Under the pieces are notes generated by a model. It was not told the origin of the DNA. It saw only the letters and a list, made by a program, of their open reading frames with translations, and did no database searches. DNA of 64,000 nucleotides from Agreia sp. VKM Ac-1783 (GTDB taxonomy: Bacteria; Actinomycetota; Actinomycetes; Actinomycetales; Microbacteriaceae): NCBI RefSeq assembly GCF_900177765.1, contig NZ_FXWI01000003.1, positions 620,001 to 684,000 on the forward strand, given 5' to 3'. The translations under genes and the position numbers were made by a program. Shown here piece by piece: positions 1 through 64,000 of this stretch (the first letter of the stretch is position 1; every line of letters begins with the position of its first letter).

Positions 1-567
1 CGCCGAGCCCGAGGCGTAGTTATTGCTCAGCACCCCATTCTGCGAGTTGAAGGCGTAGATGCCGTAGAGGCCGTTGTTCGTGGCGGTGACGTGGTCGACC
101 TCGAAGCGCTGCAGGGGAGGGAACTTCTCGGGGTCGAGCTTCTGATAGCCTGTGAGGTTGTGGGCCTGAGGGCCGTTCTCGTCGTGCATTCCCGTGACGA
201 GCACCCCGTTGAAGGTGTGCCTGGTCACGGTGAGGTTCTGCACACGCACGCCGTCGGCGATCACCTGAATACCGTTGGCCCGCAGTCCCTCTCCGTCGAT
301 GATCACGCCGTCGCGGTCGAGTCCGCGCAGAGTGATGTTCTTCGTCGAGACCGTGACCTCTTCGGTATAGGTGCCAGGGGAGACGAGAACCATCCCACCC
401 TCGGGCACCTTATCGACGGCGTCCTGGATCGTGGCGGCATCAGCCGGCACGCGCACGGTCGCGGAGGAGGCGTTCGTGGGGCCGGATGGCTTCGCGTCGA
501 CGGCGCAGCCGCTCAGGGTGGCGACGAGCGCGAGTGCCAGTAGTGCGGGGAGGAGGCGAAAATTCAC
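1..567 (-). CDS. Beta-helix (NosD-like) surface lipoprotein, C-terminus cut by window edge
   Basis: The frame is open from a GTG at 567 to the window edge (189 codons). The first 21 residues form a lipoprotein signal with lipobox LSGC, so the mature protein should start at Cys21 and be anchored on the outer face of the membrane. After a short Ser/Thr/Pro linker, residues 40 onward read as a right-handed parallel beta-helix of the NosD/pectin-lyase-like type, with an ATIQDAV opening, GxYxE and repeated G-I/V-x-V-x-N-L turns. The start is supported by a TAAACT box 6 nt upstream, which fits a leaderless transcript. Carbohydrate binding or copper-related roles are known in the family; the substrate here is unknown. 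Confidence 0.75.
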   Translation of the reverse strand, partial: MNFRLLPALLALALVATLSGCAVDAKPSGPTNASSATVRVPADAATIQDAVDKVPEGGMVLVSPGTYTEEVTVSTKNITLRGLDRDGVIIDGEGLRANGIQVIADGVRVQNLTVTRHTFNGVLVTGMHDENGPQAHNLTGYQKLDPEKFPPLQRFEVDHVTATNNGLYGIYAFNSQNGVLSNNYASGSA

Positions 568-573
568 ATCGCG

Positions 574-579
574 AGTTTA
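574..579 (-). promoter_or_regulatory. -10 box (TAAACT) of leaderless beta-helix lipoprotein gene
   Basis: On the minus strand TAAACT ends 6 nt before the GTG start, the usual spacing for leaderless actinobacterial transcripts. No Shine-Dalgarno sequence is present. No clear -35 box. Confidence 0.5.
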
Positions 580-615
580 TCGTCACAGACGGGGTTATTC
601 GTCTGCTCGGCGACC

Positions 616-1734
616 TCAGGCGCCAGTTGTGCCGAAGAGGAGTCCGAGCAGATAGGTCACGGCCGCCGCCCCGTAGCCGATGGCGAGCTGGCGTAGCCCG
701 CGCTTGAGCGGCGAAGCGCCCGAGAGGATGCCGACGATCGCGCCGGTCGCGAGCAATGCCAGGCCCACGAGCAGTGCGGCGATGAGCAGCGCCGGCAGTC
801 CTGAGAGCCCGAACAGATAGGGCAGAACGGGGATGATCGCGCCCGACGCGAAGAAGCAGAAGCTCGAGAGGGCGGCACTGATTCCCGTGCCGACCGCCTC
901 GTGCTCGTCGCTCTGCGCGTGCACGGCGGGGTCGGCCGTGAGAGCGAGGTCGTGCGTGCGCAGCACCTCGCGGGCGTGCTCCTCTGCGTCTGCCTCGCTC
1001 ATGCCCCGCGCTCGGTACACGAGAGCGAGCTCGTTGGCATCCACGTCGAGGTCGGCGACGGCGCTTCGCGCATCGGGATCGGGAGTGGATGACTCAAGCA
1101 GCTCGCGCTGAGAACGCACCGAGACGTACTCGCCCGCCCCCATCGACAGCGCGCCGGCAAGCAGGCCAGCGATGCCGGTGAGCAGAACGACGTGGGTCGG
1201 CACACCGCTCGCAGAGATGCCGATGACGAGGGCGAGGTTCGACACGAGACCGTCGTTCGCGCCGAAGACCGCGGCTCTGAACGTTCCTGAGAGCCGCATG
1301 CGCCCTCGGGTCGCGAGTCCGCGCACGACCTCTTCGTGGATGCGCTCGTCCGCAGCCATCGCGGCCGTCGCGTCGGTATCGGTGTCGTAGGGCGAGCGCC
1401 CCTCGGCTCTCTGCGCGAGGGCGAGCACGAAGACGGATCCGAAGCGTCTGGCGAGAAAGCCGAGGACGCGGGTGCGGGTGGCGCCCCGCAGCGTACGCCC
1501 GACGTCGTCTCCCAACAGGCGGCGCCAGTGCTGCTCGTGCCGTGCCTCGGCATCGGCGAGAGCCAGCAGGATCTCGCGTTCCTCGCCCGTGCGTCGCTCG
1601 GCCAGATCGCGGTAGACGGCCGCCTCGAGCTGTTCGTCGGCGAGGTAGCGCCGCCACCGCCGGATGTCGGCCGCACGCGGCGTCGAGGTACCCGGTTCGG
1701 CTGCGACCGGCTGGTCAGGCACCGATGCGCTCAC
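616..1734 (-). CDS. Ferritin-like/VIT1-CCC1 family iron or manganese transporter
   Basis: 372 residues. Residues about 25-155 form a rubrerythrin/ferritin-like helical domain with Glu and ExxH metal-ligand patterns (DEQLEAAVYRDL, DAEARHEQHW, ADERIHEEV). Residues about 155-372 are a VIT1/CCC1 membrane domain, opening with the family signature FGANDGLVSNLALV and containing MGAGEYVSVRSQRE, then membrane segments to the C-terminus. The same fusion is known as the erythrin-VIT or MbfA type, which exports Fe2+ or Mn2+ from the cytosol. The GTG start lies 6 nt after the DUF5997 stop, so the two are probably cotranscribed. Iron detoxification is the likely role; the actual metal is not decided by the sequence. 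Confidence 0.88.
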   Translation of the reverse strand: MSASVPDQPVAAEPGTSTPRAADIRRWRRYLADEQLEAAVYRDLAERRTGEEREILLALADAEARHEQHWRRLLGDDVGRTLRGATRTRVLGFLARRFGSVFVLALAQRAEGRSPYDTDTDATAAMAADERIHEEVVRGLATRGRMRLSGTFRAAVFGANDGLVSNLALVIGISASGVPTHVVLLTGIAGLLAGALSMGAGEYVSVRSQRELLESSTPDPDARSAVADLDVDANELALVYRARGMSEADAEEHAREVLRTHDLALTADPAVHAQSDEHEAVGTGISAALSSFCFFASGAIIPVLPYLFGLSGLPALLIAALLVGLALLATGAIVGILSGASPLKRGLRQLAIGYGAAAVTYLLGLLFGTTGA

Positions 1735-1740
1735 CGCGGA

Positions 1741-2178
1741 TCAGTTGGAGGCTGCGGCGGCGCGCTGGCTCTCCTGGCGAGCGAGGTGGGCTGCCTTGCG
1801 GGCCTTCTCCTCGTTCAGCTGCTTGACGCGGGCTGCCTCACGGCGCACCTCGGCCTGCGTCGCGCGCTCGCGCACGAGCCACTCCGGGCGGTTCGCCAGC
1901 AGCTCCTGGATCTCGGCCGTGGTGAGCGGCTCGGTGACGCCGCCGCGAGCCAGGCCCGAGATGGTGACTCCGAGCTTCGAGGCCACGATCTGGCGTGGAT
2001 GCGGGCCATTGAGTCGCAGCTGAACGACCCACTCCGGGGGCGTGGCGAGCAGTTCGTCGAGCTGAGTGCGCGACACCGTGCCCTGCTGGAAGTCGGCGGG
2101 CGTCGCATCCAGAAGCACGCCGAGCTTCTTGGCCGCGGTGGCGGGCTTCATTGTCTGGGGGGTTTTCGCGGGCGTCAT
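1741..2178 (-). CDS. DUF5997 family protein
   Basis: 145 residues, small, basic and soluble, with no signal peptide. The sequence (opening MTPAKTPQTMKPATAAKKLG) matches what I recall of the actinobacterial DUF5997 family, whose function is unknown. The middle part (ELLATPPEWVVQLRLNGPHPRQIVASKLGVTISGLARGGV) looks like a small helical nucleic-acid-binding fold. The Lys/Arg/Ala-rich tail is a predicted helix. It is divergent from a LysR regulator across a 60-nt gap and lies directly upstream of the metal transporter. The ATG is fixed by a TACCCT box 7 nt upstream and no SD, so it is probably leaderless. Longer in-frame extensions upstream run through the LysR gene and are not credible. Confidence 0.75.
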   Translation of the reverse strand: MTPAKTPQTMKPATAAKKLGVLLDATPADFQQGTVSRTQLDELLATPPEWVVQLRLNGPHPRQIVASKLGVTISGLARGGVTEPLTTAEIQELLANRPEWLVRERATQAEVRREAARVKQLNEEKARKAAHLARQESQRAAAASN

Positions 2179-2185
2179 GATGCCA

Positions 2186-2191
2186 AGGGTA
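2186..2191 (-). promoter_or_regulatory. -10 box (TACCCT) of leaderless DUF5997 gene
   Basis: TACCCT on the minus strand ends 7 nt before the ATG at 2178. No SD sequence is present, consistent with a leaderless transcript starting at or next to the start codon. Confidence 0.5.
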
Positions 2192-2201
2192 GCCTGAGAC
2201 C

Positions 2202-2219
2202 TGACCTGTTGCCCGGTCA
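2202..2219. promoter_or_regulatory. Dyad in the LysR/DUF5997 divergent intergenic region, candidate LysR operator
   Basis: TGACC (2202-2206) and GGTCA (2215-2219) are a perfect inverted repeat with an 8-nt centre. It contains a T-N11-A spacing (T2207 to A2219), typical of LysR-family boxes. It sits just upstream of the DUF5997 -10 box and in front of the LysR gene, where an autoregulatory operator would be expected. The arms are short, so this is only suggestive. Confidence 0.3.
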
Positions 2220-2238
2220 TCAGCCTTCGAGGAGCCCC

Positions 2239-3324
2239 GTGGACATCGACCCGACCACCCTGAGATGGTTTTCCGCCGTCGCCACGGAGCTGCACTTCGG
2301 CCGCGCCGCGCTCGCGCTCGGCATCGCCCGCACCCGATTGAGCAAGGCCGTCGTCGACCTCGAGGCGCAGCTCGGCTACCCGCTGTTCGACCGCGAACTC
2401 CCCGGCACACAGCTGACGGATGCGGGTCGCTCGCTTCTCGAGGCCGCTCCGGCGCTGATCGTGGCGGGCGACGAACGGGCCGCCTTGGCGGCTGAGGAGG
2501 CGGCGCGGCCGGTTCCGTTCCGGATCTCCTTTGTGCCCGGAGTGACAATCACGAAGTGGACGACCGAGTGGGAGACGCGTCACCCCGACATCCCGCTCGT
2601 CGTATTGCCCACCCTCGGCGACGACGCGGTGTCGGTGCTGCGAGAGAGCCTCGCCGACGTGGCCTTCGTGCGCCTGCCCATCGACGGCGAGGGGCTCAGC
2701 GCCATCCGGCTCTACGACGAGGTGCCGGTCGTCGTCGTCGCGAAAGACAACCCGCTGTCGGAGCTCGAGGAGGTGCGTCTGGCCGAACTGGCAGACGAGC
2801 ACTTGATTCAGCACCCCGACGAGGTCGAGGGCTGGTCCGACATCGCGACCGAGATGATCGAGGGCACTCGGCCTGATCTGCCCGAGCCCGCATCGGTCGA
2901 AGACGCGCTCGATCTCGTGGCCGCAGGAACCGGCATCGTCGTGCTGCCGCACTCCGTCGCTCGCCTGCACGCGCGCAAAGACGTGGTGGCGCGGCCCGTG
3001 CTCGACCTGCCGGAGACGCAGATCGCGCTGTGCTGGATGGCCGGAGATCCGAGTGACCGCATCGAGGAGTTCATCGGAATCGTGCGTGGCAGGCGGGCCA
3101 CGAGTTCGCGCGCCGCAGCGCCCGTCGTTTCGTCGAGTGCCCCCGCCGATCAGCGGGCACCAAAGAACGAGGGAAAGAAGCCTCGAACGGGCGCCCAGGG
3201 TGCAAAGGGTTCGAAGGGCGCCGCCAAGGGAGCTGTCAAGGGCGCCGCCGCGAAGACGCCTCGACCGCTCGGAACAGCGCGCAAGCCCCGGCCCTCGGGC
3301 GGATACCGCCAGAAGGGCCGCTGA
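2239..3324 (+). CDS. LysR-family transcriptional regulator with long basic C-terminal tail
   Basis: 361 residues from a GTG preceded by GAGGAG at 5-nt spacing. Residues 1-65 are the winged helix-turn-helix (LRWFSAVATELHFGRAALALGIARTRLSKAVVDLEAQLGYPLFDRE). About 85-280 form the type 2 periplasmic-binding-like effector domain, with the usual features around VPVVVVAKDNPLSELE and GTGIVVLPHSVARLH. Normal LysR proteins end there at about 300 residues; this one continues with about 75 residues rich in Lys, Ala, Gly and Pro, like a histone H1 tail, which may add non-specific DNA binding. It is divergent from DUF5997 and the ferritin-VIT transporter, the likely regulatory targets. The effector is unknown. 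Confidence 0.88.
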   Translation: MDIDPTTLRWFSAVATELHFGRAALALGIARTRLSKAVVDLEAQLGYPLFDRELPGTQLTDAGRSLLEAAPALIVAGDERAALAAEEAARPVPFRISFVPGVTITKWTTEWETRHPDIPLVVLPTLGDDAVSVLRESLADVAFVRLPIDGEGLSAIRLYDEVPVVVVAKDNPLSELEEVRLAELADEHLIQHPDEVEGWSDIATEMIEGTRPDLPEPASVEDALDLVAAGTGIVVLPHSVARLHARKDVVARPVLDLPETQIALCWMAGDPSDRIEEFIGIVRGRRATSSRAAAPVVSSSAPADQRAPKNEGKKPRTGAQGAKGSKGAAKGAVKGAAAKTPRPLGTARKPRPSGGYRQKGR

Positions 3325-3366
3325 CCGCAGACGGCGTAGAGCCGCTCGCCCAGCGCGCTGGCTCCC

Positions 3367-3399
3367 GCCGAGCGTGGCGGTCGCGCCACCGCGCTCGGC
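3367..3399 (+). terminator. Hairpin after the LysR gene, possible terminator
   Basis: GCCGAGCGTGGCGG (3367-3380) pairs with CCACCGCGCTCGGC (3386-3399) around a 5-nt loop, with one wobble and one mismatch. There is no T-tract. The 13-nt block ACCGCGCTCGGCG at the 3' arm (3388-3400) is repeated directly at 3407-3419, just before the next gene. Confidence 0.45.
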
Positions 3400-3437
3400 G
3401 CGAACGACCGCGCTCGGCGTGCGGAAGAATGGATCGG

Positions 3438-4334
3438 GTGACTTCCTCTCGCCAGTTCGGACTCCTTCTCGACGTAGACGGACCGATCGCCAGCCCGGTG
3501 ACCCGTTCCATCAACGTGCCGTCGATCGGTCGTGATCTCGCCGCATTGGCGAACGCGGGCGTTCCGGTGATCTTCAACACCGGGCGCTCGGATGCGTTCA
3601 TCGCCGACGAGGTCGTGGAGCCGCTTCTGGCGGCGGGACTCGAGGCGCACGCACGCGTCTTCGCCATCTGCGAGAAGGGCGCGACCTGGTTCGCGATCAC
3701 GCCCGAGGGCGCCGGGGAGCTGTCCATCGACGTCTCGCTCGCGCCGCCGCCCGGATTCGCCGACGACGTGCGAGCGCTCGTGGCAGAGCGCTACGCAGAC
3801 CTCGTGTTCTACGACGAGACCAAGCGCGCGACCGTGACCTACGAGCAGCGCCTCGATGTGTCGAAGGAATCGTTCCTCGCGCGCCAGCTCGAGATCGACG
3901 AGGCCGCGATCGCGCTCCTGAATGCCCGCGGTTTCGGGGCGCGACGGGGCACGGTCGACTATCCCGACGCATCCGGCGCCGTGCAGTATCGCGCCGACCC
4001 GTCGATCATCTCGACCGACTTCGAGTCGGTCAGGGTCGGCAAGGACTTCGGTGCCGAGCGCGCGCTGATGCTGCTCGAGGGAACCGGGCCGATGCCCACG
4101 GAGTGGCGAACCATGGGCGATTCGCGCGGCGACTATGCCATGGCCACCTGGCTGCACGAGCGAGGCGAGGCGGTGGTGCACGTCGACGTGCGCCCGGAGG
4201 ACGGAATCCCCGAGACCGCCTATCCGGTGCTCACGGCGGGCGCGCTCATCCACGACGACGCGGGTGCGGCCTTCCTCGCCCGCTGGGTCGAGATGCTCGA
4301 CGACGAGGCGCTCTCCGACGGCGACCTCGCCTGA
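3438..4334 (+). CDS. HAD-superfamily sugar-phosphate phosphatase-like hydrolase
   Basis: 298 residues from GTG 3438 (an ATG at 3429 would add three residues). Motif I is LLLDVDGPI near the N-terminus: the first Asp is the nucleophile and DVDGPIAS is the HAD signature. Motif II is the Thr in VIFNTGRSDAF. After a Cof/sucrose-phosphatase-type cap, the final motif is MGDSRGDYAM near residue 230, with paired Asp for Mg2+. The order and cap placement fit the HAD IIB group (Cof, sucrose-6-phosphate or trehalose-6-phosphate phosphatases). An AAGAAT box 7 nt before GTG 3438 suggests a leaderless transcript, which favours that start. Substrate is not predictable; a cytosolic phosphatase is likely. Confidence 0.8.
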   Translation: MTSSRQFGLLLDVDGPIASPVTRSINVPSIGRDLAALANAGVPVIFNTGRSDAFIADEVVEPLLAAGLEAHARVFAICEKGATWFAITPEGAGELSIDVSLAPPPGFADDVRALVAERYADLVFYDETKRATVTYEQRLDVSKESFLARQLEIDEAAIALLNARGFGARRGTVDYPDASGAVQYRADPSIISTDFESVRVGKDFGAERALMLLEGTGPMPTEWRTMGDSRGDYAMATWLHERGEAVVHVDVRPEDGIPETAYPVLTAGALIHDDAGAAFLARWVEMLDDEALSDGDLA

Positions 4335-4363
4335 CGAAGTGTGCGCTGGGAGCCGGCCGCTCC

Positions 4364-4861
4364 CTACAGGCGTCGGATGCGCGCGGCCGTTCCCCGAGTC
4401 ACGGCCAGCAGATCCGCCGGGGCGAGTTCGATGTCGAAGCCGCGACGACCGCCCGATACCAGGATCGTGTCGAACTCCAGTGCCGAGTCGTCGAGCACGG
4501 TCGGCAGGACAGTTCTCTGCCCGAACGGGCTGATGCCTCCGACGACGTAGCCGCTCTTGCGTTCGGCGATCGCGAGGTCGGCCATGGCGGCCTTCTTGCC
4601 GCCGAGTGCGCCGGCCAGTGCCTTGAGGTCGAGCATGCCGCTGACGGGAACGATGCCGATGCCGAGCCCCGCGTCGGTGTCGACCATCAGTGTCTTGAAC
4701 ACCCGCTCGGCCTCGATTCCGAGTGCCGTCGCGGCTTCTGTGCCGAAGTCGGTGACCGCAGGATCGTGCGTGTAGGCATGCTGAATGAACGCGACGCCCG
4801 CCCTGGTCAGGGCCATGGTGGCCGCCGTCGTGGGGCCGGCGGCGGAAGGCTTCTTGGCCAT
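4364..4861 (-). CDS. ybaK: Cys-tRNA(Pro)/Cys-tRNA(Cys) deacylase, YbaK/EbsC type
   Basis: 165 residues, the normal family length. It contains the YbaK editing-domain pattern: FIQHAYTH near residue 30, ALGIEAERVFKTLMVD, the KAAMADLAIAERKSGYVVGGISPFGQ core with the catalytic Lys region and the GGISPFG loop, and a C-terminal block ending in DLLAVTRG. The enzyme hydrolyses mischarged Cys-tRNA(Pro) in trans in the cytosol, protecting proline codons. The ATG lies 5 nt after the stop of the upstream esterase gene, so the two form an operon. Family assignment is clear; the preferred substrate (Cys or another small amino acid) varies among YbaK relatives. Confidence 0.9.
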   Translation of the reverse strand: MAKKPSAAGPTTAATMALTRAGVAFIQHAYTHDPAVTDFGTEAATALGIEAERVFKTLMVDTDAGLGIGIVPVSGMLDLKALAGALGGKKAAMADLAIAERKSGYVVGGISPFGQRTVLPTVLDDSALEFDTILVSGGRRGFDIELAPADLLAVTRGTAARIRRL

Positions 4862-4866
4862 CGCGC

Positions 4867-5565
4867 CTAGGCCTCGGCTGCTACCAGCAGCGTCTGATCG
4901 AGGAACTCGCGAACCGCCGAGATCTCGTCGCCCACGATGCCGTGTCCAGCTCCCGGGTACAGGCGAGCATCGACCTCGGCGTGCGTCTCGAGCCAGGTGG
5001 CGGTGCGGGCGACGGCCGACGGGGGAATGATCGGGTCGCGCTCGTCGCGGCCCCAGAAGACGCGCGGGCGCAGCGTCTCGAGGGCGGCATCGGAGGGGGC
5101 GTCGCCGGAGACGACGAAGCCCGACAGGTTCACCGCCGAGGCGAAGCGCTCCGGCGCGTGGCGCAACAGCTGCAGTGCCATCGCGCCGCCCTGCGAGAAG
5201 CCGAGAGTGGAGACGGCGGCGGGCGCGCCGTAGTCGGTGGCGAGACCGTCGAGCCAGGTGAGAACCCCGCGGGCCGCGGCATCCACCCCTGCCGGCTCTG
5301 GATTGCCCGGTTCGCCGATCTGGAACCAGGCGAAGCCGTTCTGGATCGGAGCCGGTGCGATGAGCGGCGCACGCAGGCTCGCGCAGACGATTCCGCCCGG
5401 CAGATACGGGGCCAATGAGATGAGGTCGGCCTCGTGCGAGCCGTAGCCGTGCATGATCAGCAGCAGAGGAGAGCCGGGGAGGCGGGTCGCGAGTTCGTCA
5501 CGGGGGATCGACCACACCACCGCAGCGTCGTCGATCTGCGGTTGGGTCGGAGAGAAATCGGTCAC
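4867..5565 (-). CDS. Alpha/beta hydrolase, phospholipase/carboxylesterase family
   Basis: 232 residues. The fold is that of carboxylesterase/thioesterase proteins (PF02230 type): LLIMHGYGSHEADL near the N-terminus (oxyanion region), nucleophile elbow LGFSQGGAMA, acid GRDERDPIIP and histidine PGAGHGIV. No signal peptide, so it is cytosolic. The GTG at 5565 is preferred over GTG 5592 because TAACGT stands 7 nt upstream with no SD, typical of a leaderless transcript, and because the extra nine residues are not conserved-looking. It is cotranscribed with ybaK downstream. The natural ester substrate is unknown. Confidence 0.85.
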   Translation of the reverse strand: MTDFSPTQPQIDDAAVVWSIPRDELATRLPGSPLLLIMHGYGSHEADLISLAPYLPGGIVCASLRAPLIAPAPIQNGFAWFQIGEPGNPEPAGVDAAARGVLTWLDGLATDYGAPAAVSTLGFSQGGAMALQLLRHAPERFASAVNLSGFVVSGDAPSDAALETLRPRVFWGRDERDPIIPPSAVARTATWLETHAEVDARLYPGAGHGIVGDEISAVREFLDQTLLVAAEA

Positions 5566-5572
5566 GCCGACG

Positions 5573-5578
5573 ACGTTA
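5573..5578 (-). promoter_or_regulatory. -10 box (TAACGT) of leaderless esterase gene
   Basis: TAACGT on the minus strand ends 7 nt before GTG 5565. It decides between two in-frame GTG starts. Confidence 0.45.
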
Positions 5579-5604
5579 CCGGATACCCGCACGAGCGCCG
5601 CGGC

Positions 5605-5883
5605 TCAGGAACGGTTGCGGCTGAGCTCGTAGATCTTGACGAGCTCGTCGATGGCGCCGTCGCGAGTCTCGCCGCCGGCCTCGAACATGTCTGTCACATG
5701 GGTCTTCAGATGGTTCTCGACCATCAGCTTGTTCAGCGAGCCGAGCGACTTCTGAATCGCGAGCGACTGCGTGATGATGTCGAGGCAGTACTCCTCGCTC
5801 TCGATCATCTTCTCGAGGCCACGGAGCTGCCCCTCCAGAATGCGGGTTCGGTGCAGGGCGCGCTTCTTGATGTCGTCGATCAC
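5605..5883 (-). CDS. CsoR/RcnR/FrmR-family metal-sensitive repressor with a Cys-His-His ligand set
   Basis: 92 residues, all-helical, of the DUF156 family (LHRTRILEGQLRGLEKMIESE). In copper-sensing CsoR the ligands are Cys, His and Cys; here the equivalent positions are Cys33, His58 (in ENHLKTH) and His62, so the third ligand is His. RcnR (Ni/Co) also has C-H-H but adds an N-terminal His that is missing here (MIDDIKK). The metal therefore cannot be called copper with confidence. No copA, copZ or other efflux gene is adjacent, so targets are elsewhere or it regulates itself. The GTG start has TATCCT 6 nt upstream (leaderless). Confidence 0.88.
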   Translation of the reverse strand: MIDDIKKRALHRTRILEGQLRGLEKMIESEEYCLDIITQSLAIQKSLGSLNKLMVENHLKTHVTDMFEAGGETRDGAIDELVKIYELSRNRS

Positions 5884-5889
5884 CCGGCC

Positions 5890-5895
5890 AGGATA
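5890..5895 (-). promoter_or_regulatory. -10 box (TATCCT) of leaderless CsoR-like gene
   Basis: TATCCT on the minus strand ends 6 nt before the GTG start; no SD sequence is seen. Confidence 0.5.
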
Positions 5896-5935
5896 CTCGG
5901 CCCAGCGGGGTACCTCCCCGGGGTACGCCCAGGCG

Positions 5936-6721
5936 TTAGGTCTGGCAGCGCGGGCACCAGTAGACGTCGCGCAGTTTCAGCTCGTCTGCGCCGAGTTTGC
6001 CGGCCCGGATGCGCGTGCCGCAGCGACGGCACGGCTGGTTCTCGCGGCGATAGACCCAGCTCTGTCGGCCCGAGCGCAGGTCTCCCGTCGTCGACCTCTC
6101 GGTGCGGTCGCGATTGACGAGGATCGCGCGGTGAGCGAGAGCGATCAGCGGCGGCACATCGACCTCGGCGACGGGACGGGTGGGCAGCACGCCTCTGAGA
6201 AAACAGAGTTCGTTGGCGTAGACATTGCCGAGTCCTGCCAGGTTGCGCTGGTCGAGAAGGGCGACGTGAATCTCCCTCTCGGGGGCGGCTTGCACGAGGG
6301 CGACCGCCTGAGCCTCGGATGCGGCGCCCCAGTCGGGCGCCAGCACATCCGGCCCCAGGTGACCGACGACGGAGCCCTCGTCGTCACGGCCGACGACGTC
6401 GATGGTGCCGAGATCGAACCCAACCGCGACCCAGTCGTCGGTCGTCAGGATGAGCCGGGCAGTCGACGCAGGACGCTTCCACCGCGAACCGGGCCGATAC
6501 AGGTGCCACGAGCCCTCCATCTTCAGATGGCTGTGGATGCTGACATCGCCGACCCTAGTGAGCAGGTGTTTTCCGATGCTGACGACGCCGTCGATCGTGC
6601 GGCCGGAGAGGTCGATCTCGGCATAGCGGGGGACTCGGAAATCAGAGCCAAGGAGCGTCTGGCCTGCCAAGGCTGCGTCGAGATGGCGAGCCGTGCGGTA
6701 GACGGTATCTCCCTCGGGCAT
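5936..6721 (-). CDS. nei: Fpg/Nei-family DNA glycosylase (endonuclease VIII type)
   Basis: 261 residues. It starts MPEGDTVYRTA, giving the Pro2 nucleophile and catalytic Glu3 of the Fpg/Nei family; PEGDTV is the Nei rather than Fpg form (Fpg has PELPEV). A conserved Lys is in SIGKHLLTR near residue 51. The helix-two-turn-helix contains LDQRNLAGLGNVYANELCFL. The C-terminal zinc finger is CRRC plus CPRC at the end. It removes oxidised pyrimidines and nicks the backbone by beta,delta-elimination. It resembles actinobacterial Nei2. TAGTCT 6 nt before the ATG suggests a leaderless transcript. Confidence 0.92.
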   Translation of the reverse strand: MPEGDTVYRTARHLDAALAGQTLLGSDFRVPRYAEIDLSGRTIDGVVSIGKHLLTRVGDVSIHSHLKMEGSWHLYRPGSRWKRPASTARLILTTDDWVAVGFDLGTIDVVGRDDEGSVVGHLGPDVLAPDWGAASEAQAVALVQAAPEREIHVALLDQRNLAGLGNVYANELCFLRGVLPTRPVAEVDVPPLIALAHRAILVNRDRTERSTTGDLRSGRQSWVYRRENQPCRRCGTRIRAGKLGADELKLRDVYWCPRCQT

Positions 6722-6727
6722 GGCTCC

Positions 6728-6733
6728 AGACTA
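6728..6733 (-). promoter_or_regulatory. -10 box (TAGTCT) of leaderless nei gene
   Basis: TAGTCT on the minus strand ends 6 nt before the ATG. A GGAG lies only 2-3 nt from the ATG, too close to act as an SD. Confidence 0.5.
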
Positions 6734-6778
6734 CGCCGACGGCGATGGCCCCGTTCTGGGGGCGGAGGTTTCTGAGTG

Positions 6779-6869
6779 GGGTGAAATCGCGGGTGAAATC
6801 GATCCGGTTCGACCACCGAACCCGTTTTCAGCGGCAAAAGTCGGCATATTCTCAGCTTTCAACTGAGAA
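6779..6869 (+). promoter_or_regulatory. Candidate promoter/operator region of the LPNTG surface protein
   Basis: Three structures lie in this gap. First, a 12-nt tandem repeat (GGGTGAAATCGC at 6779-6790, then GGGTGAAATCGA at 6791-6802). Second, a dyad GGTTCG/CGAACC with 5-nt centre (6806-6822). Third, a perfect 7-bp dyad TTCTCAG/CTGAGAA with 7-nt centre (6849-6869). A weak promoter TTTTCA (6825-6830), 16 nt, TATTCT (6847-6852) is overlapped by the third dyad, which would suit a repressor site. The promoter call is inference. Confidence 0.4.
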
Positions 6870-6934
6870 AACCTCGCGTGTTTTCATCCGGGTCATGCCG
6901 CCCTCGAATCATCCTTCCGACGGAAAGAACTGTC

Positions 6935-9900
6935 TTGCTTATCAACGCCCAAAAAACTCCCCGTACCCGGGGTCAGCAGCGTGGAAAGGCGGCGATCGCT
7001 CTCTCGGTCGTCACCGCCCTCGTCGCTGGTGGAATGCTCGCCGGAGCGAGTGCCCCCGCTCCCGCCCTCGCCGCCGACGGCAGCGTGGAGGGTCGCGTCT
7101 ACCGCGACTTCAACTCGAACGGAGCCTTCGATTCCGGTCACACACCCACGTCTGGCATCGCGAACGACCGGGGTCTCGGCGGCATCACGGCCACCGCGAC
7201 GGATGCGCGAGGCAAGGTCTGGTCGGCTACGACCGGCGCCGACGGAACGTATTCCATCCCCGTCGAAGGCTCATCGGGATCCGCGGTGCGTGTGGAGTTC
7301 TCGGGCGTGCCGTCGGAGTACAAGCCTGCCGCGCACGGAACGGACAACGGCACAAGCGTTCAGTTCGTCTCGGTCGGCGACAGCGGCGTCGACTACGGGG
7401 TGAATGCTCCGGAGGACTACTCGCAGGGCAACGCCCCGATCGTCACGGCGATCCAGTACTCGGGGCTCGCCAGCTCGGACGGCCTGAAAACCACGCCGGC
7501 CATCGTTGCTCAGCCCTGGAGTTCCAGCTACGCGAGCAACCAGGCGCAGCAGGCCGGCGGTTCCGGCGGCTATCCCGGTCGAGTCGTTCTGGCCACGGTG
7601 CCGCAGGTCGGAAGCACATGGGGTTCCGCGTTCCAGGCGAGCACCGGAAGCCTCTTCGCGGCGGCCACCTACAAGCGTCACGCGGGCCTCGGCCCGCTGG
7701 GCATCGGCGGCATCTATCGCGTCACCAAGGCGGTAGACGCCAAGGGCGACCTGGCGTCGTCTGGTTCCGAGGTGCAGAGCTGGTTCGACGTCTCCACCCT
7801 CGTCAACGTCGGCACCGTGCCGTCAGATGCAGACCGAGGACTGAGTTTGCCCGGCACTCCCGCGCACGACACCGACGCTTTCGTGCAGGCCGGCAAGGTC
7901 GGAATCGGCGCCATCGCCGTGAGCACCGACCAGAAGTCGCTGTACTTCGTTAACCTCTTCGACAAGAAGATCTACCAGCTCGACATCAGCAACCCCGAGG
8001 CCGCTCCCACTCTCACCGGCAACACCGACGGCATCGACCTCGGCCTCACCGACGGGCAGCGTCCCTGGGCCCTGACCGTGCACCGCAACCAGCTCTTCGT
8101 CGGCTACGTCGACAGTGGTGAGCAGATGGCGGTTCCGTCCTCCGCTGCTGCCGCGAACATGCAGCTCCACGTGAAGAGCGCTCCCGAGTCCAACACCGGC
8201 TCCTGGACCAGCGTGCTCGACGGTTCGCTCGGCTATGCCAAGGGCGACACTCTGAGCGGTGCGAATGTGCCGCTGAATCAGCAGGCGCCCGTGCTCCGTT
8301 GGAACTCCTGGGTCAACGAGTGGAAGGGTGGCTGGGGATCTGTGTCGCGCACCGGATGGGGCAGCGACGTGCAGGACTACCCGCAGCCCATCCTCACCGA
8401 CATCGACTTCGACACCGACGGCTACATGACGCTGGCCATGGCCGACCGTACGAGCATCCAGGGTGGAAACCGCAACTACGGCACCGACACCACCGACAAC
8501 ACCACGTACTACCAGACAGTCGCCAGCGGCGACCTTCTCGTCGCCGCTCCCACGGCGACGGGCTATGCGCTCGAGAACAACGGCAAGGTCGGCGACCGTC
8601 CGACGTCTGCCAATGCGGGCAACAACGAGGGCCCGAACGGCGGCGAGTACTACAACGACCGTCAAGCCCTCGGCACGGGCGGAAGCCACCGCGAGGTCGC
8701 GCTGGGTGGCCTCGCCACGCTCGCCGGAGTCGATTCGATCGTCGCCACGACTTACGACCCCCTCAACGATGTGCGCGTCACAGGACTCAACTGGTTCCAG
8801 CCCTCTACGGGCAAGCCGATCAGTGGTTACCAGCAGATCGCCGATGCCAATGGCCTCCCCGAGGCAGGCGACACCACCAAGCCGAGTCCTTCGGGAACCT
8901 TCCAGAAGGGTGGTGGCCTCGCTGTCGTGCAGGCTCTCGCCCAGCTCGCCCCCGTGGAGATCGGAAACCGGGTCTGGTTCGATGCCGATCAGGACGGCGT
9001 CCAGGATGCCGACGAGCCCGCGTTCGACGGCGTCACAGTCGAGCTCCTGAATGAGGCCGGCACGGTCATCGGAACGACCACGACGAAGAACGGCGGGGAG
9101 TACTACTTCTCCACCACCGATCCGGCTCTCGAGGCCGCGGGCTTCGTTCCCGGAAGCGGAAACTACACGGTTCGCTTCGTGAAGCCCACGAGCGGAACCG
9201 CCTTCACCAACGACCCGACGTTCGGCACGGTCGACTGGAGCGAGGTCAGGTTCACGACGCCCAACGCCGGATCCAACGACAGCGTCGACTCCGATGCCGT
9301 TCCGACCGCAGACGACTCGTCGGCCTCGATCGCGATCGTGCTCGGAGGCCCGGGTGAGAACGACCACACCTACGACGCAGGCCTTGTAGCCAACGGCACT
9401 CTCGCCGTGGTGAAGAAGATCTCTGCCGACGGGGGTGTCGCTCCGGCCGGAGCCACCTACACGGTCACCCTCGCCGCCACGGACTTCCGCGGTGACAAGC
9501 TCGACGTGGGCACCAATGCGAGCATCGTCGTCGACCCGACCGACACGGTCGGCAAGACGGTGACCCTCCCGGTCGGCTCGTCGGCCACGATCACCGAGGA
9601 CAAGACCTCTGCGGTGCGCGACTACTCGGTGAGCCCGACGGGCGCCGTGAAGGTGACGGGAACGCGCGCTGCGCCGACCGTCATCACCGTCACGAACACC
9701 TTGGTCGCAGACGGCTTCTTCGAGGTCACCAAGTCGGTCACCGGTGCCGCCGCTGGCTCCGTTTCTGCCCAGCAGCAATTCACCGTCAGCTACACCTACC
9801 CGGGTCTGGCCGAGCCCAAGACGCTCACCCTCACCCCGGGCAGCACGGCAAAGTCGGATGCCATTCCGTTCGGCACCGTGGTGACCGTCAGCGAGGCGAT

Positions 9901-11872
9901 CCCCACCGGAGCGCCTGCGGACGTCAGCTGGCAGACGCCGATCTGGACGGTTGACGGCGGTACCCCGGCCCCGAGCGCCTCGACCACGCTGACAATCGGC
10001 GACGGATCGACGGTCGCCGTCGGTCTGGAGAACCCGACCCTTCAGCTGCTCAACGGCTTCTCGGTGACCAAGCTGGTCACGGGTGATGCCGCAGAGTCCG
10101 TGCCCGACGACTTCGCCTACACGGTGAACTACATGACGCCCGGCCAGACGGCCAAGCAGCTCACGCTCACGAAGGCCGATTCGGTCAAGACCGTTACCGA
10201 CCTTCCGCGTGGCACAGTGGTCACCCTCTCCGAGGTGGCGCCGGGCGAGGCTGCTCCCGACGTGAAGTGGGGCACACCCGTGTGGTCCGGCCCCGGAGTG
10301 ACCACGAACGCCGACGGCACAGCGAGCTTCACGATCGGTGAGGTAGCCGTTCAGGTCGTACTCACGAACCCCACGGAACTCCGTCTCGGATTGTTCTCGA
10401 TCACGAAAGATGTCACCGGCCCCGCCGAGGACACGCTGACCCCGGGCTTCACCTTCACCGGCACCTACCAGGCGGCCGGCGACACCGTGGCGAAGCCGTT
10501 CTCTGTGACGAATGGCTCGACCTTCACCAGCTCGGCACTGCCGGCGGGTACCGTCGTGACGCTCACCGAGAACGCCCCGCAGGGTGGTCTTCCTGAGCTG
10601 TCTGGCTGGGCCAAGCCGATCTTCCTGGTCGACGGTCAGCCGATCGGAACAGACGGCCCGGTCACGATCACGATCGGCGCGGACACCACCGTGGCCGTGG
10701 CGCTCGAGAACCCGACGACGGTGACTCCGCAGGTCTCGATCGTCAAGGGTGATGTCGTCGACGGTGTCTTCCACGACGCCGACACGATGCTCGATGGCGA
10801 GTTCTACCAGCCCGGTGAGACCCGCCAGATCAGCATCACCGCGACGAACACGGGAACAGACAGACTGCGCGAGATCGTGCTGCACGATGACACCCTCTCG
10901 GGTGCGGCCATCCAGTCGCTCGTCTGGACGTTCCCCGACGGCAGCACGGCCGCGGCGAGTGTCGTTGACGGAGAGCTCACGGCTCGCTGGGACGGGACCT
11001 TCGCCCCCGGTACAGCCGAATGGATGCCCGGCGCGACCATCACGGGAACGGCGACTCTCACGGTCGCCAACTCGGATGCGGCTGCGCATGTCGACCGCGT
11101 GACGGTCGATGCCACGGGTGCCGCCACGGGTACCCCGGTGACCGACGACAACGTCTACAACGCGTACACGGCGGCCATCCAGGTCATCAAGTACGACGGC
11201 TCGCTCGCCGACCCCGTCGTGAAGGACGCAGCCGGAAACTGGATCGTGCCGGCGAAGCCGCTCGCCTCTGCCGGGCAGGACGCGAACGACACTGATCACG
11301 CCGTGACCTACGAGGCCGGCAAGGCGAAGCACGTGCGCTGGGTCGTCACCAACACGGGCAACACCTGGCTCACCGAGATCAATCTCGCCGACGCGACCCT
11401 GTCGGGCCCGAACGTCACCAACTGGACGAGCGACCTCAGCGCGTTCGGTGGACCGAGCTCGTACAGCTTCGTGAACGACGGAACCTGGCACGGCATGCTG
11501 CCCCCGGGAGCGTCGTTCTTCTCGGACGGCACCCTGACCCTCGGCGCGAACGAGTCTCACGCCGACGACGTGACCGTCGTCGGAACGCCGATCGTGCCCG
11601 AGGTCGACGAGAACGGCGTGCCCACGGGCAAGCCCCAACTCGACGAGAACGGCAAGCCGGTCGTGTCGCGCAACCCCGACGGAACGCCGCGCACGCTGAC
11701 CGATCACGACCCGTTCCACGCGGTCACTCCTGCCGGAGCGTCGACAGCGGCGCTTCCGAACACCGGGCTCGACGGCGCTGCGGGCCTGCGGGTCGCTCTG
11801 CTGGCACTTCTGACGGCGATTGCAGGTCTGGGTGCTCTGATGCTCGTGCGCCGGCGCCGAAGCCAGGAGTAA
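6935..11872 (+). CDS. LPXTG-type cell-wall surface protein with SdrD-B and DUF5979-like repeats
   Basis: 1645 residues from TTG 6935, chosen because GGAAAG lies 7 nt upstream and the product then starts with a clean signal peptide (basic KTPRTRGQQRGK, hydrophobic core, cleavage near ALA46). An ATG at 6878 would add 19 unlikely residues. Residues about 49-140 hold an SdrD-B-like domain (GRVYRDFNSNGAFDSG). About 140-670 read as a beta-propeller-like region. A second SdrD-B domain follows (VWFDADQDGVQDADEPAFDG, about 674-815). Four related units resembling DUF5979 then follow at about 819, 927, 1040 and 1152 (the last three with VTK-VTG or ITK-VTG openings). LPNTG is at 1607, followed by a hydrophobic stretch and RRRR. 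Sortase should link it to peptidoglycan; none is in the window. Adhesion is likely; the ligand is unknown. Confidence 0.88.
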   Translation: MLINAQKTPRTRGQQRGKAAIALSVVTALVAGGMLAGASAPAPALAADGSVEGRVYRDFNSNGAFDSGHTPTSGIANDRGLGGITATATDARGKVWSATTGADGTYSIPVEGSSGSAVRVEFSGVPSEYKPAAHGTDNGTSVQFVSVGDSGVDYGVNAPEDYSQGNAPIVTAIQYSGLASSDGLKTTPAIVAQPWSSSYASNQAQQAGGSGGYPGRVVLATVPQVGSTWGSAFQASTGSLFAAATYKRHAGLGPLGIGGIYRVTKAVDAKGDLASSGSEVQSWFDVSTLVNVGTVPSDADRGLSLPGTPAHDTDAFVQAGKVGIGAIAVSTDQKSLYFVNLFDKKIYQLDISNPEAAPTLTGNTDGIDLGLTDGQRPWALTVHRNQLFVGYVDSGEQMAVPSSAAAANMQLHVKSAPESNTGSWTSVLDGSLGYAKGDTLSGANVPLNQQAPVLRWNSWVNEWKGGWGSVSRTGWGSDVQDYPQPILTDIDFDTDGYMTLAMADRTSIQGGNRNYGTDTTDNTTYYQTVASGDLLVAAPTATGYALENNGKVGDRPTSANAGNNEGPNGGEYYNDRQALGTGGSHREVALGGLATLAGVDSIVATTYDPLNDVRVTGLNWFQPSTGKPISGYQQIADANGLPEAGDTTKPSPSGTFQKGGGLAVVQALAQLAPVEIGNRVWFDADQDGVQDADEPAFDGVTVELLNEAGTVIGTTTTKNGGEYYFSTTDPALEAAGFVPGSGNYTVRFVKPTSGTAFTNDPTFGTVDWSEVRFTTPNAGSNDSVDSDAVPTADDSSASIAIVLGGPGENDHTYDAGLVANGTLAVVKKISADGGVAPAGATYTVTLAATDFRGDKLDVGTNASIVVDPTDTVGKTVTLPVGSSATITEDKTSAVRDYSVSPTGAVKVTGTRAAPTVITVTNTLVADGFFEVTKSVTGAAAGSVSAQQQFTVSYTYPGLAEPKTLTLTPGSTAKSDAIPFGTVVTVSEAIPTGAPADVSWQTPIWTVDGGTPAPSASTTLTIGDGSTVAVGLENPTLQLLNGFSVTKLVTGDAAESVPDDFAYTVNYMTPGQTAKQLTLTKADSVKTVTDLPRGTVVTLSEVAPGEAAPDVKWGTPVWSGPGVTTNADGTASFTIGEVAVQVVLTNPTELRLGLFSITKDVTGPAEDTLTPGFTFTGTYQAAGDTVAKPFSVTNGSTFTSSALPAGTVVTLTENAPQGGLPELSGWAKPIFLVDGQPIGTDGPVTITIGADTTVAVALENPTTVTPQVSIVKGDVVDGVFHDADTMLDGEFYQPGETRQISITATNTGTDRLREIVLHDDTLSGAAIQSLVWTFPDGSTAAASVVDGELTARWDGTFAPGTAEWMPGATITGTATLTVANSDAAAHVDRVTVDATGAATGTPVTDDNVYNAYTAAIQVIKYDGSLADPVVKDAAGNWIVPAKPLASAGQDANDTDHAVTYEAGKAKHVRWVVTNTGNTWLTEINLADATLSGPNVTNWTSDLSAFGGPSSYSFVNDGTWHGMLPPGASFFSDGTLTLGANESHADDVTVVGTPIVPEVDENGVPTGKPQLDENGKPVVSRNPDGTPRTLTDHDPFHAVTPAGASTAALPNTGLDGAAGLRVALLALLTAIAGLGALMLVRRRRSQE

Positions 11873-11896
11873 CAGGCTCTCGTAGCTGACAGGAGA

Positions 11897-11928
11897 GGGG
11901 CCCAGGGAACACACGTTCCCTGGGCCCC
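11897..11928. terminator. Strong hairpin terminator between the surface protein and lhr
   Basis: GGGGCCCAGGGAAC (11897-11910) and GTTCCCTGGGCCCC (11915-11928) form a perfect 14-bp stem with an ACAC loop, followed by CTTTCCC. It lies 25 nt after the surface-protein stop and between convergent genes, so it may serve both. The 3' arm also forms the first unit of the tandem array that follows. Confidence 0.75.
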
Positions 11929-12015
11929 CTTTCCCGTTCCCTGCGTCAGCCGCCGTTCCCTGAGCATGTCGCCGTTCCCTGAGCCGACTCCCGTTCCCTG
12001 AGCCTGTCGAAGGGA
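11915..12015 (+). repeat. Tandem array of 19-nt units ending in a dispersed REP-like element
   Basis: Units starting GTTCCCTG begin at 11936, 11955, 11974 and 11993, exactly 19 nt apart; a related unit begins at 11915 (21 nt). The first six or seven bases are constant while the second half of each unit varies. The last unit contains the full dispersed core TCCCTGAGCCTGTCGAAGGG found elsewhere in the window. It lies between the surface-protein terminator and the lhr stop. Confidence 0.7.
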
Positions 12016-12037
12016 AGAATCGCGACGCGCCCCGACC

Positions 12038-15000
12038 TCAGGAGGCTCGAAGTCGCAGGCCCTGCGGTGTGGCGCCGAACCCGGCGGCCTCGAGAGCGCG
12101 GCCGATCTCGGTGCCCACGGCGTACTGCCCGTTGACCTTCTCGACCGTGAGCTTGGCGACGCGCCCGCTGATCACGGTCGCCGCGAGGCTCGCGCTGGCG
12201 TTCGCGAGTTCGTCATCGTTCTCGGCGAACGAGAGCAGCGTCTTGCCTCCCCGTTCGACGTAGAGCACGAGTCGTCCGTCGACGAGCACCACGAGGGCGC
12301 CCGCTTTGCGGCCGGGCCGGTGGCCGGTGCCTCCGGGCCAGGGCAGAGCAGCGCCATAGGGGTTGGCGGGATCTGTCGCGGCGAGCGTGACGCCCCTGTC
12401 GGTCACCGCCCTCGCGTCGTTCTTGCCGGGATGCCGCTCGGCCATCGCCTCGGCAGTGAACGAGCGCAGACGATCGATCGTGCCCCCGGTGGCGAATTGG
12501 GATGCGCCTAGCGTCTCGACGAAATATCCGCGACGAGCGCGCCCGGTCTCTTCGAACCCGGATAGCAGCCGATATGCGAGCGCGAAGCCGCCCACGATGC
12601 GCTCGGCCATAACGGCGCCCTTGGTGACCACCCCGTAGCGCTCGAGCAGCATGTCGCCGAGCGCATGCCCGCGAATGGTCGCATCCGTCTCGGGGTCGGG
12701 CAACAGCGACCAGCGACCGCCCGCGGTGGGCGGACCGACCCGGGTGACCATGGTGGGCCGAGCGTAGGAGCGGCCTCGGTAGAGCTTCGATCGGGGTGCG
12801 CTGCGCTTGGTGCTGTGGGCGGTTTTGCCTCCGCCGGTGAGTGTACGGAGCGGAGCGAGCGTGTCGTTCGTGATGCGGCCGGCCCAGACCAGATCCCATA
12901 GTGCGGTCACCAGCTCTGCGTCGTCGACGGCCGAACCGAGCGCGGTGCCGACCGTGTCTGACAGGGTGCGGAAGAAGAAGGCACCCCCGCCGTCGAGTGC
13001 ACCGAGTACGGCCTGCTGCAGCATCGTCGCTTCGAGCGGTTCGGCGAGGGGGATCGTGAGCGGAGCGGTCTCGGCGAGATGAAGCGCGACCCAGCCGTCG
13101 TTGCCGGGCAGAGAGCCGACGCCCGACCAGATGACCTCGCCCGTGGCCGTGAGCTCGTCGAGCATGGCGGGGCTGTACTCGCGCACGCGACTGGGCAGAA
13201 TGAGGGTCTCCCACGCCGAGGCCGGAATCGGTACCCCGGCGAGCTGGTCGATGACCGTGGCCACTCCGTCGATTCCGCGCAGGCTGCCGCCGACGTGCTG
13301 CCACGTGGGCAAGAAACGGGCCAGGGTCGTGGTGTCGACGGGTTCGACCTCGTGCCGGAGGGCCGCGAGCGAGCGTCGTCTCAGTCGGCGCAGCACCTCG
13401 ACATCGCTCCACTCCGTTCGCGCGGCGCCCGGAGTGTCTGCGCCCAGAGGCCTGAACTCGCCTTCGAGCACGCGCCGGGCACTCTCGAGCCGGCGGAGCG
13501 CATCCAGAACGACGGCGGAGCCGAGGCCATACCGGGTGGCCGCCTCGGCCACGGTGAACGGCGCGTGGGTGCGAGCGTAGCGCGCCACGAGGTCGGCGAC
13601 AGGATCGGGCACGGGCTCGATGAACGCGTCGGGAACGCCATAGGGAATGGGCGTACCGAGCGCGTCGCGAAGCCGACCGGCGTCTTCGATGGCTGCCCAG
13701 CGCTCGTCGCCCGCGATGGTGACGACGAGGGCCCGACGGGCGTCGACGAGCCCGGCGAGCAGATCGGATGCGTGGGGCGCGGCCTCGTCGACGAGCCTCG
13801 CTGTGACCTCGGCCAGAGACAGCGGCCCGAGCACTCGGATGAGGTCGGCCACGCCCTCGAGGTCGCGCGCCTTGCGGTCGGGGGCGAGCCGCTGCAGCTC
13901 GAGTTCGGTCTGGGCGATGACACCGGGGTCGAGGAGTTCGCGCAGTTCTGCTCGCCCCAACAGCTCTGACAGCAGCGTCGGATCGAGCGAGAGCGCGGCA
14001 GCCCGGCGCTCGGCCAGGGGGCTGTCTCCCTCGTAGACGAACGACGCGACATAGCCGAACAACAGCGACTTGGCGAAGGGCGACGGATCGTGCGTCTCAG
14101 CCTCGACGACACGGATGCGGCGCGCCTCGAGGTCGCGGGCCAGGCCGATGAGGGCCGGCAGGTCGTAGACGTCTTGCAGGCACTCACGAATGGTCTCGAG
14201 AATGATGGGGAAGCTGGGGAATTTTCGGGCCACGTCGAGCAGCTGAGCGCTGCGTTGGCGCTGCTGCCAGAGAGGTGAGCGCTTGCCCGGGTTCTGTCTC
14301 GGCAGCAGGAGAGCTCGGGCAGCGTTCTCGCGGAAACGAGAGGCGAAGAGGGCGGACCCACCGACCTCTTGGGTGACGATCTGCTCGAGTTCGTCGGCTT
14401 CGAAGAGAAACAGCTCGGCGCCCGGCGGCTCGCTCTCGGTGTCGGGTAGCCGCAGAATGATGCCGTCGTCGTTCGCGACGGACGCCCCGTCGATGCCGAA
14501 ACGCTCGCGCAGGCGCGCGCCGATGGCCAGAGACCAGGGGGAGTGCACCTGCATGCCGAACGGGGAGTGCAGGATGACGCGCCAGTCGCCCAGTTCGTCG
14601 CGGAAGCGCTCGATGACCAGGGTCTTGTCGCTCGGTACATGTCCGGTGGCTTCGCGCTGCTCTGTCACGAACGTGACGAGGTTGGTGGCGGCGCGCTCGT
14701 CGAGCCCCGCGCTCGCGGTCATGCGCGCCGACTCCTCGGCATCCGCACCCGCGAGCTTGCGGGTGAATTCGCCGATGGCGCGACCGAGTTCGGCCGGCCT
14801 GCCCTGGCCGTCACCGCGCCAGAACGGCAGACGCCCCGGCTCGCCGAAGGCGGGCGTCACGAGTACGCGGTCGTGGGTGATCTCTTGGATGCGCCAACTC
14901 GTGGCGCCCAGCGCGAAGACGTCGCCGACGCGCGACTCGTAGACCATCTCTTCGTCGAGTTCGCCCACGCGGTTGCCGCCCTTGGCGGTGGATGCCGTGC

Positions 15001-16786
15001 CCGAGGCCTGTTGGGACGCCGCGCCGCCGACCATGAAGACGCCGAAGAGCCCGCGGTCGGGGATGGTGCCGCCGCTGGTGACCGCGAGGCGCTGGGCGCC
15101 AGGTCGGCCCGTGAGGGTTCCCTCGTCGCGATCCCACACGAGACGGGGGCGCAGCTCGGCGAACTCGTCGGAGGGGTACCTGCCCGCCAGCAGGTCGAGC
15201 GTCGCCTCGTAGGCCGAACGGGGGAGACCCGCGAAGGGAGCGCTGCGCCGGATGGTGTCGAACCACTCCTCGACATCGATCGGTTCGAGTGCGCAGGCGG
15301 CCACGGTCTGCTGGGCCAGGATGTCGAGGGGGTTCGTGGGCACGGAGAGCGACTCGATGAGCCCCTCGGTCATGCGCAGGGAGGCGACGGCGGAGTGCAG
15401 CAGGTCGGCCCGATGCTTGGGGTAGAGGATGCCCCGCGAGACCTCGCCGACCTGGTGCCCGGCCCGACCAACGCGCTGCAGGCCGCTGGCGACGCTGGGG
15501 GGAGACTCGACCTGCACCACGAGATCGACTGCGCCCATGTCGATGCCGAGTTCGAGGCTCGAGGTGGCGACGACGCACCGAAGACGGCCGGTCTTGAGGT
15601 CGTCTTCGATGACCGCGCGCTGCTCTTTCGAGACGGAGCCGTGATGGGCTCGCGCGAGGATCGGCTCGTCGGCGCCGTCGCCCGCTCTGGCGCTGACGCT
15701 TGCCGGGAGACCCTTCGTCTGGCCGGCCTGCCCCATCATCGCGGCGGGAGTCCGGCCTTTCGTTGCCTGAGCTTGTCGAAGGGTGCCCTCGTCGCGAACC
15801 CCTTCGACGGGCTCAGACAACGACGACGACCGCGATTCTTCGAGCCGTTCGAGGTAGATCTCGTTGAGTCGAGCGGTGAGCCGCTCGGCCAGCCGCCGGG
15901 AGTTGGCGAACACGATCGACGAGCGGTGGGCGAGGATGCGATCGACGATGCTCTCTTCGACATGCGGCCAGATCGACCCCTGACCGCCACCAGAGCCGTC
16001 GTCTTCTCTGAGAGCGCCCGCTGCGGAGCCCTCGCGCTCGCCTGCGGAGGGCAGCGCGGTCATGTCGTCGACGGGAACGACGACCCGCAGATCGAACTTC
16101 TTGGTCGAGGTGGGCGCGACGATCGTGACGGGGCGGCCGCCCGCCAGAAACCGCGCCACCTCTTCGCGAGGACGCACCGTGGCCGACAGCCCGATTCGTT
16201 GGGCAGGCTTCTCTAAGAGCCCGTCGAGCCGCTCGAGCGAGACAGCGAGGTGCGCGCCACGCTTGGTGGCGGCGACGGCGTGCACCTCGTCGATGATGAC
16301 CGTCTCGACCGTGGAGAGCGACTCACGGGCGGCCGAGGTGAGCATAAGAAAGAGCGACTCGGGAGTGGTGATGAGGATGTCGGGAGGGTTCTTCGACTGA
16401 TTGCGCCTGTCGGCCTGCGTCGTATCGCCGCTTCGTACGCCGACCTGGATGTTCGGAGGCTCGGTGCCGAGACGCTTGGCTGTCTGTGTGATGCCGACCA
16501 GCGGAGAGCGGAGGTTGCGCTCGACGTCGACGGCCAGCGCTTTAAGAGGGGAGATGTAGAGAACGCGAACGCCTGCCTTCGCCGGCGGGGGCTCTGAGGT
16601 GAGACGGTCTATCGACCAGAGGAAGGCCGAGAGCGTCTTGCCCGACCCGGTCGGAGCGACGACCAGGGCGTTCGAGCCGGATGACACGGCCTCCCACGCG
16701 CCGAGCTGCGCGGGTGTGGGCGCGCTGAACGCCCCGCGGAACCACTGCTGTGTCGCGGGAGAGAATCTGTCGAGCACATCGCCCAT
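12038..16786 (-). CDS. lhr: Lhr-family ATP-dependent helicase
   Basis: 1582 residues from ATG 16786, preferred over the upstream GTG because AGGA stands 8 nt before it. This is the long Lhr form: Lhr-core plus a C-terminal extension. Walker A APTGSGKTLSAFLWS, DEVHAV (Walker B), SAT motif GLSATVRPREEV, then helicase domain 2 with ARAHHGSVSKEQR, SSLELGIDMGAVDL and QRVGRAGHQ. It translocates 3'-5' on single-stranded DNA and unwinds RNA:DNA; a role in repair is known in mycobacteria and E. coli. Oddity: residues about 323-342, in the linker between the two RecA domains, are encoded by an inverted pair of the genomic REP-like element. The gene faces DUF4916 divergently. Confidence 0.93.
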   Translation of the reverse strand: MGDVLDRFSPATQQWFRGAFSAPTPAQLGAWEAVSSGSNALVVAPTGSGKTLSAFLWSIDRLTSEPPPAKAGVRVLYISPLKALAVDVERNLRSPLVGITQTAKRLGTEPPNIQVGVRSGDTTQADRRNQSKNPPDILITTPESLFLMLTSAARESLSTVETVIIDEVHAVAATKRGAHLAVSLERLDGLLEKPAQRIGLSATVRPREEVARFLAGGRPVTIVAPTSTKKFDLRVVVPVDDMTALPSAGEREGSAAGALREDDGSGGGQGSIWPHVEESIVDRILAHRSSIVFANSRRLAERLTARLNEIYLERLEESRSSSLSEPVEGVRDEGTLRQAQATKGRTPAAMMGQAGQTKGLPASVSARAGDGADEPILARAHHGSVSKEQRAVIEDDLKTGRLRCVVATSSLELGIDMGAVDLVVQVESPPSVASGLQRVGRAGHQVGEVSRGILYPKHRADLLHSAVASLRMTEGLIESLSVPTNPLDILAQQTVAACALEPIDVEEWFDTIRRSAPFAGLPRSAYEATLDLLAGRYPSDEFAELRPRLVWDRDEGTLTGRPGAQRLAVTSGGTIPDRGLFGVFMVGGAASQQASGTASTAKGGNRVGELDEEMVYESRVGDVFALGATSWRIQEITHDRVLVTPAFGEPGRLPFWRGDGQGRPAELGRAIGEFTRKLAGADAEESARMTASAGLDERAATNLVTFVTEQREATGHVPSDKTLVIERFRDELGDWRVILHSPFGMQVHSPWSLAIGARLRERFGIDGASVANDDGIILRLPDTESEPPGAELFLFEADELEQIVTQEVGGSALFASRFRENAARALLLPRQNPGKRSPLWQQRQRSAQLLDVARKFPSFPIILETIRECLQDVYDLPALIGLARDLEARRIRVVEAETHDPSPFAKSLLFGYVASFVYEGDSPLAERRAAALSLDPTLLSELLGRAELRELLDPGVIAQTELELQRLAPDRKARDLEGVADLIRVLGPLSLAEVTARLVDEAAPHASDLLAGLVDARRALVVTIAGDERWAAIEDAGRLRDALGTPIPYGVPDAFIEPVPDPVADLVARYARTHAPFTVAEAATRYGLGSAVVLDALRRLESARRVLEGEFRPLGADTPGAARTEWSDVEVLRRLRRRSLAALRHEVEPVDTTTLARFLPTWQHVGGSLRGIDGVATVIDQLAGVPIPASAWETLILPSRVREYSPAMLDELTATGEVIWSGVGSLPGNDGWVALHLAETAPLTIPLAEPLEATMLQQAVLGALDGGGAFFFRTLSDTVGTALGSAVDDAELVTALWDLVWAGRITNDTLAPLRTLTGGGKTAHSTKRSAPRSKLYRGRSYARPTMVTRVGPPTAGGRWSLLPDPETDATIRGHALGDMLLERYGVVTKGAVMAERIVGGFALAYRLLSGFEETGRARRGYFVETLGASQFATGGTIDRLRSFTAEAMAERHPGKNDARAVTDRGVTLAATDPANPYGAALPWPGGTGHRPGRKAGALVVLVDGRLVLYVERGGKTLLSFAENDDELANASASLAATVISGRVAKLTVEKVNGQYAVGTEIGRALEAAGFGATPQGLRLRAS
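15763..15820. repeat. Inverted pair of the REP-like element inside the lhr coding sequence
   Basis: Arm 1 (15763-15783) and arm 2 (15800-15820) are inverted copies of the core, matching each other at 18 of 21 positions, with a 16-nt centre. On the coding strand it is translated in frame as SEPVEGVRDEGTLRQAQ. The frame is kept on both sides and the site is a variable loop, so the helicase should stay functional. Confidence 0.75.
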
Positions 16787-16863
16787 AGGCTCCATCCTCA
16801 CGCATACCGCCGACAGCGTGTCCTGCGGCGCTCGCGGCTGGCCACGTGGGGTAAGAATGGACT

Positions 16864-17460
16864 ATGAGCGTGAGAACTCCAGACCCCGATCCCGAGTGGA
16901 CCCCCGAGGGCAGCAATATCCCGCCCACACCGTCGCAGAATTCCAATCCAGGATGGCTCAGCGATGTCGAACTAGCCGAGATCCGGCGGCGTCTGCCGTT
17001 GCTCTACGTCGAGGCGGTTCCTGTTCGCGTCGACGGTCTGGGGCAGGTGACCGAGGTGGGAATGCTGCTTCGTGCCACGCCCACGGGGTCGATCACGCGC
17101 ACGCTGGTCTCGGGCCGGGTCATGTACGGCGAGACGCTTCGGGATGCGCTCTTCCGCCACCTCGAGAAAGACCTCGGGCCGATGGCGTTTCCCCAGCTGC
17201 CCGCCAGTCCGATCCCGTTCTCCGTGGCTGAATACTTTCCGCTTCCGGGCGTCACGCAGTTCTACGACGAGCGCCAGCACGCGGTCTCGCTCGCCTACGT
17301 CGTTCCGGTGACCGGAACGTGCGAGCCTCGCCAGGACGCCCTGGAGGTCACCTGGATGTCTCCGCAGGAAGCCGCGTCGGACGAGCTGTCCGCCGAGTTC
17401 GAAGGAGGCCGCGGTTCGCTTCTGCGTGCCGCGCTGGCCTCCGTCGGCCGACTGATCTAG
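16864..17460 (+). CDS. DUF4916 / Nudix-fold protein with degenerate Nudix box
   Basis: 198 residues. A disordered N-terminus of about 35 residues is followed by a Nudix-like domain (LPLLYVEAVPVRVDGLGQVTEVGMLLRA). The Nudix box position reads GRVMYGETLRDALFRHLEKD: G, the first E and the R are kept, but the REUxEE core is RHLEKD, so one or two metal-binding Glu are lost. This matches the actinobacterial DUF4916 group rather than an active pyrophosphohydrolase. It is divergent from lhr across 77 nt. Function is unknown; regulatory nucleotide binding is possible. Confidence 0.72.
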   Translation: MSVRTPDPDPEWTPEGSNIPPTPSQNSNPGWLSDVELAEIRRRLPLLYVEAVPVRVDGLGQVTEVGMLLRATPTGSITRTLVSGRVMYGETLRDALFRHLEKDLGPMAFPQLPASPIPFSVAEYFPLPGVTQFYDERQHAVSLAYVVPVTGTCEPRQDALEVTWMSPQEAASDELSAEFEGGRGSLLRAALASVGRLI

Positions 17461-17492
17461 AGACCCCTGTACGCCGCTCTAGAAACAGCTAT

Positions 17493-17584
17493 GCGCTGAT
17501 TGAGTAGCAGCGAGGAACGAGCGGCGTATCGAAATCACCTCACGATGGTTTCGATTCGCTCGTTCCTCGCTGCTCAACCAGCGC
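17493..17584. repeat. Large imperfect hairpin repeat between convergent genes
   Basis: The left arm (17493-17536) and right arm (17547-17584) are inverted copies: both start from GCGCTG(A/G)TTGAG, contain CAGCGAGGAACGAGCG and end at a TATCGAAA/AATCGAAA block, with 3-nt bulges. The centre is ACCTCACGAT. It fills the gap between the DUF4916 and RNA-helicase stop codons, so it can act as a bidirectional terminator. Sequences of this type (GAGGAACGAGCG...TCGAAACC) are, as I recall, common in Microbacteriaceae intergenic regions. Confidence 0.65.
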
Positions 17585-17603
17585 AGAGGCGAAGCGTGGG
17601 CGA

Positions 17604-19145
17604 TTAGCCCTGGGCGCGGCGACCCTGGCGACGTGCGCCTGATCCATTGCCACCGGATGCGGCGGCGCCGGCAGCGTAGCCGCCCTGTCCACCGGTCGAC
17701 GTGGAGTAGGTGCGCGAGGAGCCTCCGGCGGGAGCCGCCGAGCGGCCTCCACCGGCACCACCGCGACGAGCGCCGCTCGCCGACGCCGGGGCGCCTGCGG
17801 CAGCGGGGCGACCCGAGCGGTCACGGCGGGGACGACCCTCGCCGCCACCGGCCGACGGCGATCCGTCGCGCTGGGCGCGCTTGCGCTGTGCGTTGGCTCC
17901 CTGCGATCCGCCCTGGCGGCGCGGCGTGCCCTGAACCTGAACGGCGGCGCGGGGAGCGGGCTTGACCCACTCTGCCAGCTCGCCGACGAGCTCGGTGACC
18001 GCGGGGGAGTTGGCGGTGACACGCTGCGGGGTGACCTGGATGGCCGCCTTGCGCAGGAGGTCTGCCGTGTCCTTCTTCTGGGTCGGCAGCATCACGGTGA
18101 CCACGTCTCCGGCGCTTCCGGCACGAGCGGTACGGCCCGAGCGGTGCAGGTACGCCTTGTGCTCGGCCGGCGGGTCGACGTGGATGACGAGTTCGATGTC
18201 ATCGACGTGCACGCCGCGGGCAGCCACGTCGGTGGCGACGAGAACCTTCACGTCGCCTGCGCTGAAGGCGGCGAGGTTGCGGTCGCGGGCGACCTGCGAG
18301 AGGTTGCCGTGCAGGTCGACGGCGGGGATGCCGGCGTCGATCAGCTGGCGGGCCAGCTTCTTGGCGTGGTGCTTGGTGCGCATGAAGAGGATGCGGCGAC
18401 CGGTGCCCGAGGCGAGCTTCTGAACGAGCTCGGTCTTGGCGGTGGCGCCATCGACCTCGAACACGTGGTGCGTCATGAGCTCGACGTGGCTGGTGGCCTC
18501 GTCGACCGAGTGCAGCACCTCGTTCTGCAGGAACTTGCGAACAAGCTTGTCTACGCCGTTGTCGAGCGTGGCCGAGAACAGCAGGCGCTGTCCGCCGCGG
18601 GGGGTCTTGTCGAGGATGCGGGTGACGACGGGCAGGAAGCCCAGGTCGGCCATGTGGTCGGCCTCGTCGAGCACGGTGATCTCGATCGCGTCGAGCGACA
18701 CGAAGCCCTGCTTCATGAGGTCTTCGAGGCGGCCGGGGCAGGCGACGATGATGTCGACGCCGGCCTTGAGGGCCGCGACCTGGCGCTGCTGCGAGACGCC
18801 ACCGAAGATGGTGGTCGACTTCAGTCCGTAGGCGTCGGCCAGCGGCTGGAGAACGGCGGAGATCTGCGTGGCGAGCTCGCGGGTCGGTGCGAGCACGAGT
18901 CCGAGCGGCCGACCGGAGCGGCGCTGGCCGCCGGACAGTGCGCCGCCGAGGCGGGCCACCATGGGGATCGAGAACGCGAGCGTCTTGCCCGAGCCCGTTT
19001 TTCCTCGACCGAGGACGTCGCGTCCGGCCAGGGTGTCGGGCAGGGTGTCGAGCTGAATGGGGAAGGGCTCGGTGATTCCGGCGTTCGTCAGTGCGGCGAC
19101 GACGGGCGCGGGAACGCCGAGCGAGGAGAAAGTGGGTGTTGACAT
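17604..19145 (-). CDS. DEAD-box ATP-dependent RNA helicase
   Basis: 513 residues from ATG 19145 (a longer frame to 19319 lacks helicase features). Motifs in order: Q-motif region FPIQLDTLPDTLAGRD, Walker A GRGKTGSGKTLAFS, PTRELATQI, VLDEADHMADLGF (DEAD), LFSATLD, then domain 2 with TDVAARGVHVDDIELVIHVD and HRSGRTARAG. The last about 110 residues are a low-complexity Gly/Arg/Ser/Ala-rich tail of the RhlE/DeaD kind that binds RNA. Likely role: ribosome assembly or mRNA remodelling, especially in the cold. The 243-nt gap upstream gives room for a long 5' leader, as in cold-regulated helicase genes; no clear promoter was assigned. Confidence 0.92.
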   Translation of the reverse strand: MSTPTFSSLGVPAPVVAALTNAGITEPFPIQLDTLPDTLAGRDVLGRGKTGSGKTLAFSIPMVARLGGALSGGQRRSGRPLGLVLAPTRELATQISAVLQPLADAYGLKSTTIFGGVSQQRQVAALKAGVDIIVACPGRLEDLMKQGFVSLDAIEITVLDEADHMADLGFLPVVTRILDKTPRGGQRLLFSATLDNGVDKLVRKFLQNEVLHSVDEATSHVELMTHHVFEVDGATAKTELVQKLASGTGRRILFMRTKHHAKKLARQLIDAGIPAVDLHGNLSQVARDRNLAAFSAGDVKVLVATDVAARGVHVDDIELVIHVDPPAEHKAYLHRSGRTARAGSAGDVVTVMLPTQKKDTADLLRKAAIQVTPQRVTANSPAVTELVGELAEWVKPAPRAAVQVQGTPRRQGGSQGANAQRKRAQRDGSPSAGGGEGRPRRDRSGRPAAAGAPASASGARRGGAGGGRSAAPAGGSSRTYSTSTGGQGGYAAGAAASGGNGSGARRQGRRAQG

Positions 19146-19388
19146 AGCTGTTTCGGTGCCTTTCAGGCATCGGATCCGCAGTGTGACACGACGGCATCGC
19201 ACAGAGTTTCTGTTTCGCACAGACTCTCTCGGCAATGCCGCGACTGTGCGGAAATGATGGCGAAGGTGCCAGTAGGCACTTCCGTTCGCCGTGAGAAAGT
19301 TTTCGCGATTTTCAGGCACGAGGCCCGAACCGCAAGGTGCGTTCTACGACGCAGGGAGCGCACGATCGCGCTCGCAAGTAATTACACC

Positions 19389-20018
19389 CTAGCGCACATA
19401 CAGCTCGCCGACCGGGATTCCGCCGGATACACGGTTTCCGAGCGGCGCCAGCGGGCAGGCCCACGCCGGGTCGTAGGCGCACGACGGGTTGTACGCGAAG
19501 TTGAAGTCGAGCACCAGAGAGCCGGGTGCCTCGCCATGGCCGAGGTGCGCTCCCTTGATCGAGTCGATCAGGTAGCGGCCGCCGCCGTAGGTTCCGCCGG
19601 TCGTACCGGCGAGGCCGTCGCGCACAGGGATGAACAGGCCACCGCCGTACGAGCGCAGCCGCCACACATCGAGCGTGCCGACCTCGGGGACCTCGGCGTG
19701 GCCGATGAGTTCGAACGGCACGACCCCGTCGGTGCCGGTCTCGAAGTCGAAGCCGCCCGGCGCATCCGGGGCGGTGATCTCGACCTCGAACCGCCAGGTC
19801 GGGTCGTAGGGAGCGATGGGCAGGCCGGTGAAGTCGGCCCGGTCTTCGCGCAGCAGAGGGGTCTGCGGATGCGTGCGGAACAGCTCGTCGCGGCCGTCGC
19901 GCCAGACGCCGTGCGCCGCCTCGGGATTGACGAGGGCGAGTACGCGCACCTCGTCGTACAGCGTGAAGACGCGCTGGCGCCAATCCGCGACCTGGATGGC
20001 TGATTCGGCGTTCGTCAC
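19389..20018 (-). CDS. DUF1684 family protein
   Basis: 209 residues, no signal peptide. It has the DUF1684 layout: N-terminal WRQRVFTLYDEVR helix, FRTHPQTPL, LPIAPYDPTWRF, then beta-rich blocks ending in RYLIDSIKGA, LDFNFAYNPSCAYDPAWACPLAPLGNR and the G-I-P-V-G-E family terminus. The NPSCAYDPxWxCPLAPxxN segment is the family hallmark with conserved Cys pair. The family is widespread, with no established enzyme activity. The GTG start has TAGCCT 6 nt upstream, which overlaps the end of the preceding gene; the two are same-strand neighbours 9 nt apart. Confidence 0.85.
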   Translation of the reverse strand: MTNAESAIQVADWRQRVFTLYDEVRVLALVNPEAAHGVWRDGRDELFRTHPQTPLLREDRADFTGLPIAPYDPTWRFEVEITAPDAPGGFDFETGTDGVVPFELIGHAEVPEVGTLDVWRLRSYGGGLFIPVRDGLAGTTGGTYGGGRYLIDSIKGAHLGHGEAPGSLVLDFNFAYNPSCAYDPAWACPLAPLGNRVSGGIPVGELYVR

Positions 20019-20024
20019 GGAACC

Positions 20025-20030
20025 AGGCTA
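20025..20030 (-). promoter_or_regulatory. -10 box (TAGCCT) of leaderless DUF1684 gene
   Basis: TAGCCT on the minus strand ends 6 nt before the GTG start and overlaps the stop codon of the upstream gene, so DUF1684 could be transcribed independently. Confidence 0.4.
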
Positions 20031-20561
20031 CGCGGCGATATCGGGGTCGACGCCCTCGACGCCCGAATCGGGGGTGGGCTCGGGATCGAACGCCCAGTTC
20101 GGGGCGAGCTGTCGCAGTCGCGCACCCCGCCACTGCCAGAACACCCACATGCCGTACCAGGCGGCGGGGGTCAACGCACCAGCGCCGATGATGAGCCGAT
20201 CGCGATACAGCGTCTTGCCCGTGCCCGCGGGGTCGGGCGAGATAGCCATCTGGTGGTCCCACGTGGTGGGGATGGCGACGGCCCCGGAGACGCCACGGCC
20301 GGAGTCGCGCACGATGCGCACCCCGTCGGGACGCTCCAGAAAGGAGAGTCTGATGATCTGCTTGCCGAGGGGAATCACGCCGCCGCCCTCGATCTCGACC
20401 GGGTGCTGGCCCGGCTGCCAGATCGTGGGGAACCCGTCGGCGCTCAGCGAGCGGATCTTGAGGAAGGGACTCGACACCTCGCGGAAGACGGCGGGACTGC
20501 GGATGGCCCGCCACGCGGCATCCGGATCTGTGTCGAGCACGAACTTCAGCAGAACTCTCAT
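20028..20561 (-). CDS. SRPBCC-like protein of unknown function
   Basis: 177 residues from ATG 20561, which has GGAGG 5 nt upstream. The N-terminus MRVLLKFVLDTDPDAAWRAIRSPAVFREV is typical of the START/SRPBCC (polyketide cyclase-like) fold, as is the final helix WYGMWVFWQWRGARLRQLAPN. The middle is beta-rich. No catalytic residues can be named. It is transcribed with DUF1684 and divergent from the 2OG-Fe(II) oxygenase. A small-hydrophobic-ligand binding role is known for the fold only. Confidence 0.65.
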   Translation of the reverse strand: MRVLLKFVLDTDPDAAWRAIRSPAVFREVSSPFLKIRSLSADGFPTIWQPGQHPVEIEGGGVIPLGKQIIRLSFLERPDGVRIVRDSGRGVSGAVAIPTTWDHQMAISPDPAGTGKTLYRDRLIIGAGALTPAAWYGMWVFWQWRGARLRQLAPNWAFDPEPTPDSGVEGVDPDIAA

Positions 20562-20682
20562 GTGGGCCTCCATCGCCCAGTCTGGGCTGTGGAGCATACG
20601 ACGACAAGTCGGAGGCGCTGCCATTGCACACGGGCTCAATACGTCGTAATGCAATTGGTGTTTCGAGCGGCGAGGTGACAGC

Positions 20683-21696
20683 GTGGAAATCATGACCCAG
20701 AGCCTTCCCGTACTCGACTTCTCCCGCCTCGAGGCCTCGCCTGACGAGGCTGCCGGATTCCGTGAGGACCTCCGTCGCGCAACACACGACTACGGCTTCT
20801 TCTATCTCACCGGTCACGGGGTGCCCGAGTCGCTGGTGAGCCGCGTCCTCGAGACATCGCGGCGCTTCTTCGAGCTTCCCGAAGCCGACAAGCTGTCGAT
20901 CGAGAACGTGCTGAGCCCCCAGTTCCGCGGATACACGCGCGTCGGCGGCGAGCTCACTCAAGGAAAGGTCGACTGGCGCGAGCAGATCGACATCGGAAGC
21001 GAGCGCGAGTCCGTCGAGCGCGGCGAGGGCGTTCCCGACTATTGGCGGCTCGAGGGCCCCAACCTCTGGCCCGAGGCCCTGCCCGAACTGCAGGATGTCG
21101 TCACCCGGTGGCACGACGAGCTCTCGGCCATCAGCATCCGGCTTCTTCAGGCATGGGCCCAGTCGCTGGGAGCTGACCCGCATGTGTTCGACGCCGCTTT
21201 CGCCGAGCGACCGTCGACGCTGATCAAGATCGTGCGCTATCCCGGCAAGAGCGACCCGACCCCGAAGCAGGGCGTCGGAGCTCATCGTGACGGCGGCGCC
21301 CTGACACTGCTGCTCGTCGAAGAAGGCAAGGGCGGCCTGCAGGTCGCCTATGGAGACGAGTGGATCGATGCTCCTCCCGTGCCGGGCGCCTTCGTCGTGA
21401 ACATCGGAGAGCTGCTCGAATACGCCACGAACGGCTACCTCAAGGCGACCGTGCACCGCGTGATCTCGCCGTCGATCGGCAGCGACCGCATCTCGATCCC
21501 GTTCTTCTTCAACCCGGCATTGGATGCGTCGATCCCGTCGATCCCGCTGCCCGAGGCTCTGCAGTCTGAAGCGACGGGGATCACGCCCGATCCCGACGAC
21601 AGCCCTATCCTTCGGGTCTACGGAGAGAACGTGCTGCGCTATCGACTGCGTGCCCATCCCGACGTCGCCGCCATCCACCACGCCGACCTGCTCTAG
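20683..21696 (+). CDS. Isopenicillin N synthase-family 2-oxoglutarate/Fe(II) oxygenase
   Basis: 337 residues from GTG 20683 (AGGTGA 4-5 nt upstream); ATG 20692 is a possible alternative. The N-terminal DIOX_N domain includes DYGFFYLTGHGVPESLVSRVLE. The iron-binding facial triad is His201-x-Asp203 (GAHRDGG) and His258 (KATVHRV), with Arg269 (DRISIPFFF) to bind the 2-oxoglutarate carboxylate. Length and order match the IPNS/flavanone-hydroxylase family common in bacteria. Substrate unknown; no beta-lactam genes are nearby, so penicillin synthesis is not suggested. Confidence 0.88.
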   Translation: MEIMTQSLPVLDFSRLEASPDEAAGFREDLRRATHDYGFFYLTGHGVPESLVSRVLETSRRFFELPEADKLSIENVLSPQFRGYTRVGGELTQGKVDWREQIDIGSERESVERGEGVPDYWRLEGPNLWPEALPELQDVVTRWHDELSAISIRLLQAWAQSLGADPHVFDAAFAERPSTLIKIVRYPGKSDPTPKQGVGAHRDGGALTLLLVEEGKGGLQVAYGDEWIDAPPVPGAFVVNIGELLEYATNGYLKATVHRVISPSIGSDRISIPFFFNPALDASIPSIPLPEALQSEATGITPDPDDSPILRVYGENVLRYRLRAHPDVAAIHHADLL

Positions 21697-21721
21697 CGCC
21701 GCTAATCGAGAGGCACAAAAA

Positions 21722-21752
21722 AGGGGCCCGTCGCGTTCAGCGATGGGCCCCT
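21722..21752 (-). terminator. Intrinsic terminator for the small DUF4190-like gene
   Basis: AGGGGCCCGTCGC (21722-21734) and GCGATGGGCCCCT (21740-21752) form a 13-bp stem with one G-U and a 5-nt loop. On the minus strand it is followed by a run of T (AAAAAA at 21717-21722 on the plus strand). It lies 14 nt past the minus-strand stop and 25 nt after the oxygenase stop, so it may work both ways, better on the minus strand. Confidence 0.8.
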
Positions 21753-21766
21753 CTTCGTGGATCTGA

Positions 21767-22033
21767 TCAGTAGGTGCTGGTGCCGACCATTGATGCGGCA
21801 GCTGTGAAGGAAATGATCGAGACGATGATGCCGAGAACGAACAGGATCGCTCCGACGATGATGCCGATCTTTGCCGGCGTGTTCTTGAAGCCCGCGGCCT
21901 TCGACTGCTGCAGTGCCACGATGCTGACGATCAGGCCGATCAGGTTGAAAACGATCGCAAGGACGAGACCGACGATACCGAGGGTCTTTCCGGGGTAGTC
22001 GGTGCCGGGCGTCGGGGTCTGGAGATTACTCAC
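21767..22033 (-). CDS. Small DUF4190-like membrane protein
   Basis: 88 residues from a GTG with AAAGGAC upstream. Two hydrophobic segments (about 16-42, GKTLGIVGLVLAIVFNLIGL; and about 55-80, KIGIIVGAILFVLGIIVSII) flank a short polar loop containing ALQQSKAAGFKNTPAK. The arrangement and the GIVGLVLAI...L-x-G-I/L pattern match DUF4190-type small actinobacterial membrane proteins. Function unknown. Confidence 0.7.
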   Translation of the reverse strand: MSNLQTPTPGTDYPGKTLGIVGLVLAIVFNLIGLIVSIVALQQSKAAGFKNTPAKIGIIVGAILFVLGIIVSIISFTAAASMVGTSTY

Positions 22034-22347
22034 TGTACGTCCTTTGATCGTGTTGAAAGAGATGGAGTCGACATGGGAGCGAGGGCTGCACGAATGCGCC
22101 GCATCGCCGTTGCCCTCATCTTTCTAATGGAGGTGGGCTCCGGTCGTCAATTGGCAACCTCGAATTGCTTCCCACGACCTTTCTCCAAGCCCGACTCCGG
22201 TCGATCTCCGCAACGGTCAATCGACTCCGCTACATTCGAGCAATGACACGTGCCGACATGCATTCGCCAGGGCGGCGACCGAACTCTTCGCCGCGAATCC
22301 GCTCGACGCTCGGGAGGGTACCGAATAGGCGAGCCGAGGAGGACCGT
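22034..22347. other. Divergent intergenic region, no gene seen
   Basis: It must hold promoters for both flanking genes. On the plus strand TACATT (22231-22236) is the best -10 candidate for the AI-2E-family gene, without a convincing -35. An in-frame ATG at 22243 lies 6 nt after it, but the 35 codons from there to 22348 have poor third-position GC (about two thirds, clearly below neighbouring genes), so I read this stretch as leader and not coding. Confidence 0.45.
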
Positions 22348-23406
22348 GTGCCCCAGCGGCGCATCCGGTTCAACCCCTTTCTGATCGGGTTGCTGGGGGC
22401 GCTCGGCGCGTGCGTGGGGCTCGGCGTGTGGGGTGCCCTCGGCTCGCTGTCGACCGTGTTCGTGTACATCGGCATCGCCTTCTTCATCGCGCTGGCTCTC
22501 GAACCTCTGATGAAGCTGGCCGAACGGCACAACATCCCGCGATGGGCGGCATCCCTGGCCGTGGCCCTGCTCGCGCTCGCGGTGATCGGCGGAGTGGCTC
22601 TCGCGATCGTTCCCAACCTCGTGCGCCAGGTGAACTACCTGATCACCCACGCGAGCGAACTCACCGATCGTCTGCTCGCCCAGCCGTGGGTGACCTGGAT
22701 CAGTCAGCAGCTGGGCACCTCGCTCGATCTCGACTCGATCATCAAAGACATCACGTCGTTCCTCTCCGACCCCGACAAGCTGCTCTCGATCGGCGGCGGG
22801 CTCCTCTCCGTCGGATCGGGTGTCTTCGAGGGCGTGACCGCCGTCATCGTCGTGACCGTGCTGACGATCTACCTGACCCTCACGCTGCGCGGTGTCATGG
22901 CGACCGTCTATCAGGCCGTGCCCCGGTCTCGACGAGCCGGTTTTATGGAGATCACCGAGGAGATCCTCGAGTCGGTCGGCAAGTACGTCGCCGGCCAGTT
23001 CGTGCTGGCGCTCGCCAACGCCACGATCACGCTGATCCTCGTGACGATCGTGGGCGGGCCCGCGCCGCTGCTGCTCGCGCTGGTCGCGTTCGTCTGCGCT
23101 CTCATCCCCGTCGTCGGTCCCATCCTGGGCGTGTCGATCGGCGCTGTCTCCGTTCTCACCGTCAATCCGATCGGCGCCCTGATCTTCGCGATCATCATGC
23201 TGGTGTACCTGCAGATCGAAGCGTATGTGCTCACCCCGCGCGTGATGGCCAAGGCCGTGGCCGTGCCCGGAGTGCTCGTGATCGTGGCCGCCATCGGAGG
23301 CGCCGCTCTCGGCGGCATCCTCGGCGCTCTGGTCGCGGTACCCGTCGTCGCCGCCGGCATCCTGATCTTCCAGCGCGTGATCCGCCCTATCCAGGACGCC
23401 AGGTAG
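22348..23406 (+). CDS. AI-2E family transporter (UPF0118 membrane protein)
   Basis: 352 residues from GTG 22348, which has GAGGAGG at 5-nt spacing. Two membrane segments near the N-terminus (FLIGLLGALGACVGLGVWGAL, VYIGIAFFIALALEP), one at about 75-95, a soluble linker with amphipathic helices, then five or so segments in the C-terminal half. The family pattern ARxIPRWxAxLAV, and PVVGPILG plus the GGAALGGILGALVAVPVVA block, are present. The family includes E. coli TqsA and Na+/H+ antiporter relatives; the AI-2 link is historical and no quorum-sensing gene is nearby. Confidence 0.9.
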   Translation: MPQRRIRFNPFLIGLLGALGACVGLGVWGALGSLSTVFVYIGIAFFIALALEPLMKLAERHNIPRWAASLAVALLALAVIGGVALAIVPNLVRQVNYLITHASELTDRLLAQPWVTWISQQLGTSLDLDSIIKDITSFLSDPDKLLSIGGGLLSVGSGVFEGVTAVIVVTVLTIYLTLTLRGVMATVYQAVPRSRRAGFMEITEEILESVGKYVAGQFVLALANATITLILVTIVGGPAPLLLALVAFVCALIPVVGPILGVSIGAVSVLTVNPIGALIFAIIMLVYLQIEAYVLTPRVMAKAVAVPGVLVIVAAIGGAALGGILGALVAVPVVAAGILIFQRVIRPIQDAR

Positions 23407-23442
23407 CCGCGAAGGCGTAGCGTGGCTGCAGGAGGTTTCATC

Positions 23443-23745
23443 ATGAAAGCAGTCGTCAACGGCACCGTCATCGCCGAGGCACCCAAGGAAGATCTGATCG
23501 CCATCGAGGGAAATTGGTACTTTCCCCCGTCGAGCGTGAACTTCGACCTGCTCACACCAACCGATACGCCGTACACGTGCCCGTGGAAGGGCGAATGCCA
23601 GTACTTCAGCGTGCGAGACAGCGGCGTGAGCCTCAAGGACCGCGCGTGGAGCTACCCCAAGCCGTATCCCGCGTCGTTCGACCGCGTCGGCCAGGACTAC
23701 AGCAACTACGTCGCGTTCTGGAAAGAAGTCCAGGTCACCGAGTAG
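23443..23745 (+). CDS. DUF427 domain protein
   Basis: 100 residues from ATG 23443 (GGAGG 7 nt upstream). The whole protein is one DUF427 domain, with AIEGNWYFPPSSV, the TPYTCPWKGECQYFSV block holding the conserved Cys-Pro-W-K-G-x-C/A and the YPKPYPA segment. The family is small, soluble and beta-rich, often found singly in actinobacteria, with no proven activity. It follows the AI-2E-family gene by 36 nt and shares its strand, so it may be cotranscribed. Confidence 0.88.
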   Translation: MKAVVNGTVIAEAPKEDLIAIEGNWYFPPSSVNFDLLTPTDTPYTCPWKGECQYFSVRDSGVSLKDRAWSYPKPYPASFDRVGQDYSNYVAFWKEVQVTE

Positions 23746-23773
23746 TTCTCGTCTCGTCGAGTTGCCTGAAAAC

Positions 23774-23804
23774 GCCGCCTCCCCGTTGGGTGAGGCGGCA
23801 TTTT
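23774..23804 (+). terminator. Intrinsic terminator after the DUF427 gene
   Basis: GCCGCCTC (23774-23781) and GAGGCGGC (23792-23799) form a perfect 8-bp stem with a 10-nt loop, followed by ATTTT and preceded by GAAAAC, so it can stop transcription in either direction. Confidence 0.75.
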
Positions 23805-23872
23805 CGTGCAACTCGGCGGAATCTCGTGCGTAGTTGACCGGCCCGAGGGCGTCCCGCCACGGGGCGCGGGCC

Positions 23873-23878
23873 TAGCGT
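23873..23878 (+). promoter_or_regulatory. -10 box (TAGCGT) of leaderless HD-domain gene
   Basis: TAGCGT ends 7 nt before ATG 23886 and there is no SD; this favours 23886 over the in-frame GTG 23877. A TTGACC at 23834 is too distant (33 nt) to be its -35. Confidence 0.5.
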
Positions 23879-23885
23879 GAGACAC

Positions 23886-24497
23886 ATGAGCGAACTTCTG
23901 CAACTGCCCACGGGAGCCACCGCGCGTCGCGCACTCGACTGGGTGCAGCGCACCGAGGAGCTCTCGATCGCCCACCACAGCGTTCGTACGTTTCTGCACG
24001 CCCGCGTCGTGGCGGCATCCGACGGTCTCGCCGGGGGCCAGGACTACGACGGCGAGCTGCTCTTTCTCGCCTGCGTGCTGCACGACATCGGAACGACAGA
24101 CGAGGCGGATGGCGATCTGCGCTTCGAGGTCGACGGGGCCGACGCCGCGGCTCGCTTCCTCACCGCCGAGGGAGTGTCACCGGCCGAGACCGATCTCGTG
24201 TGGGAGGCGATCGCCCTGCACACCTCGCCTCACATCGCCGAGAGGCGCGGCCCCGTCACGAGGCTCACTCGACTGGGCGTCCGCGGAGATTTCGGCCTAG
24301 ACACGGTCACGGAGAGCGAGCGACGGGCTATCGAGGAGGCCTACCCGCGCCTCGACGTGGAAAAGCATCTCGGTGACGCCGTGCTCGAACAGGCGTTGCG
24401 CAAGCCCGAGAAGGCTCCCCGCAACTCATGGCCAGCGAGTCTCGTGCGCGCACATCACGACGACCCGCACAACTCCGGCGTCAGCGAGGCGTTCTGA
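23886..24497 (+). CDS. HD-domain phosphohydrolase-like protein
   Basis: 203 residues. HD-superfamily metal motifs: His in AHHSVRTFLHA (about 32), LHDIG (His-Asp, about 65) and later Asp/His in WEAIALHTSPHIAERRG. The pattern (H..HD..H..) resembles the cyanamide-hydratase-like and small HD phosphohydrolase groups. Cytosolic. A metal-dependent hydrolase is expected; the substrate is unknown. It converges on a minus-strand membrane protein. Confidence 0.8.
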   Translation: MSELLQLPTGATARRALDWVQRTEELSIAHHSVRTFLHARVVAASDGLAGGQDYDGELLFLACVLHDIGTTDEADGDLRFEVDGADAAARFLTAEGVSPAETDLVWEAIALHTSPHIAERRGPVTRLTRLGVRGDFGLDTVTESERRAIEEAYPRLDVEKHLGDAVLEQALRKPEKAPRNSWPASLVRAHHDDPHNSGVSEAF

Positions 24498-24530
24498 GGG
24501 GTGCTCCCGAGCAGTGCCCTGGCAGCGGCG

Positions 24531-24944
24531 TCACCACAGCCAGCCTGCCCCGAGTAAGACGGACATCAGGCTGACGCCGGCGAGTACCAGGCCGGTGATC
24601 GCGGCACCCATGCCGCGGACGCCGGGTCGGCTGGCACGGGAGATGCCCGCGATGCCGAACGCCACGGCGAGCAGATCGGGGATTCCTCCCAGGACGATTC
24701 CGATGAAGAACGGGATTCCCATCAGCACGAAGCCGCAGATGCCCAGGACGAGGGCGGCTGTGGCGTAGCCGTTGCTCTGCACCGTCGTGAACGGCACAGG
24801 TTGTGGATACGCGGGACGCTCGTAGGACCCGGGACTCGTGGGGCGGGTCGGCGGCGCGTCGACCGGCGCATCCCATACCTGCGGCGCCTGTGGGAGCGGA
24901 TTCGCAGGATTCTGCGGCGGGAACGGGGGCACTGAGTCGGACAT
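24531..24944 (-). CDS. DUF4190-type membrane protein with proline-rich N-terminus
   Basis: 137 residues from ATG 24944. The first about 57 residues are disordered and Pro-rich (cytosolic or external linker). Then two hydrophobic segments (ATAALVLGICGFVLMGIPFF and MGAAITGLVLAGVSLMSVLL) flank a short loop LLAVAFGIAGISRASRPG, the DUF4190 arrangement, as in the smaller protein at 21767-22033. A CAGACT box 6 nt upstream of the ATG could be a weak leaderless -10. Function unknown. Confidence 0.72.
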   Translation of the reverse strand: MSDSVPPFPPQNPANPLPQAPQVWDAPVDAPPTRPTSPGSYERPAYPQPVPFTTVQSNGYATAALVLGICGFVLMGIPFFIGIVLGGIPDLLAVAFGIAGISRASRPGVRGMGAAITGLVLAGVSLMSVLLGAGWLW

Positions 24945-25000
24945 GCCTCGAGTCTGGCAGAGCACTCGTCGTCAGCCGAGGTATCGGCGTCCATCCGGTC

Positions 25001-25053
25001 TATCCGCGCCGGGACGTCCGGGCGCGGATGCACCGATTCGGCGCGGATAGTGT
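25001..25053 (+). promoter_or_regulatory. Three half-site repeats and -10 box upstream of the DJ-1/PfpI gene
   Basis: TATCCGCGCCG (25001-25011) is the exact inverted complement of CGGCGCGGATA (25039-25049); a third copy, GGCGCGGATG, lies between at 25021-25030 in direct orientation. TAGTGT (25048-25053) ends 7 nt before ATG 25061, a leaderless -10, and overlaps the last half-site. This layout suits a repressor operator. Confidence 0.45.
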
Positions 25054-25060
25054 TGCCTAC

Positions 25061-25651
25061 ATGACCAAGCACATCGGCATCCTTCTGTTCGACGGCGTTG
25101 AAGAACTCGATGCGGTCGGCCCCTGGGAGGTGCTGTCGTGGTGGACGCGGACGAGCCCCGACGACGGGTACGAGGTGTTCCTCATGGCCGACTCGCTCGA
25201 ACCGATGAACTGCGCCAAGGGCATGCGCATCCTCCCCGACGTGCGAGTGGATGCCGCACCGCCTCTCGAGGTGCTCATCTACCCGGGCGGGCGCGGCACC
25301 CGCCGGCACCTGCTCGATGAGCAGCGGCTCGAATGGGTGCGCACGCAGCGCGAGACGGTGCCGCTCATGACCAGCGTCTGCACCGGATCGCTCGTCTACG
25401 CAGCGGCAGGCATCCTGAACGGGAGGCCGGCGACGACGCACTGGAGCACGCTCGACCGGCTCCGCGAGCTCGACCAGAGCATCGAGGTGCGGCCCGATGA
25501 CCGTTTCGTCGACGACGGCGATGTGATCACGGCGGCGGGCGTCTCGGCGGGCATCGACATGGCCCTGCATCTCGTCGCGCGCCTCGCGGGAGTCGAGCGC
25601 GCTCGCGAGGTGCGCCGCGGCATCCAGTACGATCCCGAACCGCCCGTGTAG
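25061..25651 (+). CDS. DJ-1/PfpI family protein (isonitrile hydratase-like)
   Basis: 196 residues. N-terminal GILLFDGVEELDAVGPWEVL is the class signature, with the acidic residue that activates the nucleophile. The nucleophile Cys is in MTSVCTGSLVYAAAGIL, near residue 110, at the elbow. The RPATTHWSTLDRL and GVSAGIDMALHLV blocks are typical of the isonitrile hydratase/ThiJ-like branch that lacks an AraC DNA-binding domain. Cytosolic; may hydrate isonitriles or act on glyoxals. Leaderless start supported by TAGTGT 7 nt upstream. Confidence 0.85.
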   Translation: MTKHIGILLFDGVEELDAVGPWEVLSWWTRTSPDDGYEVFLMADSLEPMNCAKGMRILPDVRVDAAPPLEVLIYPGGRGTRRHLLDEQRLEWVRTQRETVPLMTSVCTGSLVYAAAGILNGRPATTHWSTLDRLRELDQSIEVRPDDRFVDDGDVITAAGVSAGIDMALHLVARLAGVERAREVRRGIQYDPEPPV

Positions 25652-25659
25652 CTACCCGG

Positions 25660-26151
25660 TCAGCCGCGGAAGGCTGCTTGGCGGCGTCGGGCCGGATCGA
25701 TGTCTCGGCGCTGCCACGTGATCACGTTGGCCGCGTCGAACCGCTTGGAGCACGTGCCGCACGCCAGAGTGCGAGCGGGCTTGCGATAGCGGAAGTGCTC
25801 GTGGCCCGCGGGGCAGACGCCTGCCCAGGGAGCGAGTTCGTCGGCGACCGAACCCGTGTGCGTGCGTGAGCCCACGTATCCGATGGACGCGGCGATGCGC
25901 TGCCACGACGGACCGTGCCCCGCGCGGTGACCCGCCATCGCGTGCGCGACCTCGTGCAGCAGGACCTGGTGGATCTCGTCGTCGTCGAAAGTGGCGGCCA
26001 GATAGCGCGAGACCGTGATGCGTTTGGTGGTGAAGCTGCAGAGGCCCGCGCGCGTCTTGGCGTTGTCGAAGCCGAACGACCAGACGTGAGGATCGAGGTG
26101 CAGCGCAATCAGCGCGTCTGCCCAGACGCGTACTTTCGAGAGATCAGCCAC
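25660..26151 (-). CDS. SprT-like zinc metalloprotease-fold protein
   Basis: 163 residues from a GTG. The zinc site is LLHEVAHAMAGH (HExxH with a following His), and C-terminal CxxxH/CxxC residues (CPAGHEHF, LACGTC) form the zinc-ribbon of the SprT family. SprT/Spartan proteins cut DNA-protein crosslinks in eukaryotes; bacterial SprT roles are less certain. No signal peptide. It converges with the DJ-1 gene (8-nt gap). TAGTGT 6 nt before the GTG suggests a leaderless transcript. Confidence 0.88.
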   Translation of the reverse strand: MADLSKVRVWADALIALHLDPHVWSFGFDNAKTRAGLCSFTTKRITVSRYLAATFDDDEIHQVLLHEVAHAMAGHRAGHGPSWQRIAASIGYVGSRTHTGSVADELAPWAGVCPAGHEHFRYRKPARTLACGTCSKRFDAANVITWQRRDIDPARRRQAAFRG

Positions 26152-26157
26152 GCAAAG

Positions 26158-26163
26158 ACACTA
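26158..26163 (-). promoter_or_regulatory. -10 box (TAGTGT) of leaderless SprT-like gene
   Basis: TAGTGT on the minus strand ends 6 nt before the GTG start; the hexamer is identical to that of the DJ-1/PfpI gene. Confidence 0.45.
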
Positions 26164-26208
26164 ACCCGACCGTGCGACATCGCCGCCCGAGCGCGAGCGC
26201 CGGGGTGC

Positions 26209-26724
26209 TCAGGGCTCGGTGAGGAAGGACTCGGTGACCGCCACGGCCACGAGCGAGCTCTCGAGCTGGTCGAGAGACGCGCCCATCTTTTCGTAGAGGA
26301 AGACGGTGGCCTTGAAGTCGACCAGAGCGGCCTCGTAGTCGCCCATGTCGAAGAGCACCTTGCCTCGGGTCAGCTGCGAGGCGGCCTCGAGCGGACCCCA
26401 CTCGTGCACCCTGGCCTCGTCGACGCACAGCGACAGCTCGGAGAGTGCGGCCTGCAGTTTGCCCTGATACTGCTGCACCTGGGCGCGGCGGATCCGTGCC
26501 CCGAGGAGCTGCTCCCGGTCTCCCGAGAAGCGGGTGTGTCTGACGGCCTCGTTCGCGACCGTCCAGGCCTCGTCGAGACGACCGAGGAGGCGGTAGAGAC
26601 CGACCTTCTCGTTGAGGGCCGAGAGACTGCGCAGCTGGCCCAGCTCGCCGAGCCGTGCGGAGGCCGCTTGGACGTCGATCTTCTCCCTGAGATTGCGAGG
26701 GTCGTAGCCGGTGATGATGCTCAC
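26209..26724 (-). CDS. Tetratricopeptide-repeat protein
   Basis: 171 residues from GTG 26724 (GGAG 11 nt upstream). It is all-helical with TPR-like pairs: LRSLSALNEKVGLYRLLGRLDEAWTVANEA, IRRAQVQQYQGKLQAALSELSLCVDEAR, and ASQLTRGKVLFDMGDYEAALVDFKATVFLYEKM. No enzyme motif or signal. A protein-protein scaffold is likely. It lies 57 nt before SprT on the same strand, so they could be cotranscribed, but SprT has its own -10 box. Partner unknown. Confidence 0.7.
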   Translation of the reverse strand: MSIITGYDPRNLREKIDVQAASARLGELGQLRSLSALNEKVGLYRLLGRLDEAWTVANEAVRHTRFSGDREQLLGARIRRAQVQQYQGKLQAALSELSLCVDEARVHEWGPLEAASQLTRGKVLFDMGDYEAALVDFKATVFLYEKMGASLDQLESSLVAVAVTESFLTEP

Positions 26725-26801
26725 TAGGTCAGGTACTCCGTTGATAGGCGCGCGGTGCTGCCGCGGTCGACGTTCTGAAGTCTCGCGGGCTGCGAACAAC
26801 C

Positions 26802-27968
26802 CTATCCGGAGGTCGGCGCGAGCGTGACTCGATACAGCGTGTCGTCGCCGGGACGGGGCTCTCCGCGGCCGTCGGTGTTGTTGGTGATCAGCCACAGGCT
26901 CCCATCGCCGACCGAGTAGACGTCACGAATCCGTCCGAGTTGGCCGGCGAAGAACTCCCGCGTCTGTGCTCCCTCCGTCGGATCGATCGTCCACAGCCTC
27001 TCGCCGCCGAGACCCGCCATAAATACCGTGTCGCCGACCACCGCGATGCCGCTGGGGCTCGCGTCGTCGGTCGCCCAATGCGCGATGGGGGCGACGAAAC
27101 GGGTGTCGGCGGAATCCACTCCCTCGACATCCGGCCAGCCGTAGTTGGCACCGGGCTCGATGATGTTCAGCTCATCCCAGGTGTCCTGCCCGAATTCCGC
27201 CGCGAACATCGTGCCGTCGGTGCTCCAGGCGATTCCCTGGGGATTCCGATGGCCGAGGCTGTAGACGGGCGAGCTCGCAATCGGATTGTCGGCGGGGACG
27301 GAACCCGCCGCATCCACCCGCAGGATCTTGCCGCCCAGATAGTCGACGTCTTGCGCTCGATCGCGTTGGTTGGCGTCACCCGTGGTGATGTAGAGCAAGC
27401 CGTCCGGTCCGAAGGCGATCCGGCCTCCATTGTGATTCGACGCCTTGGGCAGACCGGTGATCACCTCGGTGGCGGGGCCGAATGAGAGGGATGCGCCGGT
27501 GACGGTCAGAGGAAAAGACACGACCCGGTTGTCGTCGGCGGTCGTGAAATAGACGAAGAGCCGGCGCTCGGCGCCGTCGCCATGGACCGCGAGGCCGAGA
27601 AGGCCACCCTCTCCGCTCGCGGCGACACCGCCCACGCTGCCGATGACGCGCTTCTGTCCCGTCGGATCGACGAGCACGATCTGTGCCGAGTCGCGCTCGG
27701 AGACCAGGATGCCGTCGTCTCCGACGGGTGCGATCGACCAGGGAGCAGCGAGGTCGTTGGCCAGAGCAGTGAGGTCGCCGGTGGGCGAGTACTTGCCGAC
27801 GAGCGGGGCGACCGTCGCCGTCGGGGTGGGGGAGGGGGAGGTCGGCGCTGCGACCGACGGCGTCGCGGTCGCGACCGTGCGTTCGGGTCTCGGCGCCTCG
27901 CATCCGCTGAGCACGAGCATCGCGACCGCGGAGGCGATCAGGGCGGTGGCGGTGCGTCGGACGCTCAT
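26802..27968 (-). CDS. PQQ-type sugar dehydrogenase lipoprotein (Gdh/YliI family)
   Basis: 388 residues from ATG 27968 (AGGAG 7 nt upstream). Signal peptide with lipobox LSGC, so Cys about 23 is lipidated and the protein sits outside the membrane. A Thr/Pro linker follows. The rest is a six-bladed beta-propeller of the soluble glucose dehydrogenase family: AAPWSIAPVGDDGILVSERDS, GGLLGLAVH, NHNGGRIAFGPDGLLYITTGD (with His near the active site), GHRNPQGIAW, EFGQDTWDELNIIEPGANYGWPDVEG. The family oxidises aldose sugars with PQQ. No PQQ biosynthesis genes are seen, so PQQ may be imported or absent. Confidence 0.88.
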   Translation of the reverse strand: MSVRRTATALIASAVAMLVLSGCEAPRPERTVATATPSVAAPTSPSPTPTATVAPLVGKYSPTGDLTALANDLAAPWSIAPVGDDGILVSERDSAQIVLVDPTGQKRVIGSVGGVAASGEGGLLGLAVHGDGAERRLFVYFTTADDNRVVSFPLTVTGASLSFGPATEVITGLPKASNHNGGRIAFGPDGLLYITTGDANQRDRAQDVDYLGGKILRVDAAGSVPADNPIASSPVYSLGHRNPQGIAWSTDGTMFAAEFGQDTWDELNIIEPGANYGWPDVEGVDSADTRFVAPIAHWATDDASPSGIAVVGDTVFMAGLGGERLWTIDPTEGAQTREFFAGQLGRIRDVYSVGDGSLWLITNNTDGRGEPRPGDDTLYRVTLAPTSG

Positions 27969-27993
27969 TGTGCTTCTCCTGTCTGCGGCCCGC

Positions 27994-28884
27994 TCAGGGC
28001 TTGAGCTGAAAGATGCTGCGCCCCGGGGGAGGCGACTTCACGGCGGTCTGATCGGTGACGATCGCGGCGCCGGCGATGAAGTTGTGCAGTTCGGCTCCGG
28101 TGACGACCTTGGATGCGACAGGATCGCCGGCCACGAGCCGGGGCATGCGCTCGAACGGAAGAGGGGTGCTGGAGCCGAACATGACCACGTTGCCGAAGCG
28201 CTTGGCCTTCAGCATCTGCGAGTCGAGAACGATCGAGACGTGCTCGAAGACACTCGACAACGTGGCGGCCTGCCCTCGGGCGAAGGCGAGGCCGGCGCCA
28301 TCGGCGACGTTCACCGCGATCATGCCGTCGTTCGCGAGAAGGGCGCGTCCCAGCGTGTAGAACTCCGCGCTCGTGACGTGAGCCGGTGTGCGCGCGCCCG
28401 AGAAGACATCCACGACCAGCAGATCGACATTGCCCACCAGCCCGGGAGGGAACGAGGCGAGCTGCTCGCGCGCGTCGCCGTGTCGGATGCGGATCTGCGC
28501 GTCGCGGGGAAGGGGGAGCTCCCGGCGCACGAGGTCGACCAGCTCGCTCTCGTACTCCACGACCTGCTGGCGTGAGCCCGGTCGAGTCGCTGCGACGTAG
28601 CGAGGCAGGGTGAGGCCGCCGCCGCCCAGATGCACGGCGGTGATCGCCTCGCCCTCCGGTCGCAGCAGATCGATGCCGTGACCGATGCGGCGCACGTATT
28701 CGAAGTTCAGATGGGTCGGGTCGTCGACATCGACGTGCGACTGGGGCGTGCCGTCGACGACGAGCAGAAAGCTGCCCGGCGAGTACCGGTCGGACTCTAT
28801 GCGCGCGTGGAATCCGCTCTTCGAGAGCGTCGCCGATGGATGCTCGGGCTCGGCCCGATCGGCACCTCGCGTTGATCTGCTCAT
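27994..28884 (-). CDS. Spermidine-synthase-like methyltransferase-fold protein, paralogue 1
   Basis: 296 residues. It resembles spermidine synthases: GTPQSHVDVDDPTHLNFEYV near the N-terminus, nucleotide-binding loop AVHLGGGGLTLPRY, acidic VVEYESELVDLVRR, and VDLLVVDVFSGARTPAHV. The overall fold binds S-adenosyl compounds. It lacks the classical polyamine-binding extras, so real aminopropyltransferase activity is unproven. It is clearly related to the gene at 36680-37456. GATAAT, 6 nt before the ATG, is a likely leaderless -10; it directly abuts a copy of the dispersed repeat. Confidence 0.82.
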   Translation of the reverse strand: MSRSTRGADRAEPEHPSATLSKSGFHARIESDRYSPGSFLLVVDGTPQSHVDVDDPTHLNFEYVRRIGHGIDLLRPEGEAITAVHLGGGGLTLPRYVAATRPGSRQQVVEYESELVDLVRRELPLPRDAQIRIRHGDAREQLASFPPGLVGNVDLLVVDVFSGARTPAHVTSAEFYTLGRALLANDGMIAVNVADGAGLAFARGQAATLSSVFEHVSIVLDSQMLKAKRFGNVVMFGSSTPLPFERMPRLVAGDPVASKVVTGAELHNFIAGAAIVTDQTAVKSPPPGRSIFQLKP

Positions 28885-28897
28885 GGCTCGATTATCG

Positions 28898-28921
28898 CCC
28901 TTCGACAGGCTCAGGGAACGG
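28898..28921 (-). repeat. Dispersed REP-like element
   Basis: This 24-nt stretch is the exact reverse complement of 11991-12014 (core TCCCTGAGCCTGTCGAAGGG). It lies in the divergent gap between the spermidine-synthase-like gene and rpoB. Confidence 0.8.
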
Positions 28922-29003
28922 CGAAAGCCCGTTCGCCCAGATTGTCGAGGCGAGGGGAGAGGGCGGTTATACCGGAGATTCCAAAACTAATCAAGAAAAG
29001 CGG

Positions 29004-29207
29004 TGGACAGGCGCGTCGGATGCGCATATAGTTGACCTTTGCGCTCCCAGTAAAACCATGCCCTCATATCGCGGTCGGCAGCCATGGTCTTACATCCCCG
29101 AACTTCTTGACAAATGTAGGTCGAAGCCGGGTGCGATCGCAAACGAAACATCCTTATTAGTCAACCGACAGTACTGAGACCCGACGGGGTCCACGGAGGT
29201 TATTTCC
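29004..29207 (+). promoter_or_regulatory. rpoBC promoter and leader
   Basis: TGGACA (29004-29009), a 17-nt spacer and TATAGT (29027-29032) make a good sigma-A promoter; transcription should start near 29039. The leader is about 170 nt. The SD GGAGGT (29195-29200) is 7 nt before the TTG start. The rest of the 323-nt gap back to 28885 holds the repeat at 28898 and nothing else recognised. Confidence 0.7.
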
Positions 29208-32200
29208 TTGGCTGCTGCGCGCAACGCAACCACCAACTCACCCAAGACCGGGAGAAACGCATCGCGTCTCTCGTTCGCGAAGATCACAGACACACTCACG
29301 GTCCCGGATCTGCTCGCCCTGCAGACCGAGAGCTTCGACTGGCTCGTCGGCAACGACATCTGGAAAGAGCGCGTCGCCGAGGCGAAGAAGGCCGGTCGTC
29401 AAGACCTGGCCAACAACTCGGGACTCGAGGAGATCTTCGAAGAGATCTCCCCGATCGAGGACCTCGGCGAGACGATGCAGCTGAGCTTCACCGCTCCGTT
29501 CCTCGAGCCTGAGAAGTACACGATCGACGAGTGCAAGGAGCGCGGCAAGACCTACGCGGCTCCCCTCTACGTCGAGGCCGAGTTCATGAACCACCAGACC
29601 GGTGAGATCAAGACGCAGACCGTCTTCATGGGCGACTTCCCGCTCATGACCGAGCGCGGTACGTTCATCATCAACGGCACCGAGCGTGTCGTCGTCTCGC
29701 AGCTCGTGCGCAGCCCCGGCGTGTACTTCGAGCGCGCCCAGGAGAAGACGTCCGACAAGGACATCTACTCCTCGCGCATCATCCCGAGCCGTGGTGCATG
29801 GCTCGAGTTCGAGATCGACAAGCGCGACCAGGTCGGCGTTCGCATCGACCGCAAGCGCAAGCAGAGCGTCACCGTCTTCCTCAAGGCCCTCGGCCTCACG
29901 AGCGAAGAGATCCTCTCCGAGTTCAAGGGATACGCATCCATCGAGGCCACCCTCGAGAAGGACACGATCCTCACCAAAGAAGAGGCGCTGAAAGACATCT
30001 ACCGCAAGCTCCGTCCGGGCGAGCAGGTTGCTGCCGAGGCCGCGCGTGCGCTGCTCGACAACTTCTACTTCAACTCGAAGCGCTACGACCTGGCGAAGGT
30101 GGGTCGTTACAAGATCAACCGCAAGCTCGGCATCGAGAGTGCGCTGAGCAACTCCGTGCTCACGGTCGAGGACATCATCGCCACGATCAAGTACCTGGTC
30201 GCTCTTCACGACAACCAGACCACGATCCCCGGCACCCGCGAGGGCAAGAAGGTCGACATCCGTCTCGACGTCGATGACATCGACCACTTCGGAAACCGTC
30301 GTATCCGCGCCGTGGGCGAGCTCATCCAGAACCAGGTCCGTACGGGTCTGTCTCGTATGGAGCGCGTCGTCCGCGAGCGTATGACCACTCAGGACATCGA
30401 GGCCATCACCCCGCAGACCCTGATCAACGTGCGCCCCGTCGTCGCCGCGATCAAGGAGTTCTTCGGAACCAGCCAGCTGTCGCAGTTCATGGACCAGAAC
30501 AACCCCCTCGCGGGTCTGACGCACAAGCGTCGCCTCTCCGCGCTGGGCCCGGGTGGTCTGAGCCGTGAGCGCGCCGGTGTCGAGGTGCGAGACGTTCACC
30601 CGTCGCACTACGGCCGCATGTGCCCCATCGAGACCCCTGAAGGCCCGAACATCGGTCTGATCGGATCGCTCGCCTCGTTCGCGCGCATCAACTCGTTCGG
30701 TTTCATCGAGACCCCGTACCGTCGCGTCGTCGACGGCGTGGTCACGGCGACCATCGACTACCTCACCGCCAGCGAAGAAGACGAGTACATCGTCGCCCAG
30801 GCCAACGCGCCGCTCACAGGTGAGGCCCGCTTCGCCGAGTCGCGCGTCCTCGCTCGCCGCAAGGGCGGAGAGGTCGACCTGTTCCCGGCCGAGGACATCG
30901 GCTACATGGACGTCTCGCCGCGCCAGATGGTGTCGGTCGCGACCAGCCTCATCCCCTTCCTCGAGCACGACGATGCGAACCGCGCCCTCATGGGTGCCAA
31001 CATGCAGCGCCAGGCTGTTCCGCTGCTGCGCAGCGAGAGCCCGCTCGTGGGAACCGGTATGGAGGGCTACGCGGCCATCGACGCCGGAGACGTGGTCACC
31101 ACGCTCAAGGCCGGTGTCGTCTCCGAGGTCTCGGCAGACGTCGTCACCATCCAGCTCGACGAGGGCGGAACGCAGGACTACTACCTGCGCAAGTTCGACC
31201 GCTCGAACCAGGGCACCAGCTACAACCACCGTGTGATCGTCGCCGAGGGCGAGCGGGTCGAGGTCGGCCAGGTTCTGGCCGATGGTCCCGCCACCGAGAA
31301 CGGCGAGCTCGCGCTCGGAAAGAACCTGCTCGTGGCATTCATGCCGTGGGAAGGCTACAACTTCGAAGACGCGATGATCCTGAGCCAGAACCTGGTGAAA
31401 GACGACGTGCTCTCCTCGATCCACATCGAGGAGTACGAGGTCGACGCGCGCGACACCAAGCTGGGTAAAGAGGAGATCACCCGTGACCTCCCCAACGTCT
31501 CGCCTGAGCTGCTCGCAGACCTCGACGAGCGCGGCATCATCCGCATCGGTGCCGAGGTCCGCCCCGGCGACATCCTCGTCGGCAAGGTCACACCCAAGGG
31601 TGAGACCGAGCTCAGCGCCGAGGAGCGCCTGCTGCGCGCCATCTTCAACGAGAAGAGCCGCGAGGTTCGCGACACGTCGCTGAAGGTGCCCCACGGTGAG
31701 CAGGGAACGATCATCGCCGTCAAGGAGTTCTCGGCCGAGAACGACGACGAGCTCGGTTCGGGCGTCAACCAGCGCGTTGTCGTCTACATCGCTCAGAAGC
31801 GCAAGATCACCGAGGGCGACAAGCTCGCAGGCCGTCACGGCAACAAGGGCGTCATCTCCAAGATCCTTCCGGTCGAAGACATGCCGTTCCTCGCCGACGG
31901 AACCCCCGTCGACATCGTGCTGAACCCGCTGGGTATTCCTGGACGAATGAACTTCGGACAGGTCCTCGAGACCCACCTCGGCTGGATCGCCAAGCAGGGC
32001 TGGGAGGTCGAAGGCAAGCCCAAGTGGGCTGCCGAGCTGCCCGAGCAGGCCCGCAAGGCCGCTCCGAACACCAAGGTCGCGACCCCCGTGTTTGACGGTG
32101 CGTTCGAGGAGGAGATCGCCGGTCTGCTCGACTCGACGACTCCGACCCGCGACGGTGACCGCCTCATCGGCTCCTCCGGAAAGGCCCGCCTGTTCGACGG

Positions 32201-32696
32201 CCGCTCCGGTGAGCCGTACCCCGAGCCCATCTCGGTCGGTTACATGTACATCCTGAAGCTGCACCACCTCGTCGACGACAAGATCCACGCGCGTTCGACG
32301 GGTCCGTACTCCATGATCACGCAGCAGCCGCTGGGTGGTAAGGCACAGTTCGGTGGACAGCGTTTCGGTGAGATGGAGGTCTGGGCCCTCGAGGCCTATG
32401 GAGCCGCGTACGCGCTCCAGGAGCTCCTGACCATCAAGTCCGACGACATCCTCGGCCGAGTCAAGGTCTACGAGGCGATCGTCAAGGGCGAGAACATCCA
32501 GGAGCCCGGTATTCCCGAGAGCTTCAAGGTGCTCATCAAGGAGATGCAGTCGCTGTGTCTGAACGTCGAGGTCCTCTCGGCCGACGGAACAGCAGTGAGC
32601 CTGCGCGACACGGATGACGAGGTCTTCCGTGCAGCTGAGGAGCTCGGCATCAACATCTCCACCCGGTTCGAGTCGTCGTCCATCGACGACATCTGA
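29208..32696 (+). CDS. rpoB: DNA-directed RNA polymerase beta subunit
   Basis: 1162 residues from TTG 29208 with GGAGGT at 7-nt spacing. Full-length actinobacterial RpoB. The rifampicin region reads [34 protein letters not shown] with wild-type Asp, His, Arg and Ser at the usual resistance positions, so the allele should be rifampicin-sensitive. Catalytic-region and C-terminal clamp blocks ([43 protein letters not shown]) are intact. It forms the core enzyme with RpoC, alpha and omega. rpoC follows after 48 nt. Confidence 0.99.
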
Positions 32697-32744
32697 TCCG
32701 GCTTAGTTACTTAGCTGACGCAACCTTCAGGAGAAGAGAAAACA

Positions 32745-35700
32745 TTGCTGGACGTTACAACATTTGACGAACTGCGCATCGGTCTCGCCACGGCAGACGA
32801 TATCCGCAAGTGGTCACACGGTGAGGTAAAGAAGCCGGAGACGATCAACTACCGCACGCTGAAGCCCGAGAAGGACGGCCTCTTCGGAGAGCAGATCTTC
32901 GGGCCGAGCCGTGACTGGGAGTGTTCCTGCGGCAAGTACAAGCGGGTGCGATTCAAGGGAATCGTCTGCGAGCGCTGCGGCGTCGAGGTCACCAAGTCCT
33001 CGGTTCGTCGTGAGCGCATGGGCCACATCGAGCTCGCCGCTCCCGTCACCCACATCTGGTACTTCAAGGGCGTTCCGTCGCGCTTGGGCTACCTGCTCGA
33101 CATGGCGCCGAAAGACCTCGAGAAGGTCATCTACTTCGCCGCCTACATGATCATCTCGGTCGACGAGGATGCTCGCCACGAAGACATGCCCGGCCTTGAG
33201 AACGAGCTCCGCCTCGAGATCAAGACCCTGTCCGACCAGCGTGACTCCACGATCGCGAACCGCCTCCAGCGGCTCGAGACCGATCTGGCAGCCCTTGAGG
33301 CCGAAGGCGCCAAGAGCGACCAGAAGCGTCGCACGAAGGACTCCGCCGAGAAGGAGATGGGACAGACCCGCAAGGCGTACGACGAGCAGATCGGTCAGCT
33401 CGAGCGCGTGTGGGAGGACTTCCGCAGCCTCAAGGTCGGCGAGCTCAAGCCGGAAGACGCCGTCTTCCACGAGCTGCAGGACCGCTACGGCCAGTACTTC
33501 AGCGCCTACATGGGCGCCGAGGCCATCAAGAAGCGCCTCGAGGCGTTCGACCTGGTGACGGAGGGTGAGAATCTCCACCTGCAGATCGCCGAGGGCAAGG
33601 GCCAGAAGAAGATCCGTGCCATCAAGCGCCTGCGCGTGGTGTCCTCCTTCCTCGCGACCGGCAACTCGCCGGCCGCCATGGTGCTCGACGTCGTTCCGGT
33701 CATTCCGCCGGAGCTGCGCCCCATGGTGCAGCTCGACGGTGGCCGCTTCGCAACAAGCGACCTGAACGACCTCTACCGTCGTGTGATCAACCGCAACAAC
33801 CGTCTCCGCCGCCTGCTCGACCTCGGTGCCCCCGAGATCATCGTGAACAACGAGAAGCGCATGCTGCAGGAGGCCGTCGACGCACTGTTCGACAACGGTC
33901 GTCGTGGACGCCCCGTCACCGGTACCGGCAACCGCGCCCTCAAGTCCCTGAGCGACATGCTCAAGGGAAAGCAGGGTCGTTTCCGTCAGAACCTGCTCGG
34001 AAAGCGCGTCGACTACTCCGGTCGTTCGGTCATCATCGTCGGTCCCCAGCTCAAGCTGCACCAGTGTGGTCTGCCCAAGCAGATGGCACTCGAGCTGTTC
34101 AAGCCGTTCGTGATCAAGCGCCTGATCGACCTGAGCCACGCTCAGAACATCAAGGCCGCGAAGCGCATGGTCGAGCGCAGCCGTCCGCAGGTCTGGGACG
34201 TGCTCGAAGAGATCATCCGCGAGCGTCCTGTGCTGCTGAACCGTGCACCTACGCTTCACCGACTGGGCATCCAGGCTTTCGAGCCTCAGCTCGTCGAGGG
34301 CAAGGCGATTCAGCTTCACCCCCTCGTCTGTGCGGCGTTCAACGCCGACTTCGATGGTGACCAGATGGCCGTGCACCTGCCGCTGAGTGTCGAGGCCCAG
34401 GCCGAGGCGCGCATCCTGATGCTCGCATCGAACAACATCCTGAAGCCTTCTGACGGTCGCCCGGTGACCCTGCCCACACAGGACATGATCATCGGTCTGC
34501 ACCACCTCACCACGGTGAAAGAGGGAGCGACCGGCGAAGGCCGCGCGTTCTCCTCGGTCGCCGAGGCGATCCTGGCGCACGACCAGAAGTCGCTCGACCT
34601 CAACGCACCCGTGAAGATCCGTCTGCACGACGTGCACTTCGGCGAGAACGAGGGTCCGGCCGACTATGTCGACGGCCCCGTCATCGTCGAGACCACGCTG
34701 GGTCGCGCACTCTTCAACGAGGCGCTGCCGGCCGACTACCCGTACATCCAGGCCGTGGCCGACAAGGGTCAGCTTTCAGAGATCGTCAACGATCTCGCCG
34801 AGCGCTACCCCAAGGTCGAGGTCGCTGCATCGCTCGACCGCATCAAGGACGCCGGTTTCTACTGGGCCAGCCGTTCGGGTGTGACCGTTGCGCTCTCCGA
34901 CATCCTGACTCCGCCGAACAAGCGCGAGATCGTTCAGGGCTACGAGAAGCAGGCCGCCAAGGTCCAGGGCCAGTTCGAGAAGGGTCTCACGACCGACCTC
35001 GAGCGTCGCCAGGAGCTCATCCAGATCTGGACCAAGGCAACCGAAGAGGTCGCGCAGGCCATGCGCGACAACTTCCCGAAGGACAACACCATCAACCGCA
35101 TGGTGACCTCCGGTGCTCGTGGTAACTGGCTGCAGGTGCGCAACATCGCCGGTATGCGAGGCCTCGTGAACAACCCGAAGGGTGAGATCATCCCTCGCCC
35201 GATCATCTCGAGCTACCGCGAAGGACTCTCGGTCGCCGAGTACTTCATCGCGACGCACGGTGCCCGTAAGGGTCTGGCCGACACGGCCCTCCGTACGGCC
35301 GACTCGGGTTACCTCACGCGTCGTCTCGTCGACGTGTCACAAGACGTCATCATCCGCGAAGACGACTGTGGCACCACCAAGGGTCTCGATCTCCCGATCG
35401 CGATCGAGGGTGCCGACGGCAAGTGGACCAAGGATCCGAACGTCGAGAACTCGGTGTTCGCACGGTCGCTCGCGGCCGACGCGGTCGACGCCAAGGGCAC
35501 TGTCGTGGCCGAGGCCGGAGACGACGTCGGAGACGTTCTGATCGACAAGCTGGTTGCGGCCGGAGTCAACATCATCAAGGTGCGCTCCGTTCTCACGTGT
35601 GAGTCGGCCGTCGGTGTGTGTGCTGCCTGCTATGGCCGCTCGCTCGCCACGGGTCTGCTCGTCGACATCGGTGAGGCCGTCGGTATCATCGCGGCCCAGT

Positions 35701-36623
35701 CGATCGGTGAGCCCGGAACCCAGCTGACGATGCGTACCTTCCACACCGGTGGTTCGGCGTCCGCAGATGACATCACGCAGGGTCTGCCCCGTGTGCAGGA
35801 GCTGTTCGAGGCTCGTACCCCCAAGGGTGCGTCCCCGATCGCCGAAGCCGCAGGCCGCGTGCACATCGAAGACACCGATCGCAGCCGAAAGGTCATCCTG
35901 ACGCCCGACAACGGCGACGAGCCGATCGCCTACCCGGTGCTGAAGCGTTCGACGCTTCTCATCGAAGACGGTCAGCACGTCGAGCTCGGACAGCAGATCA
36001 TCATCGGTGCCGTCGACCCGAAGGAGGTTCTGCGCGTCAAGGGTGTCCGCGAAGTGCAGAAGCACCTCGTGGGCGGCGTCCAGGGCGTCTACCGCTCGCA
36101 GGGTGTTCCGATTCACGACAAGCACATCGAGGTCATCGTTCGTCAGATGCTCCGCAAGGTGACTGTCGTCGAGCACGGTGACACCGACCTGCTGCCGGGC
36201 GAGCTCGTCGACCGGGCGCGTTACAACACGCTCAACCGCGAGGCGCTCACCCAGGGCAAGAAGACCGCATCCGCTCGCCAGGAGGTCATGGGTATCACCA
36301 AGGCCTCCCTCGCGACCGAGTCGTGGCTGTCGGCCGCGTCGTTCCAGGAGACCACGCGTGTTCTCACGCAGGCCGCCATGGAGGGCAAGTCCGACCCGCT
36401 GATGGGTCTGAAGGAGAACGTCATCATCGGTAAGCTCATCCCCGCTGGAACGGGACTGCCGCGTTACCGCGACGTCGCCGTCGAGGCGACCGATGAGGCG
36501 AAGGCGGAGCGTTACCCGAACCGCATCTTCACCGATGACGCATCGTTCTCAGAAGCCGACCTGTCGTTCGTCGACTTCGACAGCTTCTCGAGTGACGACT
36601 ACACCCCGGGAACCTACAACTAA
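32745..36623 (+). CDS. rpoC: DNA-directed RNA polymerase beta' subunit
   Basis: 1292 residues from TTG 32745, with AGGAGAAGAG upstream. N-terminal zinc site [20 protein letters not shown]; the catalytic Mg2+ loop [12 protein letters not shown] with its three Asp; bridge-helix and trigger-loop region [15 protein letters not shown]; second zinc site [13 protein letters not shown]. The length is normal for actinobacteria, with no insertion. It ends at a UUCG-loop terminator. It is cotranscribed with rpoB. Confidence 0.99.
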
Positions 36624-36640
36624 GCAGGTCACCCACTGAG

Positions 36641-36672
36641 AGAGCCCCTCACCGTTCGCGGTGAGGGGCTCT
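36641..36672 (+). terminator. rpoBC terminator
   Basis: AGAGCCCCTCACCG (36641-36654) and CGGTGAGGGGCTCT (36659-36672) form a perfect 14-bp stem capped by TTCG, followed by TCTCTCGTT. It lies between the rpoC stop and the stop of the convergent gene, so it can serve both. Confidence 0.88.
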
Positions 36673-36679
36673 TCTCTCG

Positions 36680-37456
36680 TTAAAGCGCCCGCCACGTGAC
36701 CGGATGCGGTCCGGCTGCCGCGAGCGAAGGCATCCGCTCGATGATGGCCGGGTCGAATCCCGCGAGGAGCACGACGTTGCCGGCCTCGCGACCGTCGAGC
36801 AGAGCAGAGGGGCCGATCATCGCGACACGAGGGAACACCGCCGAGAGCGCAGCGAGCTGAGCATCGCTGCGCGCGAGGTCGGCGTCGTCGGCCACATTCG
36901 CGAGCAGGGTTCCGCCAGGCGAGAGTACGCTTCGCACGGCCCTGAAGAAGGCAGTCGTCACGAGGTGGGCGGGGGTCTCGAGGCCCGAGTACAGGTCGCA
37001 GATCACGACGTCGGCCAGCCCCGTCCAGCCTGAATCGGCAGAAGCGAGGGCGTCGAGAGCAGTGAGAGCATCGCTCTCGATCAGGTCGATCGTGGCGGAT
37101 CGCGGCAGGGGAGCCTCTTCGAGAACGAAGGGAACCAGCCCTTTCTCGCTCTCCACAGCGAGTTGGCGAGACCCCGGTCTCGTCTCGGCGACGTAGCGGG
37201 CAAGCGTGAGGGCTCCGGCGCCCAGGTGCAGCACGGTGATCGGCTCCGCAGCGCGGGATATCAGATCGATGGCCGTTCCCATGCGACTCACGTAGTCGTA
37301 GAAGAGATGACGTGGATCGCGCAGAGAGACGTGGGATTGCGGCACGGAATCGAGGCTCAGGGTCAGCGCGCCCGCGACGAATGGATCGGGGCTCAGCCGG
37401 GCGACCGTCCCCGACGGAAGGACTCTCTCGACTGCCTCTGGCACAGGCACGAGCAT
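36680..37456 (-). CDS. Spermidine-synthase-like methyltransferase-fold protein, paralogue 2
   Basis: 258 residues from ATG 37456. It aligns with the gene at 27994-28884 over most of its length: VPQSHVSLRDPRHLFYDYVSRMG, VLHLGAGALTLARYVAETRPGSRQ, acidic AVESEKGL, ADVVICDLYSGLETPAHLVTTAFF, LLANVADD. It is shorter at both ends. The nucleotide-binding loop is intact. It converges on rpoC and is divergent from the FHA-PP2C-kinase cluster across 64 nt. Function is unproven; a SAM-type ligand is likely. Confidence 0.8.
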   Translation of the reverse strand: MLVPVPEAVERVLPSGTVARLSPDPFVAGALTLSLDSVPQSHVSLRDPRHLFYDYVSRMGTAIDLISRAAEPITVLHLGAGALTLARYVAETRPGSRQLAVESEKGLVPFVLEEAPLPRSATIDLIESDALTALDALASADSGWTGLADVVICDLYSGLETPAHLVTTAFFRAVRSVLSPGGTLLANVADDADLARSDAQLAALSAVFPRVAMIGPSALLDGREAGNVVLLAGFDPAIIERMPSLAAAGPHPVTWRAL

Positions 37457-37496
37457 AAGCCGTCCCCACCGCGAACAGGGGCGAGCCCGAGCGTAA

Positions 37497-37502
37497 TAAA
37501 CT
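37497..37502 (+). promoter_or_regulatory. Candidate -10 (TAAACT) of the FHA-kinase-Ig cluster
   Basis: TAAACT lies 18 nt before ATG 37521, giving a short leader of about 12 nt. No good -35 is seen. Confidence 0.35.
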
Positions 37503-37520
37503 GGGCCGCGACAGGCGACG

Positions 37521-38603
37521 ATGACCGTCGACGGCATGGCGGGAGTTCAGGTGAGTGCTGGGTTGATGCGCGTCGAGTGGCATGCGCCGGTGACGCTCCA
37601 TATTCACCCCGATGTCCTCGACCCGAAGGCAAGCCAGCTTCGATCGTCGGCCGACGGTGCCGTGCAGTTGCTGATTGGGGCCGAGGTGTCTGTGCTGGTG
37701 CGGGTGCAGGATGCCGGTGCGCCGGTTTCTGCTCAGATCGGCCAGGTCATCGGGGGTGTCACATCGATAGACCTCGACGACGCGGGCAGCCTCGACGACG
37801 ACACCGTCCTGAAGGCGGGGTCGATCGTCGCTGATGGCGACGCGATCGTCCAGCCGCTGACCCGAACGGGCAACGATGTCGACGACACGATCATCGGCCA
37901 GCCGGCTCTCGTGGCCGCCGAAGGCAGCGAAACCGACGCCGACGATCAGACCATCCTGGGGCAGCCGGCCGCGTTGACCGACGTGATCGACGATCCGGAT
38001 GCCTCCGCCGACACGGTCATCGGCCCTGGTCGACGGCGTCGCGAGAGCCGGCCGGTCGCTCCCGCCCAGGCCCCCGCATCCGCCGTGGCCGGCACACCCC
38101 TCCTGCCGCCCGCACCCCTCCTGCCGCCCGCACTGCCCGCCATCCCAGCCAGCGCGCACGTCAACGCCGGCGGATCCCCGCCGGTCAGCCGACGAACGCG
38201 CATCGAGCCGACCCACGCATCCGGTGCGTCGGTCGCTCTCGCCGTGGCTTTTCCCGACGGGCGCACGGTCGCCCTCGACCGTACCGTCTACGTCGGCCGA
38301 TCCCCGAAGAGCCCGCGCATCACATCCGGCGTCGTACCCGAGCTCGTGGCCGTGCCTTCGCCACGACGAGAGGTCAGCTCGACCCACGTCGAGATTCAGC
38401 AGGAAGGTCGCGCCGTCGTGGTGCGCGATCTCGGGTCGACGAACGGAACTCGGGTGCGGGTTCCGGGCGCGGCGCCGTCGATGCTCAGCCCCGGAGCGAG
38501 CCGTGTGGTCGCCACCGGAACGCTGCTCGATCTGGGTGACGACGTGGTGCTCGAGATCGTCGAGCGACCGGGCGCGGTTCCTACCGAGGGCGCGTCGTGG
38601 TGA
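37521..38603 (+). CDS. FHA-domain protein with four DxT[IV] repeats
   Basis: 360 residues (ATG 37536 is an alternative start). Residues 1-80 form an unrecognised beta-rich domain. Residues 88-170 are acidic and contain four similar sites: T95 in DDDTVLKAG, T123 in DDTIIGQPA, T144 in DQTILGQPA, T165 in ADTVIGPGR, the last three exactly 21 residues apart. These look like Thr phosphorylation sites for the neighbouring kinase. A Pro-rich linker follows (an 18-nt tandem duplication, 38096-38131). Residues 255-345 are an FHA domain (GRSPKS, SSTHVEI, GSTNGT) that binds phosphothreonine. Its last codons overlap the PP2C start. It probably acts as a cytosolic phospho-switch. Confidence 0.85.
   Translation: MTVDGMAGVQVSAGLMRVEWHAPVTLHIHPDVLDPKASQLRSSADGAVQLLIGAEVSVLVRVQDAGAPVSAQIGQVIGGVTSIDLDDAGSLDDDTVLKAGSIVADGDAIVQPLTRTGNDVDDTIIGQPALVAAEGSETDADDQTILGQPAALTDVIDDPDASADTVIGPGRRRRESRPVAPAQAPASAVAGTPLLPPAPLLPPALPAIPASAHVNAGGSPPVSRRTRIEPTHASGASVALAVAFPDGRTVALDRTVYVGRSPKSPRITSGVVPELVAVPSPRREVSSTHVEIQQEGRAVVVRDLGSTNGTRVRVPGAAPSMLSPGASRVVATGTLLDLGDDVVLEIVERPGAVPTEGASW
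38096..38131 (+). repeat. 18-nt tandem duplication in the FHA gene
   Basis: ACCCCTCCTGCCGCCCGC occurs twice head to tail, encoding the Pro-rich linker repeat before the FHA domain. The unit is a multiple of 3, so the frame is kept; copy number may vary between strains. Confidence 0.8.
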
Positions 38604-39424
38604 GCGTCGCCGCGTCGACCGTCGGCGCCCGCACCGTCGCGCTTCCTGACGGCGTCGGCCAGCTCGGCCTCTCGTGGGCGGCTCAGACGAACAAGGGTCT
38701 GAAACGCGCCGGCAACCAGGACAGCTACCTCGCGGCGGCGCCCGTCTTCGCCGTGGCCGACGGCATGGGAGGCCACGCGGCGGGCGACGAGGCGAGCGCC
38801 GCGGTCGTCGCCCGACTGGCCCAGTACATCTCGGGCGACTTCGCGTCGACCGACGAGATCGCTCAGGCGCTGCGCCAGGCGAGCGACGACATCGGAGAGA
38901 TCGGCGTCGGCCACGACAGACCCGGGTCCGGCACGACGGTCACCGGAATCGCCCTCACCATTCAGGGGCAGCGGCCGTATTGGGCCGTCTTCAACATCGG
39001 CGACTCGCGGGTGTATTCGCTCCTCGATGGTGTTCTGACCCAGCTGACGGTCGATCACTCCGCCGTGCAGGCGATGGTCGACGCGGGCAGCATCACCGCT
39101 ATCGAGGCGGAGTCGCACCCGAACCGGAACATCATTACGCGAGCCGTGGGCTTCGGCAAGAACCCGGTTCCCGATCTCTGGTTCATTCCCGTCGCGGAGG
39201 GCGCTCGGCTCCTGATCTGCTCCGACGGGTTGACGAAAGAGGTCGATACCGACCTCATCCGTCTGCTCCTGTCGGAGGCGATCGATGCCGATGATGCAGC
39301 CGGCCTGCTGCTGGAGGCTGCACTCGCCGCGGGTGGCCGGGACAACGTGACGACCGTGGTCGTGGAGGTCGTCAGAAGCGACGCCGTCGACGACGCCGAC
39401 ACGACCCTTCCCCGCTTCGACTGA
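38597..39424 (+). CDS. PP2C-type Ser/Thr protein phosphatase
   Basis: 275 residues. GTG 38597 (GAGGG 6 nt upstream) or GTG 38600; either overlaps the end of the FHA gene, so translation is coupled. PP2C motifs: AGNQDSYL, VADGMGGHAAGDEAS (metal-binding Asp), GSGTTVTGIAL, NIGDSRVYSLLDG, LTVDHSAVQ, ITRAVGFG, LLICSDGLTKEVD, GGRDNVTTVVVEV. All metal-ligand Asp positions appear present. There is no membrane segment, unlike mycobacterial PstP, so it is cytosolic (PrpC-like). It should reverse the phosphorylation made by the next gene. Confidence 0.93.
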   Translation: MVSVAASTVGARTVALPDGVGQLGLSWAAQTNKGLKRAGNQDSYLAAAPVFAVADGMGGHAAGDEASAAVVARLAQYISGDFASTDEIAQALRQASDDIGEIGVGHDRPGSGTTVTGIALTIQGQRPYWAVFNIGDSRVYSLLDGVLTQLTVDHSAVQAMVDAGSITAIEAESHPNRNIITRAVGFGKNPVPDLWFIPVAEGARLLICSDGLTKEVDTDLIRLLLSEAIDADDAAGLLLEAALAAGGRDNVTTVVVEVVRSDAVDDADTTLPRFD

Positions 39425-39574
39425 ACCGTGTCACCCTGATTGGGGGCACCCCGTCTGGCGCTCGAGACACACGATGCCGGTGATGGCATATGTACAGTGG
39501 AGGGACGGCTTTCGGGGGACAGTCAAAAAGGTTTTCGCCCCGCCCCACGTAACCGTCTCGAAAGAGGAACGCCC

Positions 39575-41002
39575 ATGGCTCGCAGGCTGCCGTCACAGCC
39601 GCCGGTTCTCGCGGGCTACACGCATCTGCGGGCGCTGGGCAAGGGTGGCTTCGCCGACGTCTTCCTCTATGAACAGGCACTGCCCCGAGCCGACGTCGCC
39701 GTCAAGGTCCTCCTGCCGGGCGTGGCCAGCAACAGCGTGCGCGCGATGTTCCTCTCCGAGGCCAATCTGATGTCGCAACTCGCGACGCATCCATCGGTCG
39801 TCACGGTGCACGCCGCGAGCATCGCGCCCGACGGTCGCCCCTACCTCGTGATGGAATACTGCCCCTCGTCGTTCGGCACGCGGTACAAGACCGAACGCAT
39901 CCCCCTGGCGGAGGTGTTGACGGCGGGCGTCAAGATCGGCAGTGCGCTCGAGAGCGCCCACCGGCTCGGCTTTCTGCACCGCGACATCAAGCCGTCGAAC
40001 ATCCTCATCACGCAGTACAACCATCCCGTGCTCGCCGACTTCGGCATCGCTGCCACCGTGGCCGAGGCCGATCGCGACGAGGCCGAGGGCATGAGCGTGC
40101 CCTGGTCGGCGCCCGAGGTGCTGCAGTCCGAGACGCGGGGAACGGTGCGCAGCGAGGTCTGGTCGCTGGCCGCGACGCTCTACTCCATGCTCGCCGGTCG
40201 AAGCCCGTTCGAGTATCCGGGCAAGAGCAACACTCGCGACGATCTGCAGCGCCGCATCGTCGGCCGCGATCGGGTGCCGCCCACGGGTCGACCGGATGTT
40301 CCGGCCGAGCTCGAGACGCTCCTCGCGTCGTGCATGTCGAAGAGCCCGGCAGCGCGGCCGGCGAGCGTTCTCGAAGTGGTTCGTGGGCTGCAGCTGATCG
40401 AATCGACGCTCTCGCTACCGCAGACGTCGGCCGACATCTCGAATGAAGCGTTTGCCAGCGGGGCGCAGCGCGCGGCGGCCCCAGCGCCGCTGACGAGAGC
40501 GGCGCAGGGCGGCGTCTCGGTGCGTGCCGCAGGCGAGGCTCGCGTGCGGCACCGCGGACGTCGGAGCGACACCGTGCACGAGTCGACCGATTCGAGCGTC
40601 ACCGTCATCAGGCAGGCGACCACCTCACGCGCCAAGCCGCTGCGCAGGCCCGGGGTGATCGCCGCCGTCGTCGGCAGCGCGGTGGTGCTCGTGGCGGCGA
40701 TCGTCGCCGCGGTCGCGCTCGTCTTGGGCGCGCTCAACACCTCGATCCCCGTCGTCAGCGACATCCGAGCGAGCGCCGGTGCCGACGCCATCGTCTTCTC
40801 CTGGCGCGACCCCGGGCTCGCAGACGGTGACCTCTACGTGATCCGTGGCGCAGACGGGTCTTCGTCTACCCAGTCGGCCAACGAATTCACGGTTCAGGCA
40901 GACCCGCTCGTTCCCGACTGCATCACCGTGCGCGTCTTGCGAGACGGCCGACTCGGCGATCCGTCGGCGCAGAAGTGCTCATCGGCTGGAGACGGCGGAT
41001 GA
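39575..41002 (+). CDS. Transmembrane Ser/Thr protein kinase with FN3-like external domain
   Basis: 475 residues from ATG 39575 (GAGGA upstream). Kinase domain about 12-280: LGKGGFADVF (Gly loop), Lys44 in VAVKVL, Glu in SEANLM, catalytic Asp137 in HRDIKPSN, Asp155 in DFG, APE in SAPEVL. A basic Ser/Thr linker follows, then one membrane helix (about 361-385). The external part (about 386-475) has no PASTA repeat; it reads as a single fibronectin-III-like domain (IVFSWRDP, LYVIRGADG, CITVRVLRDG). Its stop overlaps the next gene's ATG (ATGA). It corresponds to Pkb2 of the bifidobacterial PFNA cluster. Ligand unknown. Confidence 0.92.
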   Translation: MARRLPSQPPVLAGYTHLRALGKGGFADVFLYEQALPRADVAVKVLLPGVASNSVRAMFLSEANLMSQLATHPSVVTVHAASIAPDGRPYLVMEYCPSSFGTRYKTERIPLAEVLTAGVKIGSALESAHRLGFLHRDIKPSNILITQYNHPVLADFGIAATVAEADRDEAEGMSVPWSAPEVLQSETRGTVRSEVWSLAATLYSMLAGRSPFEYPGKSNTRDDLQRRIVGRDRVPPTGRPDVPAELETLLASCMSKSPAARPASVLEVVRGLQLIESTLSLPQTSADISNEAFASGAQRAAAPAPLTRAAQGGVSVRAAGEARVRHRGRRSDTVHESTDSSVTVIRQATTSRAKPLRRPGVIAAVVGSAVVLVAAIVAAVALVLGALNTSIPVVSDIRASAGADAIVFSWRDPGLADGDLYVIRGADGSSSTQSANEFTVQADPLVPDCITVRVLRDGRLGDPSAQKCSSAGDGG

Positions 41003-44000
41003 TCTTCCGCTGGCTGCGCGCGCACGCGTCTCAGGCGATCTCGACGGCGAGTGTCCTCGTGGTCACCGCCGTGGTGCTGGCGATCGCGCTCGCGTCGACG
41101 GGGTACACCGAACAAAAGGTCGAACTCGACGACGCATCGGTCTGGGTGACGAACGGAGCGCGTCAGGTGGTGGGCCGCGCGAACACCGATGTGTTCGAAC
41201 TCAACACGGTCGTGCCGAGCGAAGGCAGTGACATCGATGTGCTGCAGCGGGGCGATACCGTGCTCGCCCACAATCACACGAGCAATACCCTCCAGATCAT
41301 CGATCCGGCCTCGTCGCAGGTCACCTCCACGATTCCGCTGCCGGCGGGCGACCCCGACGTGATGCTGGCCGACGGTCAGATCGTCATCCACTCGGGGACC
41401 ACGGGCGAGGTGTGGGCGGTGCGCCAGGCCAATCTCGATTCGTTCGACGAATCGGCGAAGCCGCTGCTGAGCCTCGATGCGGGCAGCGTGGTGGCCGTCG
41501 ACGACTCCGGCACGCTGGTGGGTTTCGATCGTCAATCGCGACGACTCGTGACGGCAGATCTCTCCTCCGGTGCCGAGCCCCGATCCGAGGCGGTCACCGG
41601 CCTCGATCTGCAAGCCACCGACGAGCTCCAGATCACGCGCACCGGCGGCGTCGCATCCGTTCTCGATGCCACGAGCCGGCAGCTGGTGGTAGACGGGCGG
41701 CCGATAGACCTGTCCGACCGTGTCACCTCGTCGGCCGAGCTTCGGCTCGCCGCGCCGAGCACACGGAGCGGGGCGCTATTGCTGGCCCACACGGGCGGGC
41801 TGCTCGGCATCGACACGTCGTCGGGTGCGGTCGAGCAGTTGGTCGAGGCCGCCGACGGCAGACCGACACAGCCGCTCGTCGACGATGGATGCGCGTACGC
41901 GGCGTGGGCCGACGGCTCGACCTGGCAGCGTTGCGATTCGTCGGATGCGGTGCGCGGCCAGCTGGCCGGGGTCTCGGCTGACGACGATCTCGCGTTTCGC
42001 AGCAACGGACGCTACGTGGTTCTCAATGATCGCGGCGCGGGACGCGTGTGGGCCGTGCAGCACGAGAACAGGCTCATCGACAACTGGGATCAGCTGATCG
42101 ACAAAGACGACGACCCCCAGCAAGACGACGAGATCGACGACGACACACCGCCCGAACTCGTCAAGGATCAACAGCCGCCCGTAGCGACCCCCGACGATTT
42201 CGGAGCCCGTCCCGGTGTGTCGAGCATTCTTCCCGTGCTGCTGAACGACTACGACCCGAACGGCGATGTCCTCTCGATCACAGCGACCTCCGAGATCGAT
42301 CCCGCCATCGCGCGAGTCGATCTCGTCAGCACGGCTCAACAACTCCAGGTCACACTGACGCCGCAGGCATCCGGAACCTTCTCGTTCGACTACAGCATCT
42401 CCGACGGGAGGGGCGGCACGGCGTCGAACACCGTGAACGTGACCGTGCGCGCGCCCGGCGAGAACTCGGCGCCCGTTCAGGCGAGAACGACGAAGGCGAG
42501 CGTGGCCGCCGGGGGAGTCTTCACAGCGAATGTGCTCGGCGACTGGTACGACCCTGACGGCGACCCCATGTATCTCGAGGACGCGCAGGCGGGTGAGCCC
42601 GACCGCGTCTCTTTCTCGCCCGCTGGTGAACTCGACTTCCGTGACGGCGGCACGGTGGCGGCCGAGAAGGACATCGGGCTGCAGGTCTCCGACTTCACCC
42701 TGTCGGGCACGGGGCAGCTGCGGGTCACCGTCCTGGATCCCGGTACCGTTCCTCTCCTCACGGAGGGATTCCTGGTGCAGGGCTACACCGGTCAGGAACT
42801 GCAGATCTCGCCGCTGGCGCACGTGCGCGGAGGTACCGGCGCGATCCGCCTCAGCACCGTCGCCGACTATCCCGAGACCAAGATCACCCCGAACTACGCC
42901 AAGGGCACGTTCCGCTTTCTGGCGCAGAACGCCGGGGTGCACTATCTGTCGTACTCGGTAACAGACGCCGCGCAGCAGACCGCCACCGGAATCATCCGCG
43001 TTGACATCGCCGCCGCGCCGGATGCCTCGACGAAGCCGATCACGGTGCCGACGGTGGCCTTCCTCTACCAGCAGCAGACAGACACCGTCGACGTGCTCGC
43101 CTCCGACATCGACCCGGCCGGGGGCGTTCTGAGCATCGCGGGCGTGGCCGGTGTGCCGTCGTCATCCGGCGTCGTCGTCGAGATCATCGAGCACCGCCTC
43201 CTGCGTGTTCGGCTGAATAACCCGCTCGATGCACCCGTCACCTTCACCTACACGGCCACGAACGGGTTCTCGAGCGCCGAGGGAACCGTCACGATCTACC
43301 AGGTGCCCGAGCCTAAGAGGCTGCAGGCACCGGTGGCGGTGGCGGACAGCGTCTCGGTGCGCGTGGGCCAGGTCATCGACATCCCTGTGGTGGCCAACGA
43401 CGAGCATCCGAACCGCAAGCCGCTCGTGCTCGATCCCGTGCTCGTGCAGAACGTGCCGTCCGGCGGCGGGCTGCTCTTCGCATCCGGCAACCGCCTGCGC
43501 TATCTTGCGCCCGATGAGCCGGGCGATTACACGGCCATCTACCGCCTGGGAACGACGGCCGACGTGCAGTTCGATACGGCCCAGGTGACGATCGCGGTCA
43601 GAGAGGCCGACGCCGCGACGAATACAGCCCCGGTGCCGCCCACCCTGTCGGGCCGCGTCCTCGCCGGTGACAGCGTGACGATCCCGGTGCCGTTGGGCGA
43701 CATGGATGCCGATGGCGATTCGGTGAGGCTCGTGGGCGCCGCGTCGAATCCGGCGCAGGGCAGCGTGATGGTCTCGGGCGACGGATTGACCTACACGGCG
43801 GGCGCTGCGTCACAGGGCACCGACACCTTCTCATACGAGGTGGTCGACAGCCTCGGGGCGCGCGCGACGGGGACGGTGCGGGTGGGTATCAGCCCGAGCT
43901 TCGACACGGCAAGCCTTCCCGTCGCGGTCGACGACGTCGTCGTCACGACGCCGGGTACCGCCATCACCGTGCGCGTGCTCGAGAATGACTCGGACCCGAA

Positions 44001-46851
44001 CGCGAGTCCGCTCAAGGTCGTCGGTGCGGAGTCCGCCGTCGCCGACGTAGACGTGCCCAAGTCGGCCGACCGCATCACGTTCCACGCGCCGAAGACAGAG
44101 GGCGACTACGCGGTGCTCTACACGATTCAGAACGACGGCGGGCAACAGGCATCCGCCTGGCTTCGCGTTCGGGTCGATGCCGGGGCGCCGCCGGTGCGGC
44201 CGGAGGCTGACGACACCGTGCTCAACCTGACAGACATCCAGGGTCGTGACGATGTCACCGTCGATGTGATGCGCAAGGTCTTCTACGCCGAAGGAGACGT
44301 CGGCTCGCTCAGACTGTCGTTGGTGCCGGGATACGACACGACGGCATCCGTCCTGCCGAACAATCGGGTGCGCGTCGCGGTGCAGCAGAAGAGCCAGATC
44401 ATTCCGTTCGTCGTCTCCACAGCCGACGATGACAGCGTCAGCGCTTCCGCGTTCATCTGGGTACCCGGTCTCGAGGATGCTCTGCCCGAGTTGCGCACCA
44501 CGGCCAAGCCCCTGCAGGTGCTGAGTGGCGACACCCTGTCGATCAACATCAACGATTATGTGGTCGCCGCGGGTGGCAGGCAGGTTCGTCTGACCGATGA
44601 GGCCACGGTCAAGGCCAGCAACGCCGACGGAACGAACCTCGTGGTCGACCCTCGCACCCTGCGGTTCACGAGTCGCGACGGGTACTGGGGCCCGGCATCG
44701 CTGTCATTCGAGGTGACCGATGGGTCGGGCCCTGACGACCCGAACGGACACAAGGCCGTGATCGTGCTCGCCATCACCGTCACTCCTCGAGACAACCAGC
44801 CTCCCGTCTTCTCCGGTGCGCAGCTCGGTCTGCAGCCGGGTGATGACCGAGTGATCGAGCTGCGTGATCTCACGAAGTACCCGTATCCGGCCGACATGGA
44901 TCAGCTCGTCTACGAGGTGACCTCTCAGCCGGGCTCGGGATTCTCGGCCTCGGTGTCGGGTTCACAACTCAGGGTCGCCGCCGCCGCGGACGCCAAAGTC
45001 GGCAGCGCATCCGAGCTCACCGTGGGTGTGCGCGACGCGAAGAACGAGGGCAAAGCCGGCATCGTCAAACTCTCGGAGGTCACGTCTACCCGCCCGCTCG
45101 TGAGCCCGGGGGCCGACAGCCTCACGATCCGTCGCGGTGGAACGGCCACCATCCCTGTGCTCGAGAATGACACGGCAACCAATCCGTTCCCCGACACGCC
45201 CCTGTCGGTCGGGGCCGTGCAGGGCGCCGTTCCGGCCGGTGTGCAGGTCACCCCGAGCGCCGACAAGAGCACGCTCTCGGTCACGGTGTCGCCTCAGGTC
45301 GACCTCAAGGCCACCGGACAGGTCACGATGCAGTACCAGGTCGTCGACGCGACGAAGGATCCGACGCGCGCCACCTGGGGGACTGTCACGATCACGATCG
45401 TGGACGTACCAGACCAACCCGCTGCGCCGGTGCTCTCCGGCGCAGGGTTCGTCAACGGCCAGCTCAGTGTGTCGGCGGCGCCACTTCCGTACCCCAACGG
45501 GGCCCCGATCACGTCGTTCATCATTCGCAGCGACGACAACGGCGGATATTCGAAGGACTGCGGAGCCTCGGCAACCTGCCTCCTCAACGATCTTCAGGCG
45601 GGTAAGAACTACACGTTCTACTCGATCGCCGTCAACGAGTACGGAGAATCGTCCCCGAGCGCCCGGAGCGTTCCGATGCGCAGCGACTACATTCCCGCGC
45701 CGCCGCAGCAGGTCACGATCGCGCGCGAGGCCGCCGACCAGGCTCAGTCGAACGAGGGGTACGTCGTCGTGTCGTGGAAGTCGATTCCCGATCCGAACCC
45801 CGGCAGTGCGGTGCAGCGAGTGCGGGTGCAGATCGGGGGATCGACGATCGAGGTCGACAGGTCGGCCACCTCGCTGCGATACAAGGGAGTTCCCGGCACC
45901 GAGTACTCGGCCCAGGTGTGGGCCGAGAACGGAGCCGACACGCTCTACCCGGGTCAGATTCCCTGGAACAGGTCGAGTTCGGGCTCGGTCACAGCTGCTG
46001 GTCGTCCCGTGGCGACCGCGGTCACGGCGACGATCGTCGACGATGCCGGATCGGTGCGCGTCGACTGGTCGGCGTTCGGCGCCAACGGTGGATCCGGCGT
46101 GACGTACAACGTGGTGCGCTACGGGGCGCAGGCTTCTGTGCCCAACTGCAGCCAGGCATCCGGCACGCGCGCTGTCTCGCCCGGCGTCATCGTGCCGTCA
46201 GCCGATGGCGACGTCGGCTCTCGCTTCGTCTACGTGGTCTACGCCGACAACGGCTGGGGATGCACGTCGGCTCAGACCGGGAGCATTCGAGTGCTGATCC
46301 CCCCGGCTCCGCCGACGGTGGCTCTGAAATATCAAAGCCCCAGCGGCGGCATCTACGGTGTTGCAGTAGATACTGCCGCGCCGATCACGCTGCCGAACAC
46401 CAACACGTCGGAATACACCATCCAGGTCTCCGGGGGAGGCGCGGTCACGAAGAACTCGCCGCTCACGGGATCCGGTCCGTGGACCTTCACCTCGTGCATC
46501 ACGAGCGAGGGAACCACTCGATGCAGCGAGCCCGGAGCGCCCACGAACGCGCTCACCCCCGTGAACGCGAACGCGGCGGTCGCGTCGTGTGTGGCCGGAG
46601 GCGCGGTTTCGGCTGCGCTTGAGAGTCCTGGATCGGTCTCGTGGACCTTCCAGTACTCCTTCAGATCGTCGCTCGCCGGCATCCCCGGAATCTGGTCGGC
46701 GTGGTCAGACGACCCTACGGTGCCGACGCTGAGCACTCTGGCCGACTCCCAAGAGGTGGTCGTTCGAACGATCGGCAATGGGGGAGACTTTACGAGCGGT
46801 ACCGACCAGAACGACCTGCGACAGCGTGGCAGCGGCAAGAAGTGCGGCTGA
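40999..46851 (+). CDS. Giant membrane-anchored Ig-like/FN3 surface protein
   Basis: 1950 residues from ATG 40999, which overlaps the kinase stop. A single N-terminal membrane helix (about 13-34) with a short basic cytosolic end anchors it. Residues about 45-370 form a beta-propeller-like region. About ten bacterial Ig/cadherin-like (tandem-95 type) domains follow, several with the VLxNDxDPxGDxLxI calcium-like pattern (VLLNDYDPNGDVLSI, VLGDWYDPDGDPMYL, VRVLENDSDPNAS, IPVLENDTATN). The C-terminal part has FN3 domains (from about 1475). No LPXTG or C-terminal anchor. It equals the FN3 protein of the PFNA cluster. Adhesion or cell-contact sensing is likely; kinase coupling is inferred from the gene overlap. 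Confidence 0.9.
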   Translation: MIFRWLRAHASQAISTASVLVVTAVVLAIALASTGYTEQKVELDDASVWVTNGARQVVGRANTDVFELNTVVPSEGSDIDVLQRGDTVLAHNHTSNTLQIIDPASSQVTSTIPLPAGDPDVMLADGQIVIHSGTTGEVWAVRQANLDSFDESAKPLLSLDAGSVVAVDDSGTLVGFDRQSRRLVTADLSSGAEPRSEAVTGLDLQATDELQITRTGGVASVLDATSRQLVVDGRPIDLSDRVTSSAELRLAAPSTRSGALLLAHTGGLLGIDTSSGAVEQLVEAADGRPTQPLVDDGCAYAAWADGSTWQRCDSSDAVRGQLAGVSADDDLAFRSNGRYVVLNDRGAGRVWAVQHENRLIDNWDQLIDKDDDPQQDDEIDDDTPPELVKDQQPPVATPDDFGARPGVSSILPVLLNDYDPNGDVLSITATSEIDPAIARVDLVSTAQQLQVTLTPQASGTFSFDYSISDGRGGTASNTVNVTVRAPGENSAPVQARTTKASVAAGGVFTANVLGDWYDPDGDPMYLEDAQAGEPDRVSFSPAGELDFRDGGTVAAEKDIGLQVSDFTLSGTGQLRVTVLDPGTVPLLTEGFLVQGYTGQELQISPLAHVRGGTGAIRLSTVADYPETKITPNYAKGTFRFLAQNAGVHYLSYSVTDAAQQTATGIIRVDIAAAPDASTKPITVPTVAFLYQQQTDTVDVLASDIDPAGGVLSIAGVAGVPSSSGVVVEIIEHRLLRVRLNNPLDAPVTFTYTATNGFSSAEGTVTIYQVPEPKRLQAPVAVADSVSVRVGQVIDIPVVANDEHPNRKPLVLDPVLVQNVPSGGGLLFASGNRLRYLAPDEPGDYTAIYRLGTTADVQFDTAQVTIAVREADAATNTAPVPPTLSGRVLAGDSVTIPVPLGDMDADGDSVRLVGAASNPAQGSVMVSGDGLTYTAGAASQGTDTFSYEVVDSLGARATGTVRVGISPSFDTASLPVAVDDVVVTTPGTAITVRVLENDSDPNASPLKVVGAESAVADVDVPKSADRITFHAPKTEGDYAVLYTIQNDGGQQASAWLRVRVDAGAPPVRPEADDTVLNLTDIQGRDDVTVDVMRKVFYAEGDVGSLRLSLVPGYDTTASVLPNNRVRVAVQQKSQIIPFVVSTADDDSVSASAFIWVPGLEDALPELRTTAKPLQVLSGDTLSININDYVVAAGGRQVRLTDEATVKASNADGTNLVVDPRTLRFTSRDGYWGPASLSFEVTDGSGPDDPNGHKAVIVLAITVTPRDNQPPVFSGAQLGLQPGDDRVIELRDLTKYPYPADMDQLVYEVTSQPGSGFSASVSGSQLRVAAAADAKVGSASELTVGVRDAKNEGKAGIVKLSEVTSTRPLVSPGADSLTIRRGGTATIPVLENDTATNPFPDTPLSVGAVQGAVPAGVQVTPSADKSTLSVTVSPQVDLKATGQVTMQYQVVDATKDPTRATWGTVTITIVDVPDQPAAPVLSGAGFVNGQLSVSAAPLPYPNGAPITSFIIRSDDNGGYSKDCGASATCLLNDLQAGKNYTFYSIAVNEYGESSPSARSVPMRSDYIPAPPQQVTIAREAADQAQSNEGYVVVSWKSIPDPNPGSAVQRVRVQIGGSTIEVDRSATSLRYKGVPGTEYSAQVWAENGADTLYPGQIPWNRSSSGSVTAAGRPVATAVTATIVDDAGSVRVDWSAFGANGGSGVTYNVVRYGAQASVPNCSQASGTRAVSPGVIVPSADGDVGSRFVYVVYADNGWGCTSAQTGSIRVLIPPAPPTVALKYQSPSGGIYGVAVDTAAPITLPNTNTSEYTIQVSGGGAVTKNSPLTGSGPWTFTSCITSEGTTRCSEPGAPTNALTPVNANAAVASCVAGGAVSAALESPGSVSWTFQYSFRSSLAGIPGIWSAWSDDPTVPTLSTLADSQEVVVRTIGNGGDFTSGTDQNDLRQRGSGKKCG

Positions 46852-46884
46852 GGCACAGACGATGACGACACCAGGAGTACGACC

Positions 46885-47859
46885 ATGACCATGACCCGCG
46901 AACAGGCCGTCTGGTTCGCCGATGTATTCGGCCGGCTGGTCTCGAACGTCGAGCGCGTGGTCTTCGGCAAGACCCACGTCGTGAAGCTGGCCTTCACCAC
47001 GCTGTTGAGCGAGGGGCATCTGCTTCTCGAGGACTCACCGGGAACGGGCAAGACGTCGCTGGCGAGAGCGATGGCCCAGACGGTGCAGGGAACGTCGAGT
47101 CGCATCCAGTTCACCCCCGACCTGCTGCCGGGCGATGTCACCGGCATGAGCATCTACGACCAGAAGCAGGGCGTCTTCGAATTCCATCGAGGACCCATCT
47201 TCGCGTCGATCGTTCTGGCCGACGAGATCAACCGGGCAAGTCCCAAGACCCAGTCCGCGCTCCTCGAGGTCATGGAGGAAGGACGCGTCACGATCGACGG
47301 CGCCACGCACGGGGTGGGCCGGCCGTTCTTGGTCGTGGCGACGCAGAACCCGATCGAGCAGGCGGGCACCTACCGGTTGCCCGAAGCTCAGCTCGACCGC
47401 TTCATGATGAAGGCGTCGCTCGGCTACCCCGATCGATCGTCGACCATCGCGATTCTCGAAGGAGCGGCGACGCGCACGCACGACAGCACCATCCCGGCCG
47501 TGGTGACGAGCGCCAACATCGTCGAGATGGCCGATCTCGCCCGCACGGTGCATGTCGGGCACGCGGTGCTCGACTACGTCGCCGACATCGTGGATGCGAC
47601 GCGCGGCGCCGTCGAGGTGCGTCTCGGTGCGAGCGTGCGCGGCGCCGTGGCCCTCGTGCGCACCTCGAAGACGTGGGCTGCGGCCCAGGGCCGGCACTTT
47701 GTGACGCCCGACGATGTGAAGACGCTCGCGGAGAATGTGCTCGCTCATCGCCTCGTGCTCGACCCGGAGGCGGAGTTCGACGGTGTCACCGCCTCCAGCG
47801 TCATCGGACAGATCCTGCTCGAGACCCCACCGCCCACCGACAGGGCGCAGGCGGGGTGA
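46885..47859 (+). CDS. MoxR-family AAA+ ATPase
   Basis: 324 residues from ATG 46885 (AGGAG 7 nt upstream). Walker A EDSPGTGKTSLARA, Walker B VLADEINRASPKTQSALLEVM, sensor 1 VATQNPIEQAGTYRLPEAQLDRF, and the C-terminal sensor-2 domain. This is the standard MoxR group that acts as a chaperone with DUF58 and TPR/VWA proteins to assemble or activate surface or multi-subunit complexes. The next gene (DUF58) overlaps its stop as GTGA, so they are translationally coupled. Likely client: the Ig-like protein or the membrane partners in this cluster. Confidence 0.95.
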   Translation: MTMTREQAVWFADVFGRLVSNVERVVFGKTHVVKLAFTTLLSEGHLLLEDSPGTGKTSLARAMAQTVQGTSSRIQFTPDLLPGDVTGMSIYDQKQGVFEFHRGPIFASIVLADEINRASPKTQSALLEVMEEGRVTIDGATHGVGRPFLVVATQNPIEQAGTYRLPEAQLDRFMMKASLGYPDRSSTIAILEGAATRTHDSTIPAVVTSANIVEMADLARTVHVGHAVLDYVADIVDATRGAVEVRLGASVRGAVALVRTSKTWAAAQGRHFVTPDDVKTLAENVLAHRLVLDPEAEFDGVTASSVIGQILLETPPPTDRAQAG

Positions 47860-49346
47860 GTGACGAAGCGCGGCGCGTCGCCGGGGCGGGCGGCTCCGGC
47901 GCGTCGGAGCGCCCGCGGCGCGAGGTACGCGCCCGCAGAACGGCGTTCGGCCGTCGAGCGGCGGCGCGCGCACGCGAGCTGGCGGCATCCGGAGCGACCG
48001 AATCGCAGCGCGATCTCACGGGCCTGACCGGCACCCACGCGTACACCAGAACGCGCGCGGCGGCCGGTCCTGCCGACGACGTGAGGCTGACCGCGCGTCT
48101 GCGGATGCGCCGCGCCGCACGAACGGTCCGAAGCTACGCGGAGCGCGCAGGGCGATGGATCTCGGCGACCGTCACGGGCCTCGGACTATCTATCGCCGTG
48201 GTGGTCGTGATCGCCGCGCTCTTCGGTTACCTGCTCGGGTGGATCGAACTCGTGGTGGTCGCGTTCACGGGCTTCGCGCTCCTCGTCCTCGGGGTCTTCT
48301 TCCTGCTCGGCCGTAACTCGTACGACATCGGACTCTCGATCGACCGAGATCGCGTTGTGGTCGGCGAGGCCGCGCGCGCGAGTCTGACTGTTCGCAACCC
48401 CAGTCGCTTCCGTCTCCCTCCCGTGAAATCGGAGGTACCCGTCGGCCGGGGCCTGGCCGAGTTCTATCTCGGAGGAATCGCCCGGGGCGGCCGGACGAGC
48501 CGAGACTTCCCGGTTCCGACGTCGCGGCGCGGAGTGGTGAGGATCGGACCCGTACGGACGGTCAGAGCAGATCCCGTCGGCCTTCTTCGTCGCGAATACG
48601 TGTGGACCTCGCACCTCGACCTGTTCGTGCATCCCGTGACCGTGCCCATCCCGGCGACCAGCACGGGTCTCATTCGCGACCTCGAGGGCAACCCGACGCG
48701 CGACCTCACCGACTCCGATGTCTCGTTCCACGCCCTGCGCGAATACGCGCCGGGCGACGATCGTCGGCACATCCACTGGAAGAGCACGGCCAGAACCGGC
48801 CAGCTCATGGTGCGTCAATTCGAAGAGACTCGGCGGAGTCATCTCGTGATCGCACTGTCGCTGGCCAGCGCCGACTACCACTCCGAGGAAGAGTTCGAGC
48901 TCGCCGTGAGCGTGGCCGGGTCGATCGGAATCCGAGCCATCCGCGACGCGCGCGACGTCTCTGTCCTCGCCAGCGACGAGACACCCGAGTTCGCGCGCCG
49001 GGCAGTGAAGACCCCCAGGCGACTCAGCTCACTCAGCCGGTCGAGGCTTCTCGACGACCTCGCGCACGTCGAGCACAGCCCGCTCGCGTCGGGGCTCGTC
49101 ACACTCGCGCGGGGCAGCGCCGAATCGGTCTCCGGGGCCTCCGTGGCCATCATCGTCTGCGGATCCGAGCCGACGGCGGCACACCTGCGCAGCGCGTCCG
49201 CCGCGTTCCCGCCCGGCGTGGAGGTGCTCGCGGTCGTCTGCAATCCCGGCATCGTTCCCAGCCTTCGCCGGGTCGGCGAGCTGCGCGTGCTCACGATCGG
49301 ATACCTCGACGACGTGCAGAAGGCCCTCGCGAGGGCTGCATCGTGA
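47856..49346 (+). CDS. DUF58 domain membrane protein
   Basis: 496 residues from GTG 47856, overlapping the MoxR stop. The first about 90 residues are basic and cytosolic. Two membrane helices lie at about 105-155 (VTGLGLSIAVVVVIAALFGYLLGW, VAFTGFALLVLGVFFLLG). The remainder contains the DUF58 signature region YAPGDDRRHIHWKSTARTGQ LMVRQFEE (split here), in a von-Willebrand-like alpha/beta domain. DUF58 proteins are genetic partners of MoxR ATPases in many bacteria. The stop overlaps the start of the transglutaminase-like gene (TGATG). Confidence 0.92.
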   Translation: MSDEARRVAGAGGSGASERPRREVRARRTAFGRRAAARARELAASGATESQRDLTGLTGTHAYTRTRAAAGPADDVRLTARLRMRRAARTVRSYAERAGRWISATVTGLGLSIAVVVVIAALFGYLLGWIELVVVAFTGFALLVLGVFFLLGRNSYDIGLSIDRDRVVVGEAARASLTVRNPSRFRLPPVKSEVPVGRGLAEFYLGGIARGGRTSRDFPVPTSRRGVVRIGPVRTVRADPVGLLRREYVWTSHLDLFVHPVTVPIPATSTGLIRDLEGNPTRDLTDSDVSFHALREYAPGDDRRHIHWKSTARTGQLMVRQFEETRRSHLVIALSLASADYHSEEEFELAVSVAGSIGIRAIRDARDVSVLASDETPEFARRAVKTPRRLSSLSRSRLLDDLAHVEHSPLASGLVTLARGSAESVSGASVAIIVCGSEPTAAHLRSASAAFPPGVEVLAVVCNPGIVPSLRRVGELRVLTIGYLDDVQKALARAAS

Positions 49347-51658
49347 TGAGACCAGCGACCGTCGACCGGCGCTCCGCCGCGGCCGACACCCTCTTCTTCG
49401 TGGTGCTGATGGCTGTGGCCGCGTCGACGCTCTGGCCCATCTATCAGACACCACGGCTCATCGTTCTCGCCGCGGCGGCACTCATCCTCGGCGTCGTCGT
49501 CGCCTGGACGGGCGCACTGCTGCGGTGGCCGGGATACGGTGTCTTCGGCGCCTCCATCGCCGTCTATCTGGTCTTCGGTGTCGCGCTCGCGGTTCCGGGG
49601 CGGACCATCTTCGGTGTCCTGCCGAGTGTCGACGGTCTGCGCGATCTCATCACCGGAACCGCCCTGGGATGGAAGCAACTCGTCACGGTCGACCTCCCGG
49701 TCGCGAGCTATCAATCCCTGCTCGCTCCCGCGCTCGTGCTTCTGCTCGGCGGCACGGTGCTCGGTCTGTCGATCGTGCTGCGCACGCGGCGAAGCGACGC
49801 GGCCGTACTCGTTCCGATCGTCGTCGCCGTCGTCGGCATCGCGCTCGGCCCGGAGGTCGCGTGGTCTCCCTTTGTCCCGGCGATCGCGTTTCTCGTCGTG
49901 GCCATCGCGTGGATGACGTGGCGCGCGCGACGCACCCGACGACGCTCCATCGCGCTGCTCGCGGGTCAGACCGAATCGGGTGCTCGAGCCTCGGCGACTT
50001 TCGCCGAACGACGCGGGGCGCTGCGCCCCGTGCTGGCGGCCGCACTCGTCCTCTCTATCGCCGTGGTCGCCGGGGTGTCGGCCGCCGGGGTGCTCGCCCC
50101 TCAGGGATCGCGGGACGTCGTGCGGGCAGCGGTCGAGCGGCCTTTCGACCCCCGCGACTATGCGAGTCCGCTCAGCGGATTCCGCTCGTACTGGAGTGCC
50201 GGGACTGCCGATGCGCCGCTCTTCGACGTCGAGGGTCTCCCCGATGGCGCGCGCATCCGGCTCGCCGCACTCGACACCTACAACGGTGTCGTCTACAGCG
50301 TGGGAGACGAGGCGAACGACAGCGCGTCGGGCTTCTTCGCGCGGGTGCCATCGATGATCGACCGAACGGGTGAACCGGGGATGCCCGTGTCGGCGTCGAT
50401 CGTCGTGGCCGGATATCGAGGGGTCTGGCTCCCGACGGTCGGCGATGTGGAGCGGGTCTCCTTCGATGGATCGCGCGCATCGCAGCTCGCCGACTCGTTC
50501 TACTACAACCGCGCGTCGAACACGGCGGCCGTGTTGGGGGGAGTCCGCGAAGGAGACAGCTACACGATCGAGGCGATCGTGCCGTCGATGCCCGATGACG
50601 ACGAGCTCAAGGCGGCGCAGCCCGGCACCGCGTCCGTGCCGCAGCCGAGCAACGTTCCCGATGTGATCGCGACGGCGGTGGCCGCCGACACCCAGGGGCT
50701 GGACGCGCCCGGCGAGAAGCTGGCCGCCGTCGTCGAGGCGATCAAGGCATCCGGATACATCAGCCACGGCACCGACGACGGCCGGCCCTACAGCCGGTCG
50801 GGTCATGCCGCCGATCGCATTACCCAGCTGTTGACCGCGCCGGTGATGCTGGGCGATGACGAGCAGTATGCCGCAGCGGTCGCACTCATGGCCGACGAGC
50901 TGGGCTTTCCGGCGAGGGTCGTCATGGGTTTCGCGCCCCCGGCAGGAACCAGCGTGGTGACAGGCTCGGATGTCTCGGCCTGGGTCGAGGTCGATCTGGC
51001 CGGATACGGGTGGGTGCCGATCGACCCGACACCCGAGGACCGGCCGATTCCCGAGAAGCTGCCGGACACGAAGCAGCAGGTCTCGAGACCCCAGGTGGTC
51101 ATTCCACCGCCACCCGCCGCCGACGATACGCCGGTCGAGCCAAACCGGCCCGAGGCCGACGAGACGAAGGCGAACGACCCCGATGCGTTCTGGCCCCTCG
51201 TGCTGGGCATCGCGCGCGTCGTAGGAATCGTCGCTCTGGCGCTCGTCATCGTCTTGGCCCCGGCGATCGTCATCGCGAGTGCCAAAGCGGCACGTCGACG
51301 ACGTCGCCGACGTCGGTCGGATGCTGCCTCCCGGATCGCCGGCGGATGGCAGGAGATCGTCGATGCCGGCCTCGACTACGGCTACGACGTGCCGGCGACA
51401 GCGACCAGACTCGAGGCGGCCCGCGTCGTCGGCGCTGTCGACCTGGAGACATTCGCCCGGCGGGCCGACACGGCGGTCTTCGCCGAGGAGCGGATCGAGA
51501 CGCGCGAAGCCGACCAGTACTGGTCAGACCTGGCCACGCTCCGGGCTGCATGGGCCAAGGAATACACTCTGTGGCAACGCATTCGTGCGGCAGTTCGGCT
51601 CCGCTCCCTGTCGGCACACGCACGAGTGTCTAGCCGGAGGGGAGAGCGCCGTGGCTGA
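49346..51658 (+). CDS. Transglutaminase-like membrane protein lacking catalytic Cys and His
   Basis: 770 residues from ATG 49346 (GTG 49343 is possible). The N-terminal part has six or so membrane helices (about 15-235). An external region follows with the TgpA-like transglutaminase core near residues 490-565. In active members the core has C-E-Q, then H-A-W and D-P-T-P. Here the Cys is Asp505 (LGDDEQYAAA), the His is Ser544 (DVSAWVEVDL) and only Asp560 (IDPTPED) remains, so the cysteine-protease-like triad is gone. A Pro-rich linker, another membrane helix near 615-635 and a basic cytosolic tail follow. It corresponds to Tgm of the PFNA cluster. A binding or scaffolding role is inferred. Confidence 0.88.
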   Translation: MRPATVDRRSAAADTLFFVVLMAVAASTLWPIYQTPRLIVLAAAALILGVVVAWTGALLRWPGYGVFGASIAVYLVFGVALAVPGRTIFGVLPSVDGLRDLITGTALGWKQLVTVDLPVASYQSLLAPALVLLLGGTVLGLSIVLRTRRSDAAVLVPIVVAVVGIALGPEVAWSPFVPAIAFLVVAIAWMTWRARRTRRRSIALLAGQTESGARASATFAERRGALRPVLAAALVLSIAVVAGVSAAGVLAPQGSRDVVRAAVERPFDPRDYASPLSGFRSYWSAGTADAPLFDVEGLPDGARIRLAALDTYNGVVYSVGDEANDSASGFFARVPSMIDRTGEPGMPVSASIVVAGYRGVWLPTVGDVERVSFDGSRASQLADSFYYNRASNTAAVLGGVREGDSYTIEAIVPSMPDDDELKAAQPGTASVPQPSNVPDVIATAVAADTQGLDAPGEKLAAVVEAIKASGYISHGTDDGRPYSRSGHAADRITQLLTAPVMLGDDEQYAAAVALMADELGFPARVVMGFAPPAGTSVVTGSDVSAWVEVDLAGYGWVPIDPTPEDRPIPEKLPDTKQQVSRPQVVIPPPPAADDTPVEPNRPEADETKANDPDAFWPLVLGIARVVGIVALALVIVLAPAIVIASAKAARRRRRRRRSDAASRIAGGWQEIVDAGLDYGYDVPATATRLEAARVVGAVDLETFARRADTAVFAEERIETREADQYWSDLATLRAAWAKEYTLWQRIRAAVRLRSLSAHARVSSRRGERRG

Positions 51659-52097
51659 GCCTGGACTTCCTCCATACACCGGCGCGTCGGGCACGGGCCT
51701 CTGGGATGCGCGGTCTCCGAGGATCCCCTACATCGAGCCGTCGGCGCCGACGCGGGAGCGAGTGGAGCCAGACCCGTCTTTCGTCCTGGAGTTCAGCACC
51801 GGACAGGTCGTCACGGTCACGGGTCGCGGAGTCATCGGTCGGGCGCCGCGCGATGCGGGCGACGACGCATCGCTTCAGCTGGTGACCGTCGACGACCCGG
51901 GGAGGTCGGTCTCGAAGGTGCACGCCCGTTTCGACGTCGATGCTCACGGTCTGTGGATCGAGGATCTCGGATCGGGCAACGGAACGGTGGTCGTGCAGCC
52001 GGGAGGGTCGCCGGTCGCGGTTCACCCCGGCGAGAGGACCCCGGTCGGGGTCGGCGCCGTCGTACGTCTCGGTCGTCAGTCGTTCAGCGTGCGCTGA
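51651..52097 (+). CDS. FHA-domain protein, second of the cluster
   Basis: 148 residues from GTG 51651, which overlaps the end of the upstream gene; GGAGG stands about 11 nt before it. A 40-residue N-terminal extension leads into an FHA domain: GRAPRD (phosphate-binding Arg), SVSKVHARF (Ser/His), DLGSGNGTVVV (Asn-Gly). It should bind a phosphothreonine site, perhaps on the kinase, on the first FHA protein or on the basic tail of the upstream membrane protein. There is no membrane segment. The run of overlaps stops here; the next gene is 82 nt downstream. Confidence 0.9.
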   Translation: MAEPGLPPYTGASGTGLWDARSPRIPYIEPSAPTRERVEPDPSFVLEFSTGQVVTVTGRGVIGRAPRDAGDDASLQLVTVDDPGRSVSKVHARFDVDAHGLWIEDLGSGNGTVVVQPGGSPVAVHPGERTPVGVGAVVRLGRQSFSVR

Positions 52098-52179
52098 CGC
52101 GATCGCACACACGTGCGCATGCGCATGTCGTGCGCCGCGCCTGCTGGCGAACCGGTAGCACGGGAGGCAGGATGGCCTT

Positions 52180-53139
52180 ATGAGCACCAGCAACGATCCC
52201 GACCGCGACCCGCTTTCCCCGGACAGCCCCGAGAGCAGCCGGCGAGAGTCGCACACCGACTCCACCCGGGAGTTCGTCGTGGCAGAACCCTCGAGCGTCG
52301 AGCCCGGCACTCTCGAGCCTGTCGTCGTGCGCACATCCGCCGAGCCCGATCGGGAGGCCCAGGCGTCGCAGGGGTGGACGAGTCCGGCGGAGAACGGCCC
52401 GACGGAGGATCCGAATCCGTACGTCGTCCGCACAACGGTGCCTCCGATGAACCCGCACACCACGGGCGCTCCGCTCGCGCAGCAGCCCGAGAGTTCCGCC
52501 GCGCCGGCCGCTCCGGCTGCGGCCCCGGGCATTCCCGGCGGTGAGATCTACGCGCAGGCACCGACGCCGGTGTACGTCGCGCGCCCCGAGCAGCCCGCCC
52601 GCCGAGGCAATCGACTGTTCGGCACCGTCATAGCCCTGTTGGGAACGGTCGCCTTCGCCGTGGTGTACGCCGCAGTGGCCTCGATCTTCTTCGCGTTCAA
52701 CCCCGCGGTCGAGAACGCTCTCTCGACACTCACGCGATTCCTCGTGAACTTCGCCTTCATCGTTCCGGTTGTCTTCTTCGCCATCGCGTTCATCCTCCTC
52801 GTGCTGATCCTCAACCGTGCCGGATGGTGGGCGTACATCATCGGCGGCTTCGTCGTGGCCGCGGTCGTCTACGCGGGCTCCATCGTCGGCGCATACCTCG
52901 CTGTGCAGGGCTGGACGATGAGCCAGGAGTCCCTCGGAGAGTTCCTTCGTTCGCTTCTGATGGATCCGCTGCCGATCGTCGCCGCGGTCGTCGCTCGCGA
53001 GGTCTCCGTCTGGACAGGCGCTTGGGTCGCCTCCCGTGGCCGCAAGGTCAAGGAACGCAACCAGGCTGCACGCGAGGAGTACGACAAGACGATGGCCGAG
53101 GCGCCGGCAACGGCGTCACAGGGCTCACCGGCCTGGTAG
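52180..53139 (+). CDS. Membrane protein with long disordered N-terminus
   Basis: 319 residues. The first about 145 residues are disordered, rich in Ser, Pro, Glu and Thr. Four hydrophobic segments follow (about 147-172, 188-210, 216-240 and 255-285), with a charged tail. It is not recognised beyond resemblance to actinobacterial cluster-associated membrane proteins with Pro-rich N-termini. GGAGG stands 12 nt before the ATG. It follows the FHA gene and probably belongs to the same transcript. The Thr/Ser-rich N-terminus could be a kinase target, which is inference. Confidence 0.65.
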   Translation: MSTSNDPDRDPLSPDSPESSRRESHTDSTREFVVAEPSSVEPGTLEPVVVRTSAEPDREAQASQGWTSPAENGPTEDPNPYVVRTTVPPMNPHTTGAPLAQQPESSAAPAAPAAAPGIPGGEIYAQAPTPVYVARPEQPARRGNRLFGTVIALLGTVAFAVVYAAVASIFFAFNPAVENALSTLTRFLVNFAFIVPVVFFAIAFILLVLILNRAGWWAYIIGGFVVAAVVYAGSIVGAYLAVQGWTMSQESLGEFLRSLLMDPLPIVAAVVAREVSVWTGAWVASRGRKVKERNQAAREEYDKTMAEAPATASQGSPAW

Positions 53140-53144
53140 TCGCC

Positions 53145-53621
53145 GTGCCGAGCCGAGGTCTGCGCTACGGCCGGTCGGTCTTCGCGACCGCGCTGTTCGT
53201 CGCGCTCGTCGTCGCAGGGTGGGGCTTCGTCAGTCTCCTGACCGAGACGGAGGTGGTGGCCGATCCCGAGGTCGGTCCCATCGTCGCGCCGGTGTCTGTG
53301 GCGATCAGCGCCGTGGCCGTTCTGTTCGCGCTGGCGTCGCCTCGCTGGTCGACCGTGGCCGGTCGCGGTGTCGGGGCCGTGGTCGGGTCATCCGCCGTTC
53401 TCGCCCTCGGAGCGGTCGCCGTGCAACTCGTCGCTCTGGGCATTCTGCAGTTCGTGGCCACCGGCCGGCTCACGGCGCTCCTGCTTGTCGTCGCAGCTCA
53501 GGCGCCCACTCCGTTCACGATCGTGGTGGTCGGGGCTGCCTTCGTTTCTGCCGTCGGGCTTTCGCTGCTCGGACCAGGCCAGGGACGGGCGTCCTGGCCG
53601 TGGGAGAAGGAAGGCGAATGA
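53145..53621 (+). CDS. Small four-helix membrane protein
   Basis: 158 residues from GTG 53145, 5 nt after the previous stop; the same frame is open upstream inside the preceding gene but those codons are shadow. Four membrane helices: about 10-32, 45-65, 77-105 and 112-140. The short C-terminus is charged. I do not recognise the family with confidence; it may be an actinobacterial DUF. Close spacing suggests coupling with the upstream membrane protein. Confidence 0.6.
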   Translation: MPSRGLRYGRSVFATALFVALVVAGWGFVSLLTETEVVADPEVGPIVAPVSVAISAVAVLFALASPRWSTVAGRGVGAVVGSSAVLALGAVAVQLVALGILQFVATGRLTALLLVVAAQAPTPFTIVVVGAAFVSAVGLSLLGPGQGRASWPWEKEGE

Positions 53622-53702
53622 CGGGGCCCAGGGGTTAGGCCGCGTGCTGGCGGTCGATCTCTGCTTGGATGTTAATCCGGGATTCGAAGCGAGGAGCCCC
53701 CG

Positions 53703-54920
53703 ATGTCAGACAACAGTCTTCCCCCTGTGCCCCAGGGTGCGTCGTCCGTTCCGCCGCTGCCTCCCGTACCTCCTGTCTCCGCACCGCCCGTTCCTCCCGT
53801 GCAGGGCTATCCCGGATCGCCGCAGTTCCCGTCGCAGCCCCAGTTCGCTCAGCCGCAGTTCGCTCAGCCGCAGCCGCAGCCGCAGCCGCAGCCGCAGCCG
53901 CAGTTCCAGCCCCAGCCGAGCGCTCGTCGATCGCGCAAGGGTCTGATTATCGGCATCTCCATTGCCGCTGCGGTCGTCATTCTCGGTGGGGCCGGACTGG
54001 CCATCGCCGGAACATCCATCTCGTCGAGCGTCGCACCGGACACGCAGGTGAAGACGTTCCTGCAAGACCTGGTCGACGGCAGAGCAGAATCAGCACTCGA
54101 GGTCATGGGGGAGAAGCCTTCGGGGCTGCTCACCGATGAGGCCTACAACGCCTCGGCCAACCACATCACAGACTTCAGCGTGGGCAAGGTGAAGACGACA
54201 GGCGACACGGCCGTCGTCACGGCCAAGATCAGCCAGGGCGGAACGAGCTACACGCAGGAGTTCGAGCTGCAGAAGGCCGGCAAGACATTCGTCGTCTTCG
54301 ACGTCTGGCAGCTGCAGCCCCTGCCACTCGGTGTGGTGAATGTGCAGGTCCAAGGGCCGGAGGGTCTCGCCGTGCAGGTCGACGGCAACGACGTCGAGGG
54401 CTCCGAATCCGGCCTCCGCGCCTTTCCTGGCGACTACGAGGTGTCGGTGGTCGACGACAGCGACCTCTTCGACGCGGAGCCCGCGACGGCGAACGTCGTC
54501 GGTCTCTCCGACGAGGCTGCGGGAAGCATCGCAACCGCGGCGGTGACCACCACGCTCACCGAGGCAGGCACGGCAGCCGCCCGCGCCGCGGTCGACGCCT
54601 TTGTCGACGGATGCGTGGCGCAGCAGAGTCTTGCACCCACGGGCTGCGGCTTCCAGGCTCGAGCGCAAGACGGTGTCACCTACTCGAATATCCGCTGGAC
54701 GCTCACGGTGAGGCCCACGTACTCGATCGGCGACTGGGCGGGTAACGGCTGGGCCGTCTCGTCGGCGACGGCGGGAACGCTCGACGTCCTCGCCGACTCC
54801 GTCGACAGTGCCGGCCGCTCCGGACCATCGGGCACGAGTCTGCCGAACTACCGACCCGCCGGCACGGTTTCCGTCGTCGACGGAGCGATCACGTTCACCT
54901 CATCGGTGCTGCCGTTCTAG
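53703..54920 (+). CDS. Membrane-anchored protein with Pro/Gln-rich N-terminus
   Basis: 405 residues from ATG 53703 (GAGGAG upstream). The first about 78 residues are Pro/Gln repeats (QPQFAQPQFAQPQPQPQ...), then a basic patch RRSRKG and one membrane helix (about 79-102). The external part has a NTF2/DUF4878-like beginning (VKTFLQDLVDGRAESALEVMGEKPSGLLTDEAY) followed by beta-rich domains to the end. A cytosolic QP-rich tail with an external sensor-like domain resembles many actinobacterial single-pass envelope proteins. It is the last gene before the str promoter. Function unknown. Confidence 0.65.
   Translation: MSDNSLPPVPQGASSVPPLPPVPPVSAPPVPPVQGYPGSPQFPSQPQFAQPQFAQPQPQPQPQPQPQFQPQPSARRSRKGLIIGISIAAAVVILGGAGLAIAGTSISSSVAPDTQVKTFLQDLVDGRAESALEVMGEKPSGLLTDEAYNASANHITDFSVGKVKTTGDTAVVTAKISQGGTSYTQEFELQKAGKTFVVFDVWQLQPLPLGVVNVQVQGPEGLAVQVDGNDVEGSESGLRAFPGDYEVSVVDDSDLFDAEPATANVVGLSDEAAGSIATAAVTTTLTEAGTAAARAAVDAFVDGCVAQQSLAPTGCGFQARAQDGVTYSNIRWTLTVRPTYSIGDWAGNGWAVSSATAGTLDVLADSVDSAGRSGPSGTSLPNYRPAGTVSVVDGAITFTSSVLPF
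53841..53900 (+). repeat. Short tandem repeats encoding the QP tract
   Basis: A 15-nt unit CAGTTCGCTCAGCCG occurs twice (53841-53870), then CAGCCG repeats; counting the overlap, six CAGCCG units span 53865-53900. Units are multiples of 3, so length changes would not shift the frame. Confidence 0.85.
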
Positions 54921-54933
54921 CGGTCGTCGTCGC

Positions 54934-54962
54934 TTGACCGAAGCACCACTTCGGGCTAATAT
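54934..54962 (+). promoter_or_regulatory. str operon promoter
   Basis: TTGACC (54934-54939), a 17-nt spacer and TAATAT (54957-54962) give a near-consensus sigma-A promoter just after the previous stop; start expected near 54969. Confidence 0.78.
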
Positions 54963-54967
54963 TGCCG

Positions 54968-55228
54968 GGTGTGTGCATTCTTGCACGCCCACTTTTCAAC
55001 TCGGATTCGTCCGAGATGAGAATCTTGCGACAGACCAGTCTGCGGCAAGGCAAGGGCAGGCCCTCTCTGGGTCAGGCCCCCACGGCATACCCACCATCAC
55101 AATCTCTGCAGACGCTCGCGTGTGCAGACGGCGGGTCCACAAGAACATCGGTTGAATCCCGCACGCGGGCGCTACCGATTGCTACGCGAAAGCAAGCTGT
55201 CACCGTGCAGTAGAAAATAGGAGAAGTA
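54968..55228 (+). promoter_or_regulatory. Leader of the rpsL operon with hairpins
   Basis: About 260 nt of untranslated leader. CTCGGA-TTCG-TCCGAG (55000-55015) is a perfect hairpin with a UUCG loop. CAGACCAGTCTGCG (55031-55044) is self-complementary and matches a motif in the rpsJ leader at 13 of 14 positions. The rpsL SD AGGAGAA lies at the end. Regulation by a ribosomal protein (S7 or S12) is possible but inferred. Confidence 0.5.
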
Positions 55229-55603
55229 GTGCCAACCATTCAGCAGTTGGTCCGCAAGGGCCGAACTCCGAAGGTCACCAAGACCAAGACGCCGGCCCTG
55301 AAGGCCAACCCGCAGCAGCGCGGCGTCTGCACCCGCGTGTACACGACCACGCCCAAGAAGCCCAACTCGGCTCTTCGCAAGGTCGCCCGCGTCAAGCTGT
55401 CCAACGGCACCGAGGTCACCGCGTACATTCCCGGTGAGGGCCACAACTTGCAGGAGCACTCCATGGTGCTCGTGCGCGGCGGTCGTGTGAAGGACCTGCC
55501 CGGTGTGCGTTACAAGATCGTCCGTGGCGCACTGGACACCCAGGCCGTCAAGGGCCGCAAGCAGGCTCGCAGCCGTTACGGCGCGAAGATGGAGAAGAAG
55601 TAA
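55229..55603 (+). CDS. rpsL: 30S ribosomal protein S12
   Basis: 124 residues from GTG 55229 (AGGAG upstream). It has the full S12 sequence, including [17 protein letters not shown] and [18 protein letters not shown]; both Lys-containing loops read as wild type, so the streptomycin-resistance positions are not mutated. The last base is shared with the rpsG start (TAATG), so the two are coupled. Confidence 0.99.
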
Positions 55604-56073
55604 TGCCTCGTAAGGGACCAGCACCCAAGCGCCCCGTCGTCGCAGACCCCGTCTACGGCGCGCCTATCGTCAGCCAGCTCGTCAACAAGATCCTTCTTGA
55701 TGGCAAGAAGGGCCTCGCCGAGCGCATCGTCTACGACGCACTCGAAGGAGTCGCTGCCAAGAACGGCGCCGACGCCGTCGTCACCCTCAAGAAGGCGCTC
55801 GACAACGTCCGCCCCACGCTCGAGGTCAAGTCGCGCCGCGTCGGTGGATCGACCTACCAGGTTCCGGTCGAGGTCAAGCCTCACCGTGCCAACACTCTCG
55901 CACTCCGCTGGCTCACGAGCTACGCGAAGAGCCGTCGCGAGAAGACGATGACCGAGCGTCTCACCAACGAGATCCTCGACGCGTCGAACGGCCTCGGTGC
56001 CGCGGTCAAGCGCCGCGAAGACACCCACAAGATGGCCGAGTCGAACAAGGCATTCGCTCACTACCGCTGGTAA
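55603..56073 (+). CDS. rpsG: 30S ribosomal protein S7
   Basis: 156 residues, normal length, [13 protein letters not shown] start and ending in [14 protein letters not shown]7 nucleates assembly of the 30S head and is the usual feedback regulator of str operons. Its ATG overlaps the rpsL stop by one base. It is followed by a 102-nt gap holding a strong hairpin. Confidence 0.99.
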
Positions 56074-56087
56074 TCGCGTGTGCTGGT

Positions 56088-56122
56088 CGAGAGGCCGGTT
56101 CGCTCCGCGAACCGGCCCCTCG
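56088..56122 (+). terminator. Hairpin between rpsG and fusA (attenuator or processing site)
   Basis: GGCCGGTTCGC (56093-56103) pairs with GCGAACCGGCC (56107-56117) around a 3-nt loop; CGAG and CTCG extend the stem at both sides after one mismatch. There is no T-tract, so partial termination or RNA processing is more likely than full stop, since fusA belongs to the operon. Confidence 0.5.
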
Positions 56123-56175
56123 ATCGGTGCCGCCAACGTTCGACAAACCCCTTAGTAAACAACCGGAGGCAATCT

Positions 56176-58290
56176 GTGGCACAGGACGTGCTCACCGACC
56201 TGAATAAGGTCCGCAACATCGGCATCATGGCTCACATCGATGCCGGCAAGACCACCACCACCGAGCGCATCCTGTTCTACACGGGTGTCAACCACAAGAT
56301 CGGTGAGACCCACGACGGCGCATCGACGACCGACTGGATGGAGCAGGAGCAGGAGCGTGGCATCACGATCACCTCGGCTGCCGTCACCTGCTTCTGGGAC
56401 AAGAACCAGATCAACATCATCGACACCCCGGGTCACGTCGACTTCACCGTCGAGGTGGAGCGTTCGCTCCGCGTGCTCGACGGTGCCGTTGCAGTCTTCG
56501 ACGGCAAAGAGGGCGTAGAGCCCCAGTCGGAGACCGTCTGGCGCCAGGCCGACAAGTACGAAGTTCCCCGCATCTGCTTCATCAACAAGATGGACAAGCT
56601 CGGAGCCGACTTCTACTTCACGGTCGACACCATCATCAACAAGCTCGGCGCAAAGCCGCTGGTCATCCAGCTGCCGATCGGTGCCGAGAACGGATTCGTC
56701 GGTGTCGTCGACCTCGTCGAGATGCGCGCTCTCGTCTGGCCTTCCGACTCCAAGGGTGACGTCACCATGGGAGCCAAGTACGAGGTCCAGGAGATCCCGG
56801 ACGACCTCAAGGAGAAGGCTGACGAGTACCGCCAGCTGCTCCTCGAGACCGTCGCCGAGACCGACGACGCGCTGCTCGAGAAGTTCTTTGCCGGCGAAGA
56901 GCTGACGGTCGCCGAGATCAAGGCTGGCATCCGCAAGCTGACGGTCGCGAGCGAGATCTACCCGGTTCTCTGTGGTTCCGCCTTCAAGAACCGCGGCGTT
57001 CAGCCGATGCTCGATGCAGTCGTCGACTACCTGCCCAGCCCGCTCGACGTTCCCGCCACCGTGGGAACGGACCCGCGTGATGAAGAGGTCAAGGTCGAGC
57101 GTCACCCCGACGCCTCGGAGCCCTTCGCCGCTCTCGCGTTCAAGGTCGCCGTGCACCCGTTCTTCGGTCGCCTGACGTTCATCCGCGTCTACTCGGGTCG
57201 TCTCGACTCGGGCGGACAGGTCACGAACTCGACCAAGAGCAAGAAAGAGCGCATCGGCAAGATCTTCCAGATGCACGCCAACAAGGAGATCCCCGTCGAC
57301 AGCGTGACCGCCGGTCACATCTACGCTGTCATCGGCCTGAAGGGCACGACAACGGGAGACACGCTCAGCGACTCGAACGACCAGGTCGTTCTCGAGTCGA
57401 TGACGTTCCCGGAGCCGGTCATCGAGGTCGCGATCGAGCCGAAGACGAAGGCCGACCAGGAGAAGCTGGGTGTCGCCATCCAGAAGCTCGCTGAAGAAGA
57501 CCCGACGTTCCGCACGGAGCAGAACCAGGACACCGGCCAGACGGTCATCAAGGGAATGGGCGAGCTTCACCTCGACATCCTCGTCGACCGTATGCGCCGC
57601 GAGTTCAACGTCGAGGCCAACGTGGGCAAGCCCCAGGTCGCGTACCGCGAGACGATCCGTCGCGTGGTGCCGAAGCACGACTACACCCACAAGAAGCAGA
57701 CCGGTGGTTCGGGTCAGTTCGCCAAGGTGCAGATCTCGATCGAGCCCATGGAGGTGACCGCGGAGAAGATCTACGAGTTCGAGAACAAGGTCACCGGTGG
57801 CCGCGTTCCGCGCGAGTACATCCCCTCGGTCGATGCGGGAATCCAGGATGCCCTCCAGGTCGGCGTTCTCGCCGGCTACCCCATGGTTGGTGTTCGGGCA
57901 GCCCTGCTCGACGGCCAGTTCCACGACGTCGACTCCTCGGAGATGGCGTTCAAGATCGCTGGTTCCATGGCGTTCAAGGAAGCCGCCCGCAAGGCGGACC
58001 CGGTCATCCTTGAGCCGTTGATGGCAGTCGAGGTGCGCACCCCTGAGGAATACATGGGTGACGTCATCGGCGATATCAACTCGCGCCGTGGCCAGATCCA
58101 GTCCATGGAGGACGCGACCGGTATCAAGGTCATCCGTGCCCATGTACCGCTTTCGGAGATGTTCGGTTACATCGGTGACCTGAGGTCCAAGACCTCGGGC
58201 CGCGCGGTGTACTCGATGACCTTCGACAGCTACGCCGAGGTCCCCAAGGCTGTCGCCGAAGAGATCATCAACAAAAACAAGGGCGAATAG
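56176..58290 (+). CDS. fusA: Translation elongation factor G
   Basis: 704 residues from GTG 56176 (CGGAGGC upstream); the in-frame ORF to 56080 is leader. G1 [19 protein letters not shown], switch [14 protein letters not shown] specificity motif, and domains II-V with GQFAKVQ and GYPMVG. It drives tRNA-mRNA translocation and, with RRF, ribosome recycling. Standard position between rpsG and tuf. Confidence 0.99.
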
Positions 58291-58303
58291 TCCTGTATCG
58301 TGT

Positions 58304-58334
58304 TCCGGTGCTCAATATTGTTGCGAGCACCGGA
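58304..58334 (+). terminator. Hairpin between fusA and tuf
   Basis: TCCGGTGCTC (58304-58313) and GAGCACCGGA (58325-58334) form a perfect 10-bp stem with an 11-nt loop; no T-tract follows. It may attenuate or protect transcript ends so that tuf can be made at a different level. A separate tuf promoter is not clear. Confidence 0.5.
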
Positions 58335-58423
58335 GCGCGTAACATCAACACACAAACACCCCCGCTCTTCACCCGGTAGCTTTTTGTCCGGATGCGGAGC
58401 AAGAGAGTCCTGAGGAGGACCCA

Positions 58424-59617
58424 GTGGCCAAGGCCAAGTTCGAGCGGACCAAGCCGCACGTAAACATCGGAACGATCGGTCACGTCGACCACGGAAAGAC
58501 CACGCTGACTGCAGCGATCTCCAAGGTCCTTGCCGACAAGTTCCCGTCCAAGACCAACGTTCAGCGCGACTTCGCGTCGATCGACTCCGCTCCCGAAGAG
58601 CGCCAGCGCGGTATCACGATCAACATCTCGCACGTCGAGTACGAGACCGAGAAGCGTCACTACGCTCACGTCGACGCCCCGGGTCACGCTGACTACATCA
58701 AGAACATGATCACCGGTGCCGCTCAGATGGATGGCGCGATCCTCGTGGTTGCCGCTACCGACGGCCCGATGGCTCAGACCCGCGAGCACGTTCTGCTCGC
58801 CAAGCAGGTCGGCGTCCCCTACCTGCTGGTCGCGCTCAACAAGTCCGACATGGTCGACGACGAAGAGATCCTTGAGCTCGTCGAGCTCGAGGTTCGCGAG
58901 CTGCTCTCCAGCCAGGACTTCGATGGCGACAACGCTCCCGTCGTTCGCGTCTCGGGCCTCAAGGCTCTCGAGGGCGACGAGAAGTGGGTCGACGCGATCC
59001 TCGAGCTCATGCAGGCCGTCGACGACTCCATCCCGGAGCCCGTCCGCGACAAGGACAAGCCCTTCCTGATGCCCGTCGAGGACGTCTTCACGATCACCGG
59101 TCGTGGAACCGTCGTCACGGGTCGCGCCGAGCGCGGAACCCTCGCCATCAACTCCGAGGTCGAGATCGTCGGCATCCGCCCGACCGTCAAGACCACGGTC
59201 ACGGGTATCGAGATGTTCCACAAGCAGCTCGACGAGGCATGGGCCGGCGAGAACTGTGGTCTGCTGCTCCGCGGCACCAAGCGTGAAGACGTCGAGCGCG
59301 GCCAGGTCATCGTCAAGCCGGGTTCGGTCACGCCGCACACCGGTTTCGATGGAACCGCCTACATCCTGTCCAAGGATGAGGGTGGACGCCACAACCCGTT
59401 CTACACGAACTACCGCCCGCAGTTCTACTTCCGCACCACCGACGTGACCGGCGTCATCACCCTCCCCGAGGGCACCGAGATGGTCATGCCCGGCGACACG
59501 ACTGACATCAGCGTCGAGCTGATCCAGCCCATCGCCATGGAAGAGGGCCTCGGCTTCGCGATCCGTGAGGGTGGCCGCACGGTCGGTGCCGGTACCGTCA
59601 CGAAGATCACCAAGTAG
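58424..59617 (+). CDS. tuf: Translation elongation factor Tu
   Basis: 397 residues from GTG 58424 (GAGGAGGACC upstream). G1 [27 protein letters not shown], and domains II and III including the [12 protein letters not shown] and FRTTDVTG regions. It carries aminoacyl-tRNA to the A site as EF-Tu-GTP. It is the last gene of the str operon and is followed by a strong terminator. Confidence 0.99.
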
Positions 59618-59640
59618 TCGATTCTTCACCAGTAGTAACT

Positions 59641-59674
59641 CAGCAGGGCCTCACCTTCGGGTGCGGCCCTGCTG
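59641..59674 (+). terminator. str operon terminator after tuf
   Basis: CAGCAGGGCC (59641-59650) pairs with GGCCCTGCTG (59665-59674); an inner CACC-TTCG-GGTG stem completes the hairpin with one mismatch pair. TCGTTT follows. Confidence 0.85.
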
Positions 59675-59691
59675 TCGTTTAACCCTGTCGC

Positions 59692-59712
59692 TCCCTGAGC
59701 CTGTCGAAGGGA
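59692..59712 (+). repeat. Dispersed REP-like element
   Basis: It contains the core TCCCTGAGCCTGTCGAAGGG in full (59692-59711) and lies directly after the tuf terminator, 10 nt before the next start codon. Confidence 0.8.
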
Positions 59713-59721
59713 CAATGAACT

Positions 59722-60489
59722 ATGCCTTTCGTGAAAACCAGCCCACGCGCCCCTGCTGGCTTCTTCGAGGCGGAGGCTGCCGGCCTCGCCTGGCTAGCAG
59801 AGGCCGAGCCCGCAGGCGGCGCGAGAGCAGCCCGGGTCGAGTCCGTCTCCGCGGGGCGAATCGTCATCGAGCAGCTCGAGCGGGCACGGCCGACACCGGA
59901 TGCCGCCGCGCGATTCGGGCGGGCGCTGGCGGTCACTCATCGGGCCGGCGCGCAGGCCTTCGGCTCGGCTCCGGAAGGCTCGAAGGGCCCCACCTTCATC
60001 GGAGCACGACCGATGGAGTGCAGGCCGGAGCGCTCGTGGGGGCGTTTCTACTCCGAGCAGCGGGTCCGGCCGTTCCTCGATATCGCCTTGTCTGTGGGAT
60101 CGATCGACGAGGCAGCTGCCGACGTCGTACGCGCTGTCTGTGAGCTGGTGGAATCGGGAGCGGCCGACGACGGAGAACCCGCGCGGCGCATCCACGGCGA
60201 CCTGTGGAATGGGAACGTGATGTGGACTGACGACGGCGTGGTGCTCATCGACCCGGCCGCTCACGGCGGCCACCGAGAGACCGACCTCGCCATGCTGCAC
60301 CTCTTCGGCGTGCCCCATCTCGACGTGATCGTCGACGCGTACGACGACGAGTTCGCCCTGCGACCCGGATGGCGAGATCGGATCAGCCTGCATCAGCTGC
60401 ATCCGCTTGCCGTTCACGCCGCGGGGCACGGAGCGTCCTACGGTCACGCGCTCGGTGAGGCTGCGCGCGAGGCTCTCGACTTGTTCTGA
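59722..60489 (+). CDS. Fructosamine kinase family protein
   Basis: 255 residues. The aminoglycoside-phosphotransferase/fructosamine-kinase fold shows the catalytic loop RRIHGDLWNGNVMW and the metal Asp in VLIDPAAHGGHRETDLAML. The N-terminal lobe is short. It should phosphorylate fructosamines or ribulosamines on glycated proteins, allowing their repair. GACAAT lies 5 nt before the ATG and directly follows the repeat element, so the repeat may supply part of the promoter. No antibiotic-resistance role is suggested. Confidence 0.88.
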   Translation: MPFVKTSPRAPAGFFEAEAAGLAWLAEAEPAGGARAARVESVSAGRIVIEQLERARPTPDAAARFGRALAVTHRAGAQAFGSAPEGSKGPTFIGARPMECRPERSWGRFYSEQRVRPFLDIALSVGSIDEAAADVVRAVCELVESGAADDGEPARRIHGDLWNGNVMWTDDGVVLIDPAAHGGHRETDLAMLHLFGVPHLDVIVDAYDDEFALRPGWRDRISLHQLHPLAVHAAGHGASYGHALGEAAREALDLF

Positions 60490-60546
60490 CTCACGGAGCA
60501 GAATGGGCCAACCGCCTCGATCGCGGGGCCCGATCAAAGGAGAATC

Positions 60547-60756
60547 ATGGGACTCGAAGACATCACCAAGAAGGCGCAGGAGTTCCTGGGCGACAACAAG
60601 GTGCAGGAAGCCCTGAAGAGCGAGAAGGCCGAAGACCTCAGTGACAAGTTGCTCGACGGTGTGGCCGGTGCAGTGAACAAGGTCACGGGCGACAAGTTCG
60701 ACGAGCAGGTCGAGGGCGCCCGCGCTGCTGCAGACAAAGCGGTCGGCACCGAGTAG
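60547..60756 (+). CDS. MT0933/Rv0909-type antitoxin-like small protein
   Basis: 69 residues from ATG 60547 (AAAGGAG upstream). Two or three amphipathic helices, rich in Lys, Asp and Ala, starting MGLEDITKKAQEFLGDN and containing VNKVTGDKFDEQVEGAR, match the MT0933 antitoxin family (Rv0909 pairs with toxin Rv0910 in M. tuberculosis). No SRPBCC-type toxin partner lies next to it, so either the partner is elsewhere or the protein has a stress role unrelated to toxin-antitoxin action. Confidence 0.75.
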   Translation: MGLEDITKKAQEFLGDNKVQEALKSEKAEDLSDKLLDGVAGAVNKVTGDKFDEQVEGARAAADKAVGTE

Positions 60757-60773
60757 TCGAGGCACCTGTCAAG

Positions 60774-60807
60774 CCCCGGGGCCGGATGCGTGTCGCCGGT
60801 CCCGGGG
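60774..60807 (+). terminator. Hairpin after the antitoxin-like gene
   Basis: CCCCGGGGCCGG (60774-60785) and CCGGTCCCGGGG (60796-60807) pair over 12 bp with one G-U and a 10-nt loop, no T-tract. It ends 16 nt before the topoisomerase start. Confidence 0.5.
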
Positions 60808-60823
60808 GACTCACAATGGGTCA

Positions 60824-61795
60824 ATGGTGAGACTGAGGCGAAGCAACTCGGCGGGCGCAGGCCTGCGCAGGGTTCGTGCTGGACGGGGGTTCTCCTATCG
60901 CAACCACGACGGTACGGTCGTGGCAGATGCCGAGCTGAGAGAGCGCATCGAGAAGCTCGCCATTCCTCCGGCCTGGACCGATGTGTGGATCGCGCCGTAT
61001 GCGAACGGGCACATCCAGGCGACGGGTATCGACGCGGCGGGGCGCAGGCAGTACATCTACCACCCGACCTGGCGCGAGCAGAAAGACCGCATCAAGTTCG
61101 ACCGGGCTCTCGCTCTCGCCGAGTCCCTTCCGACAGCGCGTCGCGGCGTCACCATCGACCTTCGTAGCACCGAGCCCACAAAAGAGCGCGCATTGGCGGC
61201 GGCTTTCCGGATGCTCGACACGGGATCGCTGCGGGTCGGCAGCGAGCGTTACGCCGAGTCGAACGGAAGTCACGGCTTGTCGACGCTGCTGGGAGCTCAC
61301 GCTCGAGTGAGCGGAGACACCGTGCATCTGGCTTTCCCCGCGAAGAGCGGTCAGGCCTGGGAGAGCGACATCACAGATCCGGATCTCGCCGCGGTCGTGC
61401 GCGCGTTGAAGCATCGCGGGCCGCGGGCGCGCCTGCTCGCCTGGCGTCAAGGAGCCGGCAACTGGCATCCGATCGCCGCCGACGAGATCAACGACTACGT
61501 GAGGCAGAAGACAGGCGGCCAGTTCACGGCGAAGGACTTCCGAACACTGCACGGCACCGTGGCGGCGGCCGTCAGCCTGGCAAAGCACGGGCCAGAGCAG
61601 CGCAGCACCGCTCGCACTCGGGCCATCGCGCAAGCGATGCGCGACGCGGCCGAGGTGCTCGGCAACACGCCTTCGATCGCCAAGAAGAGCTACGTCGATC
61701 CGCGGGTCGTCGATCACTACACCGAGGGAACGACGATCGACCCTCGCCGACTCGGGTCGGCCGAATCGGAGTTGCGGGCGCTTCTCTTCGAGTGA
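60824..61795 (+). CDS. DNA topoisomerase IB
   Basis: 323 residues. Bacterial (poxvirus-like) topoisomerase IB: N-terminal GRGFSYRNHDGTVVADAELRERIEKLAIPPAWTDVWI, the GHIQATGIDAAGRRQYIYHPTWR core with catalytic Arg/Lys, DTGSLRVGSERYA, and the tyrosine nucleophile in KKSYVDPRVVDHY near the C-terminus. It relaxes supercoils by a 3'-phosphotyrosine intermediate. ATG 60824 follows a CACAAT box by 6 nt, which may be a leaderless promoter. It separates the str and S10 operons. Confidence 0.92.
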   Translation: MVRLRRSNSAGAGLRRVRAGRGFSYRNHDGTVVADAELRERIEKLAIPPAWTDVWIAPYANGHIQATGIDAAGRRQYIYHPTWREQKDRIKFDRALALAESLPTARRGVTIDLRSTEPTKERALAAAFRMLDTGSLRVGSERYAESNGSHGLSTLLGAHARVSGDTVHLAFPAKSGQAWESDITDPDLAAVVRALKHRGPRARLLAWRQGAGNWHPIAADEINDYVRQKTGGQFTAKDFRTLHGTVAAAVSLAKHGPEQRSTARTRAIAQAMRDAAEVLGNTPSIAKKSYVDPRVVDHYTEGTTIDPRRLGSAESELRALLFE

Positions 61796-61853
61796 TCGAT
61801 CTGTCCCGTGCATCGCCGGAACGGCGCGACACGCCCAACGCGACACGCCCGGG

Positions 61854-61883
61854 TTGCACGATGCCCCTCGGGTGTGGCAAACT
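61854..61883 (+). promoter_or_regulatory. S10 operon promoter candidate
   Basis: TTGCAC (61854-61859), an 18-nt spacer and CAAACT (61878-61883). Transcription would start near 61890, giving a leader of about 310 nt before rpsJ. Confidence 0.5.
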
Positions 61884-62202
61884 CGTCTAGTTCAACATTT
61901 TCGTGTCACCTTGCGTGCGCGAAATCACTGCCAGGCAGTGCACAGCTAGCCCACTGGGTCTTCGTGATCCGAGGTTGAGAGCTGGGCCGCGGGTAGCAGA
62001 ACACACTTCAATCCTTTTTCTTTGCACTGCAGATCAGTCTGCGCGCGGGGCTAGGCGGGTTGGGTCCGTAAGGACATTGACAGAAGAACAGTGGTGCGAC
62101 CGACTGCGGGCGTATCGAGCACGGGCTGCAAGGCTCGGGCAAGCAAGCGCGTCCAATGCTGCCTACAGGCGGTAAGACGCAAGACAAGAGAGTGAGTCAC
62201 AC
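61884..62202 (+). promoter_or_regulatory. Leader of the S10 operon with conserved-looking hairpins
   Basis: Contains CACTGCCAGGCAGTG (61926-61940), a perfect hairpin, and GCAGA-TCAG-TCTGC (62029-62042), whose sequence CAGATCAGTCTGCG matches the rpsL leader. A T-rich stretch (CCTTTTTCTTT, 62013-62023) lies just before it. Such long leaders often host autogenous control by a ribosomal protein such as L4; that is inferred. No ORF is seen in this 407-nt gap. Confidence 0.5.
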
Positions 62203-62511
62203 ATGGCGGGACAGAAGATCCGCATTCGACTTAAGTCGTACGACCACGAGGTCATCGACTCCTCGGCGCGCAAGATCGTCGACACGGTGACCCGCGCGGG
62301 TGCGACCGTCGTCGGTCCGGTACCGCTGCCGACCGAGAAGAACGTGATCGCAGTGATCCGTTCGCCCCACAAGTACAAGGACAGCCGCGAGCACTTCGAA
62401 ATGCGCACGCACAAGCGTCTGATCGACATCATCGATCCCACGCCCAAGGCCGTCGACTCGCTGATGCGTCTCGACCTGCCGGCTGACGTCAACATCGAGA
62501 TCAAGCTCTAA
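62203..62511 (+). CDS. rpsJ: 30S ribosomal protein S10
   Basis: 102 residues, full S10: [26 protein letters not shown] start, [36 protein letters not shown]. It is part of the 30S head and also the NusE antitermination factor. First gene of the S10 operon; rplC follows after 17 nt. Confidence 0.99.
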
Positions 62512-62528
62512 GCGGGGGACTGAACACT

Positions 62529-63200
62529 ATGTCTACGCCTACACAAGCAGCCGCCACCAAGACCAGCAAGGGTCTCCTCGGCAAGAAGCTCGGCATGACC
62601 CAGGTCTGGGACGAGAACAACCGTCTCATCCCCGTCACGGTCGTCGAGATCACGCCCAACGTGGTCACGCAGATCCGCACCGTCGAGCGCGACGGCTACG
62701 TGGCCGTTCAGATCGCCGCCGGCCAGATCGACCCCCGCAAGGTGAACAAGCCGGCCACGGGTCACTTCGACGCCGCCGGTGTCACGCCTCGCCGTCACAT
62801 CACCGAGATCCGCACCGCCGACGCGGCCGACTACACGGTGGGCCAGGAGCTCACCGTCGACGCCGTCTTCGAAGCCGGCAAGAAGGTCGACGTCGTCGGC
62901 ACTTCCAAGGGCAAGGGTTTCGCCGGTGTCATGAAGCGTCACAACTTCCGAGGCGACAACGCCTCGCACGGTGCGCACCGCAACCACCGCAAGCCCGGTT
63001 CCATCGGTGCATCCTCGACCCCGTCGCGCGTCTTCAAGGGCATGCGCATGGCCGGTCGCATGGGTGGAGAGCGCGTCACCGTGCTCAACCTCGCCGTGCA
63101 CTCCATCGACGCCGAGAAGAACGTCATCCTCATCAAGGGTGCTGTTCCCGGAGCGCGTGGCCGTCTCGTTTTCGTTCGTACCGCAGTGAAGGGGGCCTAG
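62529..63200 (+). CDS. rplC: 50S ribosomal protein L3
   Basis: 223 residues, starting [25 protein letters not shown] and containing [17 protein letters not shown] and the [27 protein letters not shown] loop that reaches the peptidyl-transferase centre. An N-terminal extension of about 13 residues precedes the usual start. rplD starts 3 nt after its stop. Confidence 0.99.
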
Positions 63201-63203
63201 TTC

Positions 63204-63866
63204 ATGGCTACCGCAACTACCACGGTTGACGTCGTCGACGTCAAGGGCAAGAAGGCCGGCACCGTCGACCTTCCCGCCGAGCTGTTCGACGTCCAGACCA
63301 ATGTTCCGCTTATCCACCAGGTCGTCGTCGCTCAGCTCGCCGCCGCCCGCCAGGGAACCCACAAGACCAAGCGTCGTGGCGAGGTCTCCGGTGCCGGTCG
63401 CAAGCCGTTCAAGCAGAAGGGAACCGGTCGCGCTCGTCAGGGCTCGATCCGCGCTCCTCAGATGACCGGTGGTGGCATCGTCCACGGACCGACCCCGCGC
63501 AGCTACGACCAGCGCACCCCCAAGAAGATGATCGCCGCAGCTCTGCTCGGTTCGCTGTCCGACCGCGCACGCGGTGGACGCGTTCACGTGGTCGAGTCGC
63601 TTGCTCAGGGCGACGTGCCCTCGACCAAGGGCGTTCTCGAGCTGCTCAGCCAGGTCGCGACCTCGAAGCACGTTCTGATCGTGCTCGAGCGTGACGACGT
63701 GCTGAGCTTGAAGAGCGTTCGCAACATCCCGACCGTGCACGTGCTGCCGGCCGACCAGCTGAACGCATACGACGTGCTCGTCTCCGACGACATCATCTTC
63801 ACCAAGGCTTCGTTCGACGCGTTCGTCGCAGCCAAGTCGAAGAACACTGCTCAGGAAGAGGTCTAG
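63204..63866 (+). CDS. rplD: 50S ribosomal protein L4
   Basis: 220 residues. The extended loop ([27 protein letters not shown]) that lines the exit tunnel is intact with no macrolide-resistance-type change visible. L4 controls S10 operon expression in E. coli; here that is only a possibility given the long leader. rplW starts 2 nt later. Confidence 0.99.
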
Positions 63867-63868
63867 AC

Positions 63869-64000
63869 ATGAGCAACGCTGCATTCAACAAGGATCCGCG
63901 CGACATCATCCTGTCGCCGGTCGTCTCCGAGAAGAGCTACGGCCTGATCGACGAGGGCAAGTACACGTTCATCGTCGACCCCCGCTCGAACAAGACCGAG
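63869..64000 (+). CDS. rplW: 50S ribosomal protein L23, cut by window end
   Basis: The first 44 codons from ATG 63869 ([20 protein letters not shown], then [20 protein letters not shown]) match L23, which surrounds the tunnel exit and is a docking site for trigger factor and SRP. The 3' end is outside the window. Confidence 0.97.

Follow-up and report, generated by a model that had tools for sequence, protein, structure and literature searches.

The window analysed here, a stretch of 64,000 nucleotides from Agreia sp. VKM Ac-1783, contains a run of closely spaced genes on one strand (+). By Pfam, it opens with an FHA-domain protein (37521..38603), a PP2C phosphatase (38597..39424), and a Ser/Thr protein kinase of uncertain start (39440..41002), followed by a giant surface protein (40975..46851) for which Pfam and further domain analysis indicated a TM anchor, a beta-propeller, Ig/cadherin-like repeats, and a weak FN3 match. 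Then come a MoxR AAA+ ATPase (46885..47859) and a DUF58 protein (47859..49346; start uncertain), the stop of which overlaps the ATG of a TgpA-like gene, with another FHA-domain protein (51651..52097; start uncertain) directly downstream of the latter. The MoxR and DUF58 genes lie immediately upstream of the TgpA-like gene, as they do in Cys-bearing actinobacterial homologues. MoxR-vWA systems have been described (PMC7159879). Of the parts of a MoxR-vWA-beta-propeller ternary system, the window MoxR matched bpMoxR (E 3.4e-9) far more weakly than AAA_3, the propeller sits in the giant protein, and next to MoxR there is a DUF58 protein, with no vWA match in Pfam at E up to 0.01. The gene order kinase, FN3/Ig protein, MoxR, DUF58, Tgm is that reported for the PFNA cluster of Bifidobacterium, which in some species is described as including phosphatase and FHA genes as well (PMC6803598, PMC8430577). 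The window cluster is a PFNA-type cluster, and the MoxR/DUF58/kinase partners named in the initial annotation were borne out, together with FHA genes, by the Pfam assignments and by the locus counts given below.

The TgpA-like gene (49346..51658) forms an intact frame of 770 aa from the ATG at 49346 to the stop at 51658, as had been noted before. By its domains, the product is a member of the TgpA family, with matches to TgpA_N (residues 21–408; 49406..50569; E 2.9e-13, 50.0 bits, cut-off 30) and Transglut_core (residues 445–561; 50678..51028; E 2.7e-14, 53.8 bits, cut-off 23) both above the Pfam cut-offs; no other Pfam family matched at E up to 0.01, and our NCBIfam search gave no match. From a hydropathy scan in which overlapping windows were merged, and from positive-inside flanks, we predict seven N-terminal TM helices, an outside domain at residues ~251–614, one further TM helix, and a cytoplasmic tail. 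The AF2 model (mean pLDDT 83.4), whose best solved matches are the TgpA structures 6g49 and 6g4h, indicates that the transglutaminase-like fold is preserved. A dN/dS of 0.095–0.198 for residues 441–570, calculated against six relatives, points to purifying selection and supports the earlier proposal of a pseudoenzyme kept by selection.

The Cys-His-Asp triad is absent from this protein, which has D505/S544/D560 instead. In 29/29 Cys-bearing homologues the three columns hold C, H, and D/E. An alignment with Cys-bearing TgpA homologues places Asp505 (50858..50860; LGDDEQYAAA) opposite the C of GYCVHYA, Ser544 (50975..50977; DVSAW) opposite the H of LHSW, and Asp560 (51023..51025; IDPTP) opposite the acid of EPTP. 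A profile of 65 sequences found the solved TgpA 6g49 (E 1.6e-7) and returned the same columns, with GFCAHYA, HAW, and DPT of 6g49 aligned to GDxEQYA, sAW, and DPT, Asp560 matching the triad Asp of the solved protein. When a relative from genus g21 of family f4 served as the query, no PDB sequence matched at E up to 1. The initial annotation had thus placed the catalytic columns correctly. The alternative Cys/His pair that it had raised as an objection to its own reading is impossible, since the entire protein contains zero cysteines, and for the same reason thiol catalysis is almost certainly absent.

For comparison across the clade, we compiled 191 proteins sharing G-[DN]-x-E-Q, the window protein included; entry into this set required D or N at position 504 together with EQ at 506–507, so that counts at those positions are circular. 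Before counting, frames sharing the same C-terminal end were collapsed into one, the alignment was limited to matches above 40 bits, and two partial frames were set aside. A further set was chosen by similarity and comprised the window protein and 64 relatives at 40–85% identity, drawn from 79 usable sequences (the window protein, four from Agreia, and 74 listed others). Column 505 holds D, A, Q, G, S, or E and in 0/191 clade members a Cys, and 174 of the 191 have an outside domain free of any Cys; the Asp column (560) is D in 138. Among the 65 rows, column 505 reads A27, Q27, G8, E2, and D1, with the window protein as the sole carrier of Asp505. A role of Asp505 as a conserved replacement of the Cys was therefore rejected, and the residue is a peculiarity of the window species.

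In two trees (106 and 88 rows), a single branch separates the Cys-less from the Cys-bearing proteins; both trees are quick searches, one with 84 of the 191 clade rows and the other with 43 of those 84. One Cys/no-Cys change suffices on both trees and marks a whole large clade, and the absence of Cys from this clade is not recent; the triad of the superfamily suggests that the change was a loss. Because the replacement is clade-wide, it is no event of the window gene: of the earlier statement that the protein "has lost" its Cys and His, the replacement stands and the event does not.

What relatives preserve is not Asp505 but Asp504 (50855..50857), one position before the Cys column. Position 504 is D in 65/65 similarity-chosen rows and Tyr/Phe in 29/29 Cys-bearing homologues; the 191 clade members have D178/N13, D or N here being the selection criterion. 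Equally fixed in the 65 rows are S473, H474, S483, H487, R491, E506, and Q507. Within Ser473-His474 (50762..50767), position 474 is Tyr in all 29 Cys-bearing homologues and in 0/191 clade members, and in the segment from His487 to Arg491 (50804..50818) the H is kept in 189/191 and the R in 191/191. His487 and Arg491 were dropped as inventions of the dead clade, having turned up in Cys-bearing homologues from elsewhere in the phylum (in nine and three, respectively, of 29). The change at 474/504 was likewise dropped as a companion of Cys loss: a sister Cys-less group retains Tyr/Phe at 474 in 6/9 rows and at 504 in 2/9, so that the change is specific to the clade and independent of the Cys loss itself. 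Position 474 is varied among the 191, with D474 in 12 of the 13 N504 proteins, and the 474–504 pair ranks 48/8778 by corrected mutual information. The swap amounts to three independent pairs on supported branches, about one of them in the same direction, which is not significant; covariation as proof of contact was accordingly rejected. T687 was weighed as an FHA phosphosite but is not claimed as one; in the AF2 model a helix begins at 688.

The neighbours of the clade's genes recur across loci. A gene for the giant Ig-repeat protein was found in 119/128 clade loci (no match within the fetched flank in nine) and kinase, PP2C phosphatase, or FHA genes in 108/128 (no match in the fetched flank in 20), and the order BIG-MoxR-DUF58-TGL-FHA holds in 72 of the 118 clade loci that have just one TGL frame. 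By contrast, Ig-repeat and kinase/PP2C/FHA genes were detected in 0/12 Cys loci, MoxR and DUF58 in 11/12; L254 has neither MoxR nor DUF58, and L256 lacks a TGL match to the window reference. Pfam on 19 flanking frames from five Cys loci, some of them perhaps not genes, found no kinase, FHA, PP2C, or Ig domain. Eight sister Cys-less loci gave no Ig-repeat match and a kinase in four, so the dead state alone does not bring these neighbours. Loci were sorted by how they had been fetched, leaving out those below 12 kb and the phosphoketolase loci L228–L244; flanks were unequal (10 kb for named records, ~6–8 kb for others), references were taken from the window, and the match threshold for the Cys loci (1e-4) was no stricter than that for the earlier ones (1e-5). 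The G016 loci (L049, L050) were kept in the count despite broken frames, and three loci were tallied apart (L053, with Cys, lacked all of the extra genes; L055, without Cys, had a kinase; L054 gave no TGL match). The window genome itself holds an intact-triad MoxR-DUF58-TgpA locus, in which no kinase or Ig-repeat genes were detected, and two Cys-less loci inside phosphosignalling clusters.

Several known systems share parts of this picture. TgpA of Pseudomonas aeruginosa (PA2873; PDB 6g49/6g4h), for which transglutaminase activity has been measured (PMC3507681), shares with the window protein TgpA_N and Transglut_core, an outside domain between TM helices, and the best fold and profile match; the MoxR and DUF58 neighbours also recur beside Cys-bearing actinobacterial homologues. 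However, TgpA has the triad, whereas the clade is without Cys at the column, mostly without His, and carries other residues at 474 and 504. Relatives of Bifidobacterium-like family (L188–L199 and L032) fall within the clade by motif, two of them (L193, L194) also on the tree. A B. longum-like copy (L192) has S505/A544/Y560 in place of C/H/D; the window protein and most nearer relatives, unlike L192, keep Asp560.

RloB and its kin, described as seven TM helices joined to an inactive transglutaminase and with a reported genetic function (PMC12239564, PMC12096838), have in common with the window protein a catalytically dead transglutaminase fold on the outer side of the cytoplasmic membrane and seven N-terminal TM helices (predicted for the window protein), but the operon of RloB is described as holding genes for an ATP-grasp protein and an aspartic protease, as opposed to MoxR/DUF58/kinase/FHA. 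Neither ATP-grasp nor aspartic protease genes were found among the ten window proteins scanned, two of which had no Pfam match. The RloB kind has its own Pfam model, PF14400, and no match to that family was seen in the window protein at E up to 0.01. LapG, a member of the transglutaminase superfamily, offers a further likeness in that a transglutaminase-like domain acts on a giant surface adhesin, LapA, under intracellular control; LapG is described as an active protease, whereas the window domain is dead and may or may not act on its giant neighbour. Finally, inactive transglutaminase domains of polymorphic toxins, which have lost one or more triad residues and occasionally stand beside bacterial Ig domains, have been proposed as peptide-binding anchors (PMC3482391). 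These are described as N-terminal parts of RHS-repeat toxins, while the window protein is separate and polytopic and has no toxin domain match.

On balance, we favor the view that the window protein sits in the membrane as a receptor or holder without catalytic activity and derives from a TgpA-type transglutaminase. The catalytic residues are missing from it and from all same-cluster relatives examined, bifidobacteria-like ones among them, so that it is probably a sensor or holder and not an enzyme. Seven TM helices would carry an outside transglutaminase-like domain devoid of its nucleophile, and an eighth would lead to the cytoplasmic tail. A conserved polar set (Ser473, His474, and Asp504, with His487, Arg491, Glu506, and Gln507 nearby in sequence) suggests, by its position, a pocket beside the old active site. 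The dead cleft may bind a peptide-like ligand and hold it rather than cut or crosslink it, the likeliest candidate being part of the membrane-anchored giant protein with its beta-propeller and Ig repeats, whose gene lies three genes upstream, or else a wall peptide. The tail or TM bundle could then signal to the DUF58/MoxR pair that ligand is bound, the pair itself perhaps being tuned by the kinase, phosphatase, and FHA proteins of the cluster. The gene neighbourhood fits the suggestion of the initial annotation that the protein may bind a peptide or wall substrate and that MoxR/DUF58/kinase partners may receive or drive the signal. More doubtful is a specific form of the receptor reading, in which actinobacteria converted a wall transglutaminase into a receptor: Cys was lost once and, in this clade, 474/504 beside the old site became a His-Asp or Asp-Asn pair, forming a new specific binding site that grips the propeller/Ig-repeat fiber of its own cluster; the dead enzyme would then be a gauge between fiber, membrane, MoxR/DUF58, and Ser/Thr phosphorylation, on which PFNA sensing as a whole would rest, gut bifidobacteria included. 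We rate this form lower because the sister Cys-less group has neither the 474 change nor an Ig-repeat gene.

The strongest competitor, a minority view that we nonetheless take seriously, is that the dead domain merely folds and packs as a structural scaffold, within a membrane assembly that includes DUF58/MoxR and the giant surface protein, and that no ligand enters the cleft. Residues specific to the clade also lie outside the core (R256, R260, G366, K647, D708, F712, and W726; conserved to 93% or more within the clade, scarce or missing among 12 Cys-bearing rows), and N504 and a varied 474 are tolerated, both as a scaffold would allow. Yet a cleft side without a role would hardly be expected to keep S473, H474, H487, R491, and D504 fixed in 65/65 rows while the adjoining 505 drifts.

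We consider it improbable that chemistry has changed instead, with His474/His487/Asp504, or D505-H544-D560 in part of the clade, making a new hydrolase or metal site. His and Asp do replace the Tyr and Tyr/Phe of Cys-bearing homologues, and His544 occurs only together with Asp505 (38/38), D-H-D being present in 28/191 proteins, among them a same-genome paralogue 38% identical to the window protein (D505/H544/D560). However, the window protein has no His544, and N at 504 in 13/191 and the variation at 474 are hard to reconcile with a general acid or nucleophile. The His column changed at least four times within the clade on the 84-row tree, and because His544 needs only four changes there, its pairing with Asp505 may reflect descent. 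Two readings are practically untenable: a cysteine-type transglutaminase or protease, as suggested by the Transglut_core match and by the PFNA papers, which regard the bifidobacterial Tgm as a transglutaminase or presume it to be a cysteine protease (PMC6803598, PMC8430577), is refuted by the lack of Cys in the window protein and at the column in all 191 proteins; and a decaying pseudogene or recent single-lineage mutation, although two of three triad residues are replaced, is refuted by the intact frame, the low dN/dS, and the same clade-wide lack.

Annotations and papers present the window protein and its relatives as transglutaminases or cysteine proteases, and this includes the Tgm of the bifidobacterial PFNA operon, which is proposed to help sense host immune signals. 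Should the clade be catalytically dead, attempts to find its substrate or a crosslinking activity would fail, and tests of binding and interaction would fit instead. A single genome also offers a natural contrast, with its intact-triad locus set against two Cys-less phosphosignalling loci.

The TgpA-like gene runs from an ATG at 49346 to 51658 and encodes a 770-aa protein, in which Pfam recognized TgpA_N (residues 21–408) and Transglut_core (445–561), and no further domain at E up to 0.01. As the initial annotation had it, the membrane helices are kept: hydropathy analysis (overlapping windows merged) placed seven before residue 250 and one at 625–643. This layout, together with arginine-rich loops on the presumed inner face, suggests that the transglutaminase domain lies outside and a tail of ~125 residues inside. 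The catalytic columns had been placed correctly, with the Cys, His and acid of Cys-bearing homologues aligning to residues 505, 544 and 560. An HMM built from 65 sequences (the window protein and 64 relatives of 40–85% identity) had TgpA (6g49/6g4h) as its single match among solved sequences at E up to 0.1, with GFCAHYA on GDxEQYA, HAW on sAW and DPT on DPT; 6g49 (E 4.4e-10) and 6g4h (E 4.8e-10) were also the best Foldseek matches of the AF2 model (mean pLDDT 83.4, pTM 0.53). The protein contains no cysteine whatsoever, so thiol catalysis is impossible and a substitute Cys/His pair is ruled out.

To see how far this state extends, relatives were gathered from the genus, family, order, class and phylum, and from named genomes (the best 80 of at least 577 confirmed stretches). 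The 214 distinct aligned rows comprised 191 with G-[DN]-x-E-Q (window included), 12 with Cys505, nine other Cys-less and two partial ones. The 191-row clade was chosen by D/N at 504 and EQ at 506–507, making these columns circular in its counts; column 505 played no part and held D (61), A (45), Q (37), G (21), S (16) or E (11), never C. The His column was S in 76, T in 41 and H in 38 rows, with others besides, and the Asp column D in 138. Thus, the reported loss of Cys and His holds for D505/S544 but is not this gene's alone; the Cys-less state is clade-wide. Asp-His-Asp occurs at the three columns in 28 members, and Trp546 of S-A-W is kept in 181; ten rows (Curtobacterium loci L122, L123, L128, L129 and L132–L135, plus L013 and L043) carry Arg546, so that the former active-site motif is altered there too.

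The phylum search added 24 loci, of which 23 gave a transglutaminase-like match, 17 with Cys and six without. All 29 Cys-bearing rows share H544, D/E560, Y474 and Y/F504, and Y474 occurs in none of the 191. In the nine other Cys-less rows, 474 is Y (4), F (2), V (2) or E (1) and 504 is T (7) or Y (2), so the change at 474 goes with the clade and not with Cys loss as such. These nine (L055, L146, L147, L150, L155, L157, L158, L161, L162; motifs GTSEQFA, GYSEQHA, GYVEQFA) have Ser at the Cys column in eight cases and L, V or F at the His column in seven.

In a 106-row tree, 84 clade rows formed one side of a branch (support 100) and, with nine further Cys-less rows, stood opposite 13 Cys rows, so that one Cys/no-Cys change is enough; an 88-row tree under a mixture model (30 Cys, 58 not) again gave one change (support 97). 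These quick searches without bootstrap, on rows collected because they resemble the window protein, do not distinguish gain from loss; Cys is probably the older state, since the superfamily has the triad. The 84 clade rows imply a minimum of 17 changes at column 505 and of four at His544.

Selection on the protein, as initially proposed, is retained: dN/dS of the core (441–570) was 0.095 to 0.198 against six relatives and below the whole-protein value in all six comparisons, albeit not below every segment, the C-terminal part being lower against two relatives (L007, L057). Residues beside the old site differ from the Cys-bearing form. S473, H474, S483, H487, R491, D504, E506 and Q507 are identical in 65/65 rows, and column 505 holds A (27), Q (27), G (8), E (2) and D (1), the sole D being the window's own. 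The simplest reading of these columns is a cleft side that is dead but guarded, not to be pressed because His487 and Arg491 recur in Cys-bearing homologues (9/29 and 3/29) and the 474–504 link is thin (N504 paired with D474 in 12/13, with few independent events behind it).

The window gene order is FHA, PP2C, kinase, giant protein, MoxR, DUF58, TgpA-like protein, FHA. The giant protein (1958 aa) is of Ig/cadherin type with a weak FN3 match. Its start (41002–42354) is predicted to combine a TM helix with a beta-propeller, which would make a membrane-anchored propeller; Foldseek on this N-terminal part gave the YVTN propeller 1l0q as best match and BamB among further ones. Past the downstream FHA gene lie a membrane-protein-like product (52180–53139) and one opening with long P/Q-rich repeats (53703–54920), neither of which Pfam recognized at E up to 0.01. 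The cluster sits between what we take to be RNA polymerase beta/beta' genes (29208–36623) and, presumably, rpsL, rpsG, fusA and tuf (55229–59617).

Gene company differs between clade loci and Cys loci. Among 128 clade loci of at least 12 kb, the giant protein was present at 119 and a kinase, PP2C or FHA gene at 108. MoxR and DUF58 occurred at 11 of 12 Cys loci; giant protein, kinase, PP2C and FHA were found at none of the 12 by a search whose references came from the window and which could therefore miss distant genes. Pfam detected no kinase, FHA, PP2C or Ig on 19 frames beside five Cys loci. Eight other Cys-less loci with flanks had a kinase in four cases and the giant protein in none. The genome itself carries all three versions: the window form, a D505/H544/D560 paralogue and a catalytic-looking TgpA (GYCVHFA; L001/L256) with MoxR and DUF58. 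The paralogue lies in a second such cluster (L036/L002; C4:127230–147000) that has a giant Ig protein, MoxR, DUF58, FHA, PP2C and kinase of its own; this Tgm-like protein keeps His544 and Asp560, with Asp at the Cys column.

The cluster corresponds to the bifidobacterial PFNA type, as portrayed in parts of PMC6803598 and PMC8430577, where the tgm product is termed a transglutaminase, 'presumably a cysteine protease', and the MoxR protein is a reported substrate of the kinase Pkb2. Twelve loci (L188–L199) and L032, all from one Bifidobacterium-like family, carry S505 throughout, with Y or H in column 560 and no case of H544. One of its genomes encodes a phosphoketolase identical at 361 of 365 aligned positions, by our count, to 8io6 (3ai7 scores equally), a match we take to be B. 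longum; the Tgm of that genome (L192) is S505/A544/Y560. Parts of PMC12239564 and PMC12096838 describe, in other bacteria, inactive transglutaminases attached to seven TM helices; excerpts of open-licence PMC literature, a weak basis for a negative, yielded no paper calling Tgm or this clade inactive.

What the domain does may be approached from these observations. That it is a plain scaffold is rather unlikely, since a cleft side with no function would hardly hold so many residues invariant beside the old site. New chemistry is quite unlikely. We lean towards ligand holding as the somewhat more probable role: the outside domain would hold a peptide-like ligand, whose state DUF58/MoxR together with phosphorylation would read or set. 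The giant Ig-repeat protein is the first candidate for this ligand, as its gene travels with the clade and none turned up at loci of the catalytic form.
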